Part shown: positions 1-64,000 of the stretch, piece after piece
How positions within the stretch are numbered: the first letter of the stretch is position 1
How the letters are laid out: each line of letters begins with the position of its first letter
Assembly (NCBI GenBank): GCA_032164295.1
Contig: JAJHTX010000013.1
Span: forward strand, 1,518,911 to 1,582,910
Direction: 5' to 3'
DNA: 64,000 nucleotides
Source of the DNA: Inonotus obliquus
Lineage: Eukaryota; Basidiomycota; Agaricomycetes; Hymenochaetales; Hymenochaetaceae
Program-made: the position numbers and the translations under genes
Notes under the pieces: generated by a model
Told to the model about the DNA's origin: nothing
The model's input: the letters and a program-made list of their open reading frames with translations, nothing else
Database searches by the model: none

Positions 1-308
1 GTGCTGAAGACTTCTATCGTTCGATGAGGCCAAGCAACAAGGTTCTGGAGGATGGTCATTTTACACTGGATGGTCGAGAAAGGCAACCAAGGCGACTCAT
101 GTCGTAAGCGGCATCGCCATCGTCGGCTGGCTAGATTCTTCTGAACAAGAAGGATTCACTGGTAGGCGTTCAAAAGGGTGCCGGGATTGTCTTAGCTACG
201 CCTTTCGTACTGGCTGGTGCCGTAACTTTCGGTGCAGGTACAATGGTTTATGTTGCTGGGAAGATATATGTCGGCCTCGGTCACATTTTGAAACGCGGAA
301 AACTTTGA
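1..308 (+). pseudogene. C-terminal fragment of an unknown protein, decayed paralog of the gene at 23280-24125
   Basis: Reading frame 3 encodes segments that align closely with the last third of the protein at 23280-24125: AEDFYRS, VLEDGHFTLDG, then LNKKDSLVGVQKGAGIVLA and a glycine/alanine-rich hydrophobic stretch ending VGLGHILKRGKL before the stop at 306-308. Between these conserved parts the frame has a stop at 105-107 and a short segment (HRHRRLARFF) that is readable only in another frame, so at least two indels or a very short odd intron separate the blocks. The 5' part lies outside the window. No function is known for the family. The hydrophobic C-terminus could be membrane-associated. 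It is most likely a pseudogene; a sequencing error in homopolymer-free sequence seems less likely. Confidence 0.6.
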
Positions 309-1657
309 TGAAATTGAAATGGTGTCCGAATCTCACCATGTACAGCTTGTAGATATGTTGATTCGTGATCATCACCCTATAGTCTACGTGATTTTTGAAT
401 GTGTTGGACCACCATTTTTCGCAGCCACCTTTTCTTACACTGTCTCAGCTCGTAGCTACTGTCCTGTCCCTACCTTTCTGGAATTTGATCCGACTGATAC
501 CATAAGTACTTATATCGCGAAATCGAATGCTAACATGACTCGCTCGAGCAGCACTTCTCATTTTTCTATTGATGAACCGGTCCCTTACGTAAGATGTGGA
601 TTAGCAGGACCATCATAGCGCACTGCACTGGCTGGCGCTATCACTCACTGTACACCAGCAACCAGCATCAGCAACATTGTATGAGATCGCAGCAACACAG
701 TGAAGCAGTGTCATGTCATAGTAGATTCAGATACGTCGTAGGTACTTCGAGATGAAATTACTGCTATCGAACAGCCTAAGATACAGGCGAGTGGCTACCA
801 TCGTTTCTTGTCCAATTCGATTTGCTGACGTGTTCATCCAGCGATGCATCTACCACTTAGCGTTGACCTCCGCTCACACGAACTCCATTATCAGCATGGG
901 ATCCATGGAATCAGCATAAGCGCTGCGTAGAAAATGCAACATGTGGATACTGGACGTATCACGAAAAGTGGCATTCGGCGAGAAAGGTTCGTGATGGGAG
1001 AATGGGAGAAGATGTACTTGAATGGTGATGCATCACACTGTTTCAAGACTTCGCTGTGTTGATTTGATGATTAGCTTTGGACACGATTGACGAGTTTGGG
1101 ATAATATTCCAATCTCAGGGACGTTCGATCATGGTCATGCTTCGACGACCTGTGCTGGCCATTTTGATGCGAGGAGACATCGTCGCGACCTACTTGGTGG
1201 CCCTAGATAAATGACGCCGTCCTGTAGCTTGGACCGCTCGATTTGTATTCGGGTTGGATCGTGGTACGAGTTTATCAATAATACGAGACAACTATCCGTG
1301 AAGGAAAAGAAAGAAAGATGGTAATGGCAATGGTTCCGAGTCCAAAAGCTGGGCGCAATCAGTCCGGTAAGCAAACACTCACGATTCCTTCTCATACCAT
1401 TCAGGTCAATTTCAAAACGCTGATAATCAATCAAAGTTACGAAACGATGCGAACACTGGTATTCAACCTGCTTTGGGTGTGGAAATATGAAAGGCTAAGG
1501 GAACTCGTTGCGATGTCTTACATATAGCGTTTCTCCCCCTTCCCGGCTCTTGAGAGCAGGATTCCCATTACCCGTTACCTATCTCCGTTTCCATCTTTAC
1601 ACCTCTTTCGCACCTCGTCCGCCACAGGTTGTGCATGACGCTATTCTCGACTCAGGT
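309..1657. other. Intergenic, no gene recognised
   Basis: Short ORFs here have no family features, consistent composition or splice logic. The 3' part is the presumed promoter of the DUF6533 gene. Confidence 0.5.
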
Positions 1658-3467
1658 ATGAGTGAACAGCCCACACCGTTGACTGTTGAAAGGTTATATG
1701 CGCTCCGGTACCTCACTAGTATGTTATCAACTCCTACCCACGCAAACGATGTTTGGGATAGGGCAATCAGAATCGTAACTGACCCTGCTCCGTCCTCACT
1801 TTCTTTCTTATCAGTTGCCGGGCTGACGGTACTTGTATACGATGCTCTGTTGACCTATAATGAGGAGCTGCGCTTCATATGGTCACCCATTTTAGGGAGA
1901 GTCAGACAGGGTGGGATTAGGAAGTTGAGGATTCCAAGACCGATTTTTCTGTACCTTATTGCGAGGTACTGTATGCTGGGTATTGGGTTGTTATATTTAT
2001 ATGGTGGGACATTGTCTTGCCTATACTGTTTAACGAATAATGACAAAGTCCCGTGTTTGTAGACCTCATTCCGTCAAGAGACCTCACGATCAATTGGGTA
2101 CGTTTCCTGCCTCTCGCCTCGGTAGTTCGGCGGAATTTTTCTGATATGAGTCGCTTTCCGCAGTACATAGCTTAGCCACTGCACTACTGGGAAGAGACTC
2201 AAATCACTTTCAGGTGTCAAGGATCCGCCGTATTCGTATTCTGTGTTGACGTTATCGTAGAAGTCCTCAGCTGCGGTTCGTTATTTCATCTCTTTTCGCG
2301 TGTAATTGTTATTTTACCACTAACGTGTTATCTAGGCGTTGTCCTTCATCAACTCTTTCAACTATGGCAATTTAGTCGCCTCATTTCCCGAATAGTCCTC
2401 GTTGTATTCTTCCTATCGAAAGTTGTCTTGTTCGCATTTGCGACTGCTGCTATCTTCTTGATAAAACGTGGGTACTCTCATACTTTCTTTCGGAGGTTAT
2501 TCTGTATTGGTAAACTTTTATTCTACGCGCAGAGCATATTACGTTCATGTCTGTGGGACATGTACGATTTTGTGGAGTTACTGATTCGTCGAGGTTATTT
2601 CTTGGAGTTTGGATCACCTGCGTAAGTACCAAGCTACTTTAAGCCAACCTCCCTTTAGTTTTACTCAATGATAATGATGGTATAGGTGACGTTTGACGTA
2701 TTTGCATTTGTTCTACTTTTGCTGAATGCATTGTCTAAACCGAGGTCGGAGAGTCAGAGGTTATTGAGAATCCTTTATGCGGACGGGGTTATTTTCTTTT
2801 TGGTACGTCTCCTGATTCTTTCTTTGGCAGGTTGTTGGATAATATGTATGCTCATTTCGGTTTATGCGACTTGTAGACCATTTTCAGTACGTTGAAGAGA
2901 TTACTCTCATGTTGAAGTGGCCTGATTGGATTATTGTATCAACTTGAAGCGATGAGATCAATGAATCTGATAATTAGCGCTGCTGCTCCGGTAAGTGTTA
3001 TTATTTATCGAGATGTTCTCGTGTTGACGATATGCTCTGTTGATATACCGCAATTCTCAGCCATCTATGATCATCTTGGCGATTGTGTAAGTACTTACCT
3101 ACCCTACCACATATCGCTCACCCACCCACCCACTAACCATCCATCCAACTCGTCTATTCACTCAAACAGATTCTCAGCATCAATGGTCTCAACAGTCGTC
3201 TCAAGATCTTTCTTACGTTTACAACAACGTCTCACCAGGGATCATGTTCGAACTGATTCGTCGCATAATGGGGATGAGTCATTCTTTGATGATGACGATA
3301 ATCTCATCTGGAACGGAGGACATGGAGAAGGGGAGGGAGGATACTCTTTGAAAAAGACGGATAAGGATAAAAGGGAAGGGAAGACGGCGGAGAAGAAGAG
3401 GATGGGCGGAAGTGGGAGTTTTGATGATAGTACGATGAAGAGTATGGCTTCTTCTAATGGGTGGTGA
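1658..3467 (+). CDS. DUF6533-type multi-pass membrane protein, multi-exon
   Basis: The start ATG at 1658 opens MSEQPTPLTVERLYALRYL and is followed by FLSVAGLTVLVYDALLTYN and EELRFIWSP, the hallmark N-terminus of the basidiomycete DUF6533 membrane family. Later exons keep the family order: a segment VLHQLFQLWQFSRLISRIV with a following hydrophobic helix (about 2336-2470), VTFDVFAFVLLLLNALSKPR and LLRILYADGVIFFL (2687-2802), then LEAMRSMNLIISAAAP (about 2943-2990). The last exon runs from about 3172 to the stop at 3467 and encodes a hydrophilic, charged tail (DESFFDDDDN, KTDKDKREGK). About seven transmembrane helices are expected. Introns of 50-100 nt with GTAAGT/GTACGT donors are visible at about 2623, 2803, 2992 and 3089; the exons between 2000 and 2330 are the least certain. 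The biochemical role of DUF6533 proteins is unknown. The gene converges on the ABC transporter downstream. Confidence 0.75.
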
Positions 3468-4126
3468 GATGCGCGTTAGTCTATTAGTCTGTCAGGGGTC
3501 GAGCCAGGAGTCAAGATGGCAAGAGTGAGAGTGGATCTAGTACTGTGCGTGTAGACTCAAGACATAGGACTTGGATACTCCACTCCCCATTAAGACGCTT
3601 CTGTATTCTGAGGATTCGATGGTTTGATCGAATATGCCTATGTATGTACTCGTGTACGTATGTACGTTACAATTCAGCAAATTGGTTTATTGATCGGGTG
3701 GAAGGACTTTGAAATGCAATCCAACAAATGCATGTATTTTGTCAATCATTGTTCCCACAACAAGGTTGATACTCGACGTTCGACACTCGACATAAGTCAT
3801 TCTATAACGATGATGGGAGAAGTTTTTTGATAGCGATAGCAAGAAAGCGATGACACAAACACAAAGACAGCACAAAAGACAAAACAAAAAGTCAGTGGCA
3901 AGATGACAAGAAAGACAGGGAGACGGTTCCGTCCTGTTTCCCTCTCCCTTGACTCTTCTTCGGTAACCGCCAAGCGCCACTATTCTGCGACGCGTAAGAC
4001 GGGAGAGCAGAGACGGGAGATTCGAGACGTGGACCGCAAAGCCCAGCCTTGTCTTAAGAAGCTCCACCTTCTCATTTACCTACTCTATCTCGATTCTCGC
4101 TCCTGCTCTTACAGTTGCACTCAATC
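3468..4126. other. Convergent intergenic region
   Basis: Lies between the 3' ends of the DUF6533 gene and the first ABC transporter. It should hold both 3' UTRs; no ORF here has coding character. Confidence 0.5.
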
Positions 4127-7100
4127 CTATGGCCCTTGATCCTTCCCCTTGCTCTGCACTCGACCTTGGGTACTCGCCTCCGCTTTCGCATTCGCAGCTT
4201 CCTCCAACTCCGTAAAGTTTCCGCTTTTCAAACACATCCCACGAAAAACTCCATCTTGTTTTTGTAAAAGGTTATATGGAGTATCGAATTCGACTATTTG
4301 ACCTTGATCGAGGACTAGCAGACGATCGTAGTCTATTACTGTTCGGAGACGGTGGGCGACTGGTGTAGTTGCGAGAGCGTGGTGGTAATTAGTAACGTGT
4401 TCCGGAGAAGATGTGAAGGAGAACGTACTTGTAAGCAACAAAGAATCACAGAACTCTTCTCTAATGGTTTGTTGGATCTTAGCATCAGTACTAAAATCAA
4501 TGCTGCTAGTCGCTTCATCCAGTATAACAACAGCGCTTCGACGTAATAAAGCACGAGCCATTGCTAGAAGTTGACGTTGACCTGCGCTAAAGTTGAGTCC
4601 ACCGGAAGAGACGGAAGTTGAAAGAGTTATCTTGGGTTGGTCGGACGTATTGACGGATGTGGATGAGACGGCGGTGGATTCGGAGAGAGAGCGGGATGGC
4701 GTGGGTGAGGGTGAGGAAGAGGAGGGTTGATTGATGGCCGTTGTGTCTGTTTCTTCACGTTCGATGTCACGAATGGATGGAGCGCGAGAGGAGCGACGCG
4801 AGACTAGGTTGCTCTCCGAGATCATTTGGACACGACGGAGTGCGTCGAGACATTCGAGGTCGGTGTAGTCACCGAAGGGGTCTAAATTATCACGGATCGT
4901 TCCTGAGAAGAGTGTAGCGTCCTTAAAGACCGGTTAGTCTGGAGTAGTCACATAGAGAGAGAAGACGAACCTGAGGGATGAAAGTGAGCCGTGAACGTAA
5001 ATCATTCACACCAATCGTCGCAATATCAACTCCATCAATAAAAATATGTCCTTGCGCAGGGTCCGTAAAGCGTAATAAACTCATAGCAAGGGTACTTTTC
5101 CCACTCCCAGTTCTTCCCAACAACCCAACCCGTTCTCTTGCACGTAGGGTGAACGAAACGTCATGAAGTACAGCAGGAAGATCGGGCGCATAGCGTATTA
5201 CGAGATCTTTTACTTCTACGAGTTTATTCTCGTTCGGTCCGGAGCTTGAAGGCCAATGTGCTGGAGGACGGGAATTTTGGATTATTGCTGGTGGTTCTTG
5301 TGGGAGGTCGAGGTATTCGACTATACGCTCGACGGAGTTGAGGTCTAGTTCGAGTTGTGTCCAGAAGCGGCATGTCCACTGCAAAACAAGGGACACGTAT
5401 TAGTGGACATGTTGTTCAGGAAAGGAGATGGGAGTACGCACGTAGATATTGTTCGTGAATTGCATCTATGCAAACATTCAGTACCGGCATATCAATCTAC
5501 GGGGACGTTCTACTCACAGCACTCGTAATACACAGCGCGGCCCATCCAGCACGTCCAGGTCGAGTAGCCGAGTCAGACGTAAGAGCAAACATAGTCGTTA
5601 CAAAGACAGCAAGAGCGCTCAAAAAGTCAAAACGCAGCAGTAGCCATCGGTTCGTCATCTACCCAAATATTTTATTAGAGCCTCCTTCCATGCAGTTCGA
5701 AGCAAGAGCACTTACCCTTGAAGCGGGATAGAAAGAAACAGAGGGGGGAATCGAGTCAGCATATGCCTCAAAAAGTCGGAAGAGGCAATGGAGCCCACCA
5801 GAAGTGATAAAACATCTGCAGTGTCAAGTCGATTCTATGATAGAGTCCATTCATGAACCGTGGTTCCGCAGAGAAGGCGCGAACAGTAACGACTGTCATT
5901 TGGAAAAAGTCCATAAGAATTGCGAGGTGAATCGATGAATGATTAGGATTACTTACTGCCTTCCAACAATTCCGCAAATCCAGAAACTGAGAAATGGCGA
6001 GTTAGTTAAACCATGAATGATACGTGAGAGTATGCGTCGGTGCTCACAAATAGGCGACCTAGTAGTACTTTCCATCCTACGTAAATCACGCCCTGTATTG
6101 AGGTACCCAATAGCCAACTTATAATAAAAATAGCCAATGAATACAGCAGGGAAGATGAAAGGAGGGAACACGGCGACGATAACAACAAGAGAAGTAAAGA
6201 AGGATGCAAGCGATTGGTTAACAGCTTGAAGTGAACTTGCGAGGTTAGTGTCGACAGTTTCTATATCTTTGCTGAAACGATTAAGGATACGTCCCGTTGG
6301 TGTCGTGTCTAACCAACGCATGGTGCATCGGGTAACGGTTTGTAATAGCCGACTGAAGAGGGTTCGAGATGCATAGAGTGCGCCGGTGTATTGTGTTGCG
6401 GAGGACGTGATTCCGACTACGACGGTGAACAATCCGATCAGAGCATATACAATGACATAGAAGAAGGGTCTCTCCTGAGCGGGAGGGAGGCGGTCTTCCA
6501 AGCCCATTGAGCTAAAGCTTTGATGTGCGTTTGGGTAGTGATGAGTCGAGAACGAATCGGGCAAGAGCGTGTGTTGTTCCAAAATGGTATTGGACGAGAA
6601 GGAATGTGTGAAGAGAGCCGATTCTCCTTTCCCGTAAGCTTCACCCCAGACCTAGAAGTGGTGAGTAGAGTGAAAGGTCAGAATTTCCGGGGCTAACCTT
6701 GATCCAATATTTTTCTATGAAGCCCAAGACTTGCACACAGACGATCAGGAAGACCAGAATAGCCCACGTCCAGTAAGACCTAGAAGGGATCCTTGAATAT
6801 CACATACAACAAGGACAGCTTGAGGAAACTCACGAAGCCTTCAAATACGTCTTATAAATTCTCCACTTCACACTACCTGTCTCCCGTTCTTCGTCTTTAA
6901 CAAGCTTACGAGGCTTTTTCGACTTTTTCTTATCGACTTCACCATTTGTATCACCAGCAACACCGACACCATTAGCTCCAGCTCCGGCTTCATCCTGAAT
7001 TGTCTTAGACGCCTCTTGCTCCTCGCCTTCATCCGCTTTTTGTTCATCTTCTCGACGCTCTTCGACGGCTTCTTCTACAGTGATTGCTTCGAGTATACCA

Positions 7101-10100
7101 CTTTCTCGGAGTTCTTTCACTGTTCCTTGGACATCGATGCGCCCGTCGAGCATACGAACTAGGAAGAAGGTTCCTGGGAGGACAAGTTCGACGTGGTGCG
7201 TTACAAGGACCTTGGAGGTTAGTGGTACTTCAGTCCATGTACTCCATGGATTTTGTAGGAAAACTTACGACTGTGCGATCTTTCAATAGCGGACCCATTA
7301 AGAGTTTCTGGAACAGATGACGAGCAGTATGACTATCCTACATCATTCAACAAAGATTATCTCTGAACAAAACGTATCCGAAGGTGAGACTTACAACCGC
7401 GCTCAGAGGATCGTCCAGGAGCACAAACTTCGTCCGCGCATAGATCGCCCTAAACAAGCGTTAGTTCGCGGCTCTACCAAGACAATGCACATATTTAACA
7501 AACCTTGCCAAAGCAACACGAGCCTTCTGACCACCACTCAACGAAACACCACGAGCACCGATCTCGGTTTCATCATTATCCTCGAGAATAGCAAGATCAG
7601 GCCTTAAAGCACATGCGTCCAGCACCGCTGCGTATCGTTCGGAATCGAAAGGATATCCGAAGAGAATGTTTTCTTTGATGGATTGGTGTTGAAGCCACGG
7701 AGTTTGCGCGGCATACGAGATTGTGTGCGTGAGTCCGTTTTCGTAGACATGGTGCGGGTCTTTGCGCATGAGGATTTTGCCTTCCGTAAGTATCATTTCT
7801 CCAAGCATTGCAAGCTGGAAGGAAATAGATCAGAAATAGGTAAAGCACTTGAAAGAAACACCATACCAGAAGTGCGGTCTTCCCACTCGCTGTAGGGCCA
7901 GTAATAACACTAAGCGCACCGTCTGGGAATACGACAGAGATACCGCGAAGTTCAAAAACGTGATCTTGCTCTTCTTCAGTGCCAGCTTGTGAGATATCTG
8001 TCGGGACGGAGTCTGTAATGGCAGCTTCCATAAGCCGTTCCGAGGACGCCTTTGTTTTTACTGTCTTATCCTTCCCCTTGGACTTGTCATCGTTCTTCTC
8101 CGCCTCTTCAACCGCGTTCCATTTCAGAGATGCGTTTTGGAGGCCTAGGACCTGAATAACGCTAAACTCGTTTTGCGTATCTTCTTTGAGAGTTGATACC
8201 TGTGGTCCAACTTCGTCTTCGTTCAGGAATGTCTCGATTCGTTGGAACGCGACGCGAGTTTGAAGAATGTGCACAATCCACGTCCTACAGTACGAATTAG
8301 TTTGATCTATGCTCGAGGATATACAGTATACTTACGGAATGACGTTCAATGGCTGACGAATCATGGAGAACAAGGAGATCGCGGTAAAAGCGGTACCGAC
8401 GGTGAGCTCGTGCCCACGGACAACATACGTTAAAAATGACAGAACGCTGACGAGAATTGGCGCAGTTGACCAAACGGCTTGGAACATTACTGAATTGAAT
8501 CGACCTGGTCGAATGAACGACGATCAATTGAGGTCTCCGCGTATGAAACGAAAGAACGACAACTCACTCTTAACCAACCATTTCAACTCCTTTCCGCGTG
8601 ATTCTTCCGTCCTATCAATCCATTTATCCTCCCATGCGAAAAACTTGATAAACTTTAGCGCGCCGAGTAGCTCGTTTACAACACCCATTCTCTTATCACG
8701 CGCTGCTAAGACACCCTTCTGAATCCGTACTGCGCGACGAGCGAGGAAGTTGTTAAGCGGCCAGACTAAGAGTATGACTGTGAACCCAGCGAATGCGGAG
8801 ACACCGAGAAGTTGATAGAGGAATGCAGATGCGATGAAGATTTCCAAGGGTGCACCGTAGATAAAGTACATGCCGCTGATCACCTGCAGAGGAAAGCATC
8901 AGAAAAAATCGTTCTGGAGAGCTGCTGGGAAGTAGCACGCACCATTGCGATGCGATTCGCGTCTCCGGCCATTAAATTCACGATCTTTCCTATGTCTGCA
9001 CCAGCCTTTGGTTCATCACCCTTATCATCCCCCTTCCCCTTCTTCTTTTCCTTCTTCTCGTCACTTTTCTGCTCCTTCTCCTGGTTTACAATCCCAGAAA
9101 AGTCCTTCCTCTTGAGCGCCTTGTCGTAAATCGCAGACATCAGTTGCGAACGGATACGCACGCTTGCACGCCGACCATACCATAGATGCTGCAAATCAGC
9201 TTGAGCCTTGAGGACTTGCGAGGCAAGCATCAGGACCGCAAAGAGGTAGGCGCGTGCGATAGCAGAAGAAAGTCCGCTGTCGATGGCATCTATAATGCGC
9301 TTGAGGAAGAAAGGGCCGAGATAGTTGCAGAAGACGGATGCAAAGGTACCGACAAAGTCCAAGCTAAATGATAACTCAATCACAGTACGCTCTTGAAAGG
9401 AAAAGGAACATACATGATATCCCTCGAGTTAGCAGCCCATATTTTCCATAATAGACCCTTCTTCTGATTCAAGGTCAAAAACTTACGGAAAACGGGGCGT
9501 GCTTGCATGGTGACGCTGAGGTCCCATACATCCTCCTCTTTCAGCGTCTCAACCGTTCCTTTTGCAATAAGCGGGTTGACCCAGTTGAACGTTATCCATC
9601 CGAATAACGTGGTATAGTCTTCCGGCGAGACGTTCTTTCCAACGTTTTCCTTTACAGACTCACTCGGTTCGTTGAGTGGCCTGCTGAGGACGAGGGCGAA
9701 TAGACCGAAAGTCAGAACAAGGTTCGTGATTAGTCCGGCAAGTGCAAGACGCGAAGGCATCGGATCGTTGTAAACATTATGGTCAAAGATGACTCCTCCG
9801 AGCATGAGAGACGCGCCGATGAGATGAAAGATGTAGAGAGTGACGAGGCCATATGGAGGCTCGATAGATGGTTTGAGCGCCGGCCTGAGAGAAGCGTAAA
9901 GCCATGTAGAAGCGAACATGAATGCGATAATTCCTCCTCTGACATCTTTATCCCCGGCAGATAATAAGTAAGCGCCGACTGCAATCCAAGCGCCAGTCTG
10001 GATAAGACCGACGATTGTTAGAACGACGGTAAACCAACGCGGTGTTCGCTTTTTTTGATGCTCGATGGGCTGGTTTGGCTTGGTGTTGTCATAGTCTAGT

Positions 10101-10282
10101 GCATCAGCTTCGTCGAGAGTAAGAAATTCTTGAAGGGGAGACGGAAAAGATGAGAATATGCGGGTGAAAGCAAGATGGATGAGGAAGGATATGACGAGAG
10201 CAAATGGAAGAATAGAACTCCAAGCCGCTCTTACGCAGGCATCCTCCAAGTCGAGTGCAGACTTGGACGGACAGAAGAGCAT
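4127..10282 (-). CDS. ABCC-family (MRP/YCF1-type) full ABC transporter, copy 1
   Basis: Spliced by eye this gives a protein of roughly 1,400 residues in many exons. The start at 10282 (MLFCPSKSALDLED) is followed by an N-terminal hydrophobic TMD0 of about five helices, then TMD1 with the family segment IVNLMAGDANRIAMV. NBD1 has Walker A GPTASGKT (about 7890), signature LSGGQKARVALAR (about 7520-7560) and a Walker B reading FVLLDDPLSAV, with Asp instead of the catalytic Glu as is usual in ABCC NBD1. After an acidic linker comes TMD2 (TMRWLDTTPTGRILNRFSKD). NBD2 has Walker A GLLGRTGSGKST (about 5110), signature NFSAGQRQLLAMAR, Walker B VVILDEATSSID and H-loop VAHRLRT. Such proteins export conjugates, drugs or metals at the vacuole or plasma membrane; the substrate cannot be told from sequence. 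A Lys/Glu-rich insertion sits in TMD1. It forms a tandem pair with the gene at 13731-19735. Confidence 0.93.
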
Positions 10283-10688
10283 AGTGATAGTGGATGAAAG
10301 AGAGAAAGAAAGGTGGGAAGAGGCGTAGGAGGACTAGGACCGTGGTGAGTGCATAGCAGTCTATCTTTAGATTCGTAAGCCGGAAATCCGCCCCCGACTT
10401 TATTACTTACTAATCAATGAGTCAGCGGCACCATGCGAATTGCCATCACTCCTATAGATAAGAATACGATGGGCGCTATACGTGTCCGTGATGGACGCAA
10501 CAATCAAAGTATATTGTACAACATATCCTTTGCGGGATTTCTATCTGTAATACCTGCATGTGTACAGCACAATCGATTTCACTGTGTGCAGTCCGAAGAG
10601 ATACAGAATACATCATTATCTCAACAAGGTGAAATCATTAAAAGAAGGGTCGGGCGCAGGTGGCAAATGATCATACGAACCAAGCGGC
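10283..10688. other. Short intergenic region upstream of ABC copy 1
   Basis: Presumed promoter of ABC copy 1 (minus strand) and 3' UTR of the DUF6534 gene. No other feature seen. Confidence 0.4.
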
Positions 10689-12620
10689 TCACAGTGAGGG
10701 ATCGTATTGATTCCGGAATGATTCATCCGTGCATTGACTCGATTCTCTGACCGACGAATTTCTCGAATTTGCCTACACGCAATAGTCAATATCAATATCC
10801 CCTCCCACGTCAATATGGGTTGTGAGAGAAAGATCTAAACTCACCCTATTACGAGTATCATAGTCCTTATTCGAACCGGGAGTGACAATACTGACCGTAC
10901 CGCTAGACATTGCTTCTTGGAAATGAACTGGTGATCCGATAGTCAGGATATGAGACAATCCATATGCGCGACCTCCCATGACGGATCTGTCATTATTTGC
11001 GACAAGACCTTCGCGTAGTCGCTCTCGTGCGTTAAGCATCGCTAGAAGAGCATTAAAGTATACTGGCTCCGTGTTAAATTAGCTTCATCGGAGACTTAGA
11101 AACCTATGAATGAGAAGGCTGCGTACGTTTGGGAAGACAGAAATAGAAAGCCATGAAGATGTAATTGTGAGACATTGCGGCGAACTGTTGAGATTTAAGG
11201 TGCACGATCTCAGCCATATTTCCGAAAATGATTTATAAGGTGATACAAACCGAGACGAAGCATGCCGTTGCGCATAAGCTTGTTAATAAACCGGTGTTGA
11301 TAATATATATGATCAATACATTGACCACCGTGTCTGTCCTGGGAAGCAGGGTTGAGACATATTACGATACCTCGTCTAACAAATTCACGACTTACGATCT
11401 GAACCCAGTCTTATTTCTTACCAGGAAGAAACATAGCGAACTTGCCACCCACACATCCGCAGCTACAGCCGATCCGAGGCTCAAATACAGGACCCACTGT
11501 TTATAAGATGAAACGTTTATAGTTGTATTGCAGACGAAGCAGCTGCATAAACACGTACAGATAACTCAGTAAACCGGAGAGTAGAACTATACGAGAAACT
11601 AGGGATCAATAGTGAGGCGCGAATGTGTCATGAAACTTTTCATCTGGTATACGGACTTACATTTTGATGCCAAATCCTATTCCAGATACTGTGCCTTGAA
11701 GTATTATTATACGCCGAGGAACCTGACTAGAATCACGTACCAAAAGTCACCGAAGTGAGAGCTAACTTAAGACGAGCAGGACGTTAGGATCGAGTTTGAA
11801 AGACATGATGAATACACACAACCCCGAAAGTCAGAAACGGGTTTCTACTGCTCACTGAGAAATAGTCAGAGAAGAATAATCAGGCATACGACGCGACTTA
11901 CCAATCCATACTCTCCATGCATAAAATCTGAGGTATAATCAAAATACAATATAGCTCTCAGCGTTGCTTGACGCACAAACGGACGATAAAATCGCTGAGT
12001 GTCTGCCAAGAAGAGTAAGTGGGTAGATCCCCGCCACGAATTAGTCATACACACTGTCACGAGGACATGAAGCTAAAGAACAAGATGAGCATATAGTGAA
12101 GAAAGCAAGGGAGAAGAACGCACACATAAGCTCCACGTAGTTTCGGTTATAACTCCAAGGTTGGTGAAGTTTGTTACAATATAGAAATATAGGGCATGAG
12201 AGAGAAGAGCAAGGTGAAGGGTATCAAGCGACCTGAAAAGTCCGAATTCAGCTTAATATACCGTTTCATGATGATATTCTATTCACCAAAGAAATGCAAT
12301 CTATAGGAATGGTCGACTTTCATTACTTAAAATAGCACGAGGAAAGCTAAAGCACCCACCGTCCCTTTCATGAATTTCGTATCGTGAGCTGAGTTCTGGT
12401 AGTAAATGAGAGATTGAACATTAGTGACGCCGTAGAGACTGTTCAATCAAGAGCATAGTTATGTGAGATATAACTCTAATTAACATTGATTTATATAAAC
12501 TTACATTGAAGCAAAAATGAGACCAATAAATGCAGCGCCAAGCGAATTATGGAGATTCACACGTTGCAGACTTGGAGTGTTGCTTAGAGAACCCGGTTCG
12601 GTTCCACTTGCGGATGCCAT
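10689..12620 (-). CDS. DUF6534-type multi-pass membrane protein, multi-exon
   Basis: The start at 12620 encodes MASASGTEPGS and then LGAAFIGLIFASM, followed after an intron by LYGVTNVQSLIYYQNSAHD (about 12360-12440) and SLDTLHLALLSHALYFYIV plus TNFTNLGV (about 12130-12235). This is the conserved start of basidiomycete DUF6534 membrane proteins. The other end of the family is seen at about 11039: LNARERLREGL, the conserved last cytoplasmic motif. Middle exons (11040-12120) are short and only partly resolved by eye. After NKDYDTRNR there is a GTGAGT donor at about 10843; splicing to the TAG at about 10770 gives a serine-rich tail with a stop at 10689. Without that splice the frame stops at 10773. 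Function is unknown. It sits between the two ABC transporters on the same strand. Confidence 0.72.
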
Positions 12621-13730
12621 AACACAGCAAGCGGAAGGAGATCTATTTCGCGAGAGCGGATGGGAAGGACAGTGTAAGGTGACGAGCTTGAAGGGTGCTT
12701 AAGACGAGAGACGCTGTCGGAGAAGGGAGAGTTTCGCTAGTTTATATGGTCCGTGGAATCAGTAGAGAAGCTTCAGGCTGCGATGCTCGCAAAAAGTTCC
12801 AGACCGAAGAATCGGTCAATTTTCATTGGCCGTATCGACCGTATCTCACAGTTCATTAGCGGTGTCCGCGCAGCAGTTGGGATTCCAGAGAAGCTTCGCA
12901 CATCCCGCTTCAGACTCACTAATCACAGGCACTAGTGGATCAGTCCTAAGGCGCATGGTGCTACAGTCGATAGCTCAATGACTATAAAGTGGTCAAAGGT
13001 TATTCGAAGTGCTGCGGGTGAGCCACTCACTTATTGCGTACGAACACATCTGTCGCAGAAAAGAAGTCATACTGTCGTCAAGGAATCAGAATGGAACTTG
13101 GGAATAAACACCCTACGTTTATTCGCAGAATATAGATTCTCCATAAGAAGAGCAATCTATCCCCGCACCAGTCCCCGCGCCATAGCTAGGCTCTCTGAAT
13201 GGAAACGTGGCCGCGTAAACCCCGAGTTCCAGTGTCGACAAGAAGTCCGTTAACGATGGTCCGCAATTGTAGACTCATAGAACGCCGGTTCGGAGAACCG
13301 AAACCATTCAGAGTTTCCGTTCAAAATCCTGTTTTTAGGTACGTGGTCCTAGTCGCGCTGCATGATAGAGTAAAGACGGCCAATTCGGGGTCGTTCTTTT
13401 GGAGGAGAAAGGAGAACGGAAGAGATTTCCACTTGTACGCCGCTGATCAGAACCTCTCGTCGTAGTGATACAGTAATTACGTAACTTGAAACCTCATTCA
13501 GCTGCGACGGTCAACACTCCGGTCCCTATTTACGTCAATTATTATTGAGCATAAACGTTTTTTGACGAAAAAGTCCATCGAAAAATTGGGATAAAACGTT
13601 TGGCGAGATTATGCTTCTCGCATGATAAGTAAGTCGATTTATGATGATACAGGCAAACAAGCAGATCAGACATCCAAGACATCTTGAAAGTAACTAGCAA
13701 TGAATACGACAAGATCGTTGAAGGAACCAT
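12621..13730. other. Intergenic, no gene recognised
   Basis: Lies between the DUF6534 start and the 3' end of ABC copy 2. ORFs of up to 91 codons occur on the plus strand but show no motif or homology that I recognise. Confidence 0.45.
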
Positions 13731-16700
13731 TCATCGTCCACCAGTGCCTGACTGTGATGCAGTCTTCGCCTTCGCGGCCTCCTCAAGTTTTGAGAAGTTC
13801 CCACTTTTGATGCACATGTCGCGGAAGATTCCGCCTTCTTTCTGAAGTAGATTGAATGGTGAGTCGAGCTCTACGACGCGTCCTGCGTCTAGTACTATCA
13901 AGCGGTCGTAATCAATGATGGTGTCGAGACGATGTGCAACTAGAAAGCATTGTAATTCACTTTGGGGAAGACGGTACGAAGATTCTGATAACTCACTAGT
14001 AAGTAATAGGGAATCGTGGAACTCTTCCCTTATTGTTTGTTGAATCTTCTCGTCCGTCTCGAAATCGATACTGCTGGTCGCCTCGTCCAGGATAACTAGT
14101 GCACTACGACGTAACAGAGCACGTGCCATTGCGATCAACTGTCGCTGTCCAGCACTGAAGTTTGATCCTCCAACGGACACTCTCGTGTCTAGAGTGATCT
14201 TCATCTGCTCCTCGACTTTGCCGCTACTGTCATCTCCGACGAATGTTACGCTGGATGGTGAGGCTGGGACGGATCCCACCGCATCGGGGATATATTCAGT
14301 ACGCGCAATCAAGTCGTCATGCACGAAATTTCGAATCGACGGAGCGCAAGATGGATTACGTGATGTCAAGGTATCTTCTTCCGAGATCATCTGTACGCGC
14401 CGTAGAGCATCGAGGCACTCCAAGTCACTATGCTCGCTGAAGGGGTCTAAGTTGTCCCTAATTGTCCCGGAGAAAAGTACAGCATCCTGTTAAGGAAGTT
14501 AGTCATTCTCGGGGAGTTGTGTAACAATAGTACCAAGACAAACCTGCGGGATGAAAGTAACCCGTGAACGGAGGTCATTCACACCGATCGTCGCGATATC
14601 AATTCCGTCAATGATAATCTGACCCTGAGCGGGATCTGTAAAACGTAGTAAGCTCATTGCGAGCGTACTCTTCCCGCTTCCGGTTCTCCCCAGCAATCCA
14701 ACTCGTTCTCTGGCACGAAGGGCGAAAGATACATCGTGAATTACAGCGGGAAGGTCGGGTGCATAGCGCACTATGACATTTTTCACTTCCACCAGCTTGT
14801 CCTTATTCGTGCCTGAACTGGAGGGCCAATGTGCAGGGGGACGGGAGTTTTGGATGATTGCTGGTGGTTCTTGAGGGAGGTCGAGGTATTCGATAACGCG
14901 CTCAACGGAGTTAAGCTCGATCTCGAGGAAAGTCCAAAAACGACATGCCCACTGCGCAGAGTCATCATATACGAATCAAAAGGCAAGCTATGAAAACAAT
15001 GATCTTGTCACTCACAAAAATGTCCCCCGAAAGTTGCATCTGGTGACAGGATCAGTACTGGCTTCTTACTTGATAATTGACTCTCAACTTACCGCACTGG
15101 TGATACACAGGGCTGCCCACCCGGACCACCCAGGTCGATTAGTTGTTTGTGACGTGAGAGTGATTACAGTCGCAAGAAACACAGCAAGAGAGCTCAAACA
15201 ATCTGAGCGTAAGAGCAGCCACCGATTCGCATTCTATGGATACCAGCTTGAGACTGGCATATCCAGAGATAGATGACACCTACCCTTTAAGTGAAGAGAA
15301 GAAGTAGGAAGAGAATTGAGAATCAGAGTCAGAAAATAATAGGAACAGTCCGGAGAGACGATAGATAGGAAATACCAAAAGTGATTAAACATCTTCAAGT
15401 TCATATCTATTTTCCGGTAGATTCCATTCATGAAACGCGGTTCTGCAGAGAAGGCGCGTACAGTCACGACTGCAACGTAGGAAAAGCACGTCGGATTAGG
15501 ATACACAGGGCAAAAGTTTACTGTACTTACTGCCCTCAAGTAGCTCACCAAACTCGGAAACTGGCAAGGATGGCTCAACGAAAAGTTGCGAGAAACAGTT
15601 GGGTACTCACAAATAGGTGACCTTGTTGTACTCTCCATCCGACGAAGGTCACGACTAGTATTAAGATACGATACTGCGACCTTGGAATAGAAATAGCCAA
15701 TGAATGCTGCAGGGAGGATAAATTGCGGGAACACGGAAACAATGACGATGAGAGACGTGATGAGAGACGAGACGCTCTTGTTGACAGAAATAAACGAGAA
15801 GGGAAGATTGTTGTCGATGGCCTCGATATCCTTGCTGAAACGGTTGAGAACACGCCCCGTTGGGGTTGTATCTAACCAACGCATGGTACACCGGGTGACC
15901 GTTCGAAGTAATCGACTGAAGAGCGTCCGAGATGCATACAGGGTGCTCGTGTATTGCATTGCCATAAATGCAGCCCCAACTACAAGTGTTGTCATTCCGA
16001 TCATCGCGTAAATGCCGACGTAGAACAATGGTTTATCCTGAGCGGAAGGGACGCGGCCTTTGGGGTCGAGTCCAGGGCACGAGTATAAATGACACTCGGC
16101 TGAGTATACACTAGGCGTGAGTGCGTGTTGCTCTGAGAATAGAGTGTGAGGTAAGAGATAGATGGATAGGGTAGATATCCCTTCTGCATAGGCCTCGCCC
16201 CAGACCTAGAATAAAATTGAGTGAATAAAGTAGCAAAAATTGGTTCACTAGCCTTGATCCAATATTTATGGACGAAGCCCAATGCCTGCATACAAATGGT
16301 CAGGAATATTATGATTGCCCACGTCCAGTAAGCACTGGGGAAAGCTCTCAGTCCAGAAAGACATAAGTGGCAGAGGGACGATACTCACGAAGCCTCTAAA
16401 TAAGTTCTATAGATCTTCCATGAGACACTGCCCGTCTGCCGTCCTTCGTCCTTTACGAGCTTGCGCGACATCTTGGGGTCCCCCGCATCGACGTCACCCT
16501 TTGGTCTGCGAATCTTTTGAACAGTATTAGACGCATGCTGCTCTTGGTCTTCAATGAAGTCTTCAGCTGTATCCGCCAACGTATCGACTTTGAGTATGCC
16601 GCTCTTGCGCAGATCCTCCACCGTTCCCTGGACATTGATACGTCCATTGAGCATGCGAACTAAATAGAAGGCTCCAGGCAAAACGAGTTGAACGTGGTGA

Positions 16701-19700
16701 GTTACCAAGATCTTGGACATAGGTTAATGAATTACAACAATAGGACAAGGCGGAGTACTTACGACGGTACGATCCTTCATCAATGGACCCATCAAGAGTT
16801 TCTGGAACAGATGTCGGGCAGTATGGCTGTCCTGTTTTATGAGTCTGTGGTGAGCCTTAATGGAACGGAGAACGCTACTCAAAACTCACTACGGCGCTTA
16901 GCGGATCGTCCAAGAGCACAAACTTCGTTCTGGCATATACTGACCTTTACGTTAGTTAGCACGGGTTATACGCAACGGTATCAATGATTTCCGACCTCGC
17001 CAAGGCCACTCGAGCTTTCTGACCTCCACTTAGCGTCACACCGCGAACCCCAATCTCGGTCTCGTCACCATCTTCGAACATAGCAAGATCCTGTTTCAAT
17101 GCGCACGCATCCAACACAGAATCGTAGCGCTCGGGCTCGAAAGGGAATCCAAACAGAATGTTTTCCTTGATGGATCTGTGCTGGAGCCAGGGTGTTTGCG
17201 CAGCGTAAGAGATCGAGTGAGACAACCCGTTTTCGTATACGTGATGCGGGTCTTTAAGCATGAGGATCTTTCCTTCATTAAGCGTCATCTCTCCTAACAG
17301 CGCAAGCTGATGGATTATGAGGAATCAGGAAAGCTCCAATTGACGAAGATAAATTCGCTTACTAGGAGAGCAGTCTTACCGCTCGCTGTCGGACCAGTGA
17401 CTATGCTAAGAGCTCCATCTGGGAATATGACGGAGATATCGCGCAGCTCAAAGGTACGGTCTTGATCCATCTCGTTAACGCTCAGCGACACATCGGAGTC
17501 AATGATATCTGCTTCCCTATCCCATCCCGAACCTGCACTTCCTTTCGGTGTATCCTTGCTTTTACCCTCCTCTTCAACCGAATTCCACTTCAGTGAGGCA
17601 TTTTCCAGACCCAGGACCGTAACATCATTCGATTCATCCTGCTCGTCGCCTTTGATCGCTGATACCTGCGGTGGTACTTCGTCTTCGTCCAAGAAAGTCT
17701 CAATGCGCTGTAACGCAACACGAGCTTGAAGAATGTTTACTGTCCACGTCCTGTTAAGTAAGGGTAAAGGTTAGTACGAATAAACTAACTGACTTGACTT
17801 TATCTTACGGAATGACATTCATAGGCTTCCGCATCATGGAGAACAAAGCGATTGCGGGGAAAGCGACGCCGATCGTGAGCTCGTGTCCACGGACAACGTA
17901 CGCCAAGAACGAAAAAATGCTGACAAGGATCGGAGCGGTTGACCAGACAATATGGATCATAACCTTATTGGTCGCTTCTGGTCAAGTTTCCTAGTGATTA
18001 CCTCAGGCCGCAGTACAATAGGGAAATGACTCACTCTTGACCAACCATTCGAGCTCTTCTGCACGAGACACCTCCGTCCTATTGATCCATTGATCCTCCC
18101 AACCGAAGAACTTAATAAGCTTAAGTGCACCGAAGAGTTCATTAACGATACTCGTTCTCTTATCACGCGCCGCTAATAGACCCTTTGTTATGTGAACGGC
18201 TCTACGGGCAAAATAGTTGTTGATGGGCCAGACGAGAAGAATGACTATGATTCCTGCGAATGAAGAAATTCCGAGAAGCTGGTAAAGGAAGATGCATGCA
18301 ATACCGATTTCAAAAGGTGCCGCATACAAGTAGTACAAACCGTTTATCATCTACGAATGACTTGAGTTAGATGCTGGTCTTCGGTTGATGGAGACAGGTA
18401 CATACCATTGCGATACGATTGACATCTCCAGCCATCAGATTTACTATTTTTCCCACGTCGGCACCAGCTTTCAGTTTATCGCCCTTGCCGTGTTTCTTCG
18501 ATCCTTCTTCGCTCGTCTTCTTTTTATCCGGCCTATTCACTATGCCAGAAAAGTCCTTCCTCTTGAGAGCCTTGTTGTAAATCGCTGACGTGAGCTGCGA
18601 GCGAATGCGAACACTCGCCCGGCGACCGTGCCATAGATGCTGCACGTCGGCTTGCGTTTTGAGTACTTGAGAGACGAATAGAAGAATTGCATATAGGTAC
18701 GCGTGAGCGATGTCGGATGGCAGTCCAGTATCGATAGCATCAATGATAAGCTTGAGAAACAACGGTCCGAGATAGTTGCAGGCGACAGATGCAATTGTAC
18801 CAACGAAGTCTAGACTGAGAAGTATTAGTCTATTAGTCGCATATTACATTTCGGAGAAGCTGCACATACATGAGATCCCTCGAGTTCCCTATCCATATTT
18901 TCCAAAGTAGACTAGTGTTTTGATCAAGTGTGGAAAACTTTCGGAACATTGGCCTTGCTCGCATCGTAATGTTGAGATCCCATACACCATCCTCCTCCAG
19001 TGTCCCATTCGTTCCCTTCGCGATGAGAGGATCGATCCAGCTGACCGTTACCCAACTCCAGAGTGTGACATGGTCCTCAGGAGTAACACTGGCTTCACTC
19101 GAGACGCTTTCAACTGGTCCACTAAATGGTTGACTAAGGACGAGAACAACGAGGCTGGAAGGTATGACAACATTTACAACCAGACCAGCCAGGACAAGGG
19201 GTGCGGGTAATAAATCTCCATAGACTATATGATCAAAAGTGGCTCCTCCGAGCATGAAGAGAGACCCAGCTAGATGAAGAGCGTAAAGAGCAAAGAGATC
19301 GTATGGAGGCCCAGCAATTGGCTTGAGTACTGGAGCGAGAGTTGCATAAAGCCAAGTTATTGCGAAAACAACCGCGAGGATGGCTCCGCGAGCATCTCTG
19401 TACCGAATGGCGAGGTAGACGCCTGTTGCAATCCATGAGCCAGTCTCGATTAGACCACTTCCTATAAGGACGAATGTACGTCGTCGAGGAGGTCGCCTCC
19501 CGGATAGATCATTAGTAATAGTGCTCTTCGCTTTGCTATCATCATAGTCAAGTGCTCCGGCTTCAGCAAGGGTAAGGGAGTGTTGGAGTAGCGATGAAAT
19601 TCCTGGAAAGAGATGGGTAAATGAGAGGCGAAAGAGGAAGAAGAGGACAAGGATGAAGGGAGCAAGCCCGCCCCATGATGCCCTTACACAGGCATCCTGG

Positions 19701-19735
19701 AAGTCAAGCGAGCTGGACGACGGGCAAAAGAACAT
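13731..19735 (-). CDS. ABCC-family (MRP/YCF1-type) full ABC transporter, copy 2
   Basis: A close paralog of copy 1 with the same domain and apparent exon order. The start at 19735 (MFFCPSSSSLDFQDACVRAS) leads into TMD0. TMD1 carries GKIVNLMAGDVNRIAMV. NBD1 has Walker A GPTASGKT (about 17390), signature LSGGQKARVALAR (about 17010-17040), and a Walker B in a separate small exon as in copy 1. TMD2 contains TMRWLDTTPTGRVLNRFSKD. NBD2 has Walker A GLLGRTGSGKST (about 14680), signature NFSAGQRQLIAMAR, Walker B LVILDEATSSID and H-loop VAHRLDT (about 13940). The stop is at 13731 after SQSGTGGR. The NBD1-TMD2 linker is clearly shorter and less acidic than in copy 1, and the Lys-rich TMD1 insertion differs in sequence, so the copies are not recent. 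Both keep all motifs needed for function. Substrate unknown. Confidence 0.93.
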
Positions 19736-20326
19736 TCAGCTGAAGGGTGAGTCCGACAAAGAGTGCTTGCCACTGACTATTGTGAGAGCCATCTTAATAA
19801 GACAACGGCGAGTTTGGATACAGCTTGTGCAGTTTGTGGCGTCTGGCTACGAATTATGCAATTCGTGGCGTGGTGGCAGTAGTAGATTCATCCAAAAGGG
19901 ATGATTGTTGTCCGACCGAGACTACGCCGCAAATGCTATCTCAAGAGACGACTAGGAAGAGGCGAGTATAGCTACCTTCTCTCGAACGATGTCATTACTT
20001 TGTTAGAGGACCTCAGCAAGTCAGGAGGCAGGATGAGTGAGTGTTCCCTCCTAAAAAAAAAGTAAACCAACGCGGATCTTTCCGATATCAAAAATTAGTC
20101 ATAACGGATTGCTGACTATCAAATTTCTATTTTGGAACTCCAGTATTGGCATCACGTGTCATATTGTGTTCGTAAATCTGAGAAGAACAAAAAAATAAAA
20201 TAAATGCTTTCTGATCATTGACAACAGTAAGTACCTCTGTGGCTCGACTCAGGCAGCAGCACATGATAATAGTTTGGCATTGTCTATTCGATGGGTGATA
20301 TGGAAGCTTGCATAAATAATGCTGCT
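19736..20326. other. Intergenic between ABC copy 2 and the MGC gene cluster
   Basis: Holds the ABC copy 2 promoter region and the 3' flank of the first MGC gene. No coding signal seen. Confidence 0.4.
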
Positions 20327-20551
20327 CTAGTCTCCTCCGCCTCCATCCCCGCCTCCGTCTCCTCCCCCATTTCCTCCACCCCCATCCGCTCCTCCGCAAC
20401 AGCAGTCATCGTCAACATCACTAGTACTATCCAAATTTTCAGTGCAGTAACCGTAGTACTGAATCTCCCTTCTCCTTCGCTCGTATCTCATCTGGCGGGC
20501 TGCTTCCTCTTCTTGATCGTCGTTGTTGTTCTGCGATGGTGCGCATCCCAT
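20327..20551 (-). CDS. Small MGCxxS lipid-anchor protein with Gly/Asp-rich tail (member 1)
   Basis: A 74-residue ORF beginning MGCAPSQNNN. Gly2 with Ser6 fits the N-myristoyltransferase recognition pattern (MGxxxS), and Cys3 next to it is the usual palmitoylation site, so the product is predicted to be anchored to the cytosolic face of membranes. Residues 10-40 are charged (DQEEEAARQMRYERRRRE), followed by a Cys cluster DDDCCCGG and a tail of Gly with regularly spaced Asp ending GGGDGGGGD. No known domain is visible. It is one of four such genes in tandem on the minus strand. Support comes from recurrence of the N-terminus and tail in its neighbours rather than from length. I do not recognise the family. 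Confidence 0.62.
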   Translation of the reverse strand: MGCAPSQNNNDDQEEEAARQMRYERRRREIQYYGYCTENLDSTSDVDDDCCCGGADGGGGNGGGDGGGDGGGGD

Positions 20552-21003
20552 GCTATTTGTGAACGATTGCTAACCTGACCGCAAATTTCAGCACTTCCTC
20601 TTACCTATGAGAAAAAATAGTCGTATGCGAATCAACGTACGATGAGAATCAGAACGACTTCTGCCAATTCAGAGGACTGGTTTGGAAAACGGAATGCAAC
20701 AGAGGATTTGGTGAACCGCAATCCCGTAACCACACTCTCACTTATACTTTACAGCCTGAGCACCCTCCCGAATCCGTCTGATACAGTGCCTCACGAACGT
20801 TTGTCTCATTGAGAGTTGGATTGGTTGCGAGTGGTTGTACTTGGCAATCAAGGGTCCCTTCTATGACTCACTAGCCGACGATGCGCTCATCCCAGAGTTC
20901 ACGATCCGTCGTGATATGGACGGAAAGCAACCTATGGTGCGATCCTGGTTGATTCAGGTCCGTATCTAGTAAGTACTCACAACTTCGTCACTAACTATTG
21001 CAA
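20552..21003. other. Spacer between MGC members 1 and 2
   Basis: About 450 bp without coding signal; presumed promoter of member 1 and 3' flank of member 2. Confidence 0.4.
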
Positions 21004-21204
21004 CTATGCCTTCAGTCGTCTGAGCAGCACAACAGCCCACAAACACTCGACGTCGAAGCTTATATCGGATCCACGATCTCCTCTCCGATTCCTCTCCTCT
21101 TCTGTTGGTCGTTGGCTCTCCTCCTGCCCTCTGCCACCACATTGCTCTAGCTCATTTTGCTGCTCAAGATCCTCTTCAAAGAACTGAGAGGTTGAGCAAC
21201 CCAT
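21004..21204 (-). CDS. Small MGCxxS protein lacking the glycine-rich tail (member 2)
   Basis: A 66-residue ORF starting MGCSTSQFFEED. It has Gly2, Cys3 and Ser6 as in its neighbours, then an acidic and Gln/Glu-rich region (QQNELEQCGGRGQEE, PTEEERNRRGDRG). Unlike the other three it has no poly-Gly/Asp tail; it ends in a hydrophobic, unrelated C-terminus (ECLWAVVLLRRLKA). The tail may have been lost by deletion, or a 3' splice could restore one, but no glycine-rich reading frame follows downstream. It resembles member 1 in being acidic after the anchor. Function unknown. Confidence 0.5.
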   Translation of the reverse strand: MGCSTSQFFEEDLEQQNELEQCGGRGQEESQRPTEEERNRRGDRGSDISFDVECLWAVVLLRRLKA

Positions 21205-21661
21205 GCTCTGTTGAGTCTGGGAGTGGATTCTGTTGTTCTCGTCTTGGAATTTCTGTATGGATGTATTCAGCGTTTACAGCTGAAATGGGCGGGACTGAAG
21301 AGACCTGCGGTATGGTCTGATTCTACTCTCCCTCACATTCCTCTGGTAGGCGAATAAGGATTTCAGGTAGATATAGTATGTCCTTCGCAGGACTGACTCG
21401 CCCAAGGCCACTCTTGTCGAATCTCAGATTCACGTTGAAAATACACCGCGTACCTACTCCGGGTTAGATGATTTCGCGCTCGATTGTTTTAGTTCTTACA
21501 CCGTTTGCCTTCTGTCTCCGTTGCTGCATCACCATCAAATGGGAGAGATGCATTCGACAGGGGACTGTCTGGATTTCGTTATACAAGTCGCGGGTTTTCT
21601 AACTTATATATATATAACTCGGATTGAAAGGCAATATTAATGTTCCGATCACGCCGCGCAT
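21205..21661. other. Spacer between MGC members 2 and 3
   Basis: About 460 bp including a short TATATATATA run near 21607. No coding signal. Confidence 0.4.
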
Positions 21662-21886
21662 TCAGCAACCTCCATCTCCGCCACCTCCTCCTCCACCACC
21701 ACCACCGTCACCTCCGCCGCCTCCGCCTCCATCGCCGCCTCCCGAATGACCTCCTCCTCCGTCGCCTCCTGCAAAACCCCAACCAAACCCACCACCTGTA
21801 TCGGCACCACCATTGCCTCTAGAGCGTCGCTTATATGCTCCCGGGCGTGAACCTTGTGGAATAGCCTTGGACGATGTGCACCCCAT
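21662..21886 (-). CDS. Small MGCxxS lipid-anchor protein with Gly/Asp-rich tail (member 3)
   Basis: A 74-residue ORF starting MGCTSSKAIPQGSRPG. It carries the myristoylation pattern (G2, S6, K7) and a palmitoylatable Cys3. Residues 17-25 (AYKRRSRGN) are basic, which would add electrostatic membrane binding as in Src-family SH4 domains. The rest is almost pure glycine with spaced Asp, interrupted by FGWGF, ending GGDGGC. A GTAGAG/CAG arrangement just upstream could be a 5' UTR splice site. The plus-strand reading of the same stretch is proline/serine-rich and is taken as a shadow. Unknown family. Confidence 0.6.
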   Translation of the reverse strand: MGCTSSKAIPQGSRPGAYKRRSRGNGGADTGGGFGWGFAGGDGGGGHSGGGDGGGGGGGDGGGGGGGGGGDGGC

Positions 21887-22414
21887 AATATTCGCCGCAA
21901 TTAGTGCTGTTCGCCAATTCTCTACCTGAATGCGAGTTTTAGTCTCCCAGCGTGATTACTCAAAGAGAAATCGCACAAGTTACCAGACGTGCAGAAGAAG
22001 CTTAGAAGGCAGAAGCAGTACACAGTGGATCAAAGTGAGTTGTGAAAGAACTCGTGTCCAAGGGCGGTTTAAGTATTGCTCTTGGACAGCCATACATATC
22101 GTTTCTGATGATCTAAAGACACGAGGAAGGAAGAACTATTTGCGGCCGGGTAGAGCGCTGACCGCTGCATCGCTTCAATCCAGTCCTGTGACGTTGCGCG
22201 GGTATAGTTATTGATGATGATCCGACAAGCGTGGCGGTGCTTGGTCCTATTTGGTTATCTGAAATTTAAGATATAATACATCGAAGTTCGCTTCGGGTCG
22301 TGCCCAATGTTACTTTCGCGCAGCTTGTGTGGCTATGAATGCATGAATAGCTGTTTGAAATGATTTCTCGGAAAGATTGAATTGATTACACTTTTTTGCC
22401 CTTCAAATTCCTCG
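21887..22414. other. Spacer between MGC members 3 and 4
   Basis: About 530 bp without coding signal. Confidence 0.4.
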
Positions 22415-22783
22415 TCAGTCACCACCACCCCCGCCCCCGTCTCCCCCGCCCCCGTCTCCTCCTCCTCCGCCATCTCCCCCACATCCGTCTCCTCCATCAC
22501 CTCCGACTCGTCCCCCGTCACCTCCGTACCCTCCTCCATGTGCTCCCGTATAGCCAACCCCATATCCCACTGCGTAGGTTGTACTCCCACCACCTCCACC
22601 AGAGTAAGTAGTGCCGGTATAGGCAGCTGTTCTTTCGGTTTTCCTTTCCTCCGGATTCGCGGCCCTTAGTTGTGTATTCTGCCGAGCGGCTTGCTGGGGC
22701 GCCCTTGGGGGAGGCCATATAGCCCGCGAATGCGATAAAGGCTGAAGATGCTGTCGGCGACTCTTGGATGGAAAGCATCCCAT
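22415..22783 (-). CDS. MGCxxS lipid-anchor protein with long Gly/Asp-rich tail (member 4)
   Basis: The ATG at 22783 starts MGCFPSKSRRQ and gives 122 residues. I chose it over an in-frame ATG at 22873 because it restores the MGCxxSK N-terminus shared by the cluster; the upstream 30 codons would bury it. The anchor is followed by a basic/Pro/Gln region (WPPPRAPQQAARQNTQ), a Tyr-Gly segment (TYAVGYGVGYTG) and a tail of Gly triplets punctuated by Asp, ending GGGGGGD. Largest and most complex member. A Tyr/Gly region plus Gly/Asp repeats suggests an intrinsically disordered, possibly self-associating protein; this is inference. No enzymatic domain is visible. Confidence 0.62.
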   Translation of the reverse strand: MGCFPSKSRRQHLQPLSHSRAIWPPPRAPQQAARQNTQLRAANPEERKTERTAAYTGTTYSGGGGGSTTYAVGYGVGYTGAHGGGYGGDGGRVGGDGGDGCGGDGGGGGDGGGGDGGGGGGD

Positions 22784-23279
22784 TGTATCGCGAATAAAAG
22801 ACTTCCTGTGCAGCCTGGTAGGTAATGTTGTAGCAACAACGTGCTGAGTTACGTTACTTACAAGATAAGACACTTTGCTGAATGGATCAGAAGCCAGAGA
22901 TTTGCTGGAAGGACTACGACGGATTGTTACTCGAGTAAGTATATATCATCTCCTCCCGGTAGTTATTAGTCAGTACGAAAAATCTCTCAACTCAACTAGC
23001 ACAGCGTCGCCGCTGGACGTCAAGCGTTCCGTTCCTCATAGTTCGCCAGGTCTTACCGGCATGGTCCTTATCTGCCATAATTAGCAATCAGTGGCTGCGC
23101 CCAGATAACTCTTGGCAGAGCAGTTAAAACCTCCGGCAGGTAGGAATGTATCAATTAGCCAACCACGTTCGAAAACTATATTACCCCGCACAGGTGATAA
23201 CCAACTCAATTCTACGGATGTCACGAAACAAACGTTCCAACTGGCAGTGCAGCCGTTTCGCGCCTCAATATTGAGCATG
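22784..23279. other. Intergenic, no gene recognised
   Basis: Promoter region of MGC member 4 and 3' flank of the next gene. Nothing else seen. Confidence 0.4.
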
Positions 23280-24125
23280 TCAACGTAGTTTCCCGCATGT
23301 TAGGACATGACCGAGACCGACAACTATCTTCCCTGTTCCATAAACCATTGCGCCTGCACCGAAAGTCGCGGCACCAGCCAGTATGAAGGGCGTAGCTAAG
23401 ACAATCCCAACACCCTTAGAAAAGCCCACCAGGGGTGAATCCTTCTTGTTCGGAAGAAATCTCGCCAACCCACGACTGCGATGTCGCTCACGATGTGCAT
23501 CATGTAGGTCGCTCGTGAAGGAGCTTTCTCCACCGTCCAGTGCTATATGACCATCTTCCAGAACTCTGTCGCTGGACGAATTCAGCGAGCGAGAGAAGTC
23601 CTCGGCACGGCAAGCCCACTCGGCTTGGATGACCGGATCGGGGTGCATACGCGCAAGGCTATACGCCGTTGATGTCAGTTTGCTGGCCCGCGAATACGAT
23701 AGAAAGAAAGCATACAAGCGCATTCGTGCCTGAATAAGCTCTTCCAGGACGCGTACTTCACAATCGTTGTCCTTAGCTTCACGACCGGCGCACAATCCCG
23801 GTGCAATCAGTGCCAGAGTCGAATATTTGGATGCTCGACCTCTCGCAATTCGTAGGTTCGCAATATTCATCTGAAGTTCATGCAATGTCTCGTACCACTG
23901 CGCCTCGCTGAATGTCGGCGTCGCGTTACTAGCATTTGAGCCAATACATAATGGTGCAGTGGATGTCGATGGAGGCTGCGGTTCCGCTGGAACAGGAGCA
24001 TCCTTATTGTCGTTATCATGGAAAGAGTACTCATAGAGAGGTGGGCTAGTGGTATCAGAATCCATGCTTGTATCAAGGACAGGAGATGCGGCGCGAATGT
24101 CCTGAGGCTGTGAGAGAAGCGGCAT
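23280..24125 (-). CDS. Unknown single-exon protein with glycine-rich hydrophobic C-terminus
   Basis: One uninterrupted frame of 281 residues from the ATG at 24125. The N-terminal ~75 residues are low-complexity and Pro/Ser/Asp-rich (disordered). Residues ~80-190 form a predicted helical region (QWYETLHELQMNIANLRIAR, VRVLEELIQARMRLYAFFLS). The C-terminal ~50 residues hold FSKGVGIVLATPFILAGAAT followed by FGAGAMVYGTGKIVVGLGHV, a Gly/Ala-rich hydrophobic stretch that could insert in membranes as one or two helices. A decayed relative with the same C-terminus is at 1-308, so this is a gene family. I do not recognise it and see no catalytic motif. Confidence 0.72.
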   Translation of the reverse strand: MPLLSQPQDIRAASPVLDTSMDSDTTSPPLYEYSFHDNDNKDAPVPAEPQPPSTSTAPLCIGSNASNATPTFSEAQWYETLHELQMNIANLRIARGRASKYSTLALIAPGLCAGREAKDNDCEVRVLEELIQARMRLYAFFLSYSRASKLTSTAYSLARMHPDPVIQAEWACRAEDFSRSLNSSSDRVLEDGHIALDGGESSFTSDLHDAHRERHRSRGLARFLPNKKDSPLVGFSKGVGIVLATPFILAGAATFGAGAMVYGTGKIVVGLGHVLTCGKLR

Positions 24126-25487
24126 GGATTGGCCTAGGTTTGGTATATACTACGTAAGGCAGGTAATAGTGGATACTGAGAGGAGCATACCAGAACTGTC
24201 CTTGAACGGGTCGGAAGATTTGTCCACTGTAATCATTTCAATCCACTGGAAAGGCGCGTATAACGCAGGATATGCCACTTTAAATACAGTAATCTGCGGC
24301 AGGAAGAATAGGTTAAAATATGCAAGGCATCACTGCGGAATGACTGCGATCTACAAAGCGCAGTCAAGAATGTATTGCACTCCGTGCCGTTCCCTCGGTC
24401 TCCGGAAACTTTCGTGCCAACATCCTGCCACGAGACTTATCAATAAGTGGCGCAAGGCTCGTAGCATGTACGTTGGGAGAAGGGAATGGCGCGCGCTTGT
24501 GATGGACGGAGGTGTGTTAGTCGTATCAACCAATGGGCCAGAGTCTATATATGCTTACGTTATATTCTTCCACGATTTCTATGTACATAGACCATCGCGT
24601 CAAGCAAAAATCAGTTTGTGTTATACAGGCGGGTGGGAAGGTTGTCGTAGCCCTGCTAGGGTTGGACACCAGCTCGGGATCATTTGCCTACCTGCAAAGG
24701 TGGATGCAAAGGTTGGGAAAGTATAAACTCGACCAACCTGTCACATCAGTCACGTCACATGCACTAACCCGATTTGGAAGGACCCTGCGGCAAAAATCCT
24801 GAGGGACATATCATCAACCCAGAAGTTTCGTTAGTTTACCTCTCATTCTCAGGCTTCTGCACCCTCATACCACTGTCTTATGAGCATTTCAAGACAGAAA
24901 ATGTAGCCTATAACCCTCTGATAATAATTGCCTTTTATATACACGCCAAGCGTATTATAAAGACATAAATTACATAATTTTTTGGCATATGTAAGCGGCA
25001 AAATTTGGAGCTCGAAAATTTGAACATGTGCTGAAATGCACGGAAATTGCATTCTGAGTCATTTTGTAATACTCAGGTTTTTGCCTAAATTGGAAGTCAG
25101 TAAGTCCTTATTTTAGAAAAATAATTACATAGAAATGTAGCTATGGATGTCCTCTTGACATCTATGGAGGCAGAATACAGATTTGAGACTTTGTGCTGTA
25201 TCAATTTCCATTGAAGGAGTGTGCGAGGATAAGTATCCAAAAGGGGTAAGGCGCGGCATGTCACGGTTGGTCGAGTTTATACTTTCCCAACCTTATTACG
25301 GAGGGATTCGCTATGAGATTAGACTCGACTCAGACGATCAGGCGAGAGGAGAATTCCAGGTGTTCGTGGATGCCAGAGATTCGGGGCGTGTTTCTTAAGG
25401 AAGAACTCGAGGAATAGAATGTACACGCATGGCGCTTTATCTCTTTCATTTTGATATCATTATATATGAGCGAAATTGAAAGAAATC
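24126..25487. other. Intergenic, no gene recognised
   Basis: A plus-strand ORF of 200 codons (24124-24726) starts opposite the previous gene's ATG but has no family features. The region around 24950-25170 is AT-rich. No RNA gene seen. Confidence 0.45.
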
Positions 25488-26728
25488 TCAAGCGGCATCG
25501 ACGGGATTCCAAGTGACACAGCCATCTCTCCCCTTGTCCAGTGCGTCCAGTTTGGCCATTTCTTCCTTCGAAAGCTCGAAATCGAATACTTTTGCATTCT
25601 CTACGATTCTGTGAGGCTGAGACGACTTGGGAAGCGGTACGAATCTAGAAATAAATTGAGACGCATCCAAGGGGGTAGATCGGTGATTAGACCATACCCG
25701 TGCTGCAAAGACCAGCGAATTAAGACTTGCGCAGGAGTCCGTCCAGACTTGGTACATCATTAGTTTATCGTTCAATACAGTGAGGAATCGGTGCGCACGC
25801 TCTTTGCAACATCCTGAATGACAGGATGAGACAACTTCCCACGAACAAGGGGAGAGTATGCTTGGACGACAATACCATGTTCACGACAATACTCGACAAT
25901 GGGCCTTTGTTGACAGAAAGGATGCAGCTAAAGGTTATGGAATCCGGTCATGGGACTGACGATAGAATATAGGGAAGTATCCTTGTTACGAACCTCGATC
26001 TGGTTCACCGCAGGTGTTTCGAGACCAGCCGCACGTATTTCTTCCAGATGAAGAACACCGCTGTTAAGAGATAGAATTCGGATGCGTGATACGTTTCATA
26101 GGCGAAAGTGTATCCTTACTAGTTTGACACACCCACTGTCCGAATAGCGCCAGCGTCGCGCTTATCAAGAAGAGCGCGGTAGGTTTGCAAGCGCTTCTCT
26201 GTGCCAGAAAGTGGGCTGTGTATCAAGTATAGGTCGATATATGCTATAGATTCCAGAATGAGCATGGAATGGTCATGCGTGATCCGATGGGCGGGAGGAT
26301 CTACTGAATTGGAATTTCGCCAGAGAGCTCTCTATATGCGCTATCGTGGGCTCGTATCCGTGGTCAGGATGATATATTTTGGTTGCTATTATTGAAACAA
26401 TTGCTCATTAAAACGCGGTATTGTTGAAAGAGAGAGAGAGAATTGGACACACTGATAAAGATCTGTTCTCTAGGAATACCGCTCTCGCGCACAGCACGTC
26501 CGACTTCAACCTCGTTGTGATAGTACTCAGCAGAGTCGATGTGCCTGAAGATCGTCAGGTCTTCTAGGCCGTAGAATGGATGAAAGATGTTTACCGATAT
26601 CCGTGCTTGAGCGCTGCGGCACAGGCAGGGGCGCACTCATCGTTCTCAAAAACACCCAGTCCCAAAATGGGCATTTCAAACCCGGATCGAAGTTTGACGG
26701 TGGTTTGAAGAGTAAAATCCGACGCCAT
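25488..26728 (-). CDS. Aldo/keto reductase, copy 1
   Basis: Multi-exon NAD(P)H-dependent oxidoreductase of the AKR superfamily. The ATG at 26728 gives [16 protein letters not shown] and [12 protein letters not shown]; an upstream in-frame extension looks non-coding. Further exons encode [18 protein letters not shown] (catalytic Asp and Tyr), [21 protein letters not shown] (catalytic Lys), [19 protein letters not shown] (catalytic His), the segment [15 protein letters not shown] and finally [20 protein letters not shown] (cofactor-binding KSS region). The stop is at 25488 after [10 protein letters not shown]. All four catalytic tetrad residues are present. Introns are short; one at about 26440-26380 contains a GA microsatellite. 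It is a close paralog of the gene at 32734-34057 and probably reduces small aldehydes or ketones; the substrate is unknown. Confidence 0.9.
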
Positions 26729-27610
26729 CTTGACGAGTTCTGCTGGATTCTCGTTAGATGCCTTCAATGGTGAGGGTTGCAGAAGAGAAAATGGCGCGAC
26801 CAAGACCCACAAAGGACGAAGTATATAATCAGATAACCATGGCAGTCTCGGTCTGAAAGATAACGTAATCATTGTGGTATTTCCACGACGTATCACAAAA
26901 GTGCGAGGAGCAACTCTACAACATAAGCTTATTGAGAACAAAATAGGATCTGAATTATCATGGTTAGTTATTCGTCAATGCTCCCGATTTGCTCAGCATT
27001 GCTTGGCACTTCCGCGAGTCATGACGCGAGCCCCGTAGTACTAGTAAGAGTGGAGGACCGCCGAGTACCACGAAGCCTCTGCGGCGTGTGCAATAATTGC
27101 GATGATTCACGGCGAGAAGCGCGAGATCCTATCGCCTTTCGATCCCCTTCGGTCTCTTCGTCGCATTCAGAAAGCCCCGTCAAATGACACTATAGAGGCA
27201 CGTTATAGAACCATCTCGTGTTCATCCAGCTCAGTCATCGGAGTATTTTCACGCCCGAAAACGAGAATATCGGATACGCGACAGAACTAGGCTGCCGCAG
27301 TTCATCTGCTTCATGTATTGGCTGCGTGCGGTAAACTTGACACATTATTCGCAAGTTATTTGCGTAGGTAGGATCGCCACTATTTGGTGAAACCCGCTGA
27401 CGAGGAAGGGTTTCTTGTAATAACTGCATCATGTGAAGGGATTGGACTCTCGTCCAGAAGGTACATGTATATAAAAACGAACCAGACACCTTCAGCAACA
27501 GCTGACCATCGGTAAACTTCAAAGGCGTATAAATAAACTAATAAAGATTTAGTCTGAGCGATTTCTACAACGACGGACATGTCGGTGTACCCATGTACCA
27601 ACAGGTACCT
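26729..27610. other. Intergenic, no gene recognised
   Basis: Promoter region of AKR copy 1 and 3' flank of the hydrolase. Short ORFs lack features. Confidence 0.45.
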
Positions 27611-28867
27611 CATACCAAGCAGGTCGCCAACGTATCCATCAAGTACTCGGGCTCGTCCCAAAGAGCCTGCGACAGACAGTCTTAGAATACCTATCCTTCA
27701 ACTAAGAAAAAATTAAGACGCACGTAATGATTCGACCCCTCCATTGTGACAAAATCGATTGGACGAACGTCAAGCCCCTCGCGCTTCCAACGTTCGGCGT
27801 CCTTTCTCATCTCCCAAGCGGCCCAAATGATATTCCATACCGTACGTGTCCCGTCGAGTACAGTAATCTTCAGTTTGGACAGTGGAAGGTTTGTCGAAGA
27901 GTCGGAGGTATTCGATGCGAGTGCGGCTTTGTATTGTTCGTACAGCGTCGTCTCGCGTACCGTGAAGTAGAACGCGATTTCTGAGCGCATAATAGGTGAA
28001 GTATCTGTAATCGTCGCATATTCTTCCGGAGATCTGTTCGCGCTCGTTGGAGGCTTGACGGGTTTCGGAGGTATCCGGAGTTGCAGCATGCTGAGGTCAT
28101 GTATGCGAGCATCAGGAGCAAAACAAGGATGTGTGAAGTATGTTGTGAACCAGCTGTCGATTATGGCAGGTTTATTCTCAAACGGAATTTCGTCGTCCCA
28201 TAATGGATGGTAAGCACCATCGGGTGATGGCAATCCGAGGAATTGATATACCGCCTCTGAAACGTCGTTTCAGAAATAGTGAAAAGGCAGTCGGAGATAG
28301 CTTATTTCACGAACCATAAATGAAATAGTGCCGAAGGTATTGCTCGAGAACCTGGGTGACTTGTTTCGGGTATTTGGTAAAGTTTGCCAGGAACGCGAAA
28401 GACGTTATATTTCCGAGTGACCATCCGAGCAGACCGATACCTCCCGCCTTGAAATCGTCCTGTGCAGGAGGTATTTTGAGCTCGTTAACGACCCATACGA
28501 GAAAATGAGCGATCTCGAGTCCTCTATCAAAGAGGAACTGGCGATGTTTAGAGTCATCCGTACTTCGTAGGGTATCAAGCTCCGAATCGTTGAATGGAGT
28601 AGAGCCGACATAGTCTCTGCGATTGAGAGCGATGATACGGACATTATGCTTAGGGGCATGAGGTAAGAGACGCTGGAAGGAGACTGGCAGTAAAGGTGAT
28701 GCGTTGGGCGTGGATCAAATGTACACGAGTTGATCGGAGTATGACATACGTGCATGGTAGGTATTGCCGTGTAAACATACCAGGGTAGTGTAGTTGTCTG
28801 TGTCTGGTTTTCCTGAGTCGACATAGGCGAAGTGGATGCCGGACTGTTTGATGTGAGCGGTCTGCAT
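27611..28867 (-). CDS. Alpha/beta hydrolase-fold protein
   Basis: The ATG at 28867 gives MQTAHIKQSGIHFAYVDSG followed by TTLVCLHGNTYHA (oxyanion HGN strand). The next exon continues FQRLLPHAPKHNVRIIALNR and RDYVGSTPF, then the nucleophile elbow LLGWSLGN (G-x-S-x-G, about 28420-28440). A following exon holds AVYQFLGLPSPDGAYHPLWD, and LKITVLDGTRTVWNIIWAAW likely includes the acid residue. The catalytic His is in GSNHY; a GTGCGT donor right after it splices over a ~55-nt intron to LWDEPEYLMDTLATCLV with a stop at 27611. Without this splice the frame stops at 27691 and loses the conserved tail. Cytosolic; esterase, lipase or epoxide-hydrolase-like activity is possible, exact reaction unknown. It is divergent from the KRE6-like gene. 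Confidence 0.85.
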
Positions 28868-29580
28868 GTCGAAAGAGAGGATGACGATGGAGGAACAAGA
28901 AGAGAAGGATGATAAGAAAAAGCAATACTAATAGTACCGAGGTTCCAGTAAATGATAGCACATGGTGCTTTTAAATGTACTTTTAGAGAACAGCGGAAGG
29001 ACGATGCGAAGCTACTCGACCTATGTAGCTAGCAATTGCATTGCAATCCACCAGGGGTGCCGGTGCGGTGCTGAGCACCAACCCAACCATGACTGACGCT
29101 GACCAATACAGTAATGACTAAGCAGTGCTTTCTCGGAGTGAACTGAATTCGCGCCTCCGAACATACATTTAACAACGCAAAATATAGGGAAGGCGCTGTA
29201 CAGCGACGAGGGATAGGGAGAGAGACAAGTGAATAATATAAACGGTGGCATTACTACCATGGACGTTAACTAAACATGGCACGCCCAAGTTGCACGGATG
29301 ACTAGTTGCACACTGGATTTATCGAGGAGTTTGTGCACCGCGAATGAGCGCTGTTGACGACGATTGATGAAAATGAAGACCAAGAGGTGCTAAGTGAAAT
29401 GAATACGACGATAACGAACGGCGGTCATTGTTGTACTGTTCTATTCGCTCGGGCTACTTGCGCCGTTCTAATACTATACTAGTTCAGGGCCAAGCATCCT
29501 CTCGTCCTCTCTCTCCCACAACTCTCCTCCTCTTCTTCCCTCCTCTCCCCTCCACCGGGTCGTCTGCAGTGAAGGCAACA
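28868..29580. promoter_or_regulatory. Divergent intergenic region between the hydrolase and the KRE6-like gene
   Basis: About 710 bp separate the two start codons, so both promoters must lie here. A pyrimidine-rich tract (about 29495-29560) precedes the KRE6-like ATG, as is common before basidiomycete start sites. No specific operator identified. Confidence 0.4.
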
Positions 29581-32090
29581 ATGTCCGAGCAGCACGATGC
29601 CAACAACATTCGACACAGCCGCCAGCAACACCAGCAGGACCAGGATCAGCACCATGACAGTCAAGCTTCCTCCTCTTCCTCTTCGTCCTCTCCACCCTCT
29701 TCCGACGAACTAGCAACTCCTGTTCCACCAACTCCTGGCTCACTTTCTTCTCCTACTGTCGACTCGCCGCTCCTTTCTACTCATCCTCCTTGGCTGCGTA
29801 CTTCTTCTTTCAGTTACATCAACTCCCCGCTCAACCCGAATGCACAATCCCTCCCGCGTTCTCGTCCCAGCAGTGCACGCATTTCTCGCCTCATGTCTGA
29901 GGAGGCGGCTGCATTTGGCTCTAATACGGGTAGTCACCGAGGCTCGATGTTGTTGTACAAGCTCGCGTCCGAGGATGATCAGGCACTTCAAGTTCCCCTG
30001 CCAAATCGTCGCTTTTCGTTCGGCTCAGGCTCAGACAGTGTCTTATCATTCGATGGAAAGTACCCCTCGGGCACACCGCGCGGCGTGATCCCTTACGTGT
30101 ATGACCCCGAGCTTGACGATAATAGTAAAGACGAGGACGAGGACGAATTGCATCGATTAGACGACCGCACACGACTCACTTGGTCTTGGCGAGGCCTGGC
30201 GAATTTCGGTCTCCTCTTTACCCTTATCATCGCCCTTCTCTGTCTTTTTATTCTTTATCCAGTTGTGTATTTTACCCTCAATAATGCTCGTCTCCTCGCT
30301 ATCGATAGCAACATTAACATCAACGCGACCGGTCAAAACCCTGTCCTTTTCCAAATGCCCCAGCTCGTTGACCCCGACACTCCCAAGGATGCAAGGAATA
30401 GAACCGGTTTCGACGGTAGGCAGTACACGCTCGTTTTCAGCGACGAGTTCAACAAGGATGGCCGAACGTTTTACCCTGGTGACGATCCATACTGGGAAGC
30501 GGTAGATCTATGGTATTGGGCAACAGGCGACCTTGGTGAGTCTTCCTCCGGTCTTTCGTCTAGTCGGTTTCTCACATGACCATTCTCGTCCTATCAGAAT
30601 GGTACGACCCTAAGAACGCCTTTACACGCGACGGAAACCTCGTCTTACTCGTCGAGCAAATTCTGGACCCCACCGAGAACCACGGCATGCAGTTCCGATC
30701 AGCGATGATACAGACTTGGAACAAGTTTTGCTTCACGAAAGGGTACATTGAAGTCAGGATGAGCTTGCCGGGGCCGGATGAAGAGACAGAAGGCTTTGTA
30801 AGTGTTCTATGTGCCCAGGATACATGACGTTTCTGATTGTTGCTACAGTGGCCCGGCGCGTGGACTATGGGCAACCTCGCCAGACCAGGATACGGCGGGT
30901 CCACGGACGGTGAGACAGAGTATACCTTCAGAATCTTTCCTACTCTAACCATCGGTGTTTCGCGTCAGGTGTCTGGCCATATTCGTATAATGAATGTGAC
31001 GTTGGCACGTTCCCGAATCAGACCTATGCAGATGGTTCTGGGCCTGCTGCAGCTCTACACACGGATCGAGGTCGCGATAGATATAACAATGAGTTGTCAT
31101 GGCTCTCCGGACAGAAGCTCTCGTAAGCGCATATTTCCTTCCCGCGTTTCCATCCACGTTCTTATTCATTCTACTCGCGTGCTGCATAGGTCTTGCACAT
31201 GTCCCGGAGAAGATCACCCGGGCCCAACTGTCGGCAAGGGTCGTGGTGCTCCTGAAATCGATATACTCGAGGCGCAAAAGAATAAGCTAGGACCTGGTGG
31301 AAAGACTTCGCAATCGGCTCAGTTTGCTCCCTTTTCAGCCGACTACCTCCACCAGAATAGCAGCACGGATGACTATATGATTTTCGACCCAGTAGTTACT
31401 CAACCGAATACATTCCTCGGTTCTGCTGTACAACAGTCGGTATCAGCATTGTCGGACTTGCCCTCAGATCTCTTCAACGGGTCGGGAGGAGTCCCAGCTG
31501 TCTTTGGTTTCGAATATTGGACTGATGAGAACCATCCGGAGGAAGGCTACATCCAATGGGTGGCAAGCGGAGTACCGTCGTGGCGCATGGGTGCAGGATC
31601 GATAATTGAAGACCCGCTTCCATTGGGCAGCGGAGTAGGTAGACGGTTGGTTTCTGAAGAGCCTATGGTGCGTAATTCTCCTTTCTTTTGATGCGACTGT
31701 TTTACAGTTTTTTTTCTTAGGCAATTATTCTCAACCTGGCTATCTCGGAATCATTTCAGGATGTCGTCTTGTCGACCATGACCTTCCCTAATGAAATGCA
31801 CATTGATTACGTGAGAGTTTACCAACGCGAAGGGGAGGAGAATATTGGTTGCTCGCCGCCGGGTTATCCAACCGTCGATTACATCAACAATCACCTTGAA
31901 GCTTATACGAGTATGCCATCATATTTCAGTCCTATGATCGGCATCTTACTAGCCTTTCCTTTCTCTAGACCCGAACTGGACTTCTTGGGAAGGAGCCGGA
32001 TACACGAAACCGAGGAATAGTTTGGTATGCCGCTCTTATTCCACAAGTCTATTCCATTTCTAATATGCTTCAAAGTATGATGGATGCTAA
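29581..32090 (+). CDS. KRE6: KRE6/SKN1-type beta-glucan synthesis-associated protein (GH16)
   Basis: Eight exons can be joined in frame: 29581-30535, 30598-30797, 30849-30909, 30969-31122, 31190-31667, 31721-31910, 31969-32024 and 32076-32090, giving 702 residues. The N-terminal ~200 residues are a cytosolic disordered region (poly-Ser, Pro/Ser). A single transmembrane helix follows (LLFTLIIALLCLFILYPVVY), making a type II membrane protein. The lumenal GH16-like domain contains LVFSDEFNKDGRTFYPGDDP, WPGAWTMGNLARPGYGG, the catalytic-type motif EIDILEAQ and IDYVRVYQ. The tiny last exon encodes YDGC before the stop, the usual family C-terminus. KRE6 and SKN1 act in the secretory pathway in beta-1,6-glucan assembly of the cell wall. 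Both acidic residues of the ExDxxE motif are intact. Confidence 0.95.
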
Positions 32091-32733
32091 GAATGGTAGA
32101 AGCAGCATCGATTTTTCTAATGCGCTCTGCCGCCATTCGGGTCTGTCTGTGCTTGTCCTACCCAAACTTTCCTTCTGCGCTACCTTCCATACTTCCTGTC
32201 TCCCATCCTTCCTTACGCGCTTATCTCGGCAGAGAAGTTAGTCGTATTCGGAATCGGGTTTTCTGCGCTGCGGAAGCCTGTGCCCTATGCTTATGCATTC
32301 TCCTCTTCAAGTTCCTCGGACTCGCTGCATCACCCATGGATCTTGGGTCCGCGCTTTCAGTTGTTGCCTGTCCATTCGTTTCGTTATTGCCCGAAATATA
32401 GCTTGCCACCGAACTTTACAGCCGTAATTTACCCTCATTCTCGTTCTTTCACTTTCTCGTGGACTTTGTATTCCGATGTTTTTTTATTTGTCCGACCACG
32501 TACTCTTCGATACTTTCCCGGGGCTTGTCGTCTGCACGCTACCATTTCTATATTCATACTTTCTTTCTTTCAAAGACAGTGCATTCAACGCCGTTAACGA
32601 TGCATGCAAGTTTGTTTACATTTTCGTTTTTTGTATAGTGGGAAAGCGAGTTACAATAATAATCAATAAGTGAGCTGCATTACTCAGCTCTTTCTCATTC
32701 CTTGACCATCAGCTACCCACAACAAGACGTATT
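32091..32733. other. Intergenic, no gene recognised
   Basis: KRE6-like 3' UTR (pyrimidine-rich) and promoter of AKR copy 2. The two ~105-codon ORFs here lack features. Confidence 0.45.
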
Positions 32734-34057
32734 ATGGCTACAAAGCAGTTTACGCTACAATCAAAAGTAAAGCTACTTTCCGGACATGAGATGCCGGTGT
32801 TGGGACTTGGCGTCTACCAGAACAGAGACTGTTTTCCAGCTTGCGAGGCTGCGCTCAGTCATGGATATAGGTGAGCAGCGACTTCTCGCGCATCGTTCGA
32901 ATGCTGAAGCAAAGTGGCGGCGACGTCCCCGTGAATTGGATGCTTCCTCACTTGTTCCGACGATTGAATCCATTCTCATCCATCACGCTTCGGCCGCTGA
33001 TGGACATCAAATGGAAGACTTCTCGATACGGCGCAGATGTATAGGAATGAGGCCGAAGTAGGTCGGGCTGTGAAGGAGAGCGGGATTCCTCGCGAGGAGA
33101 TATTCATCAGTAAGCACCTTACTCAGATACATTCTGTTGCGCCACGTTGATGATACCATCCAGCTACAAAAATTGTCCAGGGTTCTCATGGTTATGAGTC
33201 TGCTTTGTCGGTTGTCGAGGAATCATTAGCAAAGCTAGGCGTCTGTTCGTGGATCCTTCATCTTGAATGTGTTCTCAGGGCCTGACGGTCTGGTATGCAG
33301 CTTACATCGACCTTTACTTGATCCACAGCCCCCTGTCTGGAAAGGATAAGCGCCTGGATACTTACCGTGCTCTGTTGAAGAAACGGGATGAAGGAAAGAT
33401 AAGAAGTGTTGGCGTATCGAATTAGTGCGCGACCGTTTCTATCCAAAGGCATCTCCACCACCGTTTATCGAAATCTCTGTTTCCATGTAGCGGTGTCCAT
33501 CACCTTGAGGAACTTAAGGAAGCTGGTTTAGAGACTCCGACTGTAAATCAGATCGAGGTATTCGTCGTTCAACGTCATGCGGTTGAATCACTCCTCATCA
33601 TGTTTTGTAGTTGCATCCATTTTGTCAACAGAAGGATATTGTCGCTTACTGTAACGAGCGTGGCATTGTTATTCAGGCGTACTGTCCTCTAGTTCGCGGT
33701 GATTTTACGAGTTCGGTTTTGCAGGAGATTGCAAAGACTGTTTGTTTGTTTGCTTTTTACTTGTATCCTGACAACCTAAAGCATCCCACAGAAAAATAAA
33801 GCCCCGGCCCAAGTCCTGGTTCGATGGTCCCTTCAGAGAGGGTGAGCAGCATGACGGATCTTGACCAGAAGTTCCGAATTCTAATCCCGTTCAATCTTAG
33901 CTTTGTTCCACTGCCAAAGTCTTCGAATCCGGAGCGAGTCGTGTCGAATGCAGACGTATTCAGCTTCACACTTTCTGATGGCGAAGTAGCAAAGCTCGAC
34001 GCACTCGACAAGGGTTCCTCCGGTGCCATTAGTTGGAACCCTGTTAACGCACTTTGA
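32734..34057 (+). CDS. Aldo/keto reductase, copy 2
   Basis: The ATG at 32734 opens [17 protein letters not shown] and [20 protein letters not shown] donor at about 32871 joins to [18 protein letters not shown] (catalytic Asp and Tyr) near 33022. Subsequent exons encode [17 protein letters not shown] (Lys), [17 protein letters not shown] (His), [47 protein letters not shown] and finally [20 protein letters not shown] with stop at 34057 after ISWNPVNAL. Introns are about 50-160 nt. All four AKR catalytic residues are present. It matches copy 1 in exon order, motifs and the NPV ending, but is on the opposite strand 6 kb away. Substrate unknown. Confidence 0.88.
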
Positions 34058-34282
34058 ACCACGGCAGTGGTCTATAGCGCGATCTGTTGAATTTAGAAAC
34101 AAATATGTATAAAAAGTTCACGAGTAAGATATGGAAAAGTCCTGATCTTCTCAGTCGACTGTATAAGGATGACACTCTCAATCACGGAAATTGCGATGGG
34201 ATTGGAAGTGATTTCTCGTGTGATTTCAGCTCGTCTAACCCTGGAGATAATACAGTCTTTTTCACAGCCATTTGCAGAAGTA

Positions 34283-35516
34283 CAGTCACATGACAAAAGT
34301 TTTGTCACGTTCACATCACAATACAACCACTCTTTACCTTATACCACAACAACCACTGACTCAATCATGCCCAAACAACTTAGATCCTCTAACACTACTT
34401 CTGCTCAACGTGCTGCTATACTTAATCTTTTCCAAACTCAACTCCCTTGTGAGGAAATTGCAAAAGCCTTCAATTGCACTGTTCGTACTATACAGCGCAT
34501 TCTCAAGAACCATGCTAAGCGAGGCCATGTTGATGATCTACCCAGAAGCGGACATCCACACAAGATTGGTGACAGAGGGTCTTGTTATCTGCAGCGCTCC
34601 CTTGATGGCAACAGATGTCAAACACTTGCTAACATCACCCAAAATCTTAATGCTGGTGCACTCATACTCATTGCCTCCAGGACTGTCCAGAGGTCCATAC
34701 ATCGTAATTTGGGGATGTTCTCATGCCATGCATGCAAGAAACCATTTCTAACTGATGAACATAAGGAGAGGAGGCTGGAGTGGGGGGAGGCTGCAATTGA
34801 CCATCGAAAGGAGGAGTGATATAGGGTGATCTGGACAGATGAATTCTCAGTTGAGCTTGGAAAGCACTCAAAGGCTTCTCTGGTATAGTGTTGCACTGAA
34901 GAGGCATTTGATGAGAAGTGTTTGGCAGCTACTTTTAAGTCAGAAAGGACGAGTGTCATGGTTTGGGGGTTTATTGCATATAACAAGAAGGGTTCACTTA
35001 TATTCATCCCCAAGGACAGGAGGAAGGGTGTAGATTATGTTGATTTGGTTATGGCAGGACCTCTCTGGGACTTTTATGCAGAGCTGTATGAGGAGAGGAG
35101 GGTTGCAAAAGTGATGGAAGATGGGGCACCAGTTCACAGATGCAAGGTGGCACAAGAGTTTAGGAATATCAACTCAATAGAGAGGTTCCTCCACCCAGCT
35201 CAGTCACCAGACATGACCCCAATTGAACATGTTTGATATCTGATAAAAATTGCAATCAACAAGAGACCAGTCAGGCCTAGAAATAAGGAGGAGTTGAAGA
35301 GAGCACTTTTGGAGAAATGGGAAAAGATTGATATTAAAGTAATTAACAAACTCATAGATGACATGCCTAGACATGTTGAACAGTTAGTAGAGGTTAGGGG
35401 AGCATCTACTTAATACTAATTGGATAGATATTTAATTTGTTATGAAGTAATACAATTAAAAAGTCTACGGTACAAAGTGAAAAATGTGACATGATAAAAC
35501 TTTTGTCATGTAATTG
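34283..35516 (+). mobile_element. Tc1/mariner DNA transposon with terminal inverted repeats, degenerate
   Basis: A 1.23-kb element bounded by TA dinucleotides (34281-34282 and 35517-35518). The 28-bp inverted repeats at 34283-34310 and 35489-35516 share the core ACATGACAAAAGTTTT with four mismatches overall. Inside lies one transposase frame with three stops. TA target duplication and TIR layout are typical of Tc1/mariner. Confidence 0.88.
34367..35413 (+). pseudogene. Tc1/mariner transposase, inactivated by three in-frame stops
   Basis: One frame of 349 codons from the ATG at 34367 to TAA at 35413. The N-terminus has a helix-turn-helix typical of paired-like DNA binding (SAQRAAILNLFQ, EEIAKAFNCTVRTIQRILK). 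The catalytic domain shows IWTDEFSVELG (first Asp), KVMEDGAPVHR (second Asp) and SPDMTPIEHV (third acidic residue). Stops occur at 34817 (TGA), just before the first catalytic Asp, at about 34888 (TAG), and at about 35234 (TGA), where the family usually has Trp after the PIE(N/H)V motif. No frameshift is needed, so decay is by point mutation only and still moderate. Confidence 0.88.
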
Positions 35517-36310
35517 TACAGTCTTTTTCAAAGTCCTGCAACACGTGCCAATTGCCAATTTTGGCCAGTCCAGTATCTTAGAACACAAAATGGGGTTTAT
35601 ATAGACTACAGGCCCTTGGGCAAAGTAGGAGGGAGTGATGGGGGAAAAAGTGAAAAGGCATACCAGAGTCAAGGAGACCCCCACCAGTAAGCGCAAAGTG
35701 GTACATGTGCTTCAGTGGAGTGGAGCGGAGTCTGGTGGAGAAAAGTGGGGTGAGACCATGTGGGCGCAATATAGGATAAATAATAGAACAGTGAGAATAC
35801 AAAGTGAATGAGAAAAGAACATGTACAATGTGCGATATAAATAACAACTGAGTTGAATCAGTAAGATTGAGTAATAATGGATGACCAAGCAAAGATGACT
35901 GTTGAAGTCTTAAGTAATCACAGTTTGCCTAATAGAATTTTCTTGTAACAGCATAGACAGGGCCACATAAGTACTTTCTCTGTGTGGAAAACATGCACGT
36001 GTCCGTTGCAACTTAATATGTCACTTCTTTGCATGTATAATCTGTGCTCTCACTTTGTCATGCATTCTGATGACTTTGTTGTAGTCTGCTGCTAGACGTT
36101 CGAGTTTTAAATACCCCAGGGCTTCCTGTACCATGAAGGCTTTATGCTCGAGACGAATGATATTGGAGAGTAGTTTTCTGTAGCAGATTGCCAACTCCTG
36201 ACAAAAGCAGATTGACACGCTATAAAGAAAAGTTGTTTCCTGCCAATATCTGTCCCAATCGGTGCCAAGAATTTCGAGGATGCTAGTCATGAGTTCGTAG
36301 CAATCAATGT
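35517..36310. other. Spacer between the Tc1 element and the inverted-repeat block
   Basis: No gene recognised. A minus-strand frame at 36021-36359 (112 codons, helical, HKAFMVQEALGYLKLERLAA) may be a remnant of a repeat ORF; it runs into the short inverted repeat at 36311. Confidence 0.4.
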
Positions 36311-39300
36311 TGAAGAGAACTACGTGTGGCTGAGCTCGGTATCGAGCCTGGTATCCCATTCTACACTTATCTCATGCTTGTTACGACGTACTTTTCACAA
36401 GCATTTGCTGATCCCTTTTTTCCTTTTTTGTCATCCATTCTTTAATCTTCCGACATTGTGCCTCGAACTCATGACCTCCCACTCCTTTTTCCTCTTACAT
36501 AAAAGACTGAACCGCCGACTGACACTGGTTGGTCTGTGCACCATCTTTGACATTGGTCTGTGCATACTCAATGTCGTAGATAGTTCCACAGTCTCAAATA
36601 GTATAAAAGGAGTAGGGAGTTCATCATAGCCACCTTGGCTTTGGTATTCTCTCCATCTCCCAGTGTTAAGTCATCTGATGTGTGCTGTCCTTTTAAGGGG
36701 GCGTAGCCCATCTCAACACTGTGCATCGTAAGTGCAGTAAAGCCGTGGAGACAGGGTTAATTGTCTGGCTCACCTCTACCGATGTTGATGCATACTGCAT
36801 CTGGTATTGCCGCGCGTTCCTTGTGCTTTCGGCTTTGCCTGTAGCCTCTGTATCTTTGATGTCAGGTTCCTCTCATGCTCACTCTTGCGTAGACCTAGTG
36901 GTGAACGACAAGACTCCGTCACCCCCCGTTACTAGCTGCTTCTGTCTCTTACGCATATCCTCTGATCGTCCTCTAGTCTAGTTTCCTAGTACGACAATGC
37001 ACCTTTGATTAACCTCGTGGGAGAAGTGCTCAAGTGCCGACTGTGAGTACAATCCTGTTGACGAGTTGTCTAGGTGTCTTGGTGTGCCCTTCCGTCTGTT
37101 AGCCTTTGTGCATTGTTGGTATCCTCACTGGTACCTTTGATGGTGTACGACACAGTAGTGGAGTTCTCGTGTGCTGTTTCGCTGATGATGGCGAACAATG
37201 AATGTCTCGGCCTTCGGACCGAGCGTGCTGGCTTCCCCTTACGTTGGAGACGTTGTTCAGTGATAAGGTTTATTACCCAGGCTCGGTAGCAGTAATGTCG
37301 ACCGTGTAAATCTGATAAGTCCTCCTCCTTTCGCCTTCCTCCCCTTCTGATCGTAACATTGTAAGTGATCTAGGGAGTTGTGCCAAGCCTTCACAGGTGA
37401 GGACTACTCCTTAGTGATATAATGTTGGGGTCGCCCCTATACCGATGTCCGGCTCTTCGCTAGATGTCATTTTCAATGCAGAGCTGTTACTGTATCACAA
37501 ACAGGGTTTGACGAGGAGTACCTTACTCGTCATCAGAGTGCTCGCCGATGAGACTCTATTATGTGTGCCTTGAAGCGCCCAGTGTACAGGCATGGGGAGC
37601 AGAGATGCACTGTATTACAAACATCGGTGTGAGGGAATTATCGCTAGCTCTCAATGTAGTCTGCTGGGGAGTGTTGTGAAGTAGACACACCAGTAGCACT
37701 CTGGGATATTAAAGTGCATACATCTTTGTTGACAACGTTGGTGCCAGTCTCGCGGTTGGGTGGTTTAACCATCTGATCCAATGGCTGAGGGATGTGCCTG
37801 AGATAGGACGTCATGGTGTATTGTGGATGACAGGGTGTAGTTCCTCATCTGAGGTTGCAGAGTTGCACTGCGTAACAAATGACGTCGTGACGTATGGACG
37901 TTAGCATGTCTCCTCGATGTCCTCCTTGTAGGATAGACTGGTGGGTGGTTGTGTAGTAGACGTACCTGAGTCGTACAGGGTTATTAAATGAAGTTACCGA
38001 GGATGTGCCTTACCTTGCGCGTCATCTTCCTTCAACGGTGTATCTCCTTGGTTTAGGGATTACATCTCTAGGCCTTGTACTCTGGAACATACGTGCTAAG
38101 GGTGTGAGAACCCCTGGGCCATTGTCATCATTCCTCCGACGTATCATGTGGATACCATCCCTTTCTAACTTTCGATGCCCTCTTGGTTAGTAGTAGTGGT
38201 TTGACTATTGCTCACCTTCTCCTCTTGTCTTCTTGACGACTGTATTGTAAGAACACTTTTCCTTTTCTGTCTTTTCTTATTTTTCATATTCCATTATATT
38301 ACTAAGTTCCTTTCATTACTAATACCTTATGACTCCCTCCGCCCCATCCCGATACATTACTAATTCCGCATTACTAATTCCGCCCCAACCTGATGATGCT
38401 TATTCACCCTTACTCATTCTTGCTGACTCGTTGGGCCCCATTGTTTGTTTGGTTATATATATATTGTTATGCTGCTGCGCAGCACCTTCTTAGAGTAATA
38501 CCTTCCCACGTCTCATGAGTATATAAGTAGATAGACCTTGTCTCGTCTTCCCCACTTGACTCTTCTACTTACCACCACGACGTCTTAGGTATTCCTCTCT
38601 TGTACTTACTTAGTTTATTCAATCTACTTACCACCACAATGTCTTAGTCGTATACTGTTCCTAGACGTGTGCAATACTCAAGGTCATCCACCTTAGACGT
38701 ACGTCACCGACGACTGTGTACTCCCCCTCAAGACGCAGTAGAGGTTGTTCCCAGACGACCTTCGTGAGAACAGGCCTCGAGCGTGCACCGCCACCTCGTC
38801 CGTCCTAACATGTATCGATTCTTGCCTTCCTCTCGTCCTCCTTGATATCATCTCCTCTGTCATTTTTGAGAACCTCCTCCTACCCCCTGGATGAGGTTAT
38901 GTGGTTAGTTATCATGTGACCTCGTACATCCTCCCCACATGACACGACTTGGCCCCCTGTACCGAGGTAAGTTCGAGGTAAGTTAAGGCTATTCCAGTTT
39001 ACGCCTTAACAATGCTACGGTACGGTCCCATCTACACACCTAGAGAAACTGTTGGTCCCATTTCTCAAAGTACTGAATGCCGAGAGTACCGGTACCGAGC
39101 GCCAAGAAACCCGGTACCGAGAATACTGAGAGTACCGAGTGCTGAGAAACCCGATACCGAGACAAATTGACAATTCAACATGCTCTCATGACATGGATCG
39201 GACGTCTCCCTCTCTGGTATTCGTTTCTGATGGTTGGCTTATACATGCCGGTTCTTTGGGGAAGCTCAGGGTCGGTATCCGTTAAGATTTTCAGGTCCAG

Positions 39301-41238
39301 TACCACTAGGAACACGTCGGTATCAATCGGCAGGGGTTTGAATCTCTTGTTCTGAGGACTTTTCATCCAGAGGTACTATATACTACGTTTTCATTCGTAT
39401 CTTGTCCTCCCTAACCCTTTCTTGTTGTCCCCCTGATGGCTCCACCGTATTCATTCTTCTTGTGACAATTTTCTTCAGACTTTTCTTTGTTTTGATCTTC
39501 CTTTTCTACTTTCTCCTTTTGGAATTATGAGCTGACTATGGTATAGTAGTATAAATATCTCCTCCTGTACGTAGTAGCTCTCCAGGTAATCTTAGGAGCT
39601 AGCCTCTAGCGTGAGGGCTCAGGTTTCCTCACTCTCTTCTCAGTTCCGTCTCAGCCTCATCTCGATTTCCGTCCCAGTCTCATCCCAGTTCTGTCTCAAG
39701 TGAACCTTCAGAGTTAGTCTCCCGTGCGAGGGCTCAGGTTTACTTCCCAGCACAGTCGACACCTTCATCCACCAGTCTCCCCCATTCAGTCCCTTACTAT
39801 ACCACACCGTGCTAGTTGTTTTCTTGCAGTACCGACCTTTTGTTATCCTTCGTATTCTGCACATCTACCTTTTGTTTCTGTACTAAGCTTTTGTTTTACA
39901 ACATTTCTTCACATACCGATAAATGTGCGAGATCGCATCCAGTACCGAAATACCGAGATGAGGGGTGTATGGTTTTAAGTGGGGGAGGGCTAATACGTGC
40001 CGGTACTTAACCAGTACAGTCACGGTACTTGTTGTCTATGAAAAGGGGGAGTTAATGGATAGGCTGGAAGCAAAGAGTATGTGATTCTGGTATGAAAAGG
40101 ACAGGTCAGAACGTGGGAAAAACTTCGGTACAGGTCAGTATGAAGGAGAACATAGTAAAACAAGAGTCTAATACCGTGGGAAAAACCTCAGTACAGGTCG
40201 GTACAGAAAGAAAGGGGTCGGTACGTGGAGAAAAGTTGTCAAGCACAAAGGTCAGTACAGAAATGAAATGGTGATGTGCAGAATACAAAGGATAACAAAA
40301 GGTCGGTACTGTGGGAAAAACGTCGGTACAGGTCGGTACTGCAAGAAAACAACTAGCACAGGATAGTATAGCAAGAAACAGACTGGGGGAGGCTGGTGGA
40401 TGAAGGTGTCGACTGGACTGGGAAGCAAACCTGAGCCCTCACACGGAAGGCTAACTTCTGAGGTTTACTTGAGGCAGGACTGGGATGGGACCGGGATGGA
40501 ACTCAAGATGAGACTGAGATGGAACTGAGAAGGGGGTGAGGAAACCCGAGCCCTCACACTAGAGGCTAGCTCCTAAGATTACCTGGAGAGCTACTACGTA
40601 CAGGAGGAGATATTTATACTACTGTACCGTAGTTAGCTCATAAGTCCAAAAGGAGAAAGTAGAAAGGAAGATCAAAACAAAGAAAAGTCTGAAGAAAAAT
40701 GTAACAAGGAAAGTGAACATTGCAGTGCCATCAGGGGGACAACAAGAAAGGGTTAGGGAGGACAAGATACCAATGAAAACGTAGCATATAGTATCCCTGG
40801 ATAAAAAGTCCTCAGGACAAGAGATTTGAGCGCCTGCCGATCGATACCGAAGCATTTCTGGTGGTACCGGACCTGAAAACCTTAACGGATACTGACCCTG
40901 AGCTTTCCCAAAGAACCGGCATGCATAGTCCAACCATCAGGAATGAATGCCAGAGAGGGAGACGTCCGATCCATGTTATGAGAGCATGTTGAATTGTCAA
41001 TTTGTCTCAGTACCGGGTTTCTCGGCACTCGGTACTCTCGGTATTCTCGGTACCGTGTTTCTTGGCGCTCGGTACCGGTACTCTTGGCATTTGGTATCTT
41101 GAGAAATGGGACCGACAGTTTCTCTAGGGGTGCTGGTAGATACTGGAAGGTGTAGATGGGACTGTACCGTAGCATGAGGTAAGCGTAGAATGGGATACCA
41201 GGCTCGATACCGAGCTCAGCTGCACGTAGTTCTCTTCA
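36311..41238. repeat. Nested inverted-repeat structure, possible fold-back element
   Basis: The 68 bp at 36311-36378 are repeated inverted at 41171-41238 (core GGTATCGAGCCTGGTATCCC). Inside, a much longer inverted repeat has its left arm at about 39012-39925 and its right arm at about 40208-41174; matching blocks include the ORF pair at 39167-39355 (+) and 40812-41000 (-), both encoding variants of the same short peptide (MTIQHAL), and the sequence around TAGCTCTCCAGGTAATCTTA. The loop is about 280 bp. Both arms are full of short GGTACCG/GGTACTG motifs. The 2.6 kb at 36379-39011 is not part of the palindrome and has no ORF of note. No transposase seen. A large fold-back element with a secondary insertion is one reading. 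Confidence 0.7.
36379..39011. other. 2.6 kb without recognisable genes inside the inverted-repeat block
   Basis: Only short ORFs. Repeated imperfect phrases such as TGTATCACAAACA, TGTATTACAAACA and TGCGTAACAAA at about 37490, 37610 and 37870 suggest decayed tandem or internal duplication. Composition is pyrimidine-rich near 38270-38600. Probably repetitive DNA. Confidence 0.4.
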
Positions 41239-41453
41239 CTGGTCCCGTTCATTCAAGTACCGACCTGTACCGACATTTTTCCTATGGTACCGACCCTCTT
41301 GATTCTAGACAAGAACACATTCCCCCCAACATCTAGCTGGTCCAGCACCTCTTTCTATTATTCCTTTGACTCCTCTTACATCCCCCTACTACAGACAACA
41401 AGTACCATGAGCGTACTGGATAAGTACTGCCTCATTTGGCCCTCCCCATTTTC

Positions 41454-44040
41454 TTATACCATACACCTCTTAACCGGTACCTTCGGTACCAGCCGTGTTC
41501 TTGCACATTTAACGTCATCGTGGGAATTGATTAATCCACTAGTTTCCAATTCAGTGTATATGTATCTGACCATGGCTTTGTCTTCTGAAACTAGTGAATC
41601 TCCACTCCTCCCCCACTTGTCAGATAGCGACACAATACTGTAGACGGCATCTGAAAGGATGTGCAGGGCCTTGCCAATCACTTCTGGATGCGACTTAGTT
41701 GCCACCTCTCGTAACTTCTGTACAAGCACTCTCAGAAAATGAGAAAGAAAAAAACTGCTGAAGTCGCCCACCTTGTTCAAAAAAGTCTCCACTACATCTA
41801 AATCGCTAAGTGGAAAGGTAGTCTTCCGTAGCTCTTCTAAGAAAGCTCCTTTGAGGCCACACTCGTCCACTCGCATCTCTGGGACCTCATGCTGATTGTT
41901 GAGAAAGTTGATTATTATCACTTCCGAGTCTTCTATCCCTTGTACTGTTCCTTGATACAATGTCTCAGAAGTTTCTGACACAGTTGGGTGGGTCCACGTC
42001 CTGTCACCTGCTTTACATGTTAGCAAAGGTCAGTTATTGTTGTGAAGAATGGCAGTGCGATATCACCTGACTGAGCTAATGCCACCTGAAGCATATTGTT
42101 CAAGGCCACAGCTAGGTGGGGCTTGTCAGCATTTTCTCGAGCTCAGGAAAGGAAAATACACTGTCGATGCTTACAGGAGAGTGCTGTAGGAGGTGTGGAA
42201 ATCATGGGGCGACATGGCAAAAGAGTGTTGAGGAGTTGTCTCATCTGGTCATTTGGCAGGGCACTGATATATACTGAAACACCCCACGTCTTAGTCAACT
42301 TTCTCATGCTGTTTCCAATTGGGAACCCTCTAGGACCATCTGGGCTATCTATGTACTGGCCTGAATTTTTATTTCCCAATTTTTCCCAATTTTTCATGAG
42401 TCACAGTACAAATAAACTTATATTTCTTTTTCTTGCCTTTATCTACTGGGCCTGCCATCTGCTGAGGTCTACCAGCTCTCTGGCCCATTACCAGTAAGCT
42501 CATCTATCCTGTCCATCATCTGATGGTCGACTACTTCCCATCTGGTTGGAGGGAGCTGCTCTGCCTCTGCCTCCACCTCTGCCTCCACCTTTGCCTCTGC
42601 CTCTGCCTCTGCCTCTGCCTCTGTCTCCGAATCTGTCTCGAGGGGCAACAGAAACTGACAGCAGTATATTCTTGTTATCTGTTTGCCTAGTCCGCCGAGG
42701 CAGTTCTCCAGATTGCTCCCTTATGGGGACTAATGCCACTGGCAGAGTTGACGGGGCGGAAGCACGCTGGGAAACTACGGCAGAAGGACAGAATGAGTGG
42801 TATCGGGAGAAGTGTCGTGTTGCAGGGGTCAAACTGGTTAATATAATGGGCCTCAGACCACCACGAATCCTGAATTTGGAGGGGTCGAGAGGTCCTTGAG
42901 GGATTTTCTTTTTGCCACACATCATGAGATTATGACAACAACTCCAGTCAACCTTCTGGAGATTGCTCAGGAAATTTGGTTTTTCAATGCTTTGTTTCTG
43001 TGCCATTCGGTCAAAGGATCACATGTATTGAGGTACGAATCGCTTGGGCTCCCGATGGGCCGCAGTAGATGCTTTTCTGTGAAACTGACTCCTGAATATC
43101 TGATGCTCTGCCCCCTGAAGATCGGCTTCAGTTGGAAATACTTTTAGAACATTTCCCACATGGAGCAGGCACCACTTCACATCTTTCATCAATTCCTTGT
43201 TTGTTGCCCACTCTTGAGATTGGGCTTGTAGTTCTTTTGTCTCGTTAAATGTCTTCTTCCGTTTCTCCCAAGAATCTCGATATAGCCAGTCTCCAATAAG
43301 TCCTAAGAACATCAGCTCTAAACCGTTTGAGTTTGCTGCGACCATCCGTCATGGCATTGTCGAAGGACAAAAAGCCAAGTACTTCGAGGAGAAGGTCTGA
43401 TTCGAATTTTAGGTCTTCAGTGACAACCTTGTAAAGCTCTATTTTTTGCTGGTCAAGCGCAGGGTCAGCAATGTTAAAGCTTTGTTGACCCATATTGTCT
43501 ATTTTCTTAGATTTGAAAGTCAGTTCCATTGTAATTAAGAGTGCACTGTTGAACAACAACAAGAATACGTGGTCCAAAGTGGATTGCATATTTATCCCAT
43601 TATCTAGAGCAATCAACTATAGATTTCAGATGAGAGGAGTTTCTAGCATATAATAATACCATTCACCTCCTCTGCTTGTTGCCACCTTTCGTGGAGTAAC
43701 TCTCTCGACTCCAGAGCACTTAGGATTAGCTCCTTTTGATTAGCAGGACTACTCTCCATTACTTCTTTGTTCTCTTCTACCATTTCCAGAAGTTTTAAGA
43801 GGGCATCGAATTATGCACCTGAGACAATGTTAGCTTGTATATGCGGAAAATAATTAACCTCACTAGTGAATTTTACAATCACATTGCCATCTGTTGAAAG
43901 TGATCAACTTTATCTGAAGAATAAATGAACAATGTATGTACTTACTAGGATCAGAGGAGGGTCCTGAAGGTACATCGGGAATACTAGGACGGGAGGAGGG
44001 TCCTGAAGGCGTGTTGGGCATCATCATGGAGGACATGGTA
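41454..44040 (-). pseudogene. Decayed multi-exon ORF of unknown family, possibly repeat-derived
   Basis: Several long minus-strand frames line up in order. About 44037-43947 gives MPNTPSGPSSRPSIPDVPSG. About 43820-43670 gives a helical region (LLKLLEMVEENKEVMESS) after an in-frame TAA. 43616-43245 and 43345-43019 overlap in different frames and look like one exon broken by a frameshift. 43006-42500 ends in an RGG-like segment (GRGRGRGRGRGKGGGRGG). 42026-41454 is an intact 190-codon frame (SEVIIINFLNNQHEVPEM, KVGDFSSFFLSHFLRVL). GT-AG sites of the right spacing join some of them. Frame changes and stops make an intact gene unlikely. I recognise no domain. Position within a repeat-rich block suggests an unclassified transposon or expanded gene family. 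Confidence 0.4.
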
Positions 44041-44377
44041 AAGGGTAGAACGAGAAGGTACAAGATGCTGACGTTTAGACAGCAACCTTATTTAAGTTCA
44101 ATCTCTCCCATGGCTCACATAATCTGTGACTGACAGACTTCATAAAGCTCCTCATCTTCTCATCCACATGTGCAACCGGATCTGAGAATAGAACCTTATA
44201 ACAGCACCTGATCGACCTATTCCTCCTACGAGTGTGAGTATTCACTGGGCTGTCTTCACCTCTAATGTGTTAGTATCAAGAAGTTGTTGACGGAGAACCC
44301 GGACCTGCTGCCTACACCCTTATCAACATGATTCGTATTTGGCTGCATCAGTCCACCAGCCACAAGTAACCTGAGAC

Positions 44378-44668
44378 CTAGAAATCAGTGGGCACGAGAA
44401 AGAGACGTACTAGGAGCCAGGCATGATCTGCATAATGGTTTGCAGTGTAATTCAGATGCTTGCCATTGTATTGAACAAAGCAGACTTGCTCTAGATGTGC
44501 GGAATAAGACATATTTCTTTTGATCTCTTGAATGAACGATCTAAGTACATCCTTCCAATCAACTCTTTCTGGCTGAGCAGTGCTGATTGGTTTTATTGCA
44601 TCCCCTGTTGTGATGCTAGAGTGCTTTGGGCCTTTCTGAACAGGGTGAAAGGAATGTAGTTCACTCAT
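44378..44668 (-). pseudogene. Short ORF remnant downstream of the LTR-interrupted ORF
   Basis: A 96-codon minus-strand frame (SFIQEIKRNMSYSAHLEQV, HYADHAWLLVRLFLV) overlaps the end of the ORF that the LTR element interrupts and is in a different frame. It may be the next part of the same decayed gene after a frameshift or splice. No domain recognised. Confidence 0.3.
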
Positions 44669-44897
44669 CGGTGGACAGGAACCGAGGGATAGGTAACAAT
44701 AGCATTCACTGCTTCATCATTCATGTTCATTAAAACAATCTTACAAGCAACATTCTCCTTGCATTGTTTCTTCTTTTGGTCTTGCACGTACTCCTTAACA
44801 CTTTGCGCAAGTTCGTCAAGATCTGCGTTGGAGTCAAGGTAACGCGGTGGCACCTTCTGCCCAACTCTCTTGAACCATGGAGCAGTATAGCCCAGTA
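44665..44897 (-). pseudogene. 3' part of an ORF split by the LTR retrotransposon
   Basis: Minus-strand frame reading VLGYTAPWFKRVGQKVPPR, DELAQSVKEYVQDQKKKQ and ending TYPSVPVHR at the stop at 44665. It is in frame with the segment at 51385-51858 when the LTR element and one copy of the CAGTA duplication are disregarded. No known domain. Confidence 0.55.
44893..44897. repeat. Target-site duplication, left copy (CAGTA)
   Basis: CAGTA directly precedes the left LTR and is repeated at 51385-51389 directly after the right LTR. Confidence 0.93.
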
Positions 44898-45348
44898 TGT
44901 TACGCCTTGCACAGTCAGAGACGTCGATCAGAGGATCAGAGACGTCGACGAGCAAGAAGACGAGCTACCACTTAATCACAAGAGACCGGAGTCTGCGACG
45001 TAGGTGATAGTACTAGATTAGAACGTCTATCTAATATACAGGTATCATACGACTTACCTGCGACGTAGGTGATAGTACTAGAACAAGAGAGTGGGGAATC
45101 CCTAACTCTCTGATCCAGCCTTATATACACAGACGTCGCGGGAAAGCTTTACATAAACTGTACAGTATAAACAAAGACAAACAGAAACAAAGGAAAAAAG
45201 GGAATGGCGGGATAAAGTTGTTATAGATTGTGATTAGCTAAGCCAGTAGAGATTAAGTGAAAGAACGTGGTTAAAACGAAAGTAAACATGCATTGACGAA
45301 ATAGAAAGAAAGGCCGTATGAGGAAGAAAGGAAAAAGACGTCGTAACA
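44898..45348 (-). repeat. LTR, 3' copy (left)
   Basis: 451 bp, TG...CA, identical by eye to 50934-51384. An internal 22-bp direct repeat (GCGACGTAGGTGATAGTACT) occurs twice in each LTR. Confidence 0.95.
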
Positions 45349-45361
45349 TCACCCCCCCCTT
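45349..45361 (-). other. Polypurine tract
   Basis: On the minus strand AAGGGGGGGGTGA lies directly before the 3' LTR. The final TGA is also the stop codon of pol, so coding sequence runs right up to the LTR. Confidence 0.85.
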
Positions 45362-48300
45362 AAGGTTGGGCGACCCGACCAACCGTTGGTTCGATCCGGT
45401 TCGGTGTAATGGAAAATCGGTTTGAACGTTGAGAGACCTAAACGCGCGACGAGAACCCGAGGGGCCCCTGGATGTAGCTTGTAGAAATCGTCGATAGCCT
45501 CGTTAGAATTAGGGACGAGGTTATCGCGGGGTTCCCAGGTAGTTTCATCGTAGCCCTTCCAGCAAACGAGGAATTGAAGCTTTCCTCGATGTTCGCGCGA
45601 GTCTAGAATTTCTTCGACTTCGTACTCTTCCTCACCGTCGACGAGTTCTGGCGGAGGTGGAGGTGGCTTCTTCTGTCCTTCGAACGACGGCTCGACGTAC
45701 GGTTTAAGGAGTACTTCATTGAAGACGGGATGTACCTTTTTCCATGTCTTGGGCAGTTTAAGTTTGTACGCAGCTGCGCCAACCTTCTCCATAACGTCGA
45801 AAGGACCGTACCATTTGTCCGCGAATTTTCGAGTGGGTCTGACCGTTGTAACGTTTCGTCCGTCCAGCATAACCTTGTCTCCGACCTGATATTCGACGAC
45901 GTCGGTTGCCTGTCGATCGTGTGCTCTTTTCATTGCATCGTTTGCCTTTTCAAGGTTTTCTTTTGCTTGAGCGTGTGCCTCCTTGAGTTCTTTGGCAAAT
46001 TCCTCAGTTGACAGGTTGCTCGACGTCGTATGGATCGTTCCTGGGTTAAGGGGATTGAGGCCCGTATTGACGAAGAAAGGAGACATCTTTGTCGACGAAT
46101 GTTCCCGATTGTTGTAAGCGAACTCTGCAAGCGCTAGCCATTCAGACCAATCCGACTGTCGATGGTTAACGTACATCCTTAGGTACAGTTCGAGTTCTTG
46201 ATTAACTCGCTCTGTCTGTCCGTCAGTCTGAGGATGATAGGCCGTCGACGGATTTCCTTCGATATGAAGAAGCTTGTAAAGCTCTTTCATGAAGTCCGCA
46301 TCGAACTGGGGACCTCGGTCATGGACGATCTTTTTGGGGAGTCCGTGTAGCCTGAAGATATGGTCCCTGTAGAGCCTTGCCGTTCCTTGAGCCGTTATCT
46401 TCGTCGTCGTCGGAATCGCATGTATTTGCTTTGAAAACTTGTCGACGATGACGCAGATCGCGTTGTATCCATTTGACTCAGGGAGTTCACCGATGAAATC
46501 GACCGATATCGTTTGCCATGGACCTTCAGGGACGTCGTGCGGATGTAAAGTACGTCGTTTTGGTTGTCTAGACGGTTTAGTCCTTTGGCAAACGTCGCAA
46601 CCCTTGACGTACTTGACAACGTCTTGGATTAGTCCCGGCCACCAGAACTTCTGACCGATGGACCTCCAAGTCTTGGTCTGACCTGGGTGTCCTGCTAACG
46701 GCGAGTCGTGGTATTCCTTTAAGACTTCTTCGATCAATTCGATCGGTACGACAAGTCAGCCATCCACCCTGGGTTCCAGTCCTTCACCAGCATCCTTGAT
46801 CCGTTGTTCCAACATTGTCCGCGTCGTTTCCACGACAGCCCTAGCCTTAAACCATTCGTCCTTCAACAGCATCAGCCCCTGGTTGTCCTCCTTCCCTTCG
46901 TCGTAGTCGTACCGACGGGAGAGAGCGTCCGCCTTTGTCATGGTTGTACCTGGTTTGTGAACGAACGTGAGATCGAATTCCGACAAAAACAGGGACCAAC
47001 GAGCTTGTCGACGATTTAGATCTTGCGGCTTCCTAAAGTACGTTAGGTTCGCATGATCTGTCCAAAGCTCGACGGGGTGTTTAGCGCCTAGGAGGTATTG
47101 CCTCCATTCTGTCAGTGCTTGGACGACTGCGAGAAGTTCTTTGTCGTAGATCTGGTAATTTCGTTCGGCCGGCGACAACGTTTGGGACCTGTAGGCGATT
47201 ACCCTCCACACGTCATCCTGCTTCTGGAGTAAAACACCTCCAGTCGCAAAGTCTGACGCGTCGGTCTCTACTCGGAACGGGTCGTCGTCGTTTGGGATAG
47301 CTAGGACGGGAGCGCTGGTCAACCTTTGTTTGATTTCCTCAAAGGCTGCCTGCTCCTGTGGAGTCCATTCCCATGCGACGTCTCCGGTCAGACGAGTAAG
47401 CGGCTTGATGACAGCACTGTAACTTTTGACGAATCGTCGAAGCCAATTGCCGAGCCCCAGAAACTGTTGTAGTTGTTTCTTGTTCTTTGGGACTGGCCAT
47501 TCGGCGATGGCATCGATCTTTGCAGGGTCCATGCGTACCTCGCCATTACCGATGATATACCCGAGAAACTTCACCGTCGACACTTCGAACTCGCATTTCG
47601 TCGATTTTAGGTACAGCTTGTGCTCCCTCAGCACGCTGAGCACCTGTTTAACCATCCGTCGGTGTTCCTCGACATCTTCCGAGAAAATGAGGATGTCGTC
47701 GAGGTAAATGACAATCTTCCCTTGCCCGATCAGGTCTCTGAAGATGTGGTTGACGAACGTCTGGAAGGTTGCTGGGGCATTGCATAAGCCAAAGAACATG
47801 ACGGTGGGTTCGAAGAGTCCTTCGTTTGTTCTGAAAGCTGCCTTCCATTCGTCGCCTTCTCTGATACGGATATTGTAGTATCCCCATCTGACGTCGAGTT
47901 TCGAGATAACCTTAGCCGTTTTAACCTTGTCGACGAGTTCACCAATGAGCGGTAGAGGGTACTTGTTTTTAATCGTTCCTTCGTTGAGCTTCCTGTAGTC
48001 TTGGATAGCTCTTAACGAACCATCGGCCTTCTTGATGAAGAAGAAAGGGGATGCCATAGGAGATGACGATTCACGTATACGTCCTGACTTGAGATTTTCG
48101 TCGATGAAGGCGCGTAGTTCTTCGCGCTCCTTCACACTCAAGGGGTAGACCTTACAATTGGACGGTTTAAAGTCCGGTTTCAAGTCGATGACGTGGTCCC
48201 ACACTCTATGTTCGGGTAACCGTTCAAAGTTTTCTTCACTAAAGACATCGTAGTATTCCTTCAAGTACGGCAGTTCTGACGATGGCCGGCGCTGAGGAAT

Positions 48301-48867
48301 AACGTAGCGAGCCTTAGGAGCGTCGTATCGTTTACACGATGTCGGGCATTCGTTGAAATCAATTTGTCCTCGTTTCCAATCAATCGACGGGTTGTGTCGG
48401 CTTAACCACGAGTAGCCTAGGAACAGATTTGACGTTGAGATGGTAAGGACAGGTAGACGTATCCTTTCCTCATGATTCTCAATCCGAAGGTTAAGTTCGA
48501 CATATTGCGTCATTTTGCCTCCTTCGTTCGGTGTTCCATCGGCATTCATGACATTCGTCGCGATTGGAAGTTTCATCGTTGGAATTTGGTATCGTTCAAC
48601 GAAGCCAGCGTCGATATACGAGTCTGTACAACCTGAGTCTATCAACGCATGGGCATCTAACACTCTTCCATCATCTAGGATCATGTCGACATAGAGGTCC
48701 ATTTCGTCTCGAGCCTTTGCCGGGGTTTCTTTATTTATCTTTCGGACGACCGGGCCTTTGACGAGTTCGTCGAGGAGGAGCTCAAAGTCATCATTGTCGG
48801 ATTCATTTTCTTCAAACGGTTCACTTTCGATCTGATTTTTTAATTCGCCAATTTTATTTGCAGACAT
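45349..48867 (-). pseudogene. pol polyprotein (PR-RT-RNaseH-IN-chromodomain) with one in-frame stop
   Basis: A frame of 1,173 codons from the ATG at 48867 to the stop at the LTR border, interrupted only by a TGA at 46756-46758. Protease: AHALIDSGCTDSYID. Reverse transcriptase: SPFFFIKKADGSLRAIQDYR and the YLDD box (IVIYLDDILIF, about 47700). RNase H: VETDASDFATGGVLL. Integrase after the stop: HHCC zinc finger (EYHDSPLAGHPG ... GCDVCQRTK), catalytic core with SVDFIGELPES, VHDRGPQFDADF and YHPQTDGQTERVNQELE. Chromodomain near the end: YEVEEILDSREHRGK, FLVCWKGYDETTWEPRDNL. The stop lies between RNase H and integrase. The pol frame is open upstream of the ATG into the end of gag, in -1 relative to it, so translation may come from frameshifting rather than from this ATG. 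Confidence 0.93.
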
Positions 48868-48959
48868 CGCATTTAATAATTGTACATTTGGCGAATTATA
48901 ATTTACTGGGGATCGAAAAGAAGAGTTCGAGAAACCTAAGCCAGCGACACCGACGTCAT

Positions 48960-50051
48960 CTACTGGCTGATCGAAAAATCCTCGTCGTCGGGATTACTTT
49001 CTTCGACGACTTCTCCTTCTTGCAAACGACGAGCCGCCGCTGCTCTTGCCGCTTCCACGTCTGCGTCCGCGAATAAAACCTCACGAAGCAGTTCCTTCGC
49101 CTGCTCGGATAATTCGGCGACGACCGCACGAACTTGTTGTTTGGTTGTCGGTGTCGGACAATTTGCAGAAATGTGGCCTTGTTTGCCACACTGGAAGCAC
49201 CTTCCTTCGCGACGTAGCCGTCGAAGGATGTCTTGCATCGGTTCGCCTTGACCCCCGAAGGTAATTCCCGTCGCATCCTTTTTGTCGCCGCGCGAAGGAT
49301 CAAACAGGGCCGGCTGTTGTGGTGCCGGCGGGTGGACTTGTCGACGCGGTAGTGGTTGCGTCGGTGTCTTCTGGCTACGCAGTTGACGAACTTCGCGCTC
49401 GTTCGCGTCAAACACGATGGCGTACCCTTTCATCGTGTCATAATTCGTCGGCTTCGTCGGGAGACGAATGATCGCCGTCGCTACCTCCTCACGAAGAGCC
49501 TTCTTCAGCTGCGGAAGCACGACATTGACGTCCGTCGTTTTGACTCCTGCTTGACTCATTGCAATCTCGAAATTGGCGAGGAAAACACCGGCGTCGGCGT
49601 TTCCTTGGCGCATCTCCGTCCACCGAGTGTACGCTCGGTCCTTCTCGCCAGGGTCCTTAAAGGACTGGTCGATCTTTTCAAGGAACTTCTTAAAGGTGTC
49701 GACGATCGTTATCGCACCCTGGTCATTCGTTATTCCGTCGTAGTAGTTTTGAGCCCACGTCGATGCTGTGCCTTCCTTCATGTACGACAGCACGAAGGAG
49801 ATCTTCTTCTTGTCGTTGACGAAGATCGAGCCAGTATCGTCGGCGCTAATGTACGCCAAACATTCTCGACAGAATCGGAGGTAGTCTTTGCCTCCAGCGA
49901 AAGGCGTCGGCGGTGCGATCCCAAGATCTTTCATCGTCGACTGTTTAGGCGCTTGTCTCTGTTGAGCAGACATCGCCGCCGCGACTAGAGCGGCGAAGTC
50001 CTGGATTTGTTGGGCAGTGAGGGATGACGTCGTAGTTTGAGGGTTCGACAT
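48960..50051 (-). CDS. gag (capsid/nucleocapsid) of the LTR retrotransposon
   Basis: 363 residues from the first ATG at 50051 (MSNPQTTTSSLTAQQIQDFA). The frame is open further upstream to about 50345 but without an ATG. The capsid-like part includes PFAGGKDYLRFCRECLAYIS and FLEKIDQSFKDPGEKDRAY. Near the C-terminus is one CCHC zinc knuckle CFQCGKQGHISANC (about 49155-49195), then an acidic tail ending DDEDFSISQ at the TAG (48960-48962). Long plus-strand ORFs over the same region are antisense shadows. Confidence 0.9.
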   Translation of the reverse strand: MSNPQTTTSSLTAQQIQDFAALVAAAMSAQQRQAPKQSTMKDLGIAPPTPFAGGKDYLRFCRECLAYISADDTGSIFVNDKKKISFVLSYMKEGTASTWAQNYYDGITNDQGAITIVDTFKKFLEKIDQSFKDPGEKDRAYTRWTEMRQGNADAGVFLANFEIAMSQAGVKTTDVNVVLPQLKKALREEVATAIIRLPTKPTNYDTMKGYAIVFDANEREVRQLRSQKTPTQPLPRRQVHPPAPQQPALFDPSRGDKKDATGITFGGQGEPMQDILRRLRREGRCFQCGKQGHISANCPTPTTKQQVRAVVAELSEQAKELLREVLFADADVEAARAAAARRLQEGEVVEESNPDDEDFSISQ

Positions 50052-50921
50052 GGTTCGTGTCAATCCAAAAGCGGTCGATGTCGAGGGTAGAGACGGCGAC
50101 GGGAGAGCGGGAGATTGGGGAGGCGGAGTAGGAGCGGTTGTCAGCGATGACGGATTTCTCGGTTTCCACCTGAAGGTCTTTGTATGTTTGTCGTCGTCCC
50201 ACGACACCCAAGACTTGCTAGTCGGCGACCACCAAGACTCGAACTTGTTACCTTGTTTATCGGTAACGATGACTTCGTCCTGCTCGTTGACAACGGAGTT
50301 GGAGGGAAGCGCCGCTAACTGTTCTTGTGTGAGCAGCAGTTTGTCAGCGTCGACGGGTCAGAGGCGTCCACAACTGGTAGATGCGGACGGTCGGGACCCA
50401 GGTGATGAGAGCGCGATGGAAATGTCCGACGTCTTGAAGGTAGGCACCGACTTCGAAGGGAACAAGGTGATCGTTACCGTCGAGGTAATAACCGACGATC
50501 GCGTAGGTAGGGTAACACTCGAGGAACCCGATATACTCACGGAGGGAACGTGGCACACCGGACATGTAATCGTCGATCGACTCGACGCTCAGATAGCACG
50601 TGAACTCTCACGTCGTCTCAGGGGTTCAGCAACACTTCGACAAACGACTTTCCAACGAGCGTATCCGCTAGACACTGCTGGGCTTTCTTGTCACAAGCGA
50701 CAACCGACGGCAGCGTTGTCAGAGAGCGGTGTCTAAGTCAAACGTCGAGTAAGGACGTGGGACGACACTTCACTAACAATAGGTATACGTTCGTCTCAGA
50801 GGTCTGACGACTATCCACTGACCAACGTCGACAACGAGAGAAACAGAGGTGGAACGGAGGATGTCAGAGACACGTACGAGTTTGTTGTTTTAACGTCGAC
50901 AACAACGACACGAGTTAAGAG
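50052..50921 (-). other. 5' untranslated leader of the LTR retrotransposon
   Basis: Between the primer-binding site and the first gag ATG. The gag-proximal ~290 nt are an open frame in phase with gag but lack an ATG. The plus-strand ORF at 50050-50736 is antisense. Confidence 0.6.
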
Positions 50922-50932
50922 ACTCTCTTGTT
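50922..50932 (-). other. Primer-binding site, self-complementary to the predicted RNA 5' end
   Basis: On the minus strand AACAAGAGAGT lies one nucleotide after the 5' LTR. It is exactly complementary to ACTCTCTTGTT at minus 51128-51118 in the LTR, 35 nt downstream of a TATATAA box, where transcription should start. No tRNA 3' end was matched. Confidence 0.75.
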
Positions 50933-50933
50933 A

Positions 50934-51384
50934 TGTTACGCCTTGCACAGTCAGAGACGTCGATCAGAGGATCAGAGACGTCGACGAGCAAGAAGACGAG
51001 CTACCACTTAATCACAAGAGACCGGAGTCTGCGACGTAGGTGATAGTACTAGATTAGAACGTCTATCTAATATACAGGTATCATACGACTTACCTGCGAC
51101 GTAGGTGATAGTACTAGAACAAGAGAGTGGGGAATCCCTAACTCTCTGATCCAGCCTTATATACACAGACGTCGCGGGAAAGCTTTACATAAACTGTACA
51201 GTATAAACAAAGACAAACAGAAACAAAGGAAAAAAGGGAATGGCGGGATAAAGTTGTTATAGATTGTGATTAGCTAAGCCAGTAGAGATTAAGTGAAAGA
51301 ACGTGGTTAAAACGAAAGTAAACATGCATTGACGAAATAGAAAGAAAGGCCGTATGAGGAAGAAAGGAAAAAGACGTCGTAACA
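50934..51384 (-). repeat. LTR, 5' copy (right) with TATA box
   Basis: 451 bp. Read on the minus strand, TATATAA at 51163-51157 precedes the predicted transcription start at 51128. This gives a U3 of about 256 bp and R plus U5 of about 195 bp. Confidence 0.95.
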
Positions 51385-51389
51385 CAGTA
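51385..51389. repeat. Target-site duplication, right copy (CAGTA)
   Basis: Matches 44893-44897. Confidence 0.93.
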
Positions 51390-51858
51390 CAACTGCCATT
51401 CGATAGCATTGAAGAACATCTGCTATGTTGTTGTGCACATCAATTAAGGTATCCGTTGGCACAATGTTCATCTTATACAAGTCTTGTCCATCATCAACTC
51501 AAACAGTGAGTGTAGAATGTAATATCTTGATGGCGGAAGGCCCAATAGAAGGGAAATACAATTCTCGGGTGGACGTGCTCATGACATTAACACCCCAATT
51601 GTAGTCTGACTCTACCGAATCATCAAGATACAGTCACATCATGCTTGGAATACACCTACTGGGAGCATCTGGAATATCAGACTAATGGTATAACCGGTCG
51701 GACTGGTCATCTTGTTCCTGATTTGCCTTGCTGTTGGCCATGTGAACTATATCAAGTTGTGAAGGCTCCTCTTCCTCATACACATAGGTAAGGTCACAGC
51801 AATCATTATCCTGCCCAGCCCTCTTCGGGGCATCTTCTGGAGCATCAGCCTGAGACAT
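51385..51858 (-). pseudogene. 5' part of the ORF split by the LTR retrotransposon, already decayed
   Basis: From an ATG at 51858 the frame reads MSQADAPEDAPKRAGQDND, then YVYEEEEPSQLDIVHMANSK, and later YKMNIVPTDTLIDVHNNIAD up to the insertion site. Three in-frame stops (TAG, TGA, TGA) occur but the frame is otherwise continuous and resumes at 44897. The acidic, unstructured N-terminus gives no family clue. The ORF had stops of its own besides the insertion. Confidence 0.5.
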
Positions 51859-52243
51859 CTCGCTAGTCGTAATTTAGAGACCAACTCCAATAGAATCAAT
51901 TCACCTTTTCGCCCTCATTTCTGATAGCATTATCACTGTGCTGCTTTGGTGGTCATCCTTGTTTTCATACTGTTTTGCTAGCAGAAGTACTCTATGTGGG
52001 TGCTGCATCCTTGAAGCGAGCTGGGATTTTCCTTGTCCACGTCATCCTAGAGGTTGGAGCTTTTCTAGGGGAATTTGACCTGGTTATGGTAGAAGACACA
52101 AAATGAAAAAAAAATGCTAGCAAGATCCTTTTCCAAAGGAATATGATATAATCATTATCTACACACCTTAGCTTCTCCCGCCATAAGCGAAGTTCACAAA
52201 GGAAGAATATCTATCTGATGTGACAAAAGCACTGTTAAACTGA
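51859..52243. other. Short region without recognised genes
   Basis: 3' flank of the IS630-type gene and 5' flank of the decayed ORF. Contains an A9 run near 52109. Confidence 0.4.
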
Positions 52244-53460
52244 TTACAGAGTAGCACCTATAAAATTGTCCTCAACTTCATAACCTGAGTGGCGAAAGAA
52301 TGAGTGACAATCAGTGGAACTGATGGAATACACTTGGTGAATCAGTTGCTCAACAACCGAATTATCCCTCCATGGTCCTTGTCGTTTGAGCCTAGATTTA
52401 ATGACGAAAAATGAAAGCTTGATGGGGTTATAGTCAGGGGAATATGGAGGTAAGAACTTGAGCCTAATACCTCTATGCAAAGATCAGTACATGGCGTAGT
52501 ACTGTTGGAAAAGAAAACAGACTGTGATTCAGTAAGCTCCCTAATCCCCAATACTTTGTGTATTGGGCAGTTATCTATGATGATGACAGACCAAGAAGCA
52601 GAGAAAGGATTCATTTTATCCAGAAGGCCAGCGATAAATGCACTGAACAGCTCCCCATTGAAAGCACTCACAATAACCATACAATTGACCATCCCATCAA
52701 TACTAATTGCAGGCAGAACAGAATACCTAATGAGGGAAATTAGATGCTTGTATGTCCTATATTGAACTGCAACAGCTATGGTTACCGCTTTCCCCGGTTG
52801 AAGAACTGTTTTCTACAAGCTTGCTGTCCCTCAAGAGCCCAGGCTTTGTTATGAAAGAAAGTCCATCGGTCACAAGCACTCTCGCCGACAAAGACCAGTT
52901 GGTCTGTCATGTACTGCAAACCAATGCATGCTAGATACTGTGCATGGAGTATCTCACTCTGCTCAAGCGCCTTTCTCGATATCTAGAGGATGGAGTGAGG
53001 CTCCTTATGAACGAATGCATAGAAGAGTAGAGAAGCCTGACCTGCTTCAGTTGGAAACCAGTGCGCAGTAAAGATCTGCGAATTGTTGAGTCTGAAGCCT
53101 TCTTTCTGCAAGACTCCCATAGCAAATCCCTAAGTTCATTGATATAGCGATCAGGATGGCAGCTTAACAATCCACAGAGGAACTAGGGGTGTGAACCAAT
53201 GAGCAATCTTTGCATGTTTTGAAAAAATAGCTTACTTGCATAAGAACATAATCAAGGGCTCTAGGCCTACCATGGAAGCTCCGTGCTTGTGTAGAGATAG
53301 TTCCATAGTGCTTGAACTTAGATATCACCTGGAAGACTGTCCACCTAGGTACCTCTGTCAATCTTGCAATCTCAGAGACACTGATCGTTTTGTTCATGGC
53401 AACGATGCATTCCTGTAGGTTGTTAGAGAGCCTTCTGCCTAGTTGTCGGTATTTTTCCAT
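52244..53460 (-). CDS. IS630/Tc1-superfamily transposase gene, five exons, catalytic residues altered
   Basis: Exons join cleanly by GT-AG splicing without any stop. Exon 1 (53460-53237) gives MEKYRQLGRRLSNNLQECIV and a helix-turn-helix (ISVSEIARLTEVPRWTVFQV). Exon 2 gives SCHPDRYINELRDLLWESCR and STIRRSLLRTGFQLKQ. Exon 3 has KALEQSEILHAQYLACI, QLVFVGESACDRWT and NKAWALEGQQACRKQFFNRG. Exon 4 has SVLPAISIDGMVNCMVI and WSVIIIDNCPIHK. Exon 5 has FLPPYSPDYNPIKLSF and ends GATL at 52244. In this family the motifs are normally VDES, DNCxIH and NPIE. Here the first Asp is Gly and the Glu is Lys, while the middle Asp is intact. It may be a recently dead transposase or a protein kept for another role. 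No matching pair of terminal repeats was found. Confidence 0.8.
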
Positions 53461-55322
53461 AGCTGTGTATATGGATCTCCAGTGAGCTGCTTCGCTAATG
53501 GTCTGGATATCGATAAGGCAAAAGATGTGGTAGCTGGTTGGGGGTAAGCTACAACGGCACGTGGTTCATGAGTGGTCTGAATCATTGACTCATTCATCGT
53601 GCTTTGATCACTGATCACATCTGACATGCTTGCATCCAGGCTTCAGGCTTGTTCACACCTATCCTTATGCATCAGATCTGTCGGACCTAATCTGGTCCAA
53701 AGGCTCACTCAACTTGGAGGTTCAACCAACTTCTATTTCTGTATAGCGACAGTTTGGAATGGTCTACGTTGTCATTTTGGCTCTGAAACCTTGGTATAGA
53801 CCTGTGTCCCTCATCACCACCACTGGCAATGTCTCTGGTGATCATTTGGATTTGGTGGCGATCCAGTGTTGGGGTTGGAGCTTGTATCAGTGTCAGTATT
53901 GGTATTGAGGTGCTAGTTCGGGTACTGTGACCACCAATGGATGCCAGTAGTTGCCATCTTTCAGTTGATCCATGATACCCATGAATGTGATTGCTGCTCC
54001 ACAGCATCTGTAGAGCCTTCTGTGCTCAATATGCACTTGCCATCACTTTCAATAGTCAAGTTATTGTGCAATACTGTTGCTGTTGTATAAAGTGAAGGTA
54101 ATTGGAGTTGACAAGGGTTAGCATGGCACAGTGGCTTTTCTATAGTCAGAAGTCTTGTACATGCATAACAAGAGTGTGCTAATAATTGCTCAGAGGATTT
54201 GCAAGGAGATGAATGGTAGTTTCTTGAGGTATTCTACATGCTTTACAGAGATAGGTCCACATGGTAGAATAGTACATGTATTATAGCTATACACTTTGTT
54301 AATTAAACTCAAGTTGTGCATTATCTGAAAGTTCTCATCAAGGTATGATTTTAGCAAAAAGAATCAGATTTTTAGCTGTCGAAATGCCCGAGATATGACA
54401 GATGCAGTGCTGAGGGAGGGAATCCTAAAAGTGAGTGTGCCAGCATGTTACCCTGCTCCATCACAAACGGTTCATCAAAGTGTCTCAAAACTTCGGGCAT
54501 TGGTACCCCCTGCGATGGCATGAATTTGGAGTATTTTACGAGTTACGATTTTTACATTGACTGAGGAAGGAGGTGAGGTACTAACTTGATGAGGTTGTTT
54601 TTTTTGTTCTGCAACGTACACATCACATTTCTCAGACATTTTTACATCACTGAAAGCACATTTCAAGTACTTTTTTTACATAGCTACCTCATGTTTTTAT
54701 GTGCCATATTGACTGAGAAAATAGGCAATTAGACTGGTTTCAAGCTCTGAGGGCATGACGTGCGTGAAAAAAGCACGTGAAAGGCCTGAGTGCAAGGTTT
54801 TTTGACTTCAGCTGTATGAATTTCCCTGTAATGTTTTTGCAAACAGCTGTAATCAAACTTCATCAAGCGGTCTAAGCTGAAGAACCGAGTTACCCGATGA
54901 TGTTTTCCTCCATCAAGGCAATGAAGTTTAGGTTAGCAACATTAAGTTGGTTGGCCGTCCCTGACCATGTTTCTTCAAGTTGAACGAATAGCTCATCCCT
55001 AAAACTTTTCCGAGCGGCTGACAACATTCAAATTGAGGGTCTTCGCGAAACCCTGTCTCTTACAAAAGAAGAATGATCATGCCACTGTTTTACGACTCGC
55101 CTCTTTCGTCGCCGTGCTGTTATACATATACAACATTGCCACCATCTCTAGAACCTTTCTTCATTTTGTAGCCTTCTTCTGAATACTAGTAATTAGAATC
55201 GATACATACATTTCCCCTGCGGTGGGTAACAAAGTAACTGAAAGATATCAATACTAAAACGAAGTACAATAGGTGTGTCTTTTCGCTCTACTATTTCTCC
55301 TAGACTATCGTGAAGGTGCCGA
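53461..55322. other. Intergenic, repeat-like, no gene recognised
   Basis: No convincing ORF. At 54785-54814 the minus strand reads CAGCTGAAGTCAAAAAACCT followed by TTGCACTCAGG, preceded by TA. This resembles one end of a Tc1-type element, but its partner was not found. AT-rich runs near 54598 and 54671. Confidence 0.4.
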
Positions 55323-58208
55323 TTACCAAGCTTCGAGTGTCTCCCGTTCCCTGAGGTCATATATCTTCTCAATTAGTACTTCTGCTAAAGGCCTTTCTCT
55401 CGGGTTATGTGCGCAAGCCTCCCGAATGAACGAATAGTGGTCTTTCCGCTCACCAAACGCACCGACCCTAGCAGGAAGATCTCGTCGACGTTTAAGCTCA
55501 TGGACTGATAGCCTCTGAGAATCTGCATAGTAAAATGGCTTTTTGTCCGCTAAAACCTAAGACGTGATTGTATATTTCAGCTTTCCGTAATGACTGGCGG
55601 ATATCTTAGAAGGAGGGAATCCGAAGTCGCACCTCTAGGAAGACGCAGCCAAAGGCATAGATGTCTGCGGGTGGTTGGATGTCTTGACCTGGTGATGTAA
55701 AGTACTCCGGAGCGAGCCAATGATCATTTGTTTTATGGGTAGTGTTGACGGACAGGCGCTCCTGCATATCGGCCACGCAGGAGACACCGAAATCAGCGAG
55801 TGCGACAAACCAATCAGTCCCGGATGCCTTGGTTCGAACTAGTACATTTGCCTTTGGAATATTCATAAAGCGAGAAAATAGCAGGAAGCGGAAAAATAGA
55901 TGGGAACGCACTGCTCTGAGATCGCCATGAACACACTCCTTCTCATGAACTTCGATATTCGTCAGTATCTATGCATTGCATACTAGTGTTTCAAGCGCAC
56001 CATGAGAAAGGCCCGAGGCGACCTTATCTAGCTACGGTAGTAAATGAGACCAGTGATACACGGAGATGGTATTCAGCACACTTACGATGCAAAGACGTTG
56101 TTGAATGGAAACTGTATCTCCTTTGTTTTTAATCAGCCTCTCCAGGCTCATCTCATACTCATCCATGACAAGCCCAGGAAAGGGGGAGTCGGGGATCTCG
56201 CAATACCCGAGAAGACGAACAACATTTCTGTGTGTACATTTAACAAGACATTCAGCTTCACGAATGACGCGCTGAATGACAATCAGTCAATCTCTTACAT
56301 GCCCAAGGATGGCGCTCACATTCCATGCCCGTCGTGTAGACTCTTCGTCTTTATCTCCGTGTCTAGTAAATGGACTTTTAACGGCATACTACAATAGTAT
56401 TATCAGCAGACGGAATTAAAGCTGATTTCCTTTGCCGCTCACAGTTTTCTCACCGTCAGCTGAACTGTATCGATACACCGCGGAGAACGCGCCCTCACCA
56501 AGTCGCTGAGGAGTTTGTGTGGACAAGGGAACTGGATGCAGGTCTAGCTTGTGCAGGTCTAGAGTGCAAGTCAGATAAGTCAACGAAGTAACTAACTCCG
56601 CGGGAACGCGTACCTCCCAGTCCTAGGGGCTTAATCTCAATGGATAGCTTACTCAAGCGAGCAGTAGGCTGGGCTTTGGGTTTCTGAAGTATACGTCTGA
56701 GACTATCAAACATGCTTCGAACTTGGGCTTCACTATCAAATGTTTCAAACAGCGTGCTTGCGTTGCCCAGGGGTTGATCTCCTATTGATCGAGAGTTCGG
56801 TAGAACTGATTAGCAATAACATGCACAATGACTATAAAACTCACTATTCATGTCCACATCTACATTGATCATCGCGTTCGGTGACTCTCGCTTGAGTTGC
56901 TCCTTGGTTGCCTGTTGGGTCTCGGTAAGACTCGTTCTAGTCTTCGCTGGTGGAGAACTAATTACATCACATAACTCCCGGACTTTATCCATGATCGGTT
57001 GAAGCAAAGGAATGCTAGCCTGGATGGCATCCTCAGGTCCCAGGGCAACTTTCGACGTTGCGAAAGTGGCTCTAGATTTTCAATTAGTCAAACGATATGG
57101 AAAAGCGCATGAAGAGAAGAAAAAGCTTACAATGAGATGTGCTTGAATATTGAGGAGAGAATAGTTTCTTCGCCTGGATACTGAATGAGGAGTTCGACAA
57201 GAGTCTTCGTTGCCATCTTTGCACCCTCCACCAGTTTTTGTAAGGCCTCATGCACCGGGATTTTCATCTCCTGAAGGCGTAGTGTGAGAAAAGCAAAGCA
57301 GTAAACAATGCACACTTACGTCAACTTCAGCAGCTTTGTCATTTATTTTCACAATTCTGATGCATAGTATCTTCAGGTCTTTCAAGACCAAAGAATCTAA
57401 TAGCTCAAGTAAGCAAACCGGTGTTGGGTAAGCTACTGTCCTTACCTTCCCTGGGCGAGCTACCTCTGTACCACCATGCGTTGAAGTCCGACTCGGTTAG
57501 CTGGAGTGATTGATAGACGACATCTCTGGTGCTCAGCTCTTCCAGGCCCTCGGTTAATCAGAATGCGTTTGCTCATTGCTGAGGTCGGTGCTCACCGCTC
57601 GAAAGACTCCATACACTCATTCGCGACGAAAGAGGCGATAGAATGCGACTATCGCTGAAGTTATTCCTGAACGCCAGAGCACCAAGTACACCAAGGTTTT
57701 CCCTCGCATTCTGGGTCGCCTAAGAAAGCGACGGAACAATGTAATAAGATATTCGGGTATAGGAAGGAATACAGCGTACCGTCATCTCATTTCTAAGGCC
57801 AATTATCCACTCCAGTAGCCTATCCAAGTCTGACGATAGTTCTTCAACGCTGATGGTCTTGCTGGCTGGGAAGATTCTGAATAGCTTCCATGTTGTTGTT
57901 GCTTTCAAAGCCTTTCTGTACTGCTCCTCGATCCTGACGAAGGCATTGTACATTGAGGATTATACAGGGAGAAATAGGAAGGTGGCGCACTGCTGGTGCC
58001 GCGCTAATGCATCATGCGTGCGCTCATCCTCGGTGTCTGGGTTTGAGTCGAGAGTACTGCCTATCGCATTCGTGATCCTCTTATTTAGTGCGGCACGCTG
58101 CTCCTTGACCAAATTCATCTGGATACCTTCTGATGAATATAGTTCTCAGCAAATGTTAAACGTGCTAACCTTTTCCCTGACATTTAGCCCTGCGTGTGCA
58201 CTATCCAT
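55323..58208 (-). CDS. Protein kinase with long helical N-terminal region, multi-exon
   Basis: The ATG at 58208 opens MDSAHAGLNVREK. Exons to about 56800 encode a charged, mostly helical region of unknown type (IEEQYRKALKATTTWKLFRI, SVEELSSDLDRLLEWIIGLR, HEALQKLVEGAKMATKTLVE). The kinase domain follows: glycine loop QRLGEGAFSAVYRYSS (about 56465-56510), Lys in YAVKSPFTRHGD (about 56385), RVIREAECLVKCTHRNVVRL, hinge LVMDEYEMSLERLI, catalytic loop VHGDLRA joined to NIPKANVLV across an intron (about 55920-55865), DFG in ALADFGVSC (about 55790), WLAPEYF and a C-lobe ending ETLEAW at 55323. HGD replaces HRD, common in basidiomycete TKL-like kinases; the catalytic Asp is kept. Many introns; the N-terminal exons are less certain. 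It is divergent from the kinase at 58550. Ligand and partners unknown. Confidence 0.82.
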
Positions 58209-58549
58209 GGCTTAATCGGCAAGCGAGAATATTGAACGACAAGACCACTGTCTGCCAATGCAAGAGCTGGGGAACACTAAGTAGCACGGTGAGGTGGTTT
58301 TCGATCATTAAATAGCAAGCATGTATGGCTGCGACCAGGACGCACGAGGCGATGCACCATATCCGTTGTCTTTGCCTAGAACAAGGGGGGAATAATTTCA
58401 AAAGAGGAAGAAAAAACGGAAGCAAAAGTAGATCTCATCTCCACCACGTGTTCATCATGTGCTCGTTACTTATTTGTGCACGCACGAGAGGTCGTGTTCC
58501 TCTCACGTCCCAACACACTGATTTCATCTCTCCCTCCGAAAGCCCCAGT
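58209..58549. promoter_or_regulatory. Shared divergent promoter region of the two kinase genes
   Basis: Only about 340 bp separate the two start codons, so the genes may share regulatory sequence. No specific site identified. Confidence 0.4.
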
Positions 58550-59866
58550 ATGCACAACTCAAAGGGTTCGGAGGATATCTTATGTACCCTGAACAGGCAC
58601 GAAACTGCATGGCGGGACAGGCAAGATCTTCTGGATTCCAACGGATACATTCTACGACCAAGATTTCGTCGCGGTTGGACTCCGTCATGGAAAGTACCGG
58701 GACAGGAACGAATCACCTCTCTCGCAGAGGACTCCTTTGCACATTGGGTATCTCAAAGTTAGCCGTCTGAGCTTCGTCCACCTTATCATTATTTAGCGCA
58801 GTCGTACAATTGATGCCATTCGCAAGAGCGACGGTCGACGAGTCTACCTCAAAATCGTCCCCGCGGACGGCTTCGAGCAGAGGCTGACGAGAATGCTTAG
58901 CGCGGAGGGTAGCTTGAAAGATCCAAAGAATCACTGTGTCCCCATCCTTGACTTTTTCGTTGATGGTCATGACGGGTATCTTGTCATGCCGCTGTTGAAG
59001 GACTTCGATCAGCCGCCGTTTTTGACCGTAGATGAGGTTTTGGACTTCATACAGCAGACATTGGAAGTGAGTACTGCTATAATTCTTCTAGAGAACCTCT
59101 ATTAGACCTTCTTTCTCCCAGGGACTCTCATTCATACGCAGTCAAGGCATAGCACACAGGTTCGTTTTCGACAGGTTTCTCCTCTACTTGGTCTAATTGC
59201 AACATAAAGAGATTGCACGGACTTTAATATCATGATGGATGCCACGGAAATATATCCCCGTGGATTTCATCCAGCCAACCGATTTCGTACTTCCGATTGG
59301 GGTGAAAGGGCACAACCTCGTTGTCGGAGAGATGTCTCTGTTCGATACTATCTCACAGACTTTGGCATTGCAGTAGAACCAAAGGATCTAGATTCGTCTG
59401 GTCTTGTCACTGGGGTCCACGGGCTGGATCGAGAACTGCCAGAGCTTTCGAGAACAGTACCCTATGATCCGTTTGCTGCAGACGTATTCATATTGGGGAA
59501 CCTATACCGGAGGGCTCTTTTAGTGGTGTGTATTATTTTATCGTGATCGTGAGATAAGCTCATCACTCTCCAACTTAGACATACACGAATCTCTCATTAC
59601 TGAATCCGTTGATAGAAGCCATGACTCGGAAAGACGCAAAAACACGACCGACGATTGACGAAGCAATCAAGATATATGAAGACATAGTGACCAGCCAGCG
59701 GAGCCACGTTCTACAGCGAAGGCTAATACCCGCCCGTAATGGAATACTGAAGCGCTTGTTTCTTCATGTTAGCTGTGTTGCCCAGGAGAATCTCGCGTGT
59801 CTGCGACAAGCTCTTAGCAAATCCCTCATACCCCTGATGCGGATCCAATCGGTGAATAGAGAATGA
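58550..59866 (+). CDS. Basidiomycete-type protein kinase-like protein, multi-exon
   Basis: The ATG at 58550 gives MHNSKGSEDILCTLNRHETA. After a GTATCT intron near 58755 the frame continues RSRTIDAIRKSDGRRVYLKI (Lys of the N-lobe), VPILDFFVDGHDGYLVMPLL, then GLSFIRSQGIAHR joined across a 50-nt intron to DCTDFNIMMDATEIYPRGFH (HRDC-type catalytic loop, Asn kept). The activation segment starts YYLTDFGIAVEPKD (about 59350-59390). The last exon, from about 59580, reads TYTNLSLLNPLIEAMTRKDA and ends at 59866 after LMRIQSVNRE. This arrangement is common in Agaricomycetes kinases of unknown role. There is no clear glycine loop in the first exon, so nucleotide binding may be atypical. Cytosolic; no signal or membrane segment. 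Confidence 0.8.
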
Positions 59867-60416
59867 CTCGGATAGTCAAACTGCTTTCCTCGTATCAGTA
59901 TCTGTTGTTAATTCTTTGTCTATTTAGATTAATTCGGTTTATCCAGTACGAACGTAATGACACGGATGGTTGCCTCCCTGCAATTATTCACACATTCAAC
60001 TCGGCAAATCGATTCAACCGTATTATTGATGGATAGAGCTTCACCATCGTGGGGTGTCCTATTGTTCCTCTGTTGTAAGACGGAGACGTGTCATTCATGT
60101 CTGCGCTAGTTCTACAAGGTTGCCGTTTTTTTCTCCACATTTTCAACCGTGAACCAAGTTGTTGCTACGACGACTTGACAGAGTCATTCTACCAATCATC
60201 AAGTCAAACAATCATTCAGGCTTTCAGCTTGAGATTATGGTAAGTGTATCTACCTGAGTGGACCAACGAGTCATCCACACCAGCTCTTTCAAGACGGCTC
60301 TCTCAAACCAAATACAGGAGCCGACATTCCTATATACATTTTGTAGTTATCTGACCCCAGGGCCCCCCAGCTGACATAAGTGGGGGACCCCCATCACACG
60401 GCGCCAATTAGCCCGT
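59867..60416. other. Intergenic, no gene recognised
   Basis: 3' flank of the kinase and boundary to the subtelomeric CSE1 fragments. GC-rich just before 60417. Confidence 0.4.
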
Positions 60417-61086
60417 ACCGCCCCTCGGCGGCAAAGGAGCATTTGCGCAGATCCCCCGCGGCTCTCGAGGACACACATGCCGACTTCTTTCGTGCGGGGG
60501 ATGACATGTATCGAATCCACCCGAGCTACAGACAGATCTGGACGAACCTATGCCCAGCACGCCGTCCCGCATCTTCGAGCTTGCCGAGGCGTACGCGCAT
60601 CGATATCCTGAACTGTTAACAGGCTTGGGATCCGTTGAGGCAGTCGCCCGTGCTCAATCTTCTTAGTATTGGACGTCGTCTAGTCAGCCAAGCACTTTGT
60701 TTTTGCGGCACCGTACTTCGCTCTAGTAACTACCGAGGAGACCATCATCGGGCTTGTCATCGTTCCCAATGCTTCTCTTAGGGCACATGAAGTCGAGCAG
60801 CTCAAGAGTGACCCTCCGGAATATGTCGGCCTCGATCTGTCGTTTGCGAGCACGAGTTCAGTCGCCATGGCTGGAGGTCTGGCTGCGGAGGGAACTGCGC
60901 GTCGTCAGACTGCCGCAGACGTCCTACGGGCACTCGTTTCGAGCGGATTCGAGGACGCCACTACGGAAGCCATACACAGATGGGTCAGGTCGGGTTTACA
61001 GGCATGCAGGGCAGGATAGGTGGAAACGAAAAGATGAGGGTGTCTTTCTCCTCACTGCGGTTGCGACATTGGGTGCTACAGCTCAG
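60417..61086 (+). pseudogene. CSE1: CSE1 (importin-alpha re-exporter) fragment, copy A, upstream part
   Basis: Exon-like pieces match in order the N-terminal half of fungal CSE1/XPO2 as I know it: ALEDTHADFFRAGDDM, then PSRIFELAEAYAHRYPELLT (about 60555-60615), FVFAAPYFALVTTEETIIGL, VIVPNASLRAHEVEQLKSDP, EYVGLDL, RRQTAADVLRALVSSGFED, and WKRKDEGVFLLTAVATLGAT (about 61020-61086). CSE1 is the karyopherin that returns importin-alpha to the cytoplasm with RanGTP. This copy is broken: about 55 bp and 20 bp are missing compared with copy B near the start, and a frame change plus stop precede WKRKDEG near 61000. It ends at a GTAAGT donor after GATAQ, where an unrelated minus-strand region begins. 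Confidence 0.72.
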
Positions 61087-62440
61087 GTAAGTCTGATCTC
61101 AGCAGATGTTCTGTCAGGAGGCATTGACGATCGCATAGCAAGGGGTATACTCGTGGTACTAGAGCTACTTGGCGACATGCGCCGACGCTCGTTATCATTC
61201 GTCATCGATCGCTTTTGCTTCCCTTGCACCGAGGATCCTCCTCGTGCAAGATCCACACTCGAATAGGATTTCGACAAAGGGTGGGGCTCGCTTTTCCGCA
61301 ACGGACCGCGCGAAGCCAGAGACGGCGGCATGGGCGGGCATTCCGACAAGGTTGACAAGGTTCTCGAAGGAGCCTTGGATGACGGCGTAGAGTGTGAGAT
61401 GAATTGTGACTTTGACGACCGGGACCGCAAGGAAGCCATGCTTGTGTTTGGCGACAACGTCATGCTCTTCACTCTATTCGTGAAAGGAGATGACGCATCC
61501 TCATCCTCGCTTTGATTCCGAAGTAGCCGTCAGAAGGCTGGACACGAAGAATAACAGTTTGGACATACCTATCACTCGAACCCAGACCTGTCGTCAGCCC
61601 CAAATTCTCCTTCAGGAGCCTTCCATCGCGGTGGCGGCGGCGACGTTTATCCGTATCTCGTTCGTCCTTGAACAAACCGGACCTTGTCATCACTGATCCG
61701 AATGATGCTACAAGACATGCCACATCAGCGCAAAACTACAAAAGATACTCGACTAAACCAACCATTGGTGACATAGCTCGCAATGCTGTCCCTTCCTATA
61801 TCTATGAACGAGCTTCGCGTACTAAGGGTTCCGGATGACATGGAGGCGATTACTTTGGATTGGGGAGATAATACACCCTCGCGTAGTAGGATGTGAGGTG
61901 GCGGAGTGTGCAAATCGATATCGCTATCACTCTCTTCTTCTTCCGGGGACCCGTTAACGGAAGTATCGTTTAACATTGCTTCCGCCTCCTCGGCGTAAAA
62001 GTCTCTATCATTGTGACCCTCTCGAAAAAGGCCAAACTCGTCGACGTTGCTTGGTGACGGAGACAGATCGTACGTCCCCCGGTGTCTTGCGATCGCAACA
62101 CCATAGGCCGCATCCACATGTTCCTCTATCCCACCATGTGCATCCGTGAACACCGAACCAGCAGATCACCGCGTAGGTAATCCCTCACGATTGAGACCCG
62201 AGTTACGCGAAGTGGGTGAAACCCTCTCACCCTCATCAGGCAAAGACGGAGGGATGTTTCGTTCCCTGGTTGTACTCTTGATAGAGCTGGAGCGGGTGTA
62301 GAGAGATTTGCGTGACTGACTCGACCTTGCCGAATGGGACTTGGAACGTAGACCTGAACGGGGTGTTTCTTCATCATTGTGTCAATGTCGGGACTTGTAC
62401 CACCGTCCCGAGCTGTATTGCACACCTGGCCTCGACCTCG
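61083..62440 (-). pseudogene. Serine-rich coding remnant of unknown family, antisense within the CSE1 fragments
   Basis: Minus-strand frames of similar character: SQSRKSLYTRSSSIKSTTRE and PPSLPDEGERVSPTSRNSGL, an in-frame TGA, then TDAHGGIEEHVDAAYGVAIA, NVDEFGLFREGHNDRDFYAE, SPEEEESDSDIDLHTPPPHI and SSGTLSTRSSFIDIGRDSIA (to about 61725). After a gap, 61472-61083 has MKSMTLSPNTSMASLRSRS and SKSYSSVDLARGGSSVQGKQ. The composition is that of a disordered regulatory tail. No domain is seen. The stop in an otherwise open frame suggests a pseudogene, although an undetected intron could remove it. Confidence 0.4.
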
Positions 62441-62487
62441 GATGGCATCAATGGCCTTATCCGCAAGAGACGTAGTCTCACGGCTAA

Positions 62488-62905
62488 CAACGGAAGAAAG
62501 AGATTCACACAAACTACGTCTGTGATACGTATGCTGTGACGACTATCGACGGGATCCTCTTAGTCAGACGGAACTCCCAGGATTGTAAGTGCTCGGCGTG
62601 TGCTTCCATTGTCTCTGGAGTAATTCTCGTTCAGGTTCAATCAGGAGGACGTATGCGAGATTGCTCCTCAGATTATCAATGTCGTTCTGGATAGGATCGA
62701 ATCGTGCAGCTCTCCAAGAAGATCGCAGAGAATGATTATCTGATGAAATGTACGTGGTTGTTACTTGCCATGGTCTTTGACTTACAGCACTTCCCAAAGG
62801 TGTCAAGCGTGTCATAATGACTGCCTGTGCAACGCTCGTCCACGCGCACCAGTCCCTGCTCCAGCGTTTGGTTGAGATACTCGGAGATAGCCAAGTACTA
62901 CTGAT
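62488..62905 (+). pseudogene. CSE1: CSE1 fragment, copy A, downstream part
   Basis: Continues the CSE1 order after the serine-rich insert: NYVCDTYAVTTIDGILLVRR, a GTAAGT...CAG intron (about 62580-62632), FNQEDVCEIAPQIINVVLDR with IES, then in another frame KKIAENDYLMK, an intron, and KGVKRVIMTACATLVHAHQS with LLQRLVEILG, then EIAK in a further frame near 62893. At least two small frameshifts (about 62695 and 62890) show it cannot encode a working protein. The minus-strand 162-codon ORF over the same stretch is a shadow. Confidence 0.68.
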
Positions 62906-62944
62906 CAAAAACAGGATTACTTGGGTACTAAAGAGTAGCCCCAC

Positions 62945-63163
62945 ACCGCCCCCCGACAGCGAAGGAGCATTTGCGCAAGACAAGTCAGCAGACCTCTGAA
63001 CATATTCACAATCTTGTATACCAGGATCTCCCCCCAGCTCTCGAGGACACACATGCTGAGTTCTCTGGCGCTGGGGATGGCATGTTCATTCGATCTCTTC
63101 TATGGGATCCACCCGAGCTATGGACGGATCTGGATGCACCTGCGGATCCCACCCTACATAATC
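62945..63163 (+). pseudogene. CSE1: CSE1 fragment, copy B (second, head-to-tail partial copy)
   Basis: Repeats the start of copy A at high nucleotide identity from ACCGCCCC through GAGCATTTGCGCA. It then keeps about 55 bp lost in copy A (HIHNLVYQDLPPALEDTHAE) and the segment MFIRSLLWDPPELWTDLDAP. It stops abruptly after ADPT, just before the perfect hairpin at 63164. Its order in the chromosome (later protein segment before it, earlier segment within it) means it is a separate copy, not a continuation. Confidence 0.68.
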
Positions 63164-63204
63164 AAATTAGAGGGAACTTCCCTGTCAAAAGTTCCCTCTA
63201 ATTT
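63164..63204. repeat. Perfect 16-bp inverted repeat (hairpin) at the end of CSE1 copy B
   Basis: AAATTAGAGGGAACTT at 63164-63179 and its exact reverse complement at 63189-63204, with a 9-nt loop. Confidence 0.9.
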
Positions 63205-63623
63205 GGTGTCATTATGAAATTATCCCTATACTACGATTAATACTGTGTCCTGCGCATTAATGATATATGGTTTATAGTGAAGACATGCCCGGTACGTGAT
63301 TGACTCTCTGACTAATGCTTTATCTGACCAAGCACTCGAGTGATCGACTCGCGTGACCGGGTATGGGCCCATACCCGCCGCTTGCCCGCGTCTTCGTTCA
63401 ACGCCGATCGTCGCGCGTCTTTGCACAACACCGATCACCACGCGCTCGCTGTCTCGCACGATGAGCACGTATGTTTAACAATAACTCGCTCATTTCTCCA
63501 CCGATTTTCTTCATTATTTCACATTTGCTTATTATTTTTCGAGCGGAAAATTATTATACAAAGAGTAAAATGAATTATATTATTCTAAAAATAATTACAC
63601 ACTCCGCGCGACACCTCACCCGG
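63205..63623. other. Subtelomeric spacer, no gene recognised
   Basis: AT-rich stretch at about 63470-63600. No ORF with features. Confidence 0.45.
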
Positions 63624-63657
63624 CCAACCAACCAACCAACCAACCAACCAACCAACC
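63624..63657. repeat. (CCAA)n microsatellite
   Basis: 34 nt, 8.5 uninterrupted CCAA units, followed by related CCAT units. Confidence 0.95.
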
Positions 63658-63852
63658 ACCCATCCATCCACAGGACCATCCCAGCTGCTCGAACATTCGA
63701 TCAAACGATGATATGCGCGGTCGGATCACCGGTATTTTCGAGCAATCGAACGGGCGACTGGTGGATACATTCATACAACCGACCGTGGCACACCATCCAA
63801 CCCCGGCGAGTCAAAAAGATCCAACCATCTTCTGGAAGGAATAGCAACGTGG

Positions 63853-64000
63853 TTAGGCTTAGGGTTAGGCTTGGGTTAGGGTTAGGGTTAGGCTTGGGTT
63901 AGGCTTAGGGTTAGGCTTAGGGTTAGGCTTAGGGTTAGGCTTAGGGTTAGGGTTAGGCTTAGGGTTAGGCTTAGGGTTAGGGTTAGGGTTAGGCTTAGGA
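63853..64000 (+). repeat. Telomeric repeat array with mixed TTAGGG and TTAGGC units
   Basis: 148 bp made of 25 units without a gap: 12 TTAGGG, 10 TTAGGC, two TTGGG pentamers (units 4 and 8) and a final TTAGGA. The G-rich strand runs 5' to 3' toward the window end, the orientation of a right chromosome end. No other base separates the units. Confidence 0.93.

What the first reader, a model, noticed from the sequence alone, without database searches (positions are those of the whole stretch)
20327..22783. Cluster of four small proteins sharing an MGCxxS dual-acylation N-terminus and, in three, Gly/Asp-rich tails
Four consecutive minus-strand ORFs spaced ~450-530 bp each start MGC with Ser at position 6 (MGCAPSQ, MGCSTSQ, MGCTSSK, MGCFPSK). 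Gly2 plus Ser6 is the known myristoylation rule and Cys3 the usual palmitoylation site. Past this the sequences diverge: two have basic residues after the anchor, two are acidic; three end in Gly runs punctuated by Asp. Conservation of only the anchor and tail suggests the membrane tether and the disordered tail are the functional parts. I know no described family with this layout; a fungal membrane-coat, scaffold or signalling adaptor role is possible.
Basis: partly seen in the sequence, partly recalled or inferred. Interest (0 to 1): 0.78.

Follow-up and report, generated by a model that had tools for sequence, protein, structure and literature searches.

The report
Fungal lipid-anchored glycine-tailed protein cluster
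Near a chromosome end of a mushroom-type fungus sits a small family of neighbouring genes whose short, probably unstructured proteins start with a signal for two fatty-acid anchors and mostly end in long glycine tails; the family looks real and possibly new, but what it does is not known.

Summary
The four ORFs are real and not chance. The start MGCxxS[K/Q] occurs 4 times in the window against 0.02 expected; a slightly narrower form occurs at 7 places in the 36-Mb genome, 6 of them within 27 kb here. The cluster therefore has six members: two more (159 and 160 aa, MGCFPSKA..., glycine tails) lie just left of the window. Gene 4 and these two share promoters and cores and show purifying selection. 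Genes 1-3 share a second block behind the anchor. All six ATGs have A at -3 and G at +4. Gene 2 has no glycine tail and is the weakest member. MGCxxS is a published dual-acylation consensus (PMC8494787, passages). Best reading: a subtelomeric, locally expanded, perhaps lineage-specific family of dual-lipidated, mostly disordered proteins tethered to the inner face of a membrane as scaffolds or adaptors. The layout resembles the Leishmania HASP locus, without tested sequence kinship. No homologue was found, but fungal coverage of the database is thin. Expression, acylation and function are untested.

The parts
20327..20551 (-). g1, 74 aa, MGCAPSQ start, basic stretch RYERRRRE, CCC, Gly/Asp tail
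   Evidence: genome search found only itself
21004..21204 (-). g2, 66 aa, MGCSTSQ start, acidic/mixed, no Gly tail; weakest member
   Evidence: genome search found only itself
21662..21886 (-). g3, 74 aa, MGCTSSK start, basic stretch, Gly/Asp tail ending DGGC
22415..22783 (-). g4, 122 aa, MGCFPSK start, Gly/Asp tail; paralogue of g5 and g6, which lie left of the window (window -4048..-3569 and -1716..-1234, plus strand)
22784..23053 (-). promoter and leader of g4, shared with g5 and g6; TATATACT 162 nt before the ATG
   Evidence: self-blastn 76% to g5 and 73% to g6; 187 of 252 and 191 of 253 aligned positions identical
23280..24125 (-). GZ, neighbouring 281-aa open frame (SPPLY near its start, glycine-rich hydrophobic end), co-duplicated with the g4-g6 genes; membership in the system uncertain

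Best explanation
A subtelomeric, locally expanded gene family (six members in 27 kb, four in the window) encodes short, mostly disordered proteins that are most likely N-myristoylated on Gly2 and S-acylated on Cys3 and so held on the cytoplasmic face of a membrane, probably the plasma membrane. The charged stretch behind the anchor tunes membrane binding; the Gly/Asp tail, where present, is a flexible low-complexity arm that gathers partners or crowds the membrane. They would act as scaffolds or adaptors, not enzymes. Shown: the ORFs and starts, paralogy of g4-g6, purifying selection among g4-g6, a shared block in g1-g3, and confinement of the MGCxxS-plus-Gly-tail layout to this locus as far as this genome was searched. 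Inferred: acylation, membrane, disorder in the cell, scaffold role.
For: Start motif clustered far beyond chance; A at -3 and G at +4 in 6 of 6; no upstream in-frame ATG before a stop in 6 of 6; promoter homology g4-g5-g6; pS/pN 0.284/0.145 for g5-g6 up to residues 125/124, 0.380/0.156 whole, 0.634/0.349 g4-g6, 0.681/0.343 g4-g5, bootstraps with pN>=pS 0.002, 0.000, 0.000, 0.000 of 500; block shared by g1-g3 (0 of 300 shuffles of either kind); five of the 7 Gly-rich frames in 104 kb are MGC ORFs; MGCxxS named as dual-acylation consensus, and SOS3 (MGCSVSK...) expressed in yeast needed Gly2 for plasma-membrane recruitment (PMC8494787, passages); all six on the disordered side of the charge-hydropathy boundary.
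Against: No transcript or protein evidence. In the SOS3 yeast assay C3A had little effect, so the role of Cys3 is not given. g1-g3 show no upstream homology and no link above shuffles to g4-g6 outside anchor and tail, so one common origin is unproven; their shared block was found by looking first, which flatters the shuffle result, and the g1-g2 pair alone is weak (220 of 5000 shuffles). g2 has no tail and a plus-strand open frame with splice-like signals reaches into it. g5 has an out-of-frame ATG 44 nt before its start. g6's tail shows slippage. Protein-guided alignments are uncertain in tails and in g4.
Confidence: 0.6

Rival explanations
1. HASP-like exported proteins: the dual-acyl anchor brings them to the plasma membrane and on to its outer face, where the hydrophilic tails act at the hyphal surface.
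For: Same layout as the Leishmania HASP locus: dual-acylated start, variable hydrophilic repeats, one kind without repeats, several genes together (PMC3491706 and PMC3015063, passages). Subtelomeric position and fast divergence.
Against: No sequence kinship tested or expected; nothing in the sequence shows export; the default place of such anchors is the inner face.
Confidence: 0.1
2. Partners of the neighbouring GZ protein: the MGC protein and GZ form a membrane module that was duplicated as a pair.
For: GZ copies alternate with g5 and g6 and stand beside g4; GZ has a glycine-rich hydrophobic end and an SPPxY near its start, also in the C12 relative.
Against: The left GZ copies carry stop codons while g5 and g6 are open; the C12 relative has no MGCxxS gene in the 30 kb read. 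Co-duplication explains the linkage. GZ fold unknown (pLDDT 43).
Confidence: 0.08
3. Not functional proteins, at least for g1-g3: chance or decaying ORFs kept open by G-rich repeats, with only g4-g6 being recent genes.
For: No homologue found for g1 or g2 in the genome; selection was measured only among g4-g6; g2 lacks a tail; antisense open frame over the g1-g2 gap; tail slippage in g6.
Against: Four MGCxxS[K/Q] starts in 2.5 kb against 0.02 expected per 64 kb; A at -3 and G at +4 in all; shared block g1-g3.
Confidence: 0.15
4. The tail is the working part: Asp-spaced glycine runs bind calcium or nucleic acid, and the anchor only places them.
For: Asp at intervals in the tails of g1, g3 and g4.
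Against: Few Asp in the tails of g5 and g6, no tail in g2; no Pfam match at its cut-off.
Confidence: 0.05

Closest known systems
Leishmania HASP family (HASPA/HASPB, cDNA16 locus)
   Same: Dual-acylated N-terminus, hydrophilic variable repeats, one kind lacking repeats, several genes at one locus (PMC3491706, PMC3015063, passages); HASPA and HASPB used as disordered reference proteins (PMC10409736, passages).
   Different: Kinetoplastid-specific; different start and repeat sequence (recalled; no sequence compared here); surface exposure shown there, untested here.
Plant CBL calcium sensors (CBL1, SOS3/CBL4) and ARA6-type RABs
   Same: MGCxxS dual-acylation start (PMC8494787, passages; listing).
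   Different: They carry EF-hand or GTPase domains (recalled); the proteins here have no Pfam domain at its cut-off.
SH4-type anchors of Src-family kinases, yeast Vac8, G-alpha subunits
   Same: N-terminal myristoyl plus palmitoyl tether (Src family and Vac8 as described in PMC3491706; G-alpha recalled).
   Different: They anchor folded domains; here the anchor is followed by disordered sequence only.
Disordered septal-pore proteins of filamentous ascomycetes
   Same: Disordered fungal proteins gathered at a membrane site (PMC10023807, passages and a title in its reference list).
   Different: 'myristoyl' does not occur in that paper's main text; no sequence comparison was made.

Membership tests
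MGCxxS dual-acylated proteins (signal class) | Start MGC with Ser at position 6 | tested here: met
   6 of 6 members
MGCxxS dual-acylated proteins (signal class) | Myristate on Gly2 and palmitate on Cys3 in the cell | not testable with these tools
   needs labelling
CBL / G-alpha / RAB / Src-type proteins | The family's folded domain | tested here: not met
   Pfam: g2-g4 no match at E<=1; g1 one match below cut-off (Conotoxin, E 0.73); g5, g6 none at E<=0.1
HASP family | Dual-acylation start, hydrophilic repeats, gene cluster | tested here: met
   As layout only
HASP family | Sequence kinship with HASPs | not tested
   no HASP sequence was fetched
HASP family | Exposure on the outer face | not testable with these tools
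   needs cells
One family comprising g1-g6 | Similarity beyond anchor and tail | tested here: inconclusive
   Yes within g4-g6 (0 of 500 shuffles, all three pairs) and within g1-g3 (0 of 300); between the groups 60 to 495 of 500 shuffles reach the score (9 pairs)

The most novel reading that the evidence does not exclude
A fungal counterpart, independently invented, of the Leishmania HASP system: a subtelomeric, fast-evolving set of dual-acylated, glycine-tailed proteins that coats the plasma membrane or is displayed at the hyphal surface and differs between strains, perhaps in self/non-self or environmental recognition.
Probability: 0.1. Interest if true: 0.75.

Novelty: new variant of a known kind. 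Interest (0 to 1): 0.42.

Why it matters
If the proteins are made and acylated, this is an orphan fungal family in which the membrane anchor is almost the only fixed part, expanded by local duplication near a chromosome end. It would show how new membrane-tethered disordered proteins arise from an anchor plus low-complexity sequence, and would give a small test case (Gly2 change, tail removal) for what such tails do at membranes. The likeness to the HASP locus would be a case of independent invention.

Tried and rejected
Homologues: protein searches with g6 (residues 1-112; 21 candidates, none at E<=10) and g1 (residues 1-54; no candidate) found nothing; g2-g5 were not searched there. A control search with the window's ABC-transporter exon found 7 proteins, one with an organism name (Mycena sanguinolenta, 50% identity), so fungal coverage is thin and absence is weak evidence. 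One viral-contig scan with g6: 142 pattern matches, no relative. Own-genome searches: g6 (residues 1-124) found g5 and itself plus a weak C11 match (E 2.3), and did not find g4; g1 and g2 found only themselves; g3 and g4 were not searched as proteins.

Other Gly/Asp tails: 21 places code GGGDGGG; 9 are in this cluster; in the other 12 (all 12 read) the open frame holds no MGC start. The tool warns that its DNA search skips simple repeats, and introns were not modelled.

Other MGC starts: of the 108 places, 8 were fetched and read as loci of that call; the 1 outside the cluster and the 6 were read too. None of these 15 showed a Gly-tailed ORF, but a gene with an early intron would be missed.

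GZ partner idea lowered: left copies have stops (some could be introns), and the C12 relative has no MGCxxS gene nearby. AlphaFold on the GZ protein from one sequence was useless (pLDDT 43.1, pTM 0.24), so no fold search was made. GZ's best Pfam match (DUF6845, E 0.23) is below cut-off.

A 5' leader intron in g4-g6 (GTAAGT, GTACGT, GTAAGT at 78, 71, 82 nt before the ATG) is possible but unproven; g1 also has GTACGT at 89.

Papers: 'MGCxxS' is in 18 papers; the 10 listed are on plant or algal proteins by title. Listings (14 of 14; 15 of 92; 2 of 2; 8 of 44; 8 of 158) show no title describing this layout. Only listings were seen there, so this does not show that it is not in print. One search used a plant motif that I recalled as a search term; it had 0 occurrences in the 8 papers listed.

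Full report
WHAT IS THERE. The four minus-strand ORFs exist as described: g1 20327-20551 (74 aa), g2 21004-21204 (66 aa), g3 21662-21886 (74 aa), g4 22415-22783 (122 aa), starting MGCAPSQ, MGCSTSQ, MGCTSSK and MGCFPSK. g1, g3 and g4 end in Gly/Asp tails; g2 does not. The window is C13:1518911-1582910 of an assembly of 36.07 Mb in 30 contigs. C13 ends where the window ends, in GGTTAG-type repeats from 63851 on, so the cluster is subtelomeric, 41-44 kb from the contig end. The organism is probably an agaricomycete: the only hit with an organism name for the neighbouring ABC-transporter exon is Mycena sanguinolenta, 50% identity.

CHANCE. ATGGGNTGYNNNNNNTCNMAR (MGCxxS followed by K or Q) matches 4 times in the window, exactly at the four starts; 100 dinucleotide shuffles give 0.02 on average and 0 reach 4. 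The pattern was written after seeing the starts; the genome count is the more independent test. The version with residue 5 = S/P/T/A matches 7 times in the genome (reversed control 2), 6 of them within C13:1514862-1541693. The AGY-serine version matches 6 times, all elsewhere (control 2). Loose MGCxxS matches 108 times against 67 for its control, so the loose form alone would mean little.

TWO MORE MEMBERS. Left of the window, on the plus strand, lie g5 (C13:1514862, window -4048, 159 aa) and g6 (C13:1517194, window -1716, 160 aa). Both begin MGCFPSKARQNPQPSP and have Gly tails. Within 104 kb of C13, 7 stop-free frames hold at least 11 Gly in 24 residues: five are the tailed MGC ORFs, one an RGG-like ORF, one telomere repeat. 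Of 21 places in the genome coding GGGDGGG, 9 are in this cluster; the other 12 are in frames without an MGC start.

ARE THEY GENES? All six ATGs have A at -3 and G at +4 and none has an upstream in-frame ATG before a stop; g5 does have an out-of-frame ATG 44 nt upstream. g4, g5 and g6 are paralogues: their 270 nt upstream align at 158 of 249 (g5-g6), 187 of 252 (g4-g5) and 191 of 253 (g4-g6) identical positions, with TATATA at 162, 151 and 155 nt before the ATG. Nei-Gojobori counts give pS/pN 0.284/0.145 for g5-g6 up to residues 125/124, 0.380/0.156 whole, 0.634/0.349 for g4-g6 and 0.681/0.343 for g4-g5; the shares of 500 bootstraps with pN>=pS are 0.002, 0.000, 0.000 and 0.000. These rest on protein-guided alignments, uncertain in the tails and in g4. 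A protein search of the genome with g6 did not pick up g4, so g4 is a distant paralogue. Gly codons are mixed in g1, g3, g4 and g5, but g6 has 19 identical codons in a row, a sign of slippage.

g1-g3 show no upstream match to each other or to g4-g6 beyond 11-12 nt. They share a second block: EEAARQMRYERRRR / EESQRPTEEERNRR / PQGSRPGAYKRRSR (none of 300 residue shuffles and none of 300 block shuffles is as good; pairwise 220, 39 and 3 of 5000 shuffles for g1-g2, g1-g3, g2-g3). The block was noticed before it was tested, which flatters the result. Between the two groups 60 to 495 of 500 shuffles reach the observed score (9 pairs), so descent of all six from one gene is suggested by position and layout but not proven. 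g2 is the weakest member: no tail, and a plus-strand open frame (20760-20966) followed by splice-like signals reaches into it; that frame is unique in the genome and matches no Pfam family.

HOW IT MAY WORK. MGCxxS is described as the dual-acylation consensus of plant CBL proteins; SOS3 starts MGCSVSK, and in a yeast assay G2A abolished its plasma-membrane recruitment while C3A had little effect (PMC8494787, passages). By this rule the six proteins should be myristoylated, and probably S-acylated, in a fungus; this is inference. No Pfam domain reaches its cut-off in any of the six, and all lie on the disordered side of the charge-hydropathy boundary, g3 only just. I therefore favour a membrane-tethered flexible scaffold or adaptor. 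The nearest parallel in layout is the Leishmania HASP locus: dual-acylated hydrophilic proteins with variable repeats, one kind without repeats, several genes together (PMC3491706 and PMC3015063, passages; PMC2946902, abstract start in a listing). HASPA and HASPB serve as disordered references in CD work (PMC10409736, passages). No sequence kinship was tested.

NEIGHBOURS. Beside g4 lies a 281-aa open frame (23280-24125, minus), here called GZ, with SPPLY near its start and a glycine-rich hydrophobic end. Copies at window -525..305, -2716..-2316 and -5841..-5140 alternate with g5 and g6 but carry stop codons. A relative on C12 (271171-272136, minus) is open and has SPPRY, but no MGCxxS gene lies in the 30 kb read around it. 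The linkage may be mere co-duplication. Telomere-adjacent clustering of lineage-specific genes with HET-domain genes is reported for Neurospora (PMC10684091, abstract); that is a hint only, and HET genes were not looked for here.

LIMITS. No fungal genome besides this one could be searched and the protein database holds few fungi; no transcripts were available; acylation and function are untested. Verdict: a real, local, possibly lineage-specific family with a known type of anchor, an unusual layout and no demonstrated function.

Noticed in passing
20760-21015 (+): A 69-codon plus-strand open frame without ATG (APSRIRL...WLIQVRI), followed by GTAAGT...CTAAC...CAG (20969-21015, read by eye) and running antisense into g2; unique in the genome, no Pfam match.
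   Followed up: partly
23280-24125 (-), and window -5841..305: GZ gene with SPPxY and a glycine-rich hydrophobic end; three left-hand copies carry stops; one open relative on C12.
   Followed up: partly
4770-9598 and 14332-19054: A 4.9-kb stretch present twice at 67% identity, holding ABC-transporter-like exons in tandem.
   Followed up: no
44896-51384: Ty3-type retrotransposon (gag and reverse transcriptase by Pfam) between two 453-nt direct repeats that are 100% identical, so probably a recent insertion.
   Followed up: no
34169-34819 (+): Transposase-like ORF with HTH_Tnp_Tc3_2 and HTH_23 matches.
   Followed up: no
29581-30579 (+): Exon of an SKN1/KRE6-type beta-glucan synthesis protein (E 6e-38).
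   Followed up: no
63851-64000: Telomere-type repeats mixing TTAGGG with TTAGGC at the contig end.
   Followed up: no
39012-41242: Repeats 86-90% identical, in inverted copies here and again about 38 kb left of the window.
   Followed up: no
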